This document shows, one piece after another, positions 1 to 38,058 of a stretch of DNA of 38,058 nucleotides. The stretch is from assembly GCA_903927965.1 (NCBI GenBank), contig CAIYPA010000128.1:1-38058 (forward strand), in the 5' to 3' direction. The notes beneath the pieces are model-generated. The model searched no databases. It was not told the DNA's origin and saw only the letters and a program-made list of their open reading frames with translations. The position numbers and the translations under genes were made by a program. Origin of the DNA: an uncultured Bacteroidia bacterium. GTDB taxonomy: Bacteria; Bacteroidota; Bacteroidia; Bacteroidales; Prolixibacteraceae. The stretch's first letter is position 1. Every line of letters begins with the position of its first letter.

Positions 1-2464
1 CGCAATGGCCTTGAGGAAAAGGTTCCCGCTCCGGATCTGAACAAGGGTGATCTCGTCCTGTGAGGTAATTGGGAACGGCATGCATGTTGTTTTCGATATC
101 CGAAATCCAGTAATAGGATATCGTATTGTTGATATCGAACATATTGAAAAGCTCGAAGCCAACCCACGCATCTTTAATCCCGTAGGTCTTTTTCTTAATG
201 GAAGTTGCTTTCTGGCTGTCGATCAATATTTTGGAAAAACCAACGTCAACCCTACGGTAGGGGGGCATCCTGAATATGTCCATATAGCGTTCGCCCTGAG
301 GTGGCCCGAAAGGCAAACGGCTTCCGTAAAATAGGGTCAGGTTCATTTTTACTGTGGGATATCCCGGAAAAAAATCCTGAAAAAAGAGGCTGAAATTGAT
401 CCTCTGATCTGTAGGACGCGGGATATAACCCGGATAAACCTTTTCAGAATTGACATTTGTTCGGTTCTTGTAATAGAAATCACCTACAATGTCCTCCTCT
501 GTTTTCATCAGCGAAAGGCTTGCCCACGATTGCAGGCCAGGGACAAATTCGCCATTTATTTTAAAATCAATTCCTGTTGCATATCCAGTTGACAGTTGAT
601 CAGGTAGATAGCTAATATTTAAATTGTTGATTTGGTAAGGGATCAATTTGTCGAGCGATTTGAACCAAAGTTCTGCCGTAAACCTGAAAGGGCGCATATC
701 CGAAATAAAGTTCTGGTCGTAACCCAGCAGGTAGTGAATCGATCTTTGAGCTTTGACACCAGCCACCAGTTTTGCCTGTGGATTTTTTAGCTCCTTAAAA
801 AACGGCATTTGCTGGTAAAGCCCCCAGGCAAACCGAAAGGTTTTGCCTTTAACAGATTTCTCTTTCCAACTTCCTGTGATACGGGGACTTACAATCGTTT
901 GATTGTTATAGTCCCAATACTGCATCCTCACACCTCCTGTTACCGACAGTTCACCTTTGCCAAGTCCAACCGTCAGGTTATCCTGCAAATATCCTGAAAA
1001 ACGGTTTGATGTCAGGTTGTTGTTCCCCGATAAGGAACGGTAAAGCTCAAGTTTTCCGTCCTGGGCAGGCAACGAATAGCCAACAGAATCACGCAGCTCC
1101 CATTCGTTCACATGGTCGGCAATCTGCTCATTCAAATATTTCAAACCCCACCTGATTTGGTGATTTTTTATGGAGTAAGTACCTGAATGTTCAAAACCTT
1201 TAACCCTCGCTTCAAGGGTATTGCGGGCATGGTCGAGATATGAACCGACGCCGATCAACATGGAACTATCAGCGTTTGTTTGTGATTGCCTGTTGAGATC
1301 GCTCAGATAGTACTGGCCCAAAATATCGAACGACTCCTTTTCGAGCGAATAAAACGTACTGGCCTGGAATTTTAGTGATAACTGGTCATTTGGATGATAA
1401 TCGGCAGCAAGCGATCCGAGGTAATTCTCAAATTTATCCCTCTCACGTCCCTCAAAATAGACGGTAAATTCATAAGGTTGGGTCAGAGTCCCAAATCTGG
1501 TTGTTTGTGTTTCGGGAACAAACTGAAACGAATTGCCCGAATAATTGCCCAGAAACCCAAATGAAAGGTTTGGGGTAACCTGATAATTCAGAAAGGTTTG
1601 GACATCGGCAAACGATGGATTGTACTCCCCTTTCCTGTCCAATGTCCCCAAAAGGTAACTTGTATTTTTATATCGGACTCCGGTGATGTGCGAAAATTTG
1701 CCCTTTAACGCCGACCCTTCAAAATGGGCAGAGGCACCCAAAGCACCAACCTCAGCAGAAGCACTTGTAGTTGTGGGTTTCCTATAGGTGATATCCAGGA
1801 CAGACGACATTTTATCGCCATACGAAGCATCGAACCCACCGGCAGAGAAACCAATTGTCGAAACCATATCGCTGTTGATAAAGCTTAGGCCTTCGTGTTC
1901 TCCCGATTTGACCAGAAAAGGGCGGATGATCTCGATCCCATTCACATAAACTAGGTTTTCATCATAATTGCCCCCGCGGACCGAATATTGAGAACTCAAT
2001 TCATTGTTGGTGCTTACACCAGGCATTGTTTTGATCAATGTCTCGACGCCTCCAGATAAGGTGGGCAACCGCTCGGTCAATTTTTGCTGGATCGAAATCG
2101 TATTGTTGTTTCGTTCTGTTCTCCCCTCCACAACGATTTCCTCGATTTTTTGCAAATCGGGCTTCATCACTTGGGTAATAAAGGGATTTTTGATCAGGTC
2201 AACCTCCCTTTCGACCCTTTCAAAACCAACTGACGAAAAAACAAGAATTATTTTCTTCCCGGAAACTGATGGAAAATTAAATTCACCATTCCTGTTGGTA
2301 ACGACCCCGATTGTTGTTCCCTTAATAGCAACATTGATCATCTCAACCGGATGATTATCAGGATCGATAACCCTTCCTTTCACAGAGATACCAGCAACCT
2401 GGGCCAATGTCGGCAGGATGGCCAAAGAACCAAAAAAGCAAATAAAGGCAAAAAATCTCAGCAT
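1..2464 (-). CDS. TonB-dependent outer-membrane receptor with CarboxypepD_reg-like N-terminal domain (3' end off window)
   Basis: Reading the minus strand from the ATG at 2464 gives an open frame of 821 codons with no stop, so the gene leaves the window at its 3' end. It begins with a signal peptide (MLRFFAFICFFGSLAILPTL, cut near AQ). A carboxypeptidase-regulatory-like beta-sandwich follows (VKGRVIDPDNHPVEMINVAI, ending near residue 105). The plug domain has typical motifs: TLIKTMPGVSTNNELSSQYS, then VRGGNYDENLVYVNGIEI and FDASYGDKMSSVLDI. The rest is a beta-barrel. The family imports ligands through the outer membrane using TonB-ExbBD energy. No SusD-like partner is visible on this side, so the substrate is unknown. 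Near the left edge the frame passes the family's usual C-terminal motif (VPNYLTGR, about positions 53-76), so only a few codons should be missing. It is divergent from the radical SAM gene, with an 82-bp spacer. Confidence 0.9.
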   Translation of the reverse strand, partial: MLRFFAFICFFGSLAILPTLAQVAGISVKGRVIDPDNHPVEMINVAIKGTTIGVVTNRNGEFNFPSVSGKKIILVFSSVGFERVEREVDLIKNPFITQVMKPDLQKIEEIVVEGRTERNNNTISIQQKLTERLPTLSGGVETLIKTMPGVSTNNELSSQYSVRGGNYDENLVYVNGIEIIRPFLVKSGEHEGLSFINSDMVSTIGFSAGGFDASYGDKMSSVLDITYRKPTTTSASAEVGALGASAHFEGSALKGKFSHITGVRYKNTSYLLGTLDRKGEYNPSFADVQTFLNYQVTPNLSFGFLGNYSGNSFQFVPETQTTRFGTLTQPYEFTVYFEGRERDKFENYLGSLAADYHPNDQLSLKFQASTFYSLEKESFDILGQYYLSDLNRQSQTNADSSMLIGVGSYLDHARNTLEARVKGFEHSGTYSIKNHQIRWGLKYLNEQIADHVNEWELRDSVGYSLPAQDGKLELYRSLSGNNNLTSNRFSGYLQDNLTVGLGKGELSVTGGVRMQYWDYNNQTIVSPRITGSWKEKSVKGKTFRFAWGLYQQMPFFKELKNPQAKLVAGVKAQRSIHYLLGYDQNFISDMRPFRFTAELWFKSLDKLIPYQINNLNISYLPDQLSTGYATGIDFKINGEFVPGLQSWASLSLMKTEEDIVGDFYYKNRTNVNSEKVYPGYIPRPTDQRINFSLFFQDFFPGYPTVKMNLTLFYGSRLPFGPPQGERYMDIFRMPPYRRVDVGFSKILIDSQKATSIKKKTYGIKDAWVGFELFNMFDINNTISYYWISDIENNMHAVPNYLTGRDHPCSDPEREPFPQGHC

Positions 2465-2546
2465 CTATGTTCCGGCTTTCTGTGTAATTGATAATCAGGG
2501 GTAAAAATAATTATTTATTTTCGCCACTTGAAGTTATCTGAAAAAT

Positions 2547-3764
2547 ATGGTACAAAAACATCGCCCTCTTACATCAGTGTTAGTCAAGCCCTCGGGTCCC
2601 GATTGTAACCTTGATTGCACCTATTGTTTTTATCTGTCTAAAGATCAGTTGTTCCCGGAGACAAAAACCCATCCTATGAGTGATGCAATCCAGGAAGAGA
2701 TGATCAGGCAGGTGATGCAACAATCGGGCGATGCGGTTTCGATTGGCTGGCAAGGTGGCGAACCGGCATTGATGGGACTCGATTTTTACAAACGGGCCAT
2801 CGATCTTGAAATGAAATATGGTCATGGCCAATCGGTTGGCAACGGTTTTCAAACCAACGGCACTTTGCTTGACCGCGATTGGGCCAGGTTTTTTAAGAAA
2901 TACGACTGGCTGATCGGCCTTTCGCTCGATGGACCCGAACATATCCATAACCGTTACAGGATGAACAAAGGTCATCAGAAGACCTGGAGCATTGTGGAAG
3001 ACAAGGCAAAGATGTTGCTGGACGAAGGTGTTGCCGTAAATGCAATGTGCTGTATCACAGACTATTCATCTGATAAGGCCGAAGAGCTTTACAATTACTA
3101 TAAAAGTTTGGGTCTTATCTGGATGCAGTTTATCCCCATTGTTGAAACCGACCCGAACGATCCTTCCAAAGCAGCACCCTTCTCGCTTGATGCTGAAAAA
3201 TACGGGCAATTTCTCGTGACCCTTTTTGATCTATGGCTTGCCGATTTTAAAGATGGGAAGCCCACAACATCGATCCGCCATTTTGAATCGGTGTTCCATG
3301 CCTATGTCGGGCTCGAAGCACCCGAATGTGCGTTGATGAAAGAGTGTGGGGCATATGTTGTGATCGAACACAACGGGAATGTCTATTCGTGCGATTTCTT
3401 TGTCGAAAACCGTCACCGGCTAGGGAACATCCGTCACGACAAGATCATCAACATGTTGAACTCCAAGAAGCAAGACGATTTTGGGAAGGCAAAAGCCATG
3501 GTTCCGCGTAAATGTAAAGTCTGTCCTTACAATACGAAATGCTTTGGCGGATGCACAAAGGACCGTGTCAAAGATCCCAACGACCACCATCAGCCGCGGT
3601 TTTGTGCGGGCTACACCCTCTTTTTTGAACATGCCGATCAGGAGTTGAAGAAGATTGCTGCCTCGTGGCAAAAGGACCAAGCTGACCAACAGGAGCGGGT
3701 TCAAACCCATGGGGTTTACAACGCATTTGATGATTTGGTAAAGCAAGGGAATAGTATTGGTTAA
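2547..3764 (+). CDS. Anaerobic sulfatase-maturase-like radical SAM/SPASM protein
   Basis: The 405-residue protein has the radical SAM cluster motif CNLDCTYCF (C20, C24, C27), preceded by VLVKPSGPD as in anaerobic sulfatase-maturating enzymes (AnSME/ChuR). The C-terminal SPASM region has the paired cysteine sets for auxiliary Fe-S clusters (ECALMKEC, YSCDFF, then CKVCPYNTKCFGGC). Known members convert a Cys or Ser of a C/S-x-P-x-R motif in a sulfatase to formylglycine using SAM, in the cytoplasm, without oxygen. The length fits the family. No sulfatase with a visible C/S-x-P-x-R motif lies in this window, so the target is either elsewhere or is a different protein. The start at 2547 gives the family's usual N-terminus. 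Confidence 0.85.
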   Translation: MVQKHRPLTSVLVKPSGPDCNLDCTYCFYLSKDQLFPETKTHPMSDAIQEEMIRQVMQQSGDAVSIGWQGGEPALMGLDFYKRAIDLEMKYGHGQSVGNGFQTNGTLLDRDWARFFKKYDWLIGLSLDGPEHIHNRYRMNKGHQKTWSIVEDKAKMLLDEGVAVNAMCCITDYSSDKAEELYNYYKSLGLIWMQFIPIVETDPNDPSKAAPFSLDAEKYGQFLVTLFDLWLADFKDGKPTTSIRHFESVFHAYVGLEAPECALMKECGAYVVIEHNGNVYSCDFFVENRHRLGNIRHDKIINMLNSKKQDDFGKAKAMVPRKCKVCPYNTKCFGGCTKDRVKDPNDHHQPRFCAGYTLFFEHADQELKKIAASWQKDQADQQERVQTHGVYNAFDDLVKQGNSIG

Positions 3765-3784
3765 GGTAATTAATCCTACATTTG
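3757..3784 (+). promoter_or_regulatory. Bacteroidota-type promoter for the sensor kinase gene
   Basis: A -7 box TACATTTG (3777-3784) matches the Bacteroidota consensus TAnnTTTG. A TTG at 3757-3759, 17 bases upstream, serves as a -33 element and lies in the last codons of the preceding gene. Expected transcription start is near 3790, about 28 bases before the ATG at 3818. This suggests the kinase is transcribed separately from the radical SAM gene. Confidence 0.5.
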
Positions 3785-3817
3785 TAAACTTTTATCCGTT
3801 GGAAACTAAGTTATACG

Positions 3818-6800
3818 ATGAAAAAAAGACCGTTATTGTTTACTCTCATTCTAATGTCAGTTTCCCTGTTTATAAAGGCACAGGAAACCGGGTATCCAAT
3901 AATTCGTAATTATCCTCCCAAAGAATACAACAATAGCCCACAAATCCGATGTTCCATACAAGACGATCGGGGAATCTTATATTTTGGATCCGGGGATCTG
4001 ATCGAATATGATGGTGTTTCGTGGAGTAATGTATTAAGTCGTAATATTTTAAGGGTTTACGATTTTGCAAAAGATAAAAATGGAAGGATTTACGTTGCCG
4101 CACTTGATGAATTTGGCTATTTGGCTTTTGATAAAAAGGGGAATACCGTTTTTCAAAGCCTGAAACCATTATTGAAAGACTCCACGCTTAAACTGGGCAT
4201 AGTACGATCAGTAAAACTCAATTCCGAATTTGTTTATTTTCAATCCCTTGATGTTGTTCTGCAATATTCCACTACGACTAATCAATTGTTAACTTTCAAA
4301 GCCGAAACTGATGAAAATTATAGCGGAAGTTTTATTTTTGCTGACTCGTATTATGTAATATCCAGCAAGTCAGGACTATTAAGAATAGAAAATGGCCAGA
4401 TTCGGCCTCAAGTGCAATCAGGATTCTACAAAGATAAAAATAGCCTGGTCAACCTTGGAATGCAATATGACGATTCAACATTGTTGATTCCAACAAACCA
4501 GGGTGACCTCTTCCTGGCTCAACCAAATAAGGATGTTCTTCCTAAAAAATTAAACACCTTGTCTGTCGATTTCATTAAAGACAATAAATTGAACAGTGCC
4601 ACCAAATTGACGAACACAAACTTCATTCTTGGTTCTCTTCGAAAAGGTGCGATCCTAACTGACCATGAAGGCAATACATTGCAACAATACAATAAAAGCA
4701 AACATTTGCAAAATAACAATGTGACAGGTGTTTACTCTGATAGCCAACAGAATATATGGTTGAGTCTAAACAACGGTCTCAGTAAAGCTGAACCTGGCCT
4801 GGATCTGAGTTACTGGGACAGAAGTACCGGACTTGACAACAATGTAACAGATATTATCCGTCACAATGGTACCATCTATATTTCCACATATTCGAAAGTT
4901 TTCCTTATTGATAGGAACAATAAGATAAAGGAGATCAATGGTATTCCGAATGGGGTATGCTGGAGTTTCTTTGAGCCCAAACAAGTCAATTCACTTTTGG
5001 TAGGTACCCAATTTGGAATTTACGAAATCAAAGGTGAATCGGCCACCCAAATATTCAGTGGGAGCCATGCTACTTTCTTTTCCCAATCATTAAGGAATCC
5101 GGAAAGGATATTAAGTTCCAACGATGAATTGCTAATTTCGTTTAGATATGAAAAAGGCAAATGGATTTTTGAAGGCCAATGGTCTGGTATAAAGGATGAT
5201 CTTCGTGCTGCGGTGGAAGATGAAGACGGGAATGTTTGGATCACTACATTTATTCACGGAATCCTGAAGGTGTCGCCTGATTATCAATATATTACCAAAC
5301 CACTAAAAATCCGTTACTATACGACAAGCGATGGCTTAAGTTCCTTGTCACCTATTGCTCATTGTTTTTTGAAAAACAAAATAATCTGGTGCACAACAAA
5401 AGGGTTTTATCAGTACAATAAGGGAAAAGATCGTTTTGAACCATTTTCCGAATTTGGGGAGCAGTACTGTAATGGTAGCCGGGATATTATCTATGCCCAC
5501 GAAATGGCTGATGGCAAAATTTGGATGTGTTCTTTGAACCATCCGGCATCCAATATTGGTTATTTACAACCCAACAATCACAATGGGTACGATTGGATCT
5601 ATTCCCCTTTTCACCGGATCCCTGGTCTTTCAATTGATGCCGTTTATGTAGAACAATCTGGTATAGCTTGGATTGGAGGGAACGAGGGTGTTTACAGGTA
5701 TGATAACCGCATAGATACCAAAGATTATACAAAGAAATTCAAGTGCCTTATCCGAAAGATAACCCTGGAAAACGACAGTACGTTGGAAATTGGTACTGCC
5801 CATCTGGGTCAACAAGTCCTGAATTACCAGTACAATTCAATGAAATTTGAATATGCCGCTCCCTTCTTCGACCAGGAAGACAAAACGTTGTACAGTTTTA
5901 AACTGGAAGGTTTTGATAAGGAGTGGAGCAAATGGAGCCGTCAGACACAAAAGGAATACACAAATCTTCCCGAAGGGATCTACACATTTAAGGTAAAAGC
6001 CAAAAACGTTTATCACCTTGAAAGTGAAATGGCGACTTTCACTTACGAGATATTGCCCCCATTTTATCGGGCCTGGTGGGCCTATGCAACAGATGGTTTA
6101 TTGTTAGTTTTATTTATTTGGGGGATAGTGAAGCTGAATTCAATCCGTTCGAAAAAAGAAAAGGTGCATTTGGAAAAGATCATCCAACAGCGCACCTCCG
6201 AGATCACCAAACAAAAGGAAGAATTACATGTCCAAAAAGATAGGCTGGAAATTGCAAATGCCACCAAAGACAAGTTCTTTAGCATTGTTGCCCATGACCT
6301 GCGAAATCCTTTCAATGCGATTCTGGGATTTTCAGATTTGATTATTGAACAGATCAAGGACAAAGATTACGAAGGCAGCAATGAGTCTGCAGAATACGTC
6401 CATCAATCGGCTTATTCGGCATACGAATTGCTTGAGAACCTGCTGACATGGAGCAGGTCACAAACAGGCAGCATCCTCTTTAAGCCTGAAAAATTGGAGT
6501 TGAAGGCACTTGTTGACAAAAATATGACTCTCTTGAAAAATTCAGCGGATATTAAGGGGATAATGCTTTTATCGACCATCACCACAGATTGCATTGTTTA
6601 TGCAGATAAAGAGATGGTCCTTACCATTTTAAGAAACCTCATTACCAATGCAATCAAATTCTCCAATGTGGATGATCGGATAACCATTGAAGCTGAAGAT
6701 TCAGGAGAAAGAATAACAATACATGTCACTGATACCGGCATCGGCATCAACGATAAAATTATTGGGAAACTCTTTAAGGTTGATGAGAGTGTTAAATCGA

Positions 6801-6970
6801 CAGGGACTGCCAAAGAAACTGGAACCGGCCTGGGATTGATCCTTTGTAAGGAGTTTGTCGCACATCACAAAGGAGAGATCCGGGTTGAAAGCAAAGAGGG
6901 AGTTGGAAGCAGGTTCTCATTTACTCTTCCAAAATTTGACGAAGCATCCCAATCTCGTCAAGTAAAATAG
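3818..6970 (+). CDS. Membrane sensor histidine kinase with reg_prop beta-propeller and Y_Y_Y sensor domains
   Basis: The 1050-residue protein starts with a signal peptide (MKKRPLLFTLILMSVSLFIKAQ). A long periplasmic region of two-component-regulator propeller repeats extends to about residue 660 (for example NVTGVYSDSQQNIWLSLNNG and DEDGNVWITTFIHGILKVS). A Y_Y_Y domain follows (about 668-735, YSFKLEGFDKEW and LPEGIYTFKVKAKN), then one membrane segment (about 752-773). The cytoplasmic kinase has the phospho-acceptor motif AHDLRNPF with His826, an N box near 929-948 (LRNLITNAIKFS), and G boxes DTGIGI and GTGLGL. The architecture resembles the sensory half of Bacteroides hybrid two-component systems, but the protein ends after the ATPase domain. 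It therefore lacks the receiver and AraC domains and needs a separate response regulator, none of which is visible here. Confidence 0.9.
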   Translation: MKKRPLLFTLILMSVSLFIKAQETGYPIIRNYPPKEYNNSPQIRCSIQDDRGILYFGSGDLIEYDGVSWSNVLSRNILRVYDFAKDKNGRIYVAALDEFGYLAFDKKGNTVFQSLKPLLKDSTLKLGIVRSVKLNSEFVYFQSLDVVLQYSTTTNQLLTFKAETDENYSGSFIFADSYYVISSKSGLLRIENGQIRPQVQSGFYKDKNSLVNLGMQYDDSTLLIPTNQGDLFLAQPNKDVLPKKLNTLSVDFIKDNKLNSATKLTNTNFILGSLRKGAILTDHEGNTLQQYNKSKHLQNNNVTGVYSDSQQNIWLSLNNGLSKAEPGLDLSYWDRSTGLDNNVTDIIRHNGTIYISTYSKVFLIDRNNKIKEINGIPNGVCWSFFEPKQVNSLLVGTQFGIYEIKGESATQIFSGSHATFFSQSLRNPERILSSNDELLISFRYEKGKWIFEGQWSGIKDDLRAAVEDEDGNVWITTFIHGILKVSPDYQYITKPLKIRYYTTSDGLSSLSPIAHCFLKNKIIWCTTKGFYQYNKGKDRFEPFSEFGEQYCNGSRDIIYAHEMADGKIWMCSLNHPASNIGYLQPNNHNGYDWIYSPFHRIPGLSIDAVYVEQSGIAWIGGNEGVYRYDNRIDTKDYTKKFKCLIRKITLENDSTLEIGTAHLGQQVLNYQYNSMKFEYAAPFFDQEDKTLYSFKLEGFDKEWSKWSRQTQKEYTNLPEGIYTFKVKAKNVYHLESEMATFTYEILPPFYRAWWAYATDGLLLVLFIWGIVKLNSIRSKKEKVHLEKIIQQRTSEITKQKEELHVQKDRLEIANATKDKFFSIVAHDLRNPFNAILGFSDLIIEQIKDKDYEGSNESAEYVHQSAYSAYELLENLLTWSRSQTGSILFKPEKLELKALVDKNMTLLKNSADIKGIMLLSTITTDCIVYADKEMVLTILRNLITNAIKFSNVDDRITIEAEDSGERITIHVTDTGIGINDKIIGKLFKVDESVKSTGTAKETGTGLGLILCKEFVAHHKGEIRVESKEGVGSRFSFTLPKFDEASQSRQVK

Positions 6971-7024
6971 CGAATGGTTTAAAAGATTGGTTTGCAGCAC
7001 CTTAAATTTCAACAGAACAATAAA

Positions 7025-7438
7025 ATGATCAAACAAATCGAAATAGTACTTGCACCACGAAAACGAGGGTATCATTTGGTAACAAGGGAAATGGAATCAA
7101 AATTGCCGGTACTTCCCAATGCCGGTATAGCCCATTTTTTTATCATGCATACCTCGGCGGCTTTGACCCTCAACGAAAATGCAGATCCATCAGTCCGTAT
7201 TGATTTTGAATCGTTTATGAACAGGATTGTCCCTGATGGCGATATAGTGTTTATCCACCGTGACGAAGGGAGCGATGATATGTCGGCACATCTGAAATCT
7301 TCAATTTTAGGTGCTGCCATAACCATTCCAATCGTTAATGGCAGGTTGCATCTTGGAACTTGGCAGGGCATTTATTTGTGTGAATTCCGCAATCATGGGG
7401 AAGCCAGGAAAATCTTTGTGACGATAATGGGAGAATAA
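7025..7438 (+). CDS. YjbQ/UPF0047 family protein (secondary thiamine-phosphate synthase-like)
   Basis: From the ATG at 7025 the protein is 137 residues, the usual length of the family. A longer frame could begin at a TTG at 6992, but those 11 residues are not typical and I reject them. The family signatures are clear: HTSAALTLNENADPSVRID (42-60), GSDDMSAHLKSSILG (82-96), and IPIVNGRLHLGTWQGIYLCE (101-120). Members are small cytoplasmic proteins, and YjbQ can supply weak thiamine-phosphate synthase activity; the main physiological role is unsettled. It lies 54 bases after the sensor kinase on the same strand and may share its transcript. No thiamine riboswitch was recognised upstream. Confidence 0.88.
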   Translation: MIKQIEIVLAPRKRGYHLVTREMESKLPVLPNAGIAHFFIMHTSAALTLNENADPSVRIDFESFMNRIVPDGDIVFIHRDEGSDDMSAHLKSSILGAAITIPIVNGRLHLGTWQGIYLCEFRNHGEARKIFVTIMGE

Positions 7439-7614
7439 TACAGCGCAATATTAACGATATCAGATTATTACATGATATAGCTTTGAATTTGGATTAAGCT
7501 TTTTATTCCCCAAAAATGATCTGCAAATCAAAGATTATTTCCGAAAATAAATCCAATAAATATTATTTTTAATCCTGAATTGGAGTACCTTTAAGCTGAT
7601 TAATAGAATAAGCG

Positions 7615-9045
7615 ATGAAAAAGGTGGCCTACTTGCTTTTATTTGCTTTGATGTCGATGAAAGCTCTTTCACAGGAAGGATTTATTTATAATAACTCTCA
7701 ATATGGTGTGGAAGTTAAATTCCCATCAAAACCAGAATTGACTTCCAAAAAAACACCCATTGATAAAAAATCTGAATATATTTCACAAGTTGCAAGTCTG
7801 ATGATTGTCTCAGCCGGACTGACTTATAATCTTGCCATTATGGAGAAATCAAATGGCGACATGGGTAAGGTCGATGATTTGGTTGAAACTTATAAAAAAA
7901 CGTTTAAAGCTTCCATCAAAAGGGAATATGAACTATTCGGAACCAAAATTTTAGAATATGATTGGACAACCGGTGGTCATTACATGAGATCTAAAATTAT
8001 GATTATTAATAAAGTGCTGTATCAGTTAATGGTTGCCAGTCAGTCGAGTCCCACCGATAAAGATGTTTTGCCCTTTTTCAATTCCCTTAAAATAAATGGG
8101 ACATCCATCCGGGACCCTTTTACCGACCCCGGCAAATTCACCAATTTTGCAATAGATGACCCAACTAAAACTAAAAAAGACACCATAAAACAAATTGTTT
8201 ATGTGAATTCCGGATCCAACCAAGGCTATCTGTTTGAAAGAAGTTCCGATGTGGACAAAAATATACCCCAAAATTCCTTGATAAAACCTTATCGTTTTGC
8301 ATTAATTATTGGCAATGAGGATTATAGTTCACATCAGGTGGACCTGAATTCCGAGATCAATGTCGATTTTGCGAGAAACGATGCCAGTGCCTTTAAGGAA
8401 TATGCGATTAATACTTTAGGCGTACCCGAAAAAAATGTGGTCTTCCTATTGGACGCCACTACAGGATTGATGAACCAGGCATTTTCAAAAATGAACCTGA
8501 TCATTAAAAACACACAAGGAAATGCCGAAGTACTGGTTTATTATGCCGGCCATGGATTGCCCGATGAGGTAACCAAAGAGACCTATTTGATTCCCTTGGA
8601 CATCAGCGGGAAGAATGCCGGTGACGGGATCAGATTGCAAAATCTATACGCCAAATTGACTGAATTTCCGTCCAAAAGGGTTACTGTATTTATTGATGCC
8701 TGTTTTTCGGGAGGAGCGAGGAATCAAGGTCTGCTGGCAGCACGTGGCATAAAAATCAGACCCAAAGACGATCTGCTAAATGGGAACCTCGTTGTTTTTA
8801 CTGCAAGTTCTGGTGAACAGTCTTCCTTGTCGTATAAAGAAAAGCACCATGGTATTTTCACCTATTATCTCCTGCAAAAATTACAGGAATCAAAAGGATC
8901 AGTAAGTTACAATGAATTGTCAAAGTATATCCACGACAATGTTTCCTTACAATCTGTATTGATCAATGACAAGGAACAATCCCCAAAAGTGATTGTAAGC
9001 AATTCTATAAGTAGTGAATGGGAAAATTATGATCTGATCAAATAA
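7615..9045 (+). CDS. Exported caspase-fold (C14/metacaspase-like) cysteine protease, copy 1
   Basis: The 476-residue protein has a signal peptide (MKKVAYLLLFALMSMKALSQ). An N-terminal domain of unknown type covers residues 21 to about 165 and begins with GVEVKFPSKPEL. A linker follows, then a C-terminal caspase-like domain (about 227-470). The catalytic dyad is visible: His313 in YYAGHG and Cys363 in DACFSGG. The strand motif RFALIIGNEDY and the basic and acidic residues around VDFARNDASAF are typical of bacterial caspase-like proteins. The signal peptide places it in the periplasm or outside the cell. The substrate is unknown. It is followed at once by a paralogue, so the pair is probably one transcription unit. 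The 176-base upstream gap has no convincing full promoter match. Confidence 0.87.
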   Translation: MKKVAYLLLFALMSMKALSQEGFIYNNSQYGVEVKFPSKPELTSKKTPIDKKSEYISQVASLMIVSAGLTYNLAIMEKSNGDMGKVDDLVETYKKTFKASIKREYELFGTKILEYDWTTGGHYMRSKIMIINKVLYQLMVASQSSPTDKDVLPFFNSLKINGTSIRDPFTDPGKFTNFAIDDPTKTKKDTIKQIVYVNSGSNQGYLFERSSDVDKNIPQNSLIKPYRFALIIGNEDYSSHQVDLNSEINVDFARNDASAFKEYAINTLGVPEKNVVFLLDATTGLMNQAFSKMNLIIKNTQGNAEVLVYYAGHGLPDEVTKETYLIPLDISGKNAGDGIRLQNLYAKLTEFPSKRVTVFIDACFSGGARNQGLLAARGIKIRPKDDLLNGNLVVFTASSGEQSSLSYKEKHHGIFTYYLLQKLQESKGSVSYNELSKYIHDNVSLQSVLINDKEQSPKVIVSNSISSEWENYDLIK

Positions 9046-9063
9046 ATGAAAATAAGATCTGCC

Positions 9064-10488
9064 ATGAAAAAAATTATTTTTTTGCTTTTATTTGCATTAC
9101 TGTTTTTGAAAGCCATTTCCCAGAAAGAATATATCTATACAAATATGGACAACGGTGTGGAGGTTAAGTTTCCTTCCAAACCTGAAATTACTTATAATGA
9201 AACTGACTTTGTTGTATCTCTCTTTAAAGAATACAATGCCCTATTGAGCCTTAAATCTGCGGGATTGGTTTATAAAGTATCCATAAATAAAGGATCGGGA
9301 AAAGTATATGTAAGTGCTGCCGAAAGTTTAGAGGGTTTTAAAAAAAATTTTCATCCAAACATCAGTAAGGAATATGTAATAGGAGGCAAAAAAATAACGG
9401 AATTTGATATGTCATCTGGTGGTGGATGTACGAGATACAAAATAATTGACATCAAAAAGGGTTATGTAGACCTTTCCGTTACAAGCCAAACGTGTGCGCA
9501 GGACAAAGATGTGTTGCCATTTTTCAATTCGCTTAAAATTGATGGCATTGAAATCAGGGATCCGAATACCGGCCCAAATCAATTCAAAAACTTTGCAATA
9601 GATTATGCCCCAAAAACAAAAACCGATACCGTCAGGCAGATTGTCTATGTCAATACGGGCGCGAAGCCTACCTATCAATATGAAAGATCATCGGATGTGG
9701 ACAAAAATATCCCCAAAAGTGTGAATAGTAACCCATTGCGATTTGCATTAATTATTGGAAATGAAGATTATAGTTCCCATCAGGTGGATATGACTTCTGA
9801 GATCAACGTCGATTTTGCGAGAAACGATGCCAGTGCTTTCAAGGAATATGCCATTCAAACTTTAGGTATTCCGGAGAAAAATGTGGTCTTTTTGTTGGAT
9901 GCCACGACTGGTGTGATGAACCAGGCATTTTCAAAAATGAACCTGATCATTAAAAACACACAAGGTAATGCCGATGTTTTTTTCTATTATGCCGGTCATG
10001 GTCTTCCGGATGAAGTGACCAAAGAAGCCTTTCTTATTCCGGTGGACGTAAGTGGGAAAAATGCCGGTGAAGGAATTAAGCTACAAAATACCTACTCTAA
10101 ACTTACTGAATACCCTTCCAAAAGAATAACCGTATTTATTGATGCCTGTTTTTCGGGAGGAGCGAGAAATCAAGGATTGTTAGCTGCCCGTGGAATAAAA
10201 ATCAGGGCCAAAGAGGATCCTTTAAACGGAAACCTCGTTGTCTTTACAGCAAGTTCAGGCGAACAATCATCTCTGGCGTTTAAAGAAAAGCAACATGGAA
10301 TTTTCACCTATTTTTTGCTGCAAAAATTACAGGAATCAAAAGGATCAGTAAGTTACAATGAATTGTCAAAGTATATCCACGACAATGTTTCATTACAATC
10401 AGTATTAATTAACGACAAAGAACAATCTCCGCAGGTCAATGTTAGCAATTCAATAGGCAGTGAGTGGGAAAAATTTGATTTGAAATGA
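9064..10488 (+). CDS. Exported caspase-fold cysteine protease, copy 2 (tandem paralogue)
   Basis: The frame is open from an ATG at 9046, directly abutting the TAA of copy 1. The ATG at 9064 is preferred because it gives the same signal peptide start as copy 1 (MKKIIFLLLFALLFLKAISQ), and a protein of 474 residues. Domain order is identical: signal peptide, N-terminal domain starting YIYTNMDNGVEVKFPSKPEI, linker ending YERSSDVDKNIPK, and the caspase-like domain. The dyad is intact: His312 in YYAGHG and Cys362 in DACFSGG. By eye only about 30 residues differ across the roughly 250-residue protease domain, whereas the N-terminal domain is much more diverged. That suggests a conserved proteolytic core with different sensing or targeting parts. 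Confidence 0.87.
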   Translation: MKKIIFLLLFALLFLKAISQKEYIYTNMDNGVEVKFPSKPEITYNETDFVVSLFKEYNALLSLKSAGLVYKVSINKGSGKVYVSAAESLEGFKKNFHPNISKEYVIGGKKITEFDMSSGGGCTRYKIIDIKKGYVDLSVTSQTCAQDKDVLPFFNSLKIDGIEIRDPNTGPNQFKNFAIDYAPKTKTDTVRQIVYVNTGAKPTYQYERSSDVDKNIPKSVNSNPLRFALIIGNEDYSSHQVDMTSEINVDFARNDASAFKEYAIQTLGIPEKNVVFLLDATTGVMNQAFSKMNLIIKNTQGNADVFFYYAGHGLPDEVTKEAFLIPVDVSGKNAGEGIKLQNTYSKLTEYPSKRITVFIDACFSGGARNQGLLAARGIKIRAKEDPLNGNLVVFTASSGEQSSLAFKEKQHGIFTYFLLQKLQESKGSVSYNELSKYIHDNVSLQSVLINDKEQSPQVNVSNSIGSEWEKFDLK

Positions 10489-10535
10489 TATAGATTTGAA
10501 TAAATTCAATAAGTAAAAAATTAATAATCAGCACT

Positions 10536-11009
10536 ATGAATCCGACAAGTTTAAACCAGATCGAAGATTTTTTGAAATCCGGCCCTTTCGTGTTGTTCGG
10601 GGTTTCAAGGGTCAAACAAAAATTTGGGAATACCATTTTGAAAGAACTGACGGCAAAAGGTTTCAGGGTTTTTCCCATGCACAAGGACCTTGAAGAAGTT
10701 GAAAACATCAAATGTTACAAACAATTGTCAGAATTGCCTGAAAAAGTGGGTGCTGCTATCGTTTGCACCAAACCTGAAAAAACTGCCGCAATTCTGACAG
10801 AACAGAAAGCTACAGGGATTAAAAATATCTGGCTGCAGCAAGGTTCTGCCAATATTGGAATCTACGAAAAGGCCAAAATGGATTTTGAAAACGTAATTTA
10901 CAACAAGTGCGTTTTAATGTTTGCCATTCAAACCGGGGTTCATAAATTTCATGCTGGAATTTTGACGTTCTTCGGAAGATTCCCGAAAAAAGTTCCCCAC
11001 ATTAAATAG
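10536..11009 (+). CDS. CoA-binding domain protein (CoA_binding_2, YccU-like)
   Basis: The 157-residue protein matches the small Rossmann-like CoA-binding family. It has a glycine-containing nucleotide loop near the start (FVLFGVSRVKQKFGNTILKE, 18-37), followed by RVFPMHKDLEEVENIKCYKQ and AAIVCTKPEKTAAIL. The section IKNIWLQQGSANIGIYEKA matches the family's conserved WxQxG region. Homologues bind CoA or related ligands in the cytoplasm, and their physiological role is mostly unknown. It stands 47 bases after the caspase pair on the same strand. That gap holds only an AT-rich short palindrome (TTGAATAAATTCAA, 10495-10508). Confidence 0.8.
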   Translation: MNPTSLNQIEDFLKSGPFVLFGVSRVKQKFGNTILKELTAKGFRVFPMHKDLEEVENIKCYKQLSELPEKVGAAIVCTKPEKTAAILTEQKATGIKNIWLQQGSANIGIYEKAKMDFENVIYNKCVLMFAIQTGVHKFHAGILTFFGRFPKKVPHIK

Positions 11010-11027
11010 TAGCTATTTAATTTATAC

Positions 11028-11055
11028 GAACAAGAGTTTTTGCCAAATCTTGTTC
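11028..11055. promoter_or_regulatory. Inverted repeat upstream of the Xre-type antitoxin remnant (possible autoregulatory operator)
   Basis: GAACAAGA (11028-11035) and TCTTGTTC (11048-11055) are perfect 8-base inverted arms separated by 12 bases, ending 16 bases before the antitoxin ATG at 11072. Xre-type antitoxins normally repress their own operon through such sites. A terminator for the preceding gene is an alternative, but no T-run follows the right arm. Confidence 0.45.
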
Positions 11056-11071
11056 ATCAGAAGAAAGATAT

Positions 11072-11503
11072 ATGGAATCATATAATTCAAAATATAAACG
11101 AGTTTTGGACTGTATTCCTATTAGAATAAGCGACAGTCAAATCCTTAACCTGCTTCAAACCAATGAAATCAACTGGAAATACATTGATACGATCAAGGAG
11201 ATGACAGACCTGAACGATGAAGTGATTTCCGTTTGGTTGAATATAAGTGTCAGATCATTTAGGTCATACAGGCAGTCGAATTCAAGATTGAAGGAAAACC
11301 TTAAAGAGCACGTCATTGTCCTTCTGTCATTGATTAAACATGGGATTCAGGTTTTTGGTACAAAGGATGGCTTTGATCAATGATTAACAACAGAAAATTT
11401 TTTCCTCGATGGCAAAACACCCGTAGCCTTTCTTAGTACAGTTACCGGGATAAGATTTATTGACGACAAGTTTACAGCAATGGAATATGGTGATAATGTA
11501 TAA
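11072..11503 (+). pseudogene. Xre/MbcA/ParS-family antitoxin interrupted by an in-frame TGA
   Basis: The frame from the ATG at 11072 stops at TGA 11381-11383 after 103 residues. It continues in exactly the same frame to TAA at 11501-11503. Joined, the 143-codon product has an N-terminal HTH-like part (ISDSQILNLLQTNEINWKYI, VWLNISVRSFRSYRQ) and then the DUF2384 toxin-binding domain (HVIVLLSLIKHGIQVFGTKD). After the stop it continues LTTENFFLDGKTPVAFLSTV, TGIRFIDDKFTAMEYGDNV. The TGA sits where the family has a conserved Trp (FxxWL), so a single TGG-to-TGA change explains it. The truncated protein keeps the DNA-binding part but loses most of the toxin-binding part. The partner toxin just downstream is also broken, so this is most likely a dead toxin-antitoxin locus. 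A sequencing error is the alternative. Confidence 0.8.
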
Positions 11504-11506
11504 ATT

Positions 11507-11619
11507 ATGGAAGTATTTCGGATTTCATAATCAATATGAGACATCCAGAATTTAATGATAAGGTCAGGCTTGTCAGAACTGAAAATTATTTCTGGGACAA
11601 TGGGCTTTTATTTAAGTGA
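11507..11619 (+). pseudogene. RES-domain toxin remnant (both ends kept, middle deleted)
   Basis: Three bases after the antitoxin's final stop, an ATG at 11507 opens MEVFRIS, the usual first residues of RES-domain toxins, and then hits TAA at 11528. From about 11527 another frame reads IINMRHPEFNDKVRLVRTE, NYFWDNGLLFK and stops at TGA 11617-11619, matching the usual RES C-terminus (INxxHPxxxxVKxxxxxxFxxDxRLL). Intact RES toxins are about 150 residues, so about 110 codons are missing between the two ends. Known RES toxins degrade or modify NAD+. This remnant cannot encode one. Confidence 0.65.
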
Positions 11620-11777
11620 GGAGATACTGGACTTTTACTATTTCTATATAAAGACCTTAATAACAATCGATTAATAATTTTAATACAACAATTAAAAATA
11701 TTGAAAAAAATATTTCCAAGATGGTATTTATTTCATATTTTATTTAGATATTTGTCTAATTATACAATCTTGCAACT
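11620..11777. other. AT-rich intergenic stretch before the sdpR-like gene
   Basis: No reading frame worth calling. It is strongly AT-rich with TATTTCC and TATTTATTTCATATTT tracts and probably contains the promoter of the ArsR-type gene at 11778. I could not find a full TTTG/TAnnTTTG pair at the usual spacing. Confidence 0.4.
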
Positions 11778-12035
11778 ATGAACACATTCTTCAAGGCATT
11801 AAACGATCCCACAAGACGTGAAATACTTGAGTTACTGAACAAAGGGGACCGGACAGCTGGTGAAATTGCCGATCAGTTCAGCATGTCAAAACCAAGTATC
11901 TCGCACCACCTTGATCTGCTAAAACAGGCCGGTCTCGTTATCTGTGTAAGGGAGGGACAATTTCAGAAATATTCGATCAATACGACTATTTTTGATGGAA
12001 TCGTAAAATGGATGATGCAATTCAACAACAAATAA
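11778..12035 (+). CDS. ArsR/SdpR-family winged-helix autorepressor
   Basis: The 85-residue protein is a compact ArsR-type winged helix: FFKALNDPTRREILELLNKG (4-23), then the recognition-helix region GEIADQFSMSKPSISHHLDL (28-47), and the wing AGLVICVREGQFQKYSIN. No metal-binding ELCVCDL-like motif is present, which fits the SdpR subgroup rather than metal sensors. In Bacillus subtilis, SdpR represses its own operon and is titrated by the membrane protein SdpI. Here the SdpI-like gene begins 9 bases after the stop, so the pair is almost certainly one operon with the same logic. Confidence 0.85.
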   Translation: MNTFFKALNDPTRREILELLNKGDRTAGEIADQFSMSKPSISHHLDLLKQAGLVICVREGQFQKYSINTTIFDGIVKWMMQFNNK

Positions 12036-12044
12036 TTGAAAAAA

Positions 12045-12689
12045 ATGAATACTAAATTGGTTATTAGGGAGATATCCCTGTTTTTGCTTACGGCAATCCC
12101 GGTAATTTATCTACTCCTCAACTGGAGCCTCCTGCCCGAAAGGATGCCGACCCATTTTGATTTTGATGGTGACCCCAATGGCTACGGTTCCAGACTGGTT
12201 TATGTTTTATTGCCAATTGGGATTTACTTCCTTATGATTATAGTGCCTTTCATCGATCCAAGAAAGAAAAACTACGAGCTTTTCAGTGACACTTATTTTA
12301 AACTAAGGGTTATTCTGTGCATTATGATTGGCGCAATAGATACAATGGTTATTTACAATACATTACACGGAATAGAAAAAATGGGCCTGTTGATGCCGCT
12401 TCTCGTTTATCTTCTGTTTACACTGCTTGGGAATTATATGGGAACGATCCGACCCAATTATTTTGTCGGCATCAAAGTGCCATGGACATTGAACAACGAC
12501 GCAGTTTGGGTGCAGACCCATAAATTTGCAGGAAAACTTTGGTTCTGGGGTGGGCTTACCGGTATCGCTTCCCTTTTTGTGATCCCGAAGCCAGAGATCT
12601 TGATGCTGATTATTATCGGTTTACTTGTGATTGTACCCATTGTTTATTCGTATTTTATTTATCAAAGGATTGCCACCCATGAGGAGTAA
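12045..12689 (+). CDS. SdpI-family membrane protein (DUF1648 + SdpI)
   Basis: The start is taken at the ATG at 12045; an in-frame TTG at 12036 abuts the previous stop and adds only three residues. The protein is about 214 residues with six predicted membrane segments. The first segment is followed by the DUF1648 signature LPERMPTHFDFDGDPNGYGS (30-49). The SdpI half has YMGTIRPNYFVGIKVPWTLN and WVQTHKFAGKLWFWGG, typical of the family. Bacillus SdpI gives immunity to the SDP cannibalism toxin and sequesters SdpR. No SdpC-like toxin is visible nearby, so here it may sense some other envelope stress or foreign toxin. Confidence 0.87.
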   Translation: MNTKLVIREISLFLLTAIPVIYLLLNWSLLPERMPTHFDFDGDPNGYGSRLVYVLLPIGIYFLMIIVPFIDPRKKNYELFSDTYFKLRVILCIMIGAIDTMVIYNTLHGIEKMGLLMPLLVYLLFTLLGNYMGTIRPNYFVGIKVPWTLNNDAVWVQTHKFAGKLWFWGGLTGIASLFVIPKPEILMLIIIGLLVIVPIVYSYFIYQRIATHEE

Positions 12690-12707
12690 TTCAACTATGG
12701 TTTCACA

Positions 12708-12726
12708 CCCAACCCCTCAAGGGGAG
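12708..12726. repeat. Short palindromic repeat of the CCCCT-CA-AGGGG type
   Basis: The sequence ACCCCTCAAGGGGA forms a short hairpin just after the SdpI-like gene. Its centre and arms resemble the CCCCCTGAAGGGGG palindrome at 26225-26240 and the longer one inside the LTA-synthase-like gene (35478-35499). It may double as a weak terminator, but the T-run after it is poor. Confidence 0.45.
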
Positions 12727-12828
12727 TCTTCCTTAAATTGATACTTAACAATATTGAAAACTTATGTACCAGATTTTTTCTTCGGTATAAAACGGATCAC
12801 TATCATCAAAATTTCATTCAAAAACCAT

Positions 12829-12912
12829 ATTTCAGTTTATTTCAATTTTATCCAAATATTTCAATTTATTTCAACATATTTCCAATTACTTCAATTTATT
12901 TCAAAAATCATC
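12829..12912 (+). repeat. 10-bp-phased TTTCAATTTA repeat upstream of the alpha/beta hydrolase
   Basis: From about 12831 to 12911 a TC or TCA recurs every 10 bases, in units such as TTTCAATTTA, TTTCAACATA and TTCCAATTAC. The array ends three bases before the hydrolase ATG at 12915. Phased AT tracts of this spacing usually bend DNA. Related units occur at 29063-29092, 30473-30512 and 33465-33490. Confidence 0.65.
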
Positions 12913-12914
12913 AA

Positions 12915-13850
12915 ATGAAAAAACTACTTCTTATTCATCTTTTGGTAATGTCCTTAATTATTACAAGTTACGGCCAGACCGAAAAAACTGTGATCCTAAA
13001 GACCTCAACCGGCGACATCGAAGGGACATTAATGGTTGCAACCCCAAATGCAAAGAACTGTGTGGCATTGCTTATTGCAGGATCAGGACCCACAGACCGT
13101 GACGGGAACAATCCTCAGATGAAAAACAACTCATTGAAAATGATCGCATTGGCCCTAAAAAAGGAAGGGATTGCTTCGCTAAGGTACGACAAAAGGGGAA
13201 TTGCAAAAAGTCAAGCTGCAGGGCTCAAAGAGGAGGTTCTCCGTTTTGACAATTACGTCAACGATGCGAAAGATTGGGTCACCTTCCTGAAAAAGGAGTA
13301 TAAATTCACAAATGTGGTTATCATCGGTCACAGTGAAGGATCATTGATTGGTATGATCGCTGCACAGGAAAAGAATGTGAACAAATACGTTTCGCTTGCA
13401 GGTGCAGGTCAGCCGGCCGACCGGATCATGAGGGAGCAAATGAAAAGCCAACCCCCTGCTATCTCCATTGCCACCAATTTAATCCTTGACGAACTGGCAG
13501 CGGGAAGGACTGTCGAGAATACACCTGGATCATTGAACGCCCTTTTCCGTAAATCTGTGCAGCCATATATCATTTCGTGGATCAAATACGACCCGCAAAA
13601 AGAGATTGCCAAACTGAAGATCCCAGTTTTGATCATACAGGGAACCACTGATATCCAGGTGAGTACAGACGATGCGAACCGACTGGCCAAAGCGCTCCCT
13701 GCCGCAAAATTGGTTATCATCACCGGGATGAACCATATCCTTAAAGAAGCCCCGCTCGACCGGCAAATGAATATCCTCACCTATACACAACCGGATTTGC
13801 CTCTTAAAAAGGAATTGATGGAGACCATTGTACCGTTCATAAAAAAATAG
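12915..13850 (+). CDS. Secreted alpha/beta hydrolase (esterase/peptidase-like)
   Basis: An upstream in-frame start exists at 12738, but that extension is encoded by the repeat array. The ATG at 12915 gives a proper signal peptide (MKKLLLIHLLVMSLIITSYG) and a 311-residue protein. The alpha/beta-hydrolase triad can be assigned: nucleophile elbow GHSEG with Ser140, Asp246 in IIQGTTDIQV, and His274 in GMNHILK. The oxyanion region LLIAGSGPTDRDGNN (52-66) is typical of the family of secreted esterase-like hydrolases common in Bacteroidota. The substrate is unknown; it probably acts in the periplasm. It stands alone on the plus strand with a hairpin downstream. Confidence 0.85.
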   Translation: MKKLLLIHLLVMSLIITSYGQTEKTVILKTSTGDIEGTLMVATPNAKNCVALLIAGSGPTDRDGNNPQMKNNSLKMIALALKKEGIASLRYDKRGIAKSQAAGLKEEVLRFDNYVNDAKDWVTFLKKEYKFTNVVIIGHSEGSLIGMIAAQEKNVNKYVSLAGAGQPADRIMREQMKSQPPAISIATNLILDELAAGRTVENTPGSLNALFRKSVQPYIISWIKYDPQKEIAKLKIPVLIIQGTTDIQVSTDDANRLAKALPAAKLVIITGMNHILKEAPLDRQMNILTYTQPDLPLKKELMETIVPFIKK

Positions 13851-13894
13851 ACATATAAGTTAAGGATCATAAAGTGCTTCAATCTCAATTATTT

Positions 13895-13924
13895 CAGGCT
13901 CAACATTGTGTGATGTTGGGCCTG
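13895..13924. terminator. Hairpin between convergent genes (likely bidirectional terminator)
   Basis: CAGGCTCAACAT (13895-13906), a 6-base loop, and ATGTTGGGCCTG (13913-13924) form a 12-bp stem with one G-T pair. It sits between the hydrolase (+, ends 13850) and the membrane protein gene (-, ends 14014). T-rich sequence follows only weakly on either side, so termination may need help from other sequence. Confidence 0.6.
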
Positions 13925-14013
13925 AGTTGTATAATCTCCATTATATATGGTAGTTGCAAAACCTATAAACTTCAATCAATCAGATTTATAAGGAAATTTA
14001 ACTCTCAAAAAAT

Positions 14014-14589
14014 CTAAAGTTCTTCCTGCCGTGCCTGGTCAGGTGCTTTTTCCAATTCGTCCAGATTATTATGCTTGGGTTTCTGTGCGTCGATAAACCT
14101 GACGACAAATTGGCTGTTAGTCATTAAAAGATAACCCAAAATCGTTTTGGCAATATAAAAAATAATCCAACCCGAATTCGAGCTTTCGCCAAACCGATTA
14201 TCCTGTTGCAAAAATACAAATGCCTGCCTGAAGAGTTGGGGCAAACCGTCAACGAATACAATTCCACCGATTACAATGATTGCAATGTTCAAAACTGTTA
14301 AATGTGGAACATTCATTTCAAATTTTTCTTCCTCGAACCCTTTGTCCAGATGCAGTTTATCAATCAACCAGGCGGTCTTAAAAACAAAAAGCCTAAGAAT
14401 CAATGTATAAATACCTATTGTTAACAGGAATAAAGTTACGACATATCCAATTGCAAAAAGGTTGTCATTTCTGTTAGACCCGAAATAGGTTAAAGCCGAA
14501 ATAAATTGCGGAATAATTGCCAGGAATCCAAGTCCCAACCAGATACCAAGTATTTTAATCATGATTGTCCAAAAGCTTCTTACTGTCAT
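14014..14589 (-). CDS. Hypothetical membrane protein, four predicted membrane segments
   Basis: I do not recognise the family. The 191-residue protein has hydrophobic segments at about 9-32 (IMIKILGIWLGLGFLAIIPQ), 45-68 (LFAIGYVVTLFLLTIGIYTL), 97-117 (VLNIAIIVIGGIVFV) and 143-160 (WIIFYIAKTILGYLLM). It ends with a charged, Glu/Asp/Gln-rich tail, probably cytoplasmic. No catalytic motif is seen. It lies 49 bases downstream of the ThuA-domain gene on the same strand, so the two are probably cotranscribed. Confidence 0.6.
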   Translation of the reverse strand: MTVRSFWTIMIKILGIWLGLGFLAIIPQFISALTYFGSNRNDNLFAIGYVVTLFLLTIGIYTLILRLFVFKTAWLIDKLHLDKGFEEEKFEMNVPHLTVLNIAIIVIGGIVFVDGLPQLFRQAFVFLQQDNRFGESSNSGWIIFYIAKTILGYLLMTNSQFVVRFIDAQKPKHNNLDELEKAPDQARQEEL

Positions 14590-14638
14590 AGTCCTGTCAT
14601 TTATAAATTGGGTTTTATTACTTTTAAAAAGGTAAGAA

Positions 14639-15487
14639 TCAGTTTCTTATTTTCCTTCCCCCTTTTTGATACCATCTTAATGTATTAATGATCAATTCAT
14701 TCTGAGTTTTATTCTTGAAGGTAAAGGACAATTCCTTATTTGTCCCACCCTCATAATCAATGTCATTGTGCCCCATGTTGATGTAGAGCATCCGATATTT
14801 CCGGTTGGTCCAGACAACCGGAAAATCCCCTTTATGCCAGATCTCCCATTGTTTGGGTCCGGTTCCAACGGGGAAACTTGAAGGGTCGATCGATAGCAGC
14901 ACCTCAATATCGGGATTCGCACGCAAATCGTTTTTCCAGCTATACCATTCGTTTGGCGCGGCAGTGAACCTTTCCGGTAGTGTCCTGGTGACCGGATGGT
15001 TTTTATCCTCAACAAGCAAAATTGCAGAGGTTGGCCGCCAGGAATTCCCTTTGTATTCACCCGATCCCAGGAACTCGTTGTGGTACCAGTCCCAATTTTG
15101 GGGAAAATCAGATGGTGTAAGGGCGAAAGCCGCAAAATGAAATCCGATCCAGGCTCCCCCATTTTTCATATATTGCTCAAATGCAATGCGTTGTTCCGGT
15201 TTATCTGGTCGGGTATCGAGGAACATCACAACATTAAATTTGGCCAGAAAATTAGGATTCATGTTGTCCCAGTTGTTCGTGGAATCGTAGGTAAACTCAT
15301 TTTTGGCAGCAAGTTCGGTAAACCATTTGTTGGCTTCATGCACAAAGCTTACATGGGCCTTGTCGTTTTTGCCGGTATAAAAAGCAATGACCTTGAATTT
15401 TGGGTGATGAATTTGGGCTATCAAGTAATAACAAAGGAAAGCCAACAACAAATGTGATACCTTGAAATTAGTAAATCTGATCATCAC
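14639..15487 (-). CDS. ThuA-domain (trehalose-utilisation-like) protein
   Basis: The 282-residue protein begins with a hydrophobic segment (about 10-25) that may be a signal peptide or anchor. The ThuA fold follows: FKVIAFYTGKNDKAHVSFVH (31-50), then NVVMFLDTRPDKPEQRIAFE, MKNGGAWIGFHFAAFALTPS, and near the C-terminus FPVVWTNRKYRMLYINMGHN. This family has a class I glutamine-amidotransferase-like fold and is often found in sugar-utilisation loci, including as a domain of secreted proteins in Bacteroidota. The exact reaction is unknown. Two Met codons start the frame; the first (15487) is used. Confidence 0.85.
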   Translation of the reverse strand: MMIRFTNFKVSHLLLAFLCYYLIAQIHHPKFKVIAFYTGKNDKAHVSFVHEANKWFTELAAKNEFTYDSTNNWDNMNPNFLAKFNVVMFLDTRPDKPEQRIAFEQYMKNGGAWIGFHFAAFALTPSDFPQNWDWYHNEFLGSGEYKGNSWRPTSAILLVEDKNHPVTRTLPERFTAAPNEWYSWKNDLRANPDIEVLLSIDPSSFPVGTGPKQWEIWHKGDFPVVWTNRKYRMLYINMGHNDIDYEGGTNKELSFTFKNKTQNELIINTLRWYQKGGRKIRN

Positions 15488-15539
15488 AGAGAGAATTTAT
15501 AAATAATTTAATATAATTTCCGACCATTAATTTTTCTGC

Positions 15540-15610
15540 GCTTTTCCGCGTAATCTTCGGGAGATTCTTTCTTATTTTTCCCGCAGATCTCGCTGATTTT
15601 CGCAGAGGTT
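15540..15610. repeat. Dispersed Bacteroidota-type intergenic repeat segment
   Basis: The stretch reads TTCCCGCAGATCTCGCTGAT followed by TTTCGCAGAGG. I recognise this phrase as common non-coding repeat text in many Bacteroidota genomes. It lies between the ABC permease stop (15634) and the ThuA gene start (15487), and no gene is visible in it. Confidence 0.45.
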
Positions 15611-15633
15611 CGAGCCATTCCGGTTAGAAACAT

Positions 15634-16371
15634 TCATTCAGTTTCCCTTAATGTGAAGGAAGCCAGAAAAAGAAGCCCAAAAATATAGCCAATCAAAATC
15701 ACAAAATCAGCTAAAGTATTGACCACCTGATAATCAACATGCATAATTTCTTTAAGGATATTGATCGCGTAATGAATTGGCAGGCAATCGCCAATCAGTT
15801 CTGCCCAAAGAGGAAGTTTGTCAGAATCAATGATCAGTCCGGTCAAAAAAACGGATGGAAAAATAATCAAAGGGATAAATGGCAAAACATGCGCCTCGTG
15901 TTTGGCAAAGGTGGAAATGAATATTCCCAGCATGACTGAAACAACCGAAAGCAACCAGATTACAATAAACATGAACAAAATGGTTCCAAAGGAATAATTC
16001 AAATGAAAAAGCCATATCGATTCAGAAAAAGCAATCAACGACTGGAAAGTTGCCAGTCCAAAATAGCCAAGCGTATAACCACCTATGATTGAGGTCTTTG
16101 AATATCCGGCAATCATCATCCGCTCCAAAGTGCCCCTTGTGCGCTCCTGGACCAGCAGGATGGCACATAAAATGAAACTCAGAAAATGGACAATAAAGGC
16201 ACAGATTGGCATCGCGATGCTGACCACAGGTACGAAGTGGGGCAATGTATCGATCAGCAGTTTAAGAAAATAGATGATCAGCACCGGCGCAATGAAATAA
16301 AGCATCAGGAACCGACGGTCACCTTTTAATTGGATCAGGACACGTTGGGCAATGATAACGGTATGATTCAT
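15634..16371 (-). CDS. ABC-2 type transporter permease
   Basis: The 245-residue protein has six predicted membrane segments and ABC-2 permease features. It starts MNHTVIIAQRVLIQLKGDRR, and carries VQERTRGTLERMMIAGYS (about 70-90), the conserved cytosolic loop of the family, followed by LPFIPLIIFPSVFLTGLIID. Its ATG overlaps the ATPase stop (ATGA, 16368-16371), so translation is coupled. With the ATPase it forms an exporter of drug, lipid or polysaccharide type; the substrate is not readable from sequence. Confidence 0.9.
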   Translation of the reverse strand: MNHTVIIAQRVLIQLKGDRRFLMLYFIAPVLIIYFLKLLIDTLPHFVPVVSIAMPICAFIVHFLSFILCAILLVQERTRGTLERMMIAGYSKTSIIGGYTLGYFGLATFQSLIAFSESIWLFHLNYSFGTILFMFIVIWLLSVVSVMLGIFISTFAKHEAHVLPFIPLIIFPSVFLTGLIIDSDKLPLWAELIGDCLPIHYAINILKEIMHVDYQVVNTLADFVILIGYIFGLLFLASFTLRETE

Positions 16372-17228
16372 CGTTTTATCTCCTCCTCCCTTTGGTTCAT
16401 AATGGAAAGGATAATCTCTTCTATACTTTCGGTTTGGATCGCAACCGATGAAATCTTTGGGTCAAAGCCGGATTTCTGCAATTCGGATGCCAGATTTTGG
16501 GAAGTGGACCCAATTGTGGTGGACTTTTCTATTCCATTGACTGTCAGGGTCAATCTTGATTTTCCCAATCCGATCAGTTTCTGAGGGGTATCGGTTGCAA
16601 GGATTTCCCCGTTGCTCATTATTGTCACCTTGTCGCAAAGCAGTACCTCGTCCATCTGATGCGTACTCAAAAAAATGGTCACACCAGATTGGGCCAATTT
16701 TCGGAAAAGCCGCCACAAAAGGATTTTCAGGTGGGGATCAATGGCAGCGGTGGGTTCGTCAAGGAAAAGGATTTTGGGGTTGTGGACCATCGCACAGCAA
16801 AGCGAAACCCGTTTTTTCATCCCACCTGAAAATGTCCCCACCTTATCGCTTGCCCTTGCAGATAGTTCGGTAAACTCAAGGATTTCATCCGTCCTTTTTC
16901 CCAGTTCATTAATTGACTGTGCTTTACCGAAAAACAATATGTTTTCGCGGGCCGTAAGGTCGTCATAAAGGGCCGGTGATTGGGGCATGTAACCAATCTG
17001 TTTTCTCAGTTCCCATTTTTCGTTGAGTGGGTCGAGGCCAAGTACTCTGGCAGCACCCGAAGTTGGACGGAGCGAACCCACCAAAGCTTTGATCAAAGTT
17101 GACTTTCCTGCCCCATTGGATCCCACTATTCCATAAATCATACCTTCAGGAACAACCAGGTCCATATGGTTGATTGCAAGGATCTTCCCATACTGCTTTG
17201 AAAGATTGGTTATTTCGATGGCGTTCAT
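16368..17228 (-). CDS. ABC transporter ATP-binding protein
   Basis: About 286 residues, with Walker A GSNGAGKSTLIKAL, Q-loop GYMPQSPALYDDLTARENIL, signature FSGGMKKRVSL, Walker B ILFLDEPTAAID and switch His in STHQMDE. The C-terminal extension of about 70 residues is usual for ABC-2 exporters (CcmA/DrrA-like). An ATG at 17228 overlaps the previous TGA by one base (TGATG); a GTG one codon earlier (17231) is also possible. It is the middle gene of the three-gene operon with the S41 peptidase and the permease. Confidence 0.93.
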   Translation of the reverse strand: MNAIEITNLSKQYGKILAINHMDLVVPEGMIYGIVGSNGAGKSTLIKALVGSLRPTSGAARVLGLDPLNEKWELRKQIGYMPQSPALYDDLTARENILFFGKAQSINELGKRTDEILEFTELSARASDKVGTFSGGMKKRVSLCCAMVHNPKILFLDEPTAAIDPHLKILLWRLFRKLAQSGVTIFLSTHQMDEVLLCDKVTIMSNGEILATDTPQKLIGLGKSRLTLTVNGIEKSTTIGSTSQNLASELQKSGFDPKISSVAIQTESIEEIILSIMNQREEEIKR

Positions 17229-19423
17229 CACTTTTGGTTTTCGATCTCCTTTATTAAGACTTCAACGGCTTTTTCAATGTATTCATCCCGGCCTTCCCTG
17301 ATCGCCTTTATTGTTCGTTTGACCGGATAATCTGGCTGGAAACCAATCAAATGGAGTTGGGAGCCATCATGTTTCATGACTTTCATGCCCGTCCACATGA
17401 TCGAATATCCACCCATCAAAGGTATAAAATTCACATTCCCATTGGTTCCAGCAGTTGTATCCCCAACAAGTTTCCCAAGTTTATAATGATCGATGATCCC
17501 AAGCGCAGTTTCCCCCGAACTAACGACATAAGGCTCTTCAATAAAGGCTATTTTTGCTTTAAAAAATGGGGGTTGGGGATGTATTTCCCATTTGCTTGTA
17601 TCGAAACTGACATTTTCCCTGTCGGGAGAGGTAAAGACAGGAACATTCCATGTTGTGCTCCAAACCGGTTCATGAATAAGATGGGGGATCACTTTATAGG
17701 CATCCGATAAAGATGAAAAGACAATTCCTTTTGCCTCAGATAATTTGTCCATTTCAGACTCAAAATTTTCCAGTCTTGAATTTTCAAGATAGATCCCATT
17801 TCCCAGGTCTTTGTTATTGGGTTTGGAAGGGTTTACCGGATTGAAAAACAAACTGCCCCTTGTATCACGTGAAGCGTTGATTACGGTTTTCTTACCCTCA
17901 CGGTTGACTGTGACTTCGGCTATACTTTGTTTGAAATCGGAACCCCAAAGATTCATAGCCCTGTACCGACGCAATTGTGGAGATCCTGAAATAGTACTTT
18001 CCTGAAACCTTAATTCTTCGGTTGCAGTTTTGCCATCGATGCTTTCAAGGATATCACCAGGAAGGAATCTTGTTGAATTTGAAGCTGTAACCACCGCTTT
18101 ATTTTCAATCCAGGCAACCGAAATTGGAAGAATCCACTGTGTAAAACGATTGTTATAGACTACACCGTGGCCATCCTCCAGTTTTGCCACCATTTTGCGA
18201 AGCGTATTAAAGAATTCAATTTCCGCTTTCCCATTATAAACCTCTTCCAATGTTTGCGTCAACACATTGTCCCAGTCCACTTTTACAACATCGTGGTAGG
18301 GATAGAAATGCTGAAATACATTCCATGCAATGGCGATATTGGCCAACTTTACATGAAGATTTCCTGTGTTCAAGGTTGAATCGGCGATTTGATCCAGTTG
18401 TCCATGAAGCGATTTTAACAAACCAGAATCTGAAGCCGGAAAGGTATTCTTTGAATTGCCATACAGGGCAAGGGGCATTGTACATGCAAGCAGATTGCCA
18501 ATATTTTTATGGATGGCCTTGCCTATTGTTGCTTGATGGTTTTTGGGCTGAATTTTCGCAACGGGTTTCCCTTTTATAACGTGGGTGCTGTCTGTTTCAT
18601 AGTCGTAAAATGATTGATTTTTATACCATTCTGTCTGCTTAAAATCAAGGATGTAATCTTTTATCAGTTTCCATGTAGAATTCTTCCTTAACATCAGTTT
18701 AATTCCTGAAATGTAAACCGGTGACTGTTGATCTATTCCAAATCCAAAAGCCAGATAGGTATCATTTTGCTGAAGCATAATATTGTATTCATAATCAACA
18801 CATTTCTGACCGACTGTAACAACCTTCGGATTTCTTGTAAGAATATCCAGATAATCTGCTCCTGGTTTGGAATAGGATGCAAGGCACAAATAGGCTTCAC
18901 ACGATGACTCTTTTGTAGCATTTAAGGTAAAAACGACTTTCACCTCTTTATTCCTGTAATCCGCGATATTTGAAATGCCATTAACCAGACAGATTTTGTT
19001 TTGTATTGAGGAGTCACGGTTGATCCTAAGGCTTTTATAACTATTGCTATTTTTTCCTAAGCCTACTCCATAATGGATCCACGAAACCGGGATCAATCCT
19101 GTTGTGTCTTTAGGGAGAATGGATTGGCGATCGAAATTTCCGATTGTTGAGGCATCGTCAATTTTTAGGGCAGGGGCAACCGGTTTAAATAATTCCTGTA
19201 GCATTTGCTTCAACTCATTTTGATTGCTTGCATTTTCAACTTTACGGACACCATAAACGGCGAATTTATCCCAGTTGATTTGTGAAGCTTCGTCTCCAGG
19301 ATAGAACCAGCGGACGTACCCATAAACCTTTGTAAAAGTCGCGATGTTTCCGACCTTACTCTCTGTGGCTGAACAACCAATACAAAGTATTGAAACACAT
19401 AAAATAACAATTGCGATTTTCAT
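17228..19423 (-). CDS. S41-family (C-terminal-processing-like) peptidase, lipoprotein
   Basis: The 731-residue protein has a lipoprotein signal peptide (MKIAIVILCVSILCIGCSA, lipid Cys17). An N-terminal region of about 350 residues is followed by the tail-specific protease part: LANIAIAWNVFQHFYPYHDV, a PDZ-like stretch (FLPGDILESIDGKTATEE), and the catalytic region AFIEEPYVVSSGETALGIID with the nucleophile Ser in VSSGE. KLVGDTTAGTNGNVNFIPLM follows, as in S41 enzymes. It is anchored on the periplasmic side, or possibly the outer membrane. Translation is coupled to the ABC ATPase (TGATG), which suggests that protease and exporter work on the same molecule. Confidence 0.88.
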   Translation of the reverse strand: MKIAIVILCVSILCIGCSATESKVGNIATFTKVYGYVRWFYPGDEASQINWDKFAVYGVRKVENASNQNELKQMLQELFKPVAPALKIDDASTIGNFDRQSILPKDTTGLIPVSWIHYGVGLGKNSNSYKSLRINRDSSIQNKICLVNGISNIADYRNKEVKVVFTLNATKESSCEAYLCLASYSKPGADYLDILTRNPKVVTVGQKCVDYEYNIMLQQNDTYLAFGFGIDQQSPVYISGIKLMLRKNSTWKLIKDYILDFKQTEWYKNQSFYDYETDSTHVIKGKPVAKIQPKNHQATIGKAIHKNIGNLLACTMPLALYGNSKNTFPASDSGLLKSLHGQLDQIADSTLNTGNLHVKLANIAIAWNVFQHFYPYHDVVKVDWDNVLTQTLEEVYNGKAEIEFFNTLRKMVAKLEDGHGVVYNNRFTQWILPISVAWIENKAVVTASNSTRFLPGDILESIDGKTATEELRFQESTISGSPQLRRYRAMNLWGSDFKQSIAEVTVNREGKKTVINASRDTRGSLFFNPVNPSKPNNKDLGNGIYLENSRLENFESEMDKLSEAKGIVFSSLSDAYKVIPHLIHEPVWSTTWNVPVFTSPDRENVSFDTSKWEIHPQPPFFKAKIAFIEEPYVVSSGETALGIIDHYKLGKLVGDTTAGTNGNVNFIPLMGGYSIMWTGMKVMKHDGSQLHLIGFQPDYPVKRTIKAIREGRDEYIEKAVEVLIKEIENQK

Positions 19424-19434
19424 TTAGCGGACAG

Positions 19435-19471
19435 TTTTGGCAAATTCAATTGTTGTTGGCAATTGCCAAAA
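19435..19471 (-). promoter_or_regulatory. Promoter with embedded palindrome for the S41-ABC operon
   Basis: On the minus strand a TTTTG (19471-19467) and TGAATTTG (19448-19441) are 18 bases apart, a good fit to the TTTG / TAnnTTTG promoter apart from one base. The spacer contains the perfect palindrome TTGGCAATTGCCAA (19456-19469), and a further TTTTGGCAA half-site lies at 19435-19443. A repressor could bind here. The start codon at 19423 follows closely. Confidence 0.45.
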
Positions 19472-19505
19472 GTATGTCGAATTAGGTTAAAAAGCAATTA
19501 TTTTC

Positions 19506-19547
19506 ATTACCTATCAATTATTTTTTGGGTTACAATTGATAGGTAAT
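19506..19547. terminator. Perfect 14-bp-arm inverted repeat downstream of the SorE-like gene
   Basis: ATTACCTATCAATT (19506-19519) and AATTGATAGGTAAT (19534-19547) pair perfectly around a 14-base loop, 21 bases after the stop of the zinc dehydrogenase on the minus strand. It probably ends the dehydrogenase cluster transcript. The A-rich rather than T-rich flank means it could instead be an operator or a mobile palindrome. Confidence 0.5.
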
Positions 19548-19567
19548 ATTTGGGATAACAGTCTAAA

Positions 19568-20842
19568 TTACAACTTATCCGCATTTTCCAGCAGATACGC
19601 CTCCGCTTCCGTGCTCCACAACCCTTTGTGGTTGTCGCAGATTTCGGCCAGACGGGCATAAACCGGATTGGTCAGCCCCTTTTGGGCAAATTCAGCAATT
19701 GGGGTTAAAGGCATTTCTATGTGATTGTAAATCAACTTCTTTCCACCTGGTATTTCAGGAAGGTGAAGGGTCGTCTCAATTACTGCATTGATCCCTCCAA
19801 TATGGGTGACCAAACCCGCAGGATCAAGCCCTGCCGACATCAATTGAAGGGCTTCCTTCATATCATCGGTATTGCCACCGCTGGTTCCAACGACATGGGT
19901 ATAGGCATAATGGACATTGTAGAAATTCAACGGCGCCTTAAAATTTGGATCAGAAGGACCCGCGAAGAAATTTAAACAACCGTCGAATGCCAGAAGCGCA
20001 TCAGCCTGTTCAATTACCGGAGCAACAGGAGCAAACACAAAAATGTCGTTATAACCCTCACCACCACTGATTGCTTTCAACGATTCGATGGCATTTGCAA
20101 ATTTGGAAGTGTTGATGTATTGCAGATCAATCCCCCTTGATGCAGCAAATTCGACCGTATATAAGCCGGCAGCCCTGTCCAACCGGGTCTGATCAATGTC
20201 GGTGACCACCAGCAACGAAGGTTTGCGGTCTTCGCGGTGAAGGACATAGTTGATGGCAGCCAATCCCATCGGGCCTACACCTGCCAACAATGCCATTTTG
20301 CCCCCATCAACGATCTCCATCTTGTGGATATACGACCCCGGATTGGTGTGGTAATTGGCATGAATTGCACCAATCACACAGGAAAGGGGTTCTGATAAAG
20401 ATGCCGGATAAAAGCCTTCGCCGTGGAATGGAAGCAAACAATCGGCTTCCATTACCTCGTTCGGAATGATCACATAGGTGGCATCCCCACCAATGTAACT
20501 GTAGGAATAACCCGGTGCCCCCAAAACCCCAACCGGACTTCCCGGGAAATTGATGGCTGGCTGGATCGAAAATTTGTCACCGACTTTGAATTTACCCTGC
20601 CATTTTGCACCTACGTCAACCAACTCACCAGCGAACTCATGTCCGATAATGGGTGGATTGGTGGCACAATCGTCAGGTACCCTTTTGTGGTCGGAACCCT
20701 GACTTGCGGCCTTGTACGACGACATGCAAATGCTGTCGCACACCACTTTGGCCAATATCTCGTTTTCATTGATTGCCGGAAGCTCGAACTCTTCCAATCG
20801 CAAATCTTTCTTTCCGTATAAACGGACTGCACGTGTTTTCAT
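19568..20842 (-). CDS. Zinc-type medium-chain dehydrogenase, L-sorbose-1-phosphate reductase (SorE)-like
   Basis: The 424-residue MDR protein has the catalytic-zinc Cys39 in VVCDSICMSSYKAAS, the GHEFAGELVDVG motif (His68, Glu69), and a Rossmann glycine motif LLAGVGPMGLAAINYVL. It ends with IPGGKKLIYNHIEMPLTPIA. The overall plan and length are those of SorE-type enzymes, which reduce a ketose phosphate to a polyol phosphate or run the reverse reaction with NAD(P). It is the last gene of the GntR-linked cluster, separated from the SDR gene by 271 bases of repeats. The real substrate is unknown. Confidence 0.75.
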   Translation of the reverse strand: MKTRAVRLYGKKDLRLEEFELPAINENEILAKVVCDSICMSSYKAASQGSDHKRVPDDCATNPPIIGHEFAGELVDVGAKWQGKFKVGDKFSIQPAINFPGSPVGVLGAPGYSYSYIGGDATYVIIPNEVMEADCLLPFHGEGFYPASLSEPLSCVIGAIHANYHTNPGSYIHKMEIVDGGKMALLAGVGPMGLAAINYVLHREDRKPSLLVVTDIDQTRLDRAAGLYTVEFAASRGIDLQYINTSKFANAIESLKAISGGEGYNDIFVFAPVAPVIEQADALLAFDGCLNFFAGPSDPNFKAPLNFYNVHYAYTHVVGTSGGNTDDMKEALQLMSAGLDPAGLVTHIGGINAVIETTLHLPEIPGGKKLIYNHIEMPLTPIAEFAQKGLTNPVYARLAEICDNHKGLWSTEAEAYLLENADKL

Positions 20843-20858
20843 GATTGATATTTTTTAT

Positions 20859-21118
20859 GCTACTGGTAGCTGGCTGATTACAAATTATACATCAGTTACC
20901 AGATTGTCTATTTTATTATATTCTATTGAATTACATTAAGTTCAACCCTTTCAGGGTTGCATCGCTCCAACATTTTGAACCCCATGGGTTCCACCCATGG
21001 CTATTCAAATTAAACCCTTTCAGGGTTTTTAAAAGTCTGAAAGACTTAAACTTGATTTAAACGAATGCTAAAAAATAAGTTATCTTAACCAGCCAGCCGC
21101 CAATTGCCAGCTGCTAGT
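20859..21118. repeat. Repeat-packed spacer between the SDR and zinc dehydrogenase genes
   Basis: No gene. In order it holds a CTGGTAGCTGGCTG unit (20865-20878), the palindrome AACCCTTTCAGGGTT at 20944-20958 and again at 21013-21027, a GAACCCCATGGGTTCCACCC segment (20978-21000), AAGTCTGAAAGACTT (21033-21047), and a CCAGCCAGCCGCCAATTGCC unit (21089-21108) reaching the SDR stop. These types are common in Bacteroidota spacers. Confidence 0.6.
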
Positions 21119-22298
21119 TTAACATATTCTGTCCTCCGGTTACCGGAACGGCCTGGCCTGTTTCGTATTCCTGTTCCATCACATACAAAATGGCGCGGAC
21201 AACGTCGATCACACGGCAACCCCTTCCTGCCGGTACCTGGGCCTCATAAAAGGCTTTCACATCTTCAATGTCTTTCGCACCAGGAACTTTACCAGCTTTG
21301 AGGTATTGAACGAACAACCCTTTTTCAGGGTCGCTCCACAAAGGTCCTTCAAAGAAGTTCCCCGGGCAGATCGAATTGACTTTGATATGATGCGGCATCA
21401 ATTCCATTGCAAAAGACTGCGTCAAACCAATTCCACCAAATTTTCCACCGGCATACGCAAAATTCTTGTTGCTCCCTTTCAGTCCCGATTTTGAATTGAT
21501 CTGGATGATGTCCATAAAATAGTCTTTCCTGAACTCAGACTGCACTTTCATAATCGCAGAGGCATATTTTGCGCAAAGGAAATAGCCGTTGTAGTTGACA
21601 TCGGTCATTACTGAAAAAACCTCGGGGGTCATTTCATCGAGGCTACCTGCACGGAGAATCCCGGCATTGCTGATGATCACATCCAATCCCCCAAAATGTT
21701 TTACAGTAGCAGCAACCATCTCCTCAACAGATTCAGGATCGACCACGTTTACTTTGACGAACCATGCTTTGTTGGTCTGATTCTTTGCATTTAGCACTGA
21801 AACCAATTTTTCACCTACCTCAACGTTCAGATCGGCAATTACTACATTGGCTCCCTGTGAATACAACTGTTCGGCAATTCCTCCGCCAAAACCTTGCGCC
21901 CCACCGGTAACAATCACAATCTTGTCTTGCACACGGCCCGAAAGTTTGGAGGCAGGAACTTCCTTTTCACCAAATAAGCTGTCAAGGGCAGCAGCATCAG
22001 GTGCAATCGCTACCAATCCCAATCCTTTTAATAAGATATAATCAGGATGAATGGATCGCGTTTCAGTCCACGTCGATAACTTGACTTCCAGATCTTCAAT
22101 AATTTCCTTCGGATCTGTTGTTTCATCAACAACCAAAACCTCCGTAGTTTTTTTGATAAAACTTAATTTAAGTAGATCCTCAACATGCTTAATAGAGTGG
22201 AATTCAGCACGGTCATCAAACCTGACCGACATAATATTATCCACTGAGGTTAACATCCTGATAGCAGGAACGACACGATTTATAATTAATTTATTCAT
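21114..22298 (-). CDS. SDR-family oxidoreductase with extra N-terminal domain (sorbitol-6-phosphate dehydrogenase-like)
   Basis: The 394-residue protein has an N-terminal region of about 135 residues, then a classical short-chain dehydrogenase. The SDR part has a nucleotide motif IVIVTGGAQGFGGGIAEQL, the NAG motif (IISNAGILRAG), a catalytic Ser in INSKSG, and YAGGK as YxxxK, followed by IKVNSICPGNFF. Within the N-terminal part, HPDYILLKGLGLVAIAPDAA resembles the region that links aldolase and dehydrogenase in bifunctional rhamnulose-1-phosphate aldolase/dehydrogenases, so it may be a relic of such a fusion (inference). It starts 2 bases after the PHP gene stop and is translationally coupled to it. 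It is expected to oxidise a sugar or polyol (phosphate) with NAD(P). Confidence 0.75.
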   Translation of the reverse strand: MNKLIINRVVPAIRMLTSVDNIMSVRFDDRAEFHSIKHVEDLLKLSFIKKTTEVLVVDETTDPKEIIEDLEVKLSTWTETRSIHPDYILLKGLGLVAIAPDAAALDSLFGEKEVPASKLSGRVQDKIVIVTGGAQGFGGGIAEQLYSQGANVVIADLNVEVGEKLVSVLNAKNQTNKAWFVKVNVVDPESVEEMVAATVKHFGGLDVIISNAGILRAGSLDEMTPEVFSVMTDVNYNGYFLCAKYASAIMKVQSEFRKDYFMDIIQINSKSGLKGSNKNFAYAGGKFGGIGLTQSFAMELMPHHIKVNSICPGNFFEGPLWSDPEKGLFVQYLKAGKVPGAKDIEDVKAFYEAQVPAGRGCRVIDVVRAILYVMEQEYETGQAVPVTGGQNMLN

Positions 22299-22300
22299 AT

Positions 22301-23530
22301 TCAGTTCCTTGTCAAATATTCAATTAATGCTTTTCCCAGTGTTACAAAGTTTTTCTTTTGAGTCTGATCTGGACGGCCATTCTTGTCAAGATAGCCGGAA
22401 CCCTCAGTTGCAACAAGATATTGATGGGCAGCAGTAATGCAGGCACCTTCGTAATTAATGTCGAGCACCTTCTTTGAAAGTGGAGTACTGTTCCTTGCAA
22501 AAAGTTCAATCGGTTCCATAGCGGGTGTGTTGTGTTCCGATCCCAATGTAACCACCATTCCATTTTTGCTGAAATAAACAACATAATCCTCCACAACTGC
22601 AAGGCTATTTCTTGTCGGAATCAGCTCAATTGACCAGATATTCCTTTCCCTGAGCACTTTTAAGGCAGTAACTTTATCGCCTTCAAAGTCGGTAAAATTT
22701 CCATTGTTGTCATCGGCAAGGAATGGATAGGTGGGTATGCCACCAGCATTGAGGATAATCTGACAAACCATTTCCATATCAAGGAATGCTTCCGGACTTT
22801 CGGGAATAAAAGCAGCACCACCTGCCTTGAGAAGATTGCCCCTGATCTCATTTTCAATGGCCGCAAAATTCCCTATAGCTGACTTCAATGACTTTCCACC
22901 GAAAACAGTTTTATAAAATTCCTGCTGCCCTTCTTCAGAAGGAAATTGGGCGACAATCTTTTCACGGAGTGCCTTGGCAAGATGCCGTTCACGAACCATC
23001 CCTTTGGTTAGGGTAGCTTTTATCTCTTCAAAATCAAGCTGAAAACCGGCATTATAACCTGCAAGGACTTCGTTGAGTTTTGCACACATTTGCTGAACCT
23101 GTAAATTGGATTCAATTTTAACAGATTCAAGCGTAGAGGCATAGGGTTCATCCAGTTTTGGAGGAAATGCCAATCCTTTGCCACTCAGGTAAGTACGACC
23201 AGGATTGTTGGGATCGTTCACTTTGATCCCGGCAGCCTGATCGGCGCGGTTCAGGCTGATCAGTTCGATGTTGAAAAGTGGGAAGATTTTCCTTTTTTCA
23301 CATCCTTCTGCCCATTCAGTATAACCATCCGTTGTGTAAAAATCATTGATACCAACAACTTTAACATTCTCATTAACAGACCTGTCAAGTGCGTCTGAAA
23401 TCTCTGCGAATGCACTGAAAGAGAAAGGTGTGTGCATATGGGCATTCACCAAACGGGTTTTACTGTCCCCATTTAGCGAATACCAGTCCAATAATTCATC
23501 CTTATCGGGAAATGTTTTCCAAAAATTCAT
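22301..23530 (-). CDS. PHP-domain protein, probable metal-dependent hydrolase or phosphoesterase
   Basis: The 409-residue protein carries PHP-type metal motifs near its start: NAHMHTPFSFSAF (His31, His33), GINDFYTTDGY (Asp63) and FNIELISL (Glu89). Later parts include GGIPTYPFLADDNN and VTLGSEHNTPAMEPIELF. I do not see the canonical C-terminal DxH, so the metal set may be incomplete or different. It is much longer than a minimal PHP domain, with an added middle helical section (about 120-240). PHP proteins hydrolyse phosphate esters or related bonds. Here it is coupled to the SDR gene (2-base gap) and follows the E1 gene, so it probably acts on an intermediate of the same pathway. Confidence 0.7.
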   Translation of the reverse strand: MNFWKTFPDKDELLDWYSLNGDSKTRLVNAHMHTPFSFSAFAEISDALDRSVNENVKVVGINDFYTTDGYTEWAEGCEKRKIFPLFNIELISLNRADQAAGIKVNDPNNPGRTYLSGKGLAFPPKLDEPYASTLESVKIESNLQVQQMCAKLNEVLAGYNAGFQLDFEEIKATLTKGMVRERHLAKALREKIVAQFPSEEGQQEFYKTVFGGKSLKSAIGNFAAIENEIRGNLLKAGGAAFIPESPEAFLDMEMVCQIILNAGGIPTYPFLADDNNGNFTDFEGDKVTALKVLRERNIWSIELIPTRNSLAVVEDYVVYFSKNGMVVTLGSEHNTPAMEPIELFARNSTPLSKKVLDINYEGACITAAHQYLVATEGSGYLDKNGRPDQTQKKNFVTLGKALIEYLTRN

Positions 23531-23589
23531 ATTGTATTGTATGTCAATATATTGTTAGAATAACCAAAATTTTCAAACATTAAAGATCA

Positions 23590-23690
23590 TCTTTTGCCAC
23601 TAAGACATAAAGGCTCAAAGTTACACAAAGAAATTATTAGCTTTTCCTTTGTGACCCTTCGTGTCTTCGTGTCTTTGTGGCATATTGATA
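23590..23690. repeat. Dispersed TTCGTGTCTTTGTGGC-type inverted repeat
   Basis: GCCACTAAGACATAAAGG and, farther on, CTTCGTGTCTTTGTGGC are imperfect inverted copies. This is a widespread intergenic text in Bacteroidota and other phyla. It separates the E1 gene from the PHP gene and may form a large hairpin that tunes downstream expression. Confidence 0.5.
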
Positions 23691-23702
23691 TTATTAACGT
23701 AG

Positions 23703-26171
23703 CTAAACTCCAAGTTTTGCCCTGCGGATCTGCTCAAGGTCGCTGAAGTTCTGACCCGAAACATGACCTTTCAATGGAACGATCTTTTCATGGACCGCAT
23801 CAACAAACCATTCTGGTTGCGGGAAGAATGCTTCCTCAAGTTCATAAGCTGGTGTGATCCAGTTCCTTGAACCTACAACAACAGGTGGTGCATCAAGATA
23901 GTCGAAAGCGAGTTCGGTAATGTTGCGGGAAAGCTCGTTCAGGAACGATCCGCGTGAATTGGCATCACCTGAAATCAGGATACGGCCTGTCTTTTTAACC
24001 GACGCGATCACCTTTTCGTAGTTAAATGGAACCAACGAACGGGCATCGATTACCTCTGCCGACAAATTGTATTTCTCCTGGAGAATTTTTGCCGCATCAA
24101 GGGCACGGTAAAGCGTGGCACCTATCGTTAAGATTGTGAGGTCTTTGCCTTCCCTTTTTATATCCGGCTCGCCAATTGGTATTTCGTAGTAACCTTCCGG
24201 GACACCGCCCTTGTGAAACTGCTCACCAATATCATAAACACGCTGGCTTTCAAAAAAGATAACCGGATCTGTTCCTTGTAATGCACTGTTCATTAATCCT
24301 TTGGCATCGTAAGGGGTTACTGGGAATACAACTTTCAAACCGGGGATATGGGCAACCAATGAAGTCCAGTCCTGTGAATGTTGGGCACCATATTTCGAGC
24401 CGACAGAAACGCGCAGAACAACCGGCATTGTGAGGACATTTCCACTCATGGCCTGCCATTTGGGCAACTGGTTGAAAACTTCGTCACCACACCTTCCAAG
24501 GAAATCGCAATACATGATTTCAGGGATCACGCGTCCACCACACATGGCATAACCAATGGCAGTACCCACAATGGATCCTTCAGAGATGGGTGAATTGAAC
24601 AAACGGTGGTAAGGCAGAGCCTCTGTCAAACCACGATAAACAGCAAACGCACCACCCCAATCACGGTTCTCTTCACCGTAGGCAACCAAAGTAGGATCTT
24701 TGTAAAAACGGTCCACAATTGCATCGAAAATGCCGTCCCTCAATTGGTATTGTTTCATCTTTGAGAATGGTTTCCCATCCGCATCGAATGCAAAACGCTC
24801 TTTTTTGGCGATCTGGATCACCCTTGGATTTTCGGCCATCGGATGGTTCACTTCGGGAACACGGTCTTCCATCTTGTCAACCGATTGGTTCGAGAAGATC
24901 ATTTCGCCAATCTGTTCAGGACGTTTCCGGATATCCATCCGTGGCGAAATCTCGTCATTGATGGAGAGCTTCATCATCTCAACAATAATCTGTTTGACAT
25001 CCGACCAGATGGCATCCAGGTTTGACTGGGTTGTTATTCCAGCATCAACAAGGCTTTTGCCAAAAGTCAGGATGCTATCCTGGGCCTGCCATGCCTCAAT
25101 CTCCTCCTTGGAACGATAAGACGATGCATCAGACGGTGAGTGGCCACTGAAACGATAGGTCAAAACTTCAAGCAAAACAGGGCCATTCTTCTCTTCGATC
25201 ACTTTCCGTTTACGACGGTAGGCATCAATCACTGCCAATGGATTGTAACCATCGACACGTTCAGCATGTAACTGTTCAGGGTTCACGCCGGCACCAATAC
25301 GGGCAACTTTTCCGTAACCCATTGTCTCACCGCAAGTTTGGCCACCCATCCCATACTGGTTGTTCATCACGTTAAAGATAACGGGCAAACCACCTTTCAT
25401 GTCTCCTTCCCAGAGGTTTTTGAACTGGTCCATGGCGGCAAAGGAGAGGCCTTCCCAAACAGGACCGCAAGCCATCGATGCATCGCCAATATTGGCAATC
25501 ACCATCCCCGGTTTACGGTTTATTTTTTTGTAGAGCGCGGCACCAACAGAGATGTCACCGCTACCCCCGACAATTGCATTGTTCGGATATACGCCAAATG
25601 GTGTGAAGAAGGCATGCATACTTCCGCCCAGGCCTTTGTTAAAACCGGTTTCACGTGCAAAAATTTCGGCCAACGTGCCATAGATCAGGAACCTGCGACC
25701 AAGTTCCTTTACTGTGCCGATGAAACCTTTTTTTACCACGTTCACGACAGTCCCGTCAAAGAATGTTTCCATGATTGAAGTAAGCTCTGCATCGGTCAGT
25801 TTCTGGATGGCACTTAATCCTTTTGCAAGGATCTCTCCATGACTACGGTGTGAACCAAAAATAAAGTCCTCAACAGTAAGGGTATAAGCCATACCGACAG
25901 CAGCAGCTTCCTGACCTGCTGAAAGATGCGCAGGGCCCGGATGGTCATATTTTACGCCACTGTATTCTCCGGTAGTTTTGATCAGGTTCAGCATGGTTTC
26001 GAATTCGCGGATCACCACCATGTCGTGATAAATGCGAAGGAAATCACTGTCCGAAAAATTCACCTTTTCCTCGGCAATTGTTTTGTTGTATTGATTTACC
26101 GGGATTGGTGTAAATACGATCTCTCCGGCTTGTCTGGCCACATTCGGGTCAATAAACTGAACTTTAGGCAT
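23703..26171 (-). CDS. Fused 2-oxoacid (or acetoin-type) dehydrogenase E1 alpha-beta
   Basis: The 822-residue protein joins the alpha and beta subunits of a thiamine-diphosphate E1. The alpha part (to about 430) has DFLRIYHDMVVIREFETML, GSHRSHGEILAKG, and the ThDP-binding stretch GDASMACG (229-236) through to NN at 270-271. A segment of about 45 residues (about 124-168) is inserted before GFNKGLGGSMHAFF, where most E1 alpha proteins are continuous. The beta part (about 465-822) has LVAYGEENRDWGGAF, FNSPISEGSIVGTAIGYAMC and VIDARSLVPFNYEKVI. With the E2 and E3 genes upstream it can build a complete complex producing an acyl-CoA, CO2 or aldehyde, and NADH. The substrate is not determinable from sequence. 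Confidence 0.88.
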   Translation of the reverse strand: MPKVQFIDPNVARQAGEIVFTPIPVNQYNKTIAEEKVNFSDSDFLRIYHDMVVIREFETMLNLIKTTGEYSGVKYDHPGPAHLSAGQEAAAVGMAYTLTVEDFIFGSHRSHGEILAKGLSAIQKLTDAELTSIMETFFDGTVVNVVKKGFIGTVKELGRRFLIYGTLAEIFARETGFNKGLGGSMHAFFTPFGVYPNNAIVGGSGDISVGAALYKKINRKPGMVIANIGDASMACGPVWEGLSFAAMDQFKNLWEGDMKGGLPVIFNVMNNQYGMGGQTCGETMGYGKVARIGAGVNPEQLHAERVDGYNPLAVIDAYRRKRKVIEEKNGPVLLEVLTYRFSGHSPSDASSYRSKEEIEAWQAQDSILTFGKSLVDAGITTQSNLDAIWSDVKQIIVEMMKLSINDEISPRMDIRKRPEQIGEMIFSNQSVDKMEDRVPEVNHPMAENPRVIQIAKKERFAFDADGKPFSKMKQYQLRDGIFDAIVDRFYKDPTLVAYGEENRDWGGAFAVYRGLTEALPYHRLFNSPISEGSIVGTAIGYAMCGGRVIPEIMYCDFLGRCGDEVFNQLPKWQAMSGNVLTMPVVLRVSVGSKYGAQHSQDWTSLVAHIPGLKVVFPVTPYDAKGLMNSALQGTDPVIFFESQRVYDIGEQFHKGGVPEGYYEIPIGEPDIKREGKDLTILTIGATLYRALDAAKILQEKYNLSAEVIDARSLVPFNYEKVIASVKKTGRILISGDANSRGSFLNELSRNITELAFDYLDAPPVVVGSRNWITPAYELEEAFFPQPEWFVDAVHEKIVPLKGHVSGQNFSDLEQIRRAKLGV

Positions 26172-26224
26172 ATAATTTTAAATATAATTTTTTAATGTTT
26201 GATATTCCTGTTTTTTCACCCCCT

Positions 26225-26240
26225 GCCCCCTGAAGGGGGT
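26225..26240. repeat. CCCCCT-GA-AGGGGG palindrome in the E1-E3 spacer
   Basis: Perfect 6-bp arms around GA, in a 124-base spacer that holds no gene. It is the same centre as the longer palindrome inside the LTA-synthase-like gene. As an RNA hairpin it could adjust E1 levels relative to E2 and E3. Confidence 0.5.
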
Positions 26241-26295
26241 TCCGACCAGAATTAAATTTTACTCCGATAGAAACTGGGGTTATAGGTGAATTTTA

Positions 26296-27660
26296 CTAAA
26301 ACGCAAATATTGTTTCTTTGAATATTTCCGAAACGGTAGGATGTGGGAACACAACTTCTTCCATTTCCTTGAGGGTCATCTCCATTTCGATGGCCATAGC
26401 GGCTCCATAAATGATTTCGCCGGAAGGGTTTCCAAGAATATGGACACCCAGGATTTCACCATATTTAGCTCCTACCAGAACTTTGCTAAGGCCACTTCCA
26501 CCCTCATTTTCAGCAATAAAGCGTCCTGCATAGGCCAATGGCAATTTGGCGACACGGTACTCTATGTTTTGTGCTTTCGCAGCTTCTTCCGTCAATCCGA
26601 CACCTGAAAACTCAGGGTTCGTGTAAACGACACCGGGTATGGCATTGTAGCGCATCCTGTCGGCACGGCCTGTAAGGTTATTCACAACAACCTCACCTTC
26701 ACGGCTGGCAGTATGGGCCAACAATGAGAATCCGGTAACATCACCAGCTGCAAATACATTGGGGACATTGGTACGCATCTTTTCGTCAACCTTGATCCCG
26801 CCACGATAGGTCTCAACACCAAGGTTTTCAAGTCCGAAACCTGTTGTATTGGCTTTACGTCCAACGCTGACAAGAATTTTCTCTCCGGAAACTGATTCCT
26901 TTTTGCCGTTCTTCTCAAAGATCACTTCATTGCCATTGACTTCGGTTACTTTTGCGGAAAGGTTGAAGACGATCCCCTTTTTGGCATACATTTGGCGCAA
27001 CATTTCGCTCATTTCGCGGTCCATCCCGGTAAGGATTTCATCCAACATTTCGACAATAGTGACCTTGGTTCCCAAGCTGTTGAAGAAACTGGCAAATTCG
27101 AGGCCAATTACGCCGCCACCTATAATTACCAATGAATCAGGACGTTGCTTTAGATCAAGTATTTCCCTGTTTGTCAGGATCAGATCGCCTGGTGCTCCAA
27201 GACCCGGAATTGGAGGAAGAAAAGCTTCAGAACCTGTGCAGATCAATAAATTAGTCGCCAAAACTTGTGTAGTACCAGCCATGATTTCGATCCCTGCTGC
27301 TGAACGACCCTTTATAAATGCTTCACTTTTAATTACTTCCACGTGATGCTCTTTCATCTTCAATCCAACGCCGCCAACCAGTTTTTTTACCACTTTTTGT
27401 TTGCGGGCCATCATTTTTGAGAAATCGAAGGTTACCTCTTTGGTTTCGATCCCATATTTGCTGCCTGCGAGGGCATTGTCGTATAATTTTGCACTGTATA
27501 ACAAGGTCTTTGTTGGGATACACCCTTCATTCAAACAAACTCCGCCGAGTTCGCTTTTTTCAATCAAGACCACCTTAAGTCCTTTGTGACCAGCTCTTTC
27601 TGCTGCTACATATCCGGCAGGACCCCCACCAATAATTGCTAAATCGAATGTTGTACTCAT
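26296..27660 (-). CDS. lpdA: Dihydrolipoamide dehydrogenase (E3)
   Basis: The 454-residue flavoprotein has the FAD motif DLAIIGGGPAGYVAAERAG and the redox disulfide in GGVCLNEGCIPTK (Cys42, Cys47). The NAD motif is VIIGGGVIGLEFASFFNSLG, the second FAD motif is NVFAAGDVTG, and the C-terminal dimer-interface base motif is HPTVSE. It reoxidises the dihydrolipoyl groups of E2 and makes NADH. The gene is 18 bases after E2 and belongs to the same operon, so this copy probably serves the complex encoded here. Confidence 0.95.
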   Translation of the reverse strand: MSTTFDLAIIGGGPAGYVAAERAGHKGLKVVLIEKSELGGVCLNEGCIPTKTLLYSAKLYDNALAGSKYGIETKEVTFDFSKMMARKQKVVKKLVGGVGLKMKEHHVEVIKSEAFIKGRSAAGIEIMAGTTQVLATNLLICTGSEAFLPPIPGLGAPGDLILTNREILDLKQRPDSLVIIGGGVIGLEFASFFNSLGTKVTIVEMLDEILTGMDREMSEMLRQMYAKKGIVFNLSAKVTEVNGNEVIFEKNGKKESVSGEKILVSVGRKANTTGFGLENLGVETYRGGIKVDEKMRTNVPNVFAAGDVTGFSLLAHTASREGEVVVNNLTGRADRMRYNAIPGVVYTNPEFSGVGLTEEAAKAQNIEYRVAKLPLAYAGRFIAENEGGSGLSKVLVGAKYGEILGVHILGNPSGEIIYGAAMAIEMEMTLKEMEEVVFPHPTVSEIFKETIFAF

Positions 27661-27678
27661 ATTTTTATCTCCTATAAT

Positions 27679-29007
27679 TTAAAGTTCGAACTCAAGGTTT
27701 TCAATTTCAACGGCGATTTGTTTCAGGAAACGGGTGGCTTCACCGCCATCAAGTGCCTGGTGGTCATAGGTCAGGCTAAGACCGATAAAGGGGACAAAAG
27801 CATAAACACCGTCACCCAAATCTTTGGGGCGTGGTACGATCGTGTTGACACCTAAAATCCCTACCTGAGGCAGGTTGATCACAGGCGTAAACATCTCCAC
27901 GCCATAATTTCCAAGGTTTGAGATTGTAAAAGAGGCAGCTTCCGAAGAGAGCAGTTCAGGATTGACTGACCCTTTCCGGCATGAAGCCGCAACTTCTTTC
28001 AACTGATTGGAAAGTCCCTGGATCGAAAGATCGTCCGCATTGCGTATAACAGGAACCATCAATCCACGGTCTGTGTCAACCGCAACGCCAAGATGAATTT
28101 TATTAAAGTATTTCACGCTATCGCCAAGAAAATGGGCATTGGCCTGAGGAAATTTCCGCAGAGCTTTCACCACTGCAAAACAAACCATGTCATTGAGGGT
28201 AATGTTTACAGGATAACCGCCATCGTTCGCTTTTTTTACTTTCTTGCGAAGTTCCAGCATCCTGCGTGCATCGGCACCAAGGTGGTGGGTCAACTGGGCT
28301 GAGTTCTGCAATGAATTGTGCATTGCTTTTGCAATCAACTTGCGGATATTTGTTAATTTCTTGATTTCAAAATCGTTGCTGTAAACCGGATTTGGAGCAG
28401 TGAGGTCTTTTGCTTTCACCGAACCGCCCAGGCCACTTCCCGTGGTTGAAGGTTGGAGCTGTTCCTGACCGGCAACGATCTTCGCCAGGGGTGTAATTTT
28501 AGGGGTAGATGCCAAAACTGAAAGGACATCCTGCTCTATGATCCTGCCTTTGGGGCCAGAACCATGTACCGCTTCGAGTGATAAACCTTCTTTTTCTGCG
28601 AGATTTTTGGCCCTTGGGGAAACAAATCCAGATACAACTCCGGAAGAAGCTATTGCATGAACAGATTCTTCAGTTTTTGAGGCGGAGTTTTCAGCGGTAA
28701 CAGCAACTTCAGGAATCGGTTCGCTTTTGGGGGCAGCTCCTCCGGGTTGGAATGTGTCGGTTGGTTCGCCAATTTCACCGATCACACAGACATTTGTAAG
28801 TACCGGGACTTCGTCACCAACTTCATAAAAAAGGTCGAGCAGGATACCATCCACATCGGCTTCTTCTTCAAAGGAGGCCTTGTCGGTTTCGTAGGCAAAC
28901 AGGATTTCACCCTTCTTTACCTTATCCCCTTTTTTCTTATTCCATTCTGTGATGATACAACTTTCAACAGATTGCCCTTGCTTAGGCATGATCACAACTG
29001 TAGCCAT
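27679..29007 (-). CDS. Dihydrolipoamide acyltransferase (E2)
   Basis: The 442-residue protein has one N-terminal lipoyl domain with Lys43 in YETDKASFEEE, a Pro/Ala/Glu-rich linker, and a peripheral-subunit-binding domain (VSPRAKNLAEKEGLSLEAVH and GSGPKGRIIEQDVL). The C-terminal catalytic acyltransferase domain ends with LTYDHQALDGGEATRFL, carrying the active-site DHQALDG. It forms the core of the complex and transfers the acyl group to CoA. It is the first gene of the long minus-strand cluster, read from the promoter at 29024-29054 and divergent from the GntR gene. Confidence 0.94.
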   Translation of the reverse strand: MATVVIMPKQGQSVESCIITEWNKKKGDKVKKGEILFAYETDKASFEEEADVDGILLDLFYEVGDEVPVLTNVCVIGEIGEPTDTFQPGGAAPKSEPIPEVAVTAENSASKTEESVHAIASSGVVSGFVSPRAKNLAEKEGLSLEAVHGSGPKGRIIEQDVLSVLASTPKITPLAKIVAGQEQLQPSTTGSGLGGSVKAKDLTAPNPVYSNDFEIKKLTNIRKLIAKAMHNSLQNSAQLTHHLGADARRMLELRKKVKKANDGGYPVNITLNDMVCFAVVKALRKFPQANAHFLGDSVKYFNKIHLGVAVDTDRGLMVPVIRNADDLSIQGLSNQLKEVAASCRKGSVNPELLSSEAASFTISNLGNYGVEMFTPVINLPQVGILGVNTIVPRPKDLGDGVYAFVPFIGLSLTYDHQALDGGEATRFLKQIAVEIENLEFEL

Positions 29008-29023
29008 AGAAATAAATTTTCCG

Positions 29024-29056
29024 CAAAGATATTCCTTTCAACTTGTATTTACAAGT
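29024..29056 (-). promoter_or_regulatory. E2-operon promoter with a GntR-like operator over the -33 box
   Basis: On the minus strand TTG (29054-29052) and TATCTTTG (29031-29024) are 20 bases apart, a good Bacteroidota promoter. The -33 box lies inside the perfect palindrome ACTTGT-ATTT-ACAAGT (29041-29056), which fits the general GntR operator form yGT(n)xACy. Binding here by the divergent regulator would block transcription of the cluster. Confidence 0.6.
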
Positions 29057-29062
29057 AAAACA

Positions 29063-29092
29063 ATTGAAATAATGGAAATAAATTGAAATAGT
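29063..29092 (-). repeat. 10-bp-phased TTTCAATTTA-type repeat upstream of E2
   Basis: On the minus strand the text runs TATTTCAATT, TATTTCCATT, ATTTCAATTG with 10-base spacing, the same unit and the same orientation relative to the downstream gene as at 12829-12912. It lies just upstream of the E2 promoter, where curved or AT-rich DNA could act as an UP-like element. Confidence 0.55.
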
Positions 29093-29115
29093 GATATATG
29101 TAATTGATCAACAAT

Positions 29116-29146
29116 ACATTAAATTTTTCGCAGAAAAATTTAATGT
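29116..29146. promoter_or_regulatory. Perfect 31-bp palindrome in the divergent gntR-E2 spacer
   Basis: ACATTAAATTTTTC (29116-29129), GCA, and GAAAAATTTAATGT (29133-29146) are perfect 14-base arms. Position between two divergent promoters suggests a regulatory site or a boundary between them. It is AT-rich and without a T-run beyond the arm, so a terminator is less likely. Confidence 0.5.
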
Positions 29147-29180
29147 AAATACAAATATTTATTTTTGTTAAAACTTTTAT

Positions 29181-29212
29181 TATTTTTGCACATTGAAAAT
29201 ATTAATCGGGAG
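29181..29212 (+). promoter_or_regulatory. gntR -7 box and Shine-Dalgarno
   Basis: TATTTTTG (29181-29188) matches TAnnTTTG; the nearest TTTG upstream is only 13 bases away, so the -33 part is weak. GGGAG at 29208-29212 is well spaced before the ATG at 29221 and is one of the few clear ribosome-binding sites in this window. Confidence 0.5.
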
Positions 29213-29220
29213 TAAAACAT

Positions 29221-29937
29221 ATGCCGCAAAATAAAGCAATACCGCAACACCGTAAAGTATATGAGGTCCTGCGTTCCCATATCACGGATGGTGTTTTTCA
29301 TGAAGGCGACTTGCTTCCTTCTGAAAATGAGCTATGTACTGTGCATAAGGTGACAAGACCAACCATCAGGAAAGCACTTGACCGGCTGGTCAATGAAGGG
29401 TATATTGTAAGGCATCAAGGGAAAGGGAGTATTGTAAAAGGTATTCCCAAAGGAGTTGGGATCCTTTCACTGACCGGAACAACATCTGCAATTGGGCAGG
29501 ACAATCTGTTGACACATATTGTGGTCAAACCCGAAATCAGGAATTGGCAGGAGGCTTTTACATTTCCGCTGAATCAGCGTGAAGTGGAGTCGGGTTGCAT
29601 CTATATGGAACGGCTACGGTTGGTGAACAACAAACCTGTGTTTTTCGACATCACAATGATCCCCAACATTAACCTTCCCAGGTTTACGTCCAGAAATTTT
29701 GAGAACAAATCGCTTTTTGATGTTTTGCGCAAATACTATCAGGTGGAGGTGAAAGGTGGTGAGCAAAAACTCCTTTCGATAGTTGCTGACGAACGGTTGA
29801 TGGAATATTTTAAGGTAGGACCCGGTCACCCTGTTTTACAATTGAACCGCAAGATCGAAACCAACCGATCTGGATTCTATATCTATAGCCAGGTGTTTTG
29901 CAATACTGCCGAATATGCGCTTTATGGGATTTTCTGA
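29221..29937 (+). CDS. GntR/HutC-family transcriptional regulator with UTRA ligand domain
   Basis: The 238-residue protein has a GntR winged helix in residues 7-72: HRKVYEVLRSHITDGVFHEG, LLPSENELCTVHKVTRPTIR, then KALDRLVNEGYIVRHQGKGS. A UTRA domain fills the rest: CIYMERLRLVNNKPVFFDIT and HPVLQLNRKIETNRSGFYIY. UTRA domains bind small sugars, sugar phosphates or carboxylates. The gene is divergent from the E2-E3-E1-PHP-SDR-MDR cluster, with palindromes between, which strongly suggests it controls that cluster and itself. It is likely induced by the pathway substrate or an intermediate. Confidence 0.92.
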   Translation: MPQNKAIPQHRKVYEVLRSHITDGVFHEGDLLPSENELCTVHKVTRPTIRKALDRLVNEGYIVRHQGKGSIVKGIPKGVGILSLTGTTSAIGQDNLLTHIVVKPEIRNWQEAFTFPLNQREVESGCIYMERLRLVNNKPVFFDITMIPNINLPRFTSRNFENKSLFDVLRKYYQVEVKGGEQKLLSIVADERLMEYFKVGPGHPVLQLNRKIETNRSGFYIYSQVFCNTAEYALYGIF

Positions 29938-30162
29938 ACTAAGAAGCGTTTCGCTATTAATCGGCTGCTGGCTTTTGGCTACTGGCAGCTGGCTGTCGTT
30001 CAAAGTAATAGGTGCTTAAAAAACCTGTTAGTTGGATACCGATCAATATGCAGTAAATCAATATCATATGAACTAATTCCGTTATCATAATAAGGATATC
30101 TCTTAAGTTTGAAAGTTACTAGTCGCAATTTGCCAGTCACAAGCTGCCAGTCGCAAGAAATA
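29938..30162. repeat. GGCTGGC/GCCAGTC-type repeat tracts after gntR
   Basis: No gene. CGGCTGCTGGCTTTTGGCTA and ACTGGCAGCTGGCTG occur at 29962-29996, and CGCAATTTGCCAGTCACAAG plus CTGCCAGTCGCAAG at 30124-30157, in roughly inverted orientation. Other copies of this family are at 20865, 21089, 33395, 33493 and 36726. Confidence 0.55.
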
Positions 30163-30399
30163 TTAATACAATCTACTGTGTTTGATCAGGTGAAGTGCCC
30201 ATCCGGCTGTCATGTCCGATGCCCACTCGTCGGCTTTGGTGATTGGCACATGGTTGATACTTTTGCCTGCAAGATTTACTGAATTACTTGCCTTTTTTGG
30301 AGCTTCTGCCTTTGAAATGCCTATGTAGGAAACCAGTATTATTAATGAAGCTAACATCGTTTTCATCAATTTTCCCATTTTGTTGCTGATCGTTTTCAT
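30163..30399 (-). CDS. Small exported protein of unknown function
   Basis: A 78-residue protein with a signal peptide (core MLASLIILVSYIGISKAEA, likely cut after Ala). It leaves a mature peptide of about 45 residues with Lys, Asn and Trp (EWASDMTAGWALHLIKHSRL). Several Met codons lie near the start (residues 1, 8, 12 and 15), so the true start is uncertain. I do not recognise a family. A TTTCAATGTA phased repeat lies upstream. It is a real gene candidate mainly because of the good signal peptide. Confidence 0.5.
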   Translation of the reverse strand: MKTISNKMGKLMKTMLASLIILVSYIGISKAEAPKKASNSVNLAGKSINHVPITKADEWASDMTAGWALHLIKHSRLY

Positions 30400-30620
30400 T
30401 TTGTTGTCTTTTTAAAGTTTGTTTTAAATTTTCAGACAGTAAATATCAGCAATCGTGCCAAAAATGTTATATCATTGAAATACATTGAAATAGGAAATAC
30501 ATTGAAATATTGGAAAGGTGTTAAATGTACGGAAATTGAATAATTGGATGTACGAAAATGGACAGTAGCGGAATTTCTGGCCATTGATTCCAAAATAAAT
30601 GCTGATGGAAAAAATAAATT
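30400..30620. repeat. Spacer with TTTCAATGTA phased repeat
   Basis: No gene in the 221 bases. On the minus strand TATTTCAATG recurs at 10-base spacing (30473-30490) and again near 30498-30511, upstream of the small exported protein. The remainder is plain AT-rich sequence. Confidence 0.5.
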
Positions 30621-31454
30621 TCAGGTCGGTTCCTTTTGGGCAACTTCACTCAGCTTTAAAGCTATGGACGTACTTTTTGTGGTGTAATACCTTTCGTTGC
30701 CCAGCCCAAGAACCAGTTGGACTCCTAAACAATTGTCGATCAGGAAAATTTCATCAGCATTAATCAAGTCAGCTCGACCAATATCTGTTTTTTGAAGGAT
30801 TTTCAATCCTATTTGCCGGGCACATTCAATCACAACTGCCATAATTGGAGGCCGGTATGCCTGTAGCCTGGGTGAGGGAAATATTGCCATGCCGTCTTTA
30901 ATGTATCCAAAGCTGCCACCGATTGTTTCACACGCCCAATCCTCATGGTTCAGCAAGATGAGGTTATGTTTCGATAAATTCTGGGCCTCCCGTTTTGCAG
31001 CAGTCCACAAAAAACGGTTTGCCGGTTCAAAAGCAAAATTTGCCGTTAATGATTTAGAACCATCGCTATAAAAGTCCATCAGCAAAACTGTATCGTTGAC
31101 AGGATAAAAACCACGCGGCAACTCCTCTGCAGTAAGCAGGTAATCGGTTCCTCCAGGTCCAGGGAAAAATTGAACGACAACTTTTGCTGCCAGGTAAAAA
31201 TGGTTCTTGTTCAATAACCTGGATATATCGCTTGCAAAACGCGAAAGTGTCCAGTCATTTGGTGTAGGCAAATGAATGGATTTCAGTGAATTGATCAGAA
31301 AATTATAATTTACTTCGGCAAATAAGACCAGGTTATTCTCGGCACGGAACGATTCGGTCACGCCATTGTTGAGACGACCAAGGTCAACTCCGGAAAAAAC
31401 CGGATCGCTTTCACGAAAAAACCTGCCATTGATCAGGATAAAGCCACCTTTCAA
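30621..31454 (-). CDS. PLP fold-type IV (aminotransferase class IV-like) protein, catalytic Lys apparently replaced
   Basis: The 277-residue protein follows the class IV plan: FILINGRFFRESDPVFSGVD, GVTESFRAENNLVLFAEVNY, GPGGTDYLLTAEELPRGFYP, then AKREAQNLSKHNLILLNHED and CETIGGSFGYIKDGMAIFPS. INADEIFLIDNCLGVQLVLG closes the fold. When I align it to typical members by the following NR..x..A motif, the PLP-binding Lys (usual KTxNR) falls on Glu143 of FEPANRF. If correct, the enzyme cannot form the usual Schiff base. The start is a TTG at 31454 overlapping the slipin stop by 3 bases; no ATG lies nearby and the family start is preserved. Confidence 0.65.
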   Translation of the reverse strand: MKGGFILINGRFFRESDPVFSGVDLGRLNNGVTESFRAENNLVLFAEVNYNFLINSLKSIHLPTPNDWTLSRFASDISRLLNKNHFYLAAKVVVQFFPGPGGTDYLLTAEELPRGFYPVNDTVLLMDFYSDGSKSLTANFAFEPANRFLWTAAKREAQNLSKHNLILLNHEDWACETIGGSFGYIKDGMAIFPSPRLQAYRPPIMAVVIECARQIGLKILQKTDIGRADLINADEIFLIDNCLGVQLVLGLGNERYYTTKSTSIALKLSEVAQKEPT

Positions 31455-32218
31455 TTTTCAATCTTCTTATTGGTTACGAGTTCTGTAAAACTTTTTGCAG
31501 CATTTGTGAAATCAGAAGGCATCAAAATAACCGTAGTGGTGTTGTTGTCAATACCTATTTCGGACAACATTTGCATACGTCTCAATTCAAGCGCAATCGG
31601 GCTCTTCTCCATCTCCTTTGCACCTTGGGTCAGTTTTATGGAGGCCTCCAATTCAGCTTCGGCTTTAACGATCCTGGCCCTTTTCTCCCGTATGGCCTCT
31701 GCCTCGCGTGCCATAGCCCGTTGCATTGCCTCAGGAATCTCCACATCCTTCATTTCGACCATTTCAATTTTTATTCCCCATGGCTCCGTGGTTGAATCCA
31801 CAATTTTCTGAAGTGTCCCATTGATTTGCTCCCTTTCCCTTAACACCTCATCAAGTGTATGTTGCCCGATAATATTGCGCAAGGCGGTAACCGAAAACTG
31901 GTAAACGGCCTTGTTATAATCGGCTACCTGGATAATGGCATTTTCAGGATTTGTAATTTTAAACCAAAGCACAGCATTTACTTTAATCGTCACACTGTCC
32001 TTTGTAATGGTTTCCTGCTGTTCAAGGTCAACGGTTTTGGTCCTGATGTCAACACGCTGCTGTGTTTCGATCATTGGAATGATCCAATAAAGTCCAGGTC
32101 CCTTAATCGATTGGAATCGTCCCAACCTGAATATGATCGAACGCTGATATTCCTGTGCGATGCGCAATCCCGACAAAAGTAGGACTACGATGATTCCCAG
32201 AATAGGTATGAGTGCCAT
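31451..32218 (-). CDS. Slipin/SPFH-domain membrane protein
   Basis: The 255-residue protein has an N-terminal membrane segment (MALIPILGIIVVLLLSG), then a stomatin-like SPFH domain (about 22-185). Typical motifs are AQEYQRSIIFRLGRF, GPGLYWIIPMIETQQRVDIR, TKDSVTIKVNAVLWFKI and VEMKDVEIPEAMQRAMAREA. A charged coiled-coil (about 160-205) is followed by LELRRMQMLSEIGIDNNTTT. Slipins form membrane-associated oligomers and are usually paired with NfeD proteases. Here the partner is instead the class IV-like protein, which overlaps its stop. A -7 box TATGTTTG lies on the minus strand at 32273-32266. Confidence 0.92.
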   Translation of the reverse strand: MALIPILGIIVVLLLSGLRIAQEYQRSIIFRLGRFQSIKGPGLYWIIPMIETQQRVDIRTKTVDLEQQETITKDSVTIKVNAVLWFKITNPENAIIQVADYNKAVYQFSVTALRNIIGQHTLDEVLREREQINGTLQKIVDSTTEPWGIKIEMVEMKDVEIPEAMQRAMAREAEAIREKRARIVKAEAELEASIKLTQGAKEMEKSPIALELRRMQMLSEIGIDNNTTTVILMPSDFTNAAKSFTELVTNKKIEN

Positions 32219-32265
32219 ATTTTTAAGTTTATTTTTGTAAATAAAATCCTAATCGTTTGTACCTT

Positions 32266-32273
32266 CAAACATA
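32266..32273 (-). promoter_or_regulatory. -7 box for the slipin operon
   Basis: TATGTTTG on the minus strand matches TAnnTTTG exactly and is 48 bases from the slipin ATG. A TTG lies upstream at only 13 bases' spacing, so the -33 part is weak. Confidence 0.4.
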
Positions 32274-32388
32274 ACAAATTGTTTGACAAGATTCCTAATT
32301 TTGTCCGGCTTTAATATGACAAAAATCAAAGTGTGTGATTCAATTGATTGCACTTTGTATAATTATTTGCTTATCAAATACATATAAA

Positions 32389-33393
32389 ATGAAATTACTG
32401 ATATTTGTCTGCATTTTACTCATCTTCACAATTTTGGGTTGCAGTTCCGACAAACCGGCCAATTACCGCAAGATTTCCGGGTTTACGCAAGGGACGACCT
32501 ATCACATCACTTATGAGGATAAAGCCAATCTTAATTTTACCGAAGCTATTGATTCAATTTTCAAAAATTTTGACCTTACATTCTCGGAATACATCCCAAA
32601 TTCCATCGTTTCACGCATCAACAAAAACGATCCTAAAGTTGAGGTTGACGACATGTTTATTGAGGTTTATAAGAAATCGCTGGAGGTCAACCGGGAAACA
32701 AAAGGTGATTTTGACCTGACCGTAGGTCCGCTTGTGAATGCATGGGGATTCGGAGCGGAGAAAAAAGCTGTGATCGACTCCTCCCGAATAGATAGCCTGA
32801 TGCAGTACATCGGTATGAAAAAGATCCATTTGGAAGGGAGAAAACTTGTGAAAGACCTTCCGGGAATAAAAATAGATGTCAATTCGATTGCCCAGGGTTA
32901 TGCTGTCGATGTGGTTTACCATTTCTTTGAACAGATGGGGATCCGGAATTTTATGGTTGAAATTGGTGGTGAGGTACGGACAAAGGGGAAAAATCCGAAA
33001 GGGGAAATCTGGCGGATTGGCCTTGACAAACCTACCGAAGGAAATATGGTAGCCGGTGAAGACCTGCAAGCAGTAATACTCATTGACAATAAGGCAGTTA
33101 CAACATCCGGTAATTATCGAAAATTTTTTGAGGAAAATGGCATAAAATACTCACACATTATCGACCCACACACTGGTTATCCTTATCGGAACAACCTGCT
33201 GAGCGTGACTGTGATTGCCGATGATGCCCTTACAGCCGATGGGTACGATACTGGCCTGATGGTGCTTGGCCTGGAGGGTGCCCGTGAGTTATTGAAGCAG
33301 CACCCTGAATTACAGGCCTATATGATTTATGCCGATGAGCAGGGAAAATTTCAGGTTGAGTACACACCGGGGATACAGTTTGGGGAGGAATAG
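32389..33393 (+). CDS. apbE: FAD:protein FMN transferase (ApbE), lipoprotein
   Basis: The ATG at 32389 gives a proper lipoprotein signal (MKLLIFVCILLIFTILGCSS, lipid Cys18) and a 334-residue protein; an earlier in-frame GTG at 32335 adds an untypical leader and is rejected. ApbE motifs follow: GFTQGTTYHITYE, FDLTVGPLVNAWGFG, IDVNSIAQGYAVDVVYHFF, NFMVEIGGEVRTKGKN, TTSGNYRKFF, HIIDPHTGYPYRNNLL, and metal-binding ALTADGYDTGLMVLG. The enzyme attaches FMN to Thr/Ser of periplasmic proteins such as NqrB/NqrC and RnfG, with Mg2+. Neither target gene is in the window. A GGCTGGC repeat begins immediately after the stop. Confidence 0.94.
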   Translation: MKLLIFVCILLIFTILGCSSDKPANYRKISGFTQGTTYHITYEDKANLNFTEAIDSIFKNFDLTFSEYIPNSIVSRINKNDPKVEVDDMFIEVYKKSLEVNRETKGDFDLTVGPLVNAWGFGAEKKAVIDSSRIDSLMQYIGMKKIHLEGRKLVKDLPGIKIDVNSIAQGYAVDVVYHFFEQMGIRNFMVEIGGEVRTKGKNPKGEIWRIGLDKPTEGNMVAGEDLQAVILIDNKAVTTSGNYRKFFEENGIKYSHIIDPHTGYPYRNNLLSVTVIADDALTADGYDTGLMVLGLEGARELLKQHPELQAYMIYADEQGKFQVEYTPGIQFGEE

Positions 33394-33634
33394 CTTCTGG
33401 CGGCTGGCAATTGGCAACTGGCGGCTGGCGGCTGGCATTTAGCTTGAACTCATGTGATAAACGTTTTTCAAAATATTTCTATTTATTTCTATGCTGGCTT
33501 CTGGAGACTTGCTACTGGTGGCTTCAAATGATTGGAAGTCAATATTTTGATCCAATTAAGGTCTATGAAATATGAATGACCATCAAGGCGCTCCAATTTG
33601 TCCATATTCCGGTAACTACAAATCCTTGCCTTAT
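33394..33634. repeat. GGCTGGC tract and phased TTTC repeat between convergent genes
   Basis: No gene. Right after the apbE stop come tandem GGCGGCTGGC / AACTGGCGGCTGGC units (33395-33438), then a TTTCA/TTTCT repeat at 10-base spacing (33465-33490), then GCTGGCTTCTGGAG and CTACTGGTGGCTTC (33493-33525). No clear terminator hairpin with a T-run was found. Confidence 0.55.
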
Positions 33635-34159
33635 CTATTTCTCAATTGCCTTTTCACACTTCCTGATTTCACCCTGATACGAGATGGAACTCAGGCGGTT
33701 GCTATTGACATTCAGGGTGGCACTTCCTTCGGGACTCACGAAAAGGGTAAGCTTATAAATGTCTTTCGTGTCAGAAACAGTAGCCGTCACGTCGTATCCT
33801 TTACCGTTTTTTGATTCGGAAATCTTGTATTCAGATGGTTTTACCTTGAATTTTATCCCACCATCCCCGCCATAATCGGCACTGTAAGCCCGACCAAAAA
33901 ATGGCATGTAACTCTCTGACAATTCAGGGTCAAATTTCAAAAAATTGTAGTTGGTTGTGAGATCGACAGATTTCCATCCTTGTGGCAATGCCCGGTCTGC
34001 CATAAACACGAAAGTTTTGGAATTCATCAGTGAATCAATGTAATGGACTTTCTCTATTTTGGCTTTTAACCGCTTTTCTTTCTTTGAGGTCTCCTGGTTG
34101 TAACATGGGTTGATGCACATCAACATTAACAATATACATAGAATGATTTGTGGTTTCAT
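33635..34159 (-). CDS. DUF4251-family exported protein
   Basis: The frame could begin at 34318, but that extension is encoded by a TTCGCAAAG repeat. The ATG at 34159 gives a clean signal peptide (MKPQIILCILLMLMCINPCY) and a 174-residue protein. DUF4251 features are TFVFMADRALPQGWKSVDLT, NYNFLKFDPELSESYMPFFG, AYSADYGGDGGIKF and YKLTLFVSPEGSATLNVNSN. This family is restricted to Bacteroidota, is periplasmic or surface-bound, and has no known biochemical role. It stands alone and is convergent with apbE. Confidence 0.85.
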   Translation of the reverse strand: MKPQIILCILLMLMCINPCYNQETSKKEKRLKAKIEKVHYIDSLMNSKTFVFMADRALPQGWKSVDLTTNYNFLKFDPELSESYMPFFGRAYSADYGGDGGIKFKVKPSEYKISESKNGKGYDVTATVSDTKDIYKLTLFVSPEGSATLNVNSNRLSSISYQGEIRKCEKAIEK

Positions 34160-34231
34160 GGCATTTGATTTATATAAACAAATTTCAAAATACAATTCCT
34201 GTGCCAAAAAATAGGATAGCATAAAAAGGAG

Positions 34232-34320
34232 ACAAGTGTTTCGCGCCAAGCTCGCAAAGTTCGCAAAGTTTCTGATAAATAAGACTTTGAGTTCCATTGC
34301 GTACTTTGCGAGACACAAAA
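34232..34320. repeat. Dispersed TTCGCAAAG / ACTTTGCGAG inverted repeat
   Basis: GCTCGCAAAGTTCGCAAAGT and, 40 bases on, GTACTTTGCGAGACAC form an imperfect inverted repeat between the DUF4251 gene and the LTA-synthase-like gene. It is of the same dispersed type as the TTCGTGTCTTTGTGGC element at 23590. Confidence 0.45.
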
Positions 34321-34355
34321 ATCAAAACAATACGCTTGTAATCACAAAGAATAAT

Positions 34356-36323
34356 CTATTTTTCAATAACTAAATGGTCCTGCGCCATACGGTTATTGAA
34401 CTGCTGGACAATTGCCATTAAAAGTTTTTCCTGTTCGGGAAATTGAACCTTACCCAAAAGATTATGAAGCAGATACGGATCGTCCTTCCTGTTAAAGATA
34501 CCCGAAACCTTTCCTTCACTGAAATAGAAAACAAAATCTCCGTAAAGGAACTGATAAGCCTCTTCGGGATAGTTGATCACAAACCGGGGCGACTTGGGGT
34601 CAAAAAGGTTGTTCCCAAAAGCAACATAGGGTTTTGAATAGTTCAGGTAACCCAATATCGAAGGCATTATGTCGATCTGTTCGGCCAACGAAGTATCGAC
34701 ACCAGAAAGGCTGTTGTCACCCTTATAAAAGATCAGTGGCACAGCATGTTCCATCACATTGGTCTTGTACTCCTTAAAGTCAGATTCGGAACAATGGTCG
34801 GCAGTGATTACAAATAAAGTATTTTTAAACCAGGGCATTTTAGATGATTTTTCAAAGAACTCCCTCAATGCCATATCGGTATAGCGGATACATTTCTGAA
34901 GGGGGATGTCTTCTTCAGGAAACTGTTTCTGGTATTGCTTTGGAACCACAAATGGATGGTGCGACGAAACAGAGAAAATGGTCGTCATGAAAGGTTCCTT
35001 CATCTTGTTCATCTCATCGGCAAAGAACTGAAAAAACGGCTCGTCCCAGATTCCCCATACTCCGTCAAAACCATCATCGTGACCATATTCGTTCTTTCCG
35101 AAATATCGCTGGTAACCCGCAATCTTCGTAAAAGCATCGAAACCCATCGAACCATTCGGGGCACCATGGAAAAAGGAGGTTTGGTAACCCTCACCATTCA
35201 AAACACTTGCCAGGCTGTTGATCCGGTTTCCCGATCTTTCCGAAATCACGTAGGGCAAAACCAATGCCGGGATACTTGCTGTTACAGAAGGGATTGCGTC
35301 GATCGATTTGCGTCCGTTTGCAAAAGCATTTGAAAAAACAAGGCTTCTGGTGATCAATGAATCTAGAAAAGGTGTGTAGCCTTTGTATTGTCCATTTTTC
35401 AGATCTTTGTTCAACGATCCCACAAATTCGCGGCTGAAACTTTCGAGGATGATCACAACAACATTGTCTTTTTTTAGACCCTCACCTGAAGGTGAGGGTA
35501 ATTCAGATGGGGGGAATTCATTTCTGACTGGAGAATAAATCTTTTTCAATTCATCTTCGGGCAAAAGGTCCATAACCAGAAACGCTTTCTTCCCCCATGT
35601 TCGGATGATGCAGAAAGGGGTATTGGTCACAAGCGACATGTCGCGCGTTGAATTCACATATTTACCGGCATTGTTCATGTTGATAGGCCGTGTACTTGGC
35701 ATGTAACCGCCCCGCATTCCAATCACGCTCAGATAGGCAACCACAAGTAAGCCACACAATGATACTATGCCATACTTCCAGCTCCTAACCTTTACAACTG
35801 AGGGACGTGGCGTGAAGACAGAATAGAGGTATGACAACAATAAAATTGTAACAAGCACAATTAAGGCAATGTACCAGAAATCGTAGAAAAACCTGAATAC
35901 AAGTTTGTAGTTCCCGGCATCATAACCCACAATATCAAAAACACTGGCAGTGGTCCGTTTTAAGATAAAACGATAGTATATTATGTCTATGTGATTGAAT
36001 GCCAACCCTATACCATTGATGACCATAAATAGCCATTTCAGGAACAGCTGGTAACCATTGTTGAATTTAAAGGGAAATGGAAGGAGATAGAAAACAAAAT
36101 ACAAAACATTGAGGTACAATACGGCGCTTGTATCGAACATTACCCCACCCCTCATAATTTGTAAAAAGGAGGAAAAGGAAATATTGGGGAATAGCGAAGT
36201 GTTGAAAAGGTAAAAGATGATCCGCCCGATTGAATACAAAAGCATAACGATTGAAAACCTGTAAACCATTACAAGGTATTCGTTTGCCGGTATCTTCTTA
36301 TTTGAAAAACTATATAATTTCAT
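34356..36323 (-). CDS. LTA-synthase/MdoB-like membrane phosphotransferase (alkaline-phosphatase superfamily)
   Basis: The 655-residue protein has five membrane segments in residues about 15-205 and a periplasmic sulfatase-fold domain from about 287. NVVVIILESFSREFVG carries metal ligand Glu294. ANGRKSIDAIPSVTASIP carries the likely nucleophile Ser340, and VITADHCSESDF plus VMEHAVPLIFYKG give further metal ligands. Such enzymes move phosphoglycerol or phosphoethanolamine groups onto glycans or lipids in the envelope. The nucleophile region lacks C/S-x-P-x-R, so it is not a formylglycine sulfatase. The linker 274-284 (ELPSPSGEGLK) is encoded by a palindromic repeat. Confidence 0.85.
   Translation of the reverse strand: MKLYSFSNKKIPANEYLVMVYRFSIVMLLYSIGRIIFYLFNTSLFPNISFSSFLQIMRGGVMFDTSAVLYLNVLYFVFYLLPFPFKFNNGYQLFLKWLFMVINGIGLAFNHIDIIYYRFILKRTTASVFDIVGYDAGNYKLVFRFFYDFWYIALIVLVTILLLSYLYSVFTPRPSVVKVRSWKYGIVSLCGLLVVAYLSVIGMRGGYMPSTRPINMNNAGKYVNSTRDMSLVTNTPFCIIRTWGKKAFLVMDLLPEDELKKIYSPVRNEFPPSELPSPSGEGLKKDNVVVIILESFSREFVGSLNKDLKNGQYKGYTPFLDSLITRSLVFSNAFANGRKSIDAIPSVTASIPALVLPYVISERSGNRINSLASVLNGEGYQTSFFHGAPNGSMGFDAFTKIAGYQRYFGKNEYGHDDGFDGVWGIWDEPFFQFFADEMNKMKEPFMTTIFSVSSHHPFVVPKQYQKQFPEEDIPLQKCIRYTDMALREFFEKSSKMPWFKNTLFVITADHCSESDFKEYKTNVMEHAVPLIFYKGDNSLSGVDTSLAEQIDIMPSILGYLNYSKPYVAFGNNLFDPKSPRFVINYPEEAYQFLYGDFVFYFSEGKVSGIFNRKDDPYLLHNLLGKVQFPEQEKLLMAIVQQFNNRMAQDHLVIEK
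35478..35499. repeat. Perfect 22-bp palindrome inside the LTA-synthase-like coding frame
   Basis: ACCCTCACCT-GA-AGGTGAGGGT lies in frame and encodes the PSPSGEG part of the linker between membrane and catalytic domains. Its CCT-GA-AGG centre is shared with the intergenic palindrome at 26225-26240, and related to 12708-12726. Confidence 0.7.
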
Positions 36324-36337
36324 GACATTAAAAATAA

Positions 36338-36375
36338 AAGCTGCAAAATTAGCAGCTTATTTGGATTCATTCCAA
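36338..36375 (-). promoter_or_regulatory. Promoter of the LTA-synthase-like gene inside an inverted repeat
   Basis: On the minus strand TAATTTTG (36351-36344) matches TAnnTTTG, and a TTG at 36375-36373 lies 21 bases upstream. AAGCTGC (36338-36344) and GCAGCTT (36352-36358) are perfect inverted arms around the -7 box, so a regulator bound there would directly block it. Confidence 0.5.
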
Positions 36376-36749
36376 CTTTTAACATTCATTAGCATACACT
36401 CAGTTTTCGATGATGGTCACATTTCACCAACTTTTTGTGTTGCGGCGCAATAAACATTCAGGCTTTGGATTACTTTTCTGATAGCACCGCCGAATCTGAG
36501 AATATGTTTGTTCTACAATACTTTAACACCTACGGTGTATTGATGCGATTTGAACAGGCATGTTGCTTCTTGTATATGCAATTATCTAATATACAATTAA
36601 TTACTATTCATTCTTGTATTCTCTCCCTCTGACATTTTCCCTTCTCAAATCTCCCTATCCCATATTCTCCCCGTCACTCCATCTCCCTGTCTTCCTTTTT
36701 CGGTCTCCTGTCTCCAAATCGAGCAGGCTCCAGCCGCCAGCCGCCAAAT
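36376..36749. other. Long spacer with a polypyrimidine/polypurine tract
   Basis: No gene in the 374 bases. The left half is plain AT-rich. From about 36616 to 36718 the plus strand is almost wholly pyrimidine, with recurring CTCCCT/TCTCC units (TTCTCTCCCTCTGACATTTT, CTCCATCTCCCTGTCTTCC). A GCCAGCCGCC repeat (36726-36748) reaches the stop of the acyl-CoA synthetase gene. No hairpin with a T-run was found. Confidence 0.5.
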
Positions 36750-38058
36750 CTAGTCCTCCTCCCTTGAGGGTGCGAAAATTTCTTCGATCAGGTTCCTGTA
36801 TTTTGCTTCGATAACCTTCCGTTTCAACTTCAGCGTCTGAGATAATTCACCGGAAGCAGCTGTCCAGGAATCTGATACCAGCCTAAACCGTTTGATCTCT
36901 TCATGTTGCCCCAGGGTCTTGTTGATTTCCTTCACATCCTTTTGAATTGCTGCCAAAACTTCGGGTTTACAAATCAAATCGGCATTGTCCTTGAAGAGGA
37001 TCTCATTTTCGGCGCTCCATTCATGCAGGTATTCGAAGTTTGGGGAGATCAGGGCACTAGCGTACTTTTCGTGGTCGCCAATCACAATTACCTGTTCTAC
37101 AAACATCGACTCTTTGAGTTTGTTTTCGATCATCTGAGGTGCAATGTACTTTCCACCAGTCAACTTGAACATCTCTTTTTTACGGTCAGTGATTTTCAAG
37201 TATTTGCCTTCGTCAAGGATACCCACATCGCCTGTGTGGAACCAACCATCTTTGTCGATCACCTCGGCGGTCAACTCCGGTTCATGGTAATAACCCATCA
37301 TCAGGTTGGGACCTTTGGTCAGGATCTCGCCATCTTCGGCAATCTTAACCTGAACTCCCGGCAAAACCGGTCCATTGGTTCCGACTTTCATCTCCCTCGT
37401 TACAAGGTTGCTTACTGCAATGACCGGTGAAGTTTCCGTTAAGCCATACCCTTCAAGAACGTAAATTTTCGCGGCTGCAAAGACACGTGCAATGCGCGGC
37501 TGTAAAGCTGCCCCTCCTGATACAACAATTTGCAGATTGCCACCTAAGGCAGCACGCCATTTCGAATAAATCAGTTTATCGGCAATTGCAAGCTGTAAAT
37601 GGTACCATGGGTTAACTTTCATGTTGTACTCGTAACTTCTGCCCAGATCAACAGCCCAGAAAAACAACGTTTTCTTAACCCCCTTCAACATTTTCCCCTT
37701 GGTAAGGATACTGTTATAGACCCGTTCGAGCAACCGTGGAACGCCACAGAAAATATGGGGCTGCACCTCTTTGATCGCCGGCATGATCTGTGCCAATGTT
37801 TCAACATAGTACATCCCAATCCCTTTGTAGAGAAAATTATAATTCACGATCCGTTCGAAAATATGGCACAATGGCAAAAACGATAGAGCCTTGTTAGCAG
37901 GGCCTAAATCAAAATTATTGGCATGGGTGGTGAAATTTGAAACCAGGTTCCTGTGCGAAAGCATCACCCCTTTCGGGATACCGGTTGTACCAGAAGTATA
38001 GATCATTGTGACCATTTCATCCTCTGTGATCGATAATTTCATTTGATGCAATGAATAG
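36750..38058 (-). CDS. Long-chain fatty-acid--CoA ligase, C-terminal part (5' end off window)
   Basis: The frame is open through the right edge, so the first part of the gene is outside; about 435 codons are present. The segment begins just before the AMP-binding P-loop (MIYTSGTTGIPKGVMLSH). It continues with the family motifs FLPLCHIFERIVNY, EGYGLTETSPVIAV, DGWFHTGDVGILDEGKYLKI and TDRKKEMFKLTGGKYIAPQM. The C-terminal lid ends with SGELSQTLKLKRKVIEAKY. The enzyme activates long-chain fatty acids to acyl-CoA through an acyl-AMP, at the inner face of the membrane. The type is the eukaryote-like FAA1/FadD15 group common in Bacteroidota. Confidence 0.93.
   Translation of the reverse strand, partial: YSLHQMKLSITEDEMVTMIYTSGTTGIPKGVMLSHRNLVSNFTTHANNFDLGPANKALSFLPLCHIFERIVNYNFLYKGIGMYYVETLAQIMPAIKEVQPHIFCGVPRLLERVYNSILTKGKMLKGVKKTLFFWAVDLGRSYEYNMKVNPWYHLQLAIADKLIYSKWRAALGGNLQIVVSGGAALQPRIARVFAAAKIYVLEGYGLTETSPVIAVSNLVTREMKVGTNGPVLPGVQVKIAEDGEILTKGPNLMMGYYHEPELTAEVIDKDGWFHTGDVGILDEGKYLKITDRKKEMFKLTGGKYIAPQMIENKLKESMFVEQVIVIGDHEKYASALISPNFEYLHEWSAENEILFKDNADLICKPEVLAAIQKDVKEINKTLGQHEEIKRFRLVSDSWTAASGELSQTLKLKRKVIEAKYRNLIEEIFAPSREED

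Follow-up and report, generated by a model that had tools for sequence, protein, structure and literature searches.

A conserved Bacteroidales gene cluster that may break down 6-deoxyhexoses with a dedicated E1–E2–E3 complex

Gene content and conservation of the cluster

The window analysed here is a stretch of 38,058 nt from an uncultured Bacteroidia bacterium (assembly GCA_903927965.1, contig CAIYPA010000128.1, positions 1–38,058, forward strand; GTDB lineage Bacteria; Bacteroidota; Bacteroidia; Bacteroidales; Prolixibacteraceae). Six genes on one strand encode the E2, E3 and fused E1 components of a 2-oxoacid-dehydrogenase-type complex, a PHP-fold protein, an SDR and an MDR dehydrogenase, and a GntR/UTRA regulator is encoded divergently (Table 1). 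The sequence-only reading of this DNA had placed the same seven genes; its coordinates were reproduced and its families agree with Pfam and NCBIfam matches. The palindrome ACTTGTA-NN-TACAAGT is exact in the window and recurs with at most one mismatch in 20 of 21 GntR–E2 intergenic regions, the window counted, while 10 Markov resamples of the window contained no copy with two or fewer mismatches. We propose it as a candidate GntR operator.

Table 1. Position, strand and basis of assignment of the cluster features in the window
Feature	Position	Strand	Basis
MDR zinc-type dehydrogenase, SorE (L-sorbose-1-phosphate reductase) family, 424 aa	19568..20842	-	SorE identity
SDR, sorbitol-6-phosphate dehydrogenase (SrlD)-like, 394 aa	21114..22298	-	SrlD identity; PRK12384 best family
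PHP-fold protein, 409 aa, proposed isomerase/epimerase (tentative)	22301..23530	-	PF02811 below cut-off; predicted fold
Fused alpha+beta thiamine-diphosphate E1, 822 aa, distinct clade	23703..26171	-	E1_dh, Transket_pyr and Transketolase_C (Pfam); tree
E3 dihydrolipoyl dehydrogenase, 454 aa	26296..27660	-	TIGR01350, 500.7 bits (cut-off 408.8)
E2 lipoyl acyltransferase, 442 aa	27679..29007	-	PF00364 lipoyl, PF02817 E3-binding and PF00198 catalytic, all above cut-off
Palindrome ACTTGTA-NN-TACAAGT, proposed GntR operator	29041..29056		33 bases upstream of E2
GntR/UTRA (HutC-type) regulator, 238 aa	29221..29937	+	PF00392 and PF07702 above cut-off; divergent from E2

The same gene order is found again across the Bacteroidales, with the regulator divergent from E2 in relatives as well. 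Among 295 genomes of the order, the PHP protein occurs in 40 and the E1 in 41: all 40 PHP-positive genomes carry the 822-residue E1, seven of them on another contig, and one further genome has a broken E1 (Fisher p 8.6e-49 for co-occurrence over the 295 genomes, calculated without correction for phylogeny). The SorE-type MDR is present in 39 of the 40 PHP-positive genomes and in none of the 20 PHP-less genomes tested. The PHP protein led to 100 loci, of which 51 contain all six genes (hereafter six-gene loci) and 15 are without the E1 in the stretch; many of the latter are cut by contig ends, and elsewhere the E1 is located apart. All seven genes are confirmed, as is their conservation as a unit; the grouping of six of them in the sequence-only reading is borne out by their recurring order and by the E1 and MDR counts.

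Dehydrogenases and the link to fucose and rhamnose genes

The MDR shows full-length homology to Klebsiella pneumoniae SorE (53% identity, 225/423), and its identity to further proteins annotated as SorE or of the E. coli YggP type is 50.6–54.2%. The SDR shares 33% identity across 272 columns with E. coli SrlD, which is its closest neighbour in the tree outside the cluster rows (support 81/86, on a long branch); PRK12384 is the best of 212 NCBIfam families matched, at 219.9 bits against a cut-off of 307. In the L-sorbose pathway, SorE and sorbitol-6-phosphate dehydrogenase shift a carbonyl so that a ketose-1-phosphate becomes a ketose-6-phosphate, and the cluster likewise pairs a SorE-type reductase with a sorbitol-6-phosphate-dehydrogenase-type enzyme. 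It differs in its SDR, which is SrlD-like and shares just 25% identity with the SDR encoded in the K. pneumoniae sor locus (recorded as an SDR family oxidoreductase, and which we take to be SorD), in its proposed substrate, a 6-deoxyketose-1-phosphate, and in a product that would pass to E1–E2–E3. The two enzymes are of a sugar-phosphate or polyol-phosphate type, in line with the first reading, but the two successive oxidations then ascribed to them are less probable than a redox-neutral reductase/oxidase pair that moves a keto group.

RhaA, RhaB, RhaT, FucI, fuculokinase or FucP adjoin the cluster in relatives. These L-fucose and L-rhamnose neighbours, and the conservation of the genes as one unit, support the dedicated route suggested earlier. 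At least one rha/fuc isomerase, kinase or RhaT gene lies in 20 of the 51 six-gene loci, and RhaA or FucI exceeds its cut-off in 38/40 PHP-positive versus 7/20 PHP-less genomes. The genome G575 (locus L143) shows the order FucI-FucK-FucP-TAL-GntR and then E2-E3-E1-PHP-SDR-MDR, with no aldolase inside. In G638 (L147 and L204), FucI-FucK-FucU-FucP-like is followed by E2-E3-E1-PHP-SDR-HAD-MDR-TAL, and this 99%-complete genome, which joins the unit to a fucose operon, gave no class II aldolase match. A lipoate ligase, found in 14 six-gene loci, speaks for the route proposed below. Against that route, 31 of the 51 loci contain no rha/fuc isomerase, kinase or RhaT gene within the stretch examined, the PHP-positive genomes G554 and G579 have neither RhaA nor FucI at cut-off, and TAL (transaldolase/FSA-family) is found in only 4 of the 51. 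In the window genome, the cluster shares its contig with neither FucI nor RhaA; the stretches examined around these two genes showed no convincing palindrome, the RhaA gene starting at a contig edge. We nevertheless consider it very probable that the module serves 6-deoxyhexoses, L-fucose and L-rhamnose.

The 31 loci would also suit a complex whose substrate is a sugar-derived 2-oxo acid or another deoxyketose, the fucose and rhamnose genes being mere neighbours in polysaccharide-degradation loci; a GH43 gene adjoins one locus (L091), and alphaproteobacterial E1s of the same clade sit with xylulokinase and ribose-type transporters. However, the six genes include no sugar-acid dehydrogenase or dehydratase, and the linkage to fucose and rhamnose gene sets alike, together with the distribution of RhaA and FucI, makes this explanation unlikely.

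The classical route, in which an aldolase yields DHAP and L-lactaldehyde, the SDR and MDR form lactate/pyruvate or propanediol and the complex is a dedicated pyruvate dehydrogenase, appears rather doubtful. In most relatives the SDR protein is about 650–670 aa long with a fused class II aldolase (Aldolase_II); this fusion, found in 29 of the 51 six-gene loci, argues for the classical route and counts against the one proposed below, as does a double-aldolase protein in 22. Class II aldolases also persist in the window genome, with six matches, an aldolase half and a double-aldolase protein on C320 among them, and G575 has five elsewhere in its genome. A published study (PMC3870299) describes RhaEW-type fusions as running the classical route, with lactaldehyde released in phosphorylative L-rhamnose breakdown and Chloroflexus RhaEW turning rhamnulose-1-phosphate into DHAP and lactate, and reports such fusions in rha loci of Bacteroidetes too. 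On the other hand, the SDR is without an aldolase domain in 22 of the 51 loci; in the window, its first ~120 residues match the middle part of the relatives' fusion and the aldolase domain is missing. The fusion, distantly homologous to RhaEW, is just 23.5–26.9% identical to its 25 best plasmid matches, some of them annotated as RhaEW-type, and that of one relative scores 224.7 of the 567.75 bits set by TIGR02632. The SDR domain lies apart from RhaW rows in the tree, the MDR is SorE-like, and G638 combines fucose genes and the complex with no class II aldolase match.

The E1–E2–E3 complex and the PHP protein

The E1 is 71–95% identical among the relatives compared. It stays below the cut-offs of pyruvate dehydrogenase (PDH) profiles (TIGR03182, 192.4 of 393.85 bits; PRK09212, 235.7 of 321), and its clade is separate from PDH, AcoAB and BCKDH rows in a tree of 20 rows, three of them Aco and two PDH. 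It accordingly falls outside the ordinary pyruvate and branched-chain groups, an identity that the sequence-only reading had named as a refutation. Pyruvate:ferredoxin oxidoreductase is matched in all 40 PHP-positive genomes (above cut-off in 38, through fragments in the remaining two), and six of the 40 have a single E2, in five cases beside the cluster E1; a housekeeping pyruvate dehydrogenase was therefore rejected. The oxidoreductase and the position of the E1 also argue against the classical route, which the PDH-like loop of the E1 (GHSPSD) favours.

Acetoin dehydrogenase (AcoABC and lipoamide dehydrogenase) uses thiamine diphosphate and lipoate to cleave an acyloin to acetyl-CoA and an aldehyde. 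The proposed cleavage of CH3-CO-CHOH-R would be alike, and the alphaproteobacterial sugar-locus E1s that share the clade carry a split, AcoC-type E2, an assignment by best match with both halves below the full-length cut-off, seen only with three alphaproteobacterial E1 loci. In contrast to acetoin dehydrogenase, the cluster E1 is one fused chain placed apart from AcoA/AcoB, and its loop differs from the GHFEGD or GHYVGD found in the compared Aco sequences; the E2 is PDH-like, with an E3-binding and a 2-oxoacid_dh catalytic domain, unlike the lipoyl plus alpha/beta hydrolase of AcoC. These three features count against acyloin cleavage. Sugar-phosphate-type dehydrogenases and a GntR regulator further set the cluster apart. 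Cleavage of a substrate to an acyl-CoA, as proposed earlier, is plausible, and the chances that this is acyloin cleavage stand at even or a shade above. In support of the route proposed below, the E1 of locus L142, from another class, accompanies a SorE-type MDR and, replacing the SDR, a mannitol-1-phosphate-dehydrogenase-family protein below its family cut-off; the PHP protein was not seen in this locus, which counts against the route. Annotated plasmid records mostly name E1s of the clade 'alpha-ketoacid dehydrogenase subunit alpha/beta'.

A C3 acyloin as substrate is highly improbable. Here the MDR and SDR would convert lactaldehyde or propanediol into hydroxyacetone, itself an acyloin, and E1 would cleave it to acetyl-CoA and a one-carbon unit, which leaves the aldolase domain a role and suits clusters with a transaldolase/FSA-family protein. 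However, the neighbours that were annotated (a subset of all) included no recognisable formaldehyde-handling gene, the MDR and SDR resemble hexulose-/hexitol-phosphate enzymes, and the aldolase result for G638 stands against this reading too.

The window PHP protein scores 21 bits with PF02811 (cut-off 26.4), a family matched at E up to 1 in all 42 aligned PHP-protein sequences, the window one included. Its AlphaFold2 model (pLDDT 91) predicts a PHP fold, as in the phosphoesterases RNase AM (YciV) and 2yb1, the best Foldseek matches (E 7e-11 to 9e-11) at 14–16% identity. Against the metal-ligand set that we take to be canonical, Phe38 and Phe64, both invariant in the 42 sequences, stand for the Asp of motif I and the His of motif II, and HxH and the motif III Glu are retained, as read from a weak alignment (0.6% probability) with C-terminal motifs judged by eye. 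The protein thus seems to be without some phosphoesterase metal ligands, and because these are apparently replaced, the dephosphorylation first assigned to it is less likely. In the order sample, unlike those phosphoesterases, it always accompanies the sugar E1. An isomerase or epimerase step is a tentative alternative that we rate as less likely than not; against it, the PHP protein had no match on any plasmid, and rhizobial E1 loci are therefore without it.

A proposed route for 6-deoxyhexose cleavage

By a narrow margin over even odds, we favour the cluster as a 6-deoxyhexose catabolic module entering after the isomerase and kinase and acting by keto shift, acyloin cleavage and PHP isomerisation; we infer every reaction step, the MDR/SDR order and, above all, the PHP step. 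The SorE-type MDR would reduce C2 of L-fuculose-1-phosphate or L-rhamnulose-1-phosphate and the SrlD-type SDR would oxidise C5, a redox-neutral shift of the keto group to a position beside the methyl that would give a 1-deoxyketose-6-phosphate, CH3-CO-CHOH-R, an acyloin. E1–E2–E3 would cleave it, in the manner of acetoin dehydrogenase, to acetyl-CoA, NADH and a tetrose-4-phosphate. Because C4, the sole centre distinguishing the two ketose phosphates, would become the aldehyde, both sugars would converge on one tetrose-4-phosphate, D-threose-4-phosphate provided that the MDR keeps the stereochemistry of SorE. The PHP protein may isomerise or epimerise it toward erythrose-4-phosphate, which the transaldolase/FSA-family protein of some clusters could pass into central metabolism.

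The isomerase and kinase steps would be shared with the classical pathway, whereas the oxidative complex would cut at C4–C5 instead of by retro-aldol at C3–C4. We found no description in the literature searched of a route in which an E1–E2–E3 complex splits a deoxy-sugar phosphate. The odds fall a little short of even that this is a further principal 6-deoxyhexose route beside the aldolase and non-phosphorylative ones, marked by the SorE/SrlD pair, the new-clade E1 complex, convergence of fucose and rhamnose, absence of lactaldehyde and 1,2-propanediol, the PHP isomerase/epimerase, and rhizobial E1s acting on other 1-deoxyketose phosphates.

Plant, algal and host glycans are rich in L-fucose and L-rhamnose, and known phosphorylative breakdown of L-fucose releases lactaldehyde. 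Complexes of this E1–E2–E3 kind usually handle small organic acids, and lipoate-dependent splitting of a deoxy-sugar phosphate, if true, would add a new type to the reactions that cleave sugars. The E1 clade would gain a substrate class, with rhizobial-plasmid E1s cleaving substrates such as 1-deoxyxylulose-5-phosphate where a xylulokinase lies alongside, and what an uncharacterised PHP family does becomes directly testable. For the Bacteroidales that carry the cluster, fermentation predictions would shift, with acetate replacing propanediol/propionate.

Conservation of the cluster in Bacteroidales

The sequence-only reading placed six same-strand genes, encoding E2, E3, an 822-residue fused E1, a PHP protein, an SDR and a SorE-type MDR, next to a divergent GntR/UTRA regulator, and all of them are found at those positions, with Pfam and NCBIfam comparisons confirming the families named. 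The gene spacing fits a single operon, with a possible break or internal promoter in the 271 bp gap before the MDR gene. Literature searches turned up no account of this gene set. The window corresponds to contig C128 in an assembly of 7.57 Mb (584 contigs, 98% complete). It also encodes an adjacent pair of caspase-domain proteins, as well as a radical-SAM/SPASM protein and a sulfatase that are possibly an anaerobic sulfatase-maturing pair (see table).

The PHP protein is the most specific marker of the cluster. It occurs in 34 of the 61 genomes of the near sample and in 40 of the 295 of the order sample, spanning 28 of 178 genera (counts in the near, order and phylum samples include the window's own genome). 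E1 is found in 41 genomes of the order sample, among them all 40 that carry PHP. The one further genome with E1 is G680, which gave no match in the PHP search of the 295 genomes; its E1 is broken by an internal stop and matches over residues 382-821 only, within a decayed cluster (locus L146) where E1 is split over two ORFs and an E2 fragment, GntR and MDR remain. E1 and PHP lie on separate contigs in seven of the 40 genomes (G042, G499, G579, G587, G660, G689 and G716). Contig breaks could account for some of these cases, but the fetched flanks in G042, G579 and G716 show different genes adjoining E1 or PHP, so that the pairing is based on more than adjacency. The SorE-type MDR is present in 39 of the 40 PHP-containing genomes (absent in G050) versus none of 20 tested among the 255 PHP-less genomes, the same 20 being used in the FucI, RhaA and E2 searches. 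Phylum-wide, E1 is rare: at E 1e-200 it is matched in two of 395 genomes sampled, and the window's own genome is one of these.

A hundred loci were fetched via the PHP protein, comprising 20 stretches from relatives and the best 80 of 544 named loci; loci L004-L015, including the window, were left out, gene labels are best BLAST hits, and contig ends cut many loci. The named relatives among these best 80 matches are Bacteroidales, Prolixibacteraceae and similar; cultured carriers include Petrimonas (L111), Proteiniphilum (L109) and Alkalitalea (L091). E1, PHP and MDR occur together in 71 loci and all six genes in 51, corresponding to 50 distinct loci since L017 and L068 are one locus counted twice. 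E1 is missing from the fetched stretch in 15; partial arrangements include PHP-SDR-MDR with no complex nearby (for example L021, L023, L024) and E2-E1 without E3 (for example L018, L031). The grouping first read from one sequence is confirmed and, as a unit, strongly conserved.

A palindrome, ACTTGTA-NN-TACAAGT, recurs in the intergenic regions that separate GntR from E2 and is exact in the window. Of 21 such regions, window included, 20 contain it with at most one mismatch (15 exact; two mismatches in L090), the consensus having been drawn from the same regions; 10 first-order Markov resamples of the window yield no copy even when two mismatches are allowed. Loci L016-L035 and L144-L152 were not used for the consensus, yet L017 repeats L068 and L143 shares a contig with L052. 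The palindrome also lies upstream of E2 in two loci that have no adjacent GntR gene, L144 and L152; in L154, a copy with two mismatches precedes the aldolase-SDR gene. No convincing copy was found on the fetched stretches around FucI and RhaA of the window genome, where RhaA begins at a contig edge and its promoter falls outside the stretch searched.

Features located by coordinates
Feature	Stretch	Positions
Radical-SAM/SPASM protein	Window	2547-3764
Caspase-domain (Peptidase_C14) gene pair, 476 and 480 aa	Window	7615-10488
GntR-E2 palindrome	Window	29041-29056
Sulfatase	Window	34356-36323
FucP/GluP-like permease, mannitol-1-phosphate dehydrogenase family, E1, SorE-type MDR; GH92 gene downstream	L142	5391-12446
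Sugar-binding regulator, E1 alpha/beta, E2, dihydrolipoyl dehydrogenase	L157 (Clostridioides difficile plasmid)	2010-7930
Detached aldolase half adjoining double Aldolase_II protein	L199 (window genome, contig C320)	7444-9880
432-aa protein with tandem class II aldolase domains	L111	14438-15736

An E1-E2-E3 complex with a distinct E1

An ordinary pyruvate (PDH) or branched-chain (BCKDH) dehydrogenase was rejected, because E1 falls in a separate clade and pyruvate:ferredoxin oxidoreductase is matched in all 40 PHP-containing genomes (38 over the family cut-off, the other two by fragments). In a 20-row tree, the cluster E1 and E1s of alphaproteobacterial plasmids form a nine-row clade with 100/100 support and a long stem, to which none of the rows for PDH, Aco or BCKDH belongs; its placement among them is unsure, and a long-branch warning applies to a Rhodococcus row beside it. 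E1 scores under the curated PDH cut-offs. Six PHP-containing genomes have a single PF00198 match (G499, G529, G587, G612, G660 and G716), which adjoins the cluster E1 in five and lies on another contig in G660. Also weighing against an ordinary enzyme, the further E1s on four stretches of relatives comprise one 905-residue OGDH-like protein and two fused proteins of about 680 residues. A gene for lipoate-protein ligase occurs close to the cluster in 14 of 51 six-gene loci. Unlike acetoin dehydrogenase, the cluster E1 has a PDH-like rather than an AcoA-like loop, and the window's E2 is PDH-like; the E1 motifs do not decide between an acyloin and an oxoacid substrate.

The alphaproteobacterial plasmid E1s are 52-54% identical, and in 15 of 16 records the match spans 80% or more of the chain. 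Three of these loci were read; in them E1 accompanies a lone lipoyl protein, an alpha/beta hydrolase, sugar transporters and sugar-type regulators; the hydrolases match the acetoin dehydrogenase E2 model best and fall under its full-length cut-off, as halves of such an E2 would. These loci, on plasmids of Rhizobium, Pleomorphomonas and Agrobacterium (L121, L124, L125), hence pair the clade E1 with a split AcoC-type E2. The Pleomorphomonas locus encodes a xylulokinase over cut-off, and its E1 could cleave 1-deoxyxylulose-5-phosphate. In L142, from a genome of another Bacteroidota class (G180), E1 and the SorE-type MDR are 60% and 50% identical to those of the cluster and the fetched stretch holds no PHP; the SDR slot is occupied by a protein of the mannitol-1-phosphate dehydrogenase family (93 bits against a cut-off of 357), perhaps an alternative hexitol-phosphate dehydrogenase. 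The L157 operon, which adjoins an MFS transporter and a GH43 gene, is another sugar-linked 2-oxoacid-dehydrogenase-like operon.

The SDR and PHP proteins

Most relatives encode the SDR as the C-terminal portion of a fusion with a class II aldolase, about 650-670 residues long. The window lineage and G638 lack the aldolase domain, as do some further loci (for example L019, L020, L027, L095); among six-gene loci, 22 of 51 have the SDR alone and 29 the fusion. A class II aldolase branch of the classical kind may still operate in the window organism, whose genome retains on contig C320, next to a double-aldolase protein, an aldolase half that shares 46% identity with the Petrimonas fusion over residues 2-373 of the latter. 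By contrast, G638 (99% complete) has the cluster and no class II aldolase match, while the other 18 of 19 genomes searched have at least one (five in G575, six in the window genome). A protein with tandem class II aldolase domains is encoded near the cluster in many Bacteroidales (L111 in the table).

The fusion does not appear RhaEW-like, and the idea that the SDR is a fragment of RhaEW was rejected: identity of the fusion to its best 25 plasmid matches, many of which carry the annotation bifunctional aldolase/SDR, is 23.5-26.9%, and its SDR domain groups separately from RhaW, the nearest row being SrlD (81/86 support), itself on a long branch. RhaEW, which yields DHAP and lactate, has been reported from Bacteroidetes as well (PMC3870299).

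The predicted model of the PHP protein shows a PHP fold (pLDDT 91), and Foldseek matches it to RNase AM and 2yb1. Against PDB sequences, a single-sequence search returned nothing and a profile search chance-like matches only; there was no match on plasmids. Profile comparison with Escherichia coli RNase AM is weak (0.6% probability). In that alignment the HxH pair and the motif-III glutamate are kept (His31, His33, Glu89), Phe38 and Phe64, at positions invariant across 42 sequences, stand for Asp and His, and later ligands, judged by eye, are apparently replaced as well (Tyr268, Asn334). These apparent replacements argue against a standard multi-metal phosphoesterase, a lead, given the weak alignment, on which a plain phosphatase was tentatively rejected, and they make the dephosphorylation proposed in the sequence-only reading less likely.

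Fucose and rhamnose genes and a proposed route

L-rhamnose isomerase, rhamnulokinase and RhaT genes adjoin the cluster in relatives, L-fucose isomerase lies beside it in L076, and fuculokinase and FucP in L053. Of the 51 six-gene loci, 20 include one or more of the isomerase, kinase and RhaT genes within the fetched stretch and 31 include none; a transaldolase gene is present in four. The two loci most telling for the sugar assignment are those of G575 and G638. The former (L143) reads FucI, fuculokinase, FucP, transaldolase family, GntR, E2-E3-E1-PHP-SDR-MDR; the latter (L147, L204) begins with FucI, fuculokinase, fucose mutarotase, a permease sharing 35% identity with FucP of L053, an AraC-type regulator and GntR, and continues E2-E3-E1-PHP-SDR-HAD-MDR-transaldolase family. 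Genome-wide, FucI is over cut-off in 31/40 PHP-containing versus 5/20 PHP-less genomes and RhaA in 36/40 versus 7/20. At least one of them is found in 38/40 versus 7/20 (Fisher p 1.2e-6, a value that, like all those calculated here, ignores phylogeny), the PHP-containing genomes with neither at cut-off being G554 and G579. The window genome has both, on other contigs (C150, C498). An inositol route through IolM was rejected: the IolM match takes in no more than the first 92 residues and scores 57.4 bits where 450 are required.

SorE reduces ketose-1-phosphates at C2 and SrlD oxidizes hexitol-6-phosphates at C2; a pair of this type would convert a 6-deoxyketose-1-phosphate into a 1-deoxyketose-6-phosphate. 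Such a product is a methyl acyloin, the kind of compound on which acetoin dehydrogenase acts, and its cleavage would give acetyl-CoA and a tetrose-4-phosphate, predicted to be D-threose-4-phosphate if SorE stereochemistry is kept and L-erythrose-4-phosphate otherwise. An isomerase or epimerase would be needed between the tetrose phosphate and transaldolase, and the PHP protein, found solely in genomes of the order sample that carry E1, is the candidate. We consider acyloin cleavage the best single explanation, with an about even or slightly better chance of being correct. Points against it are the PDH-like E1 loop and window E2, the two PHP-containing genomes with neither isomerase at cut-off, the scarcity of transaldolase genes in six-gene loci, and the class II aldolases kept by 18 of the 19 genomes searched. 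L-fuculose-1-phosphate and L-rhamnulose-1-phosphate differ at C4 alone (sugar stereochemistry, worked by hand), and C4 would end as the aldehyde carbon on cleavage, so that one downstream enzyme set would serve both sugars, in keeping with a cluster whose neighbours are fucose or rhamnose genes, depending on the genome. The gene context in relatives gives good support for assigning the cluster to 6-deoxyhexose catabolism.
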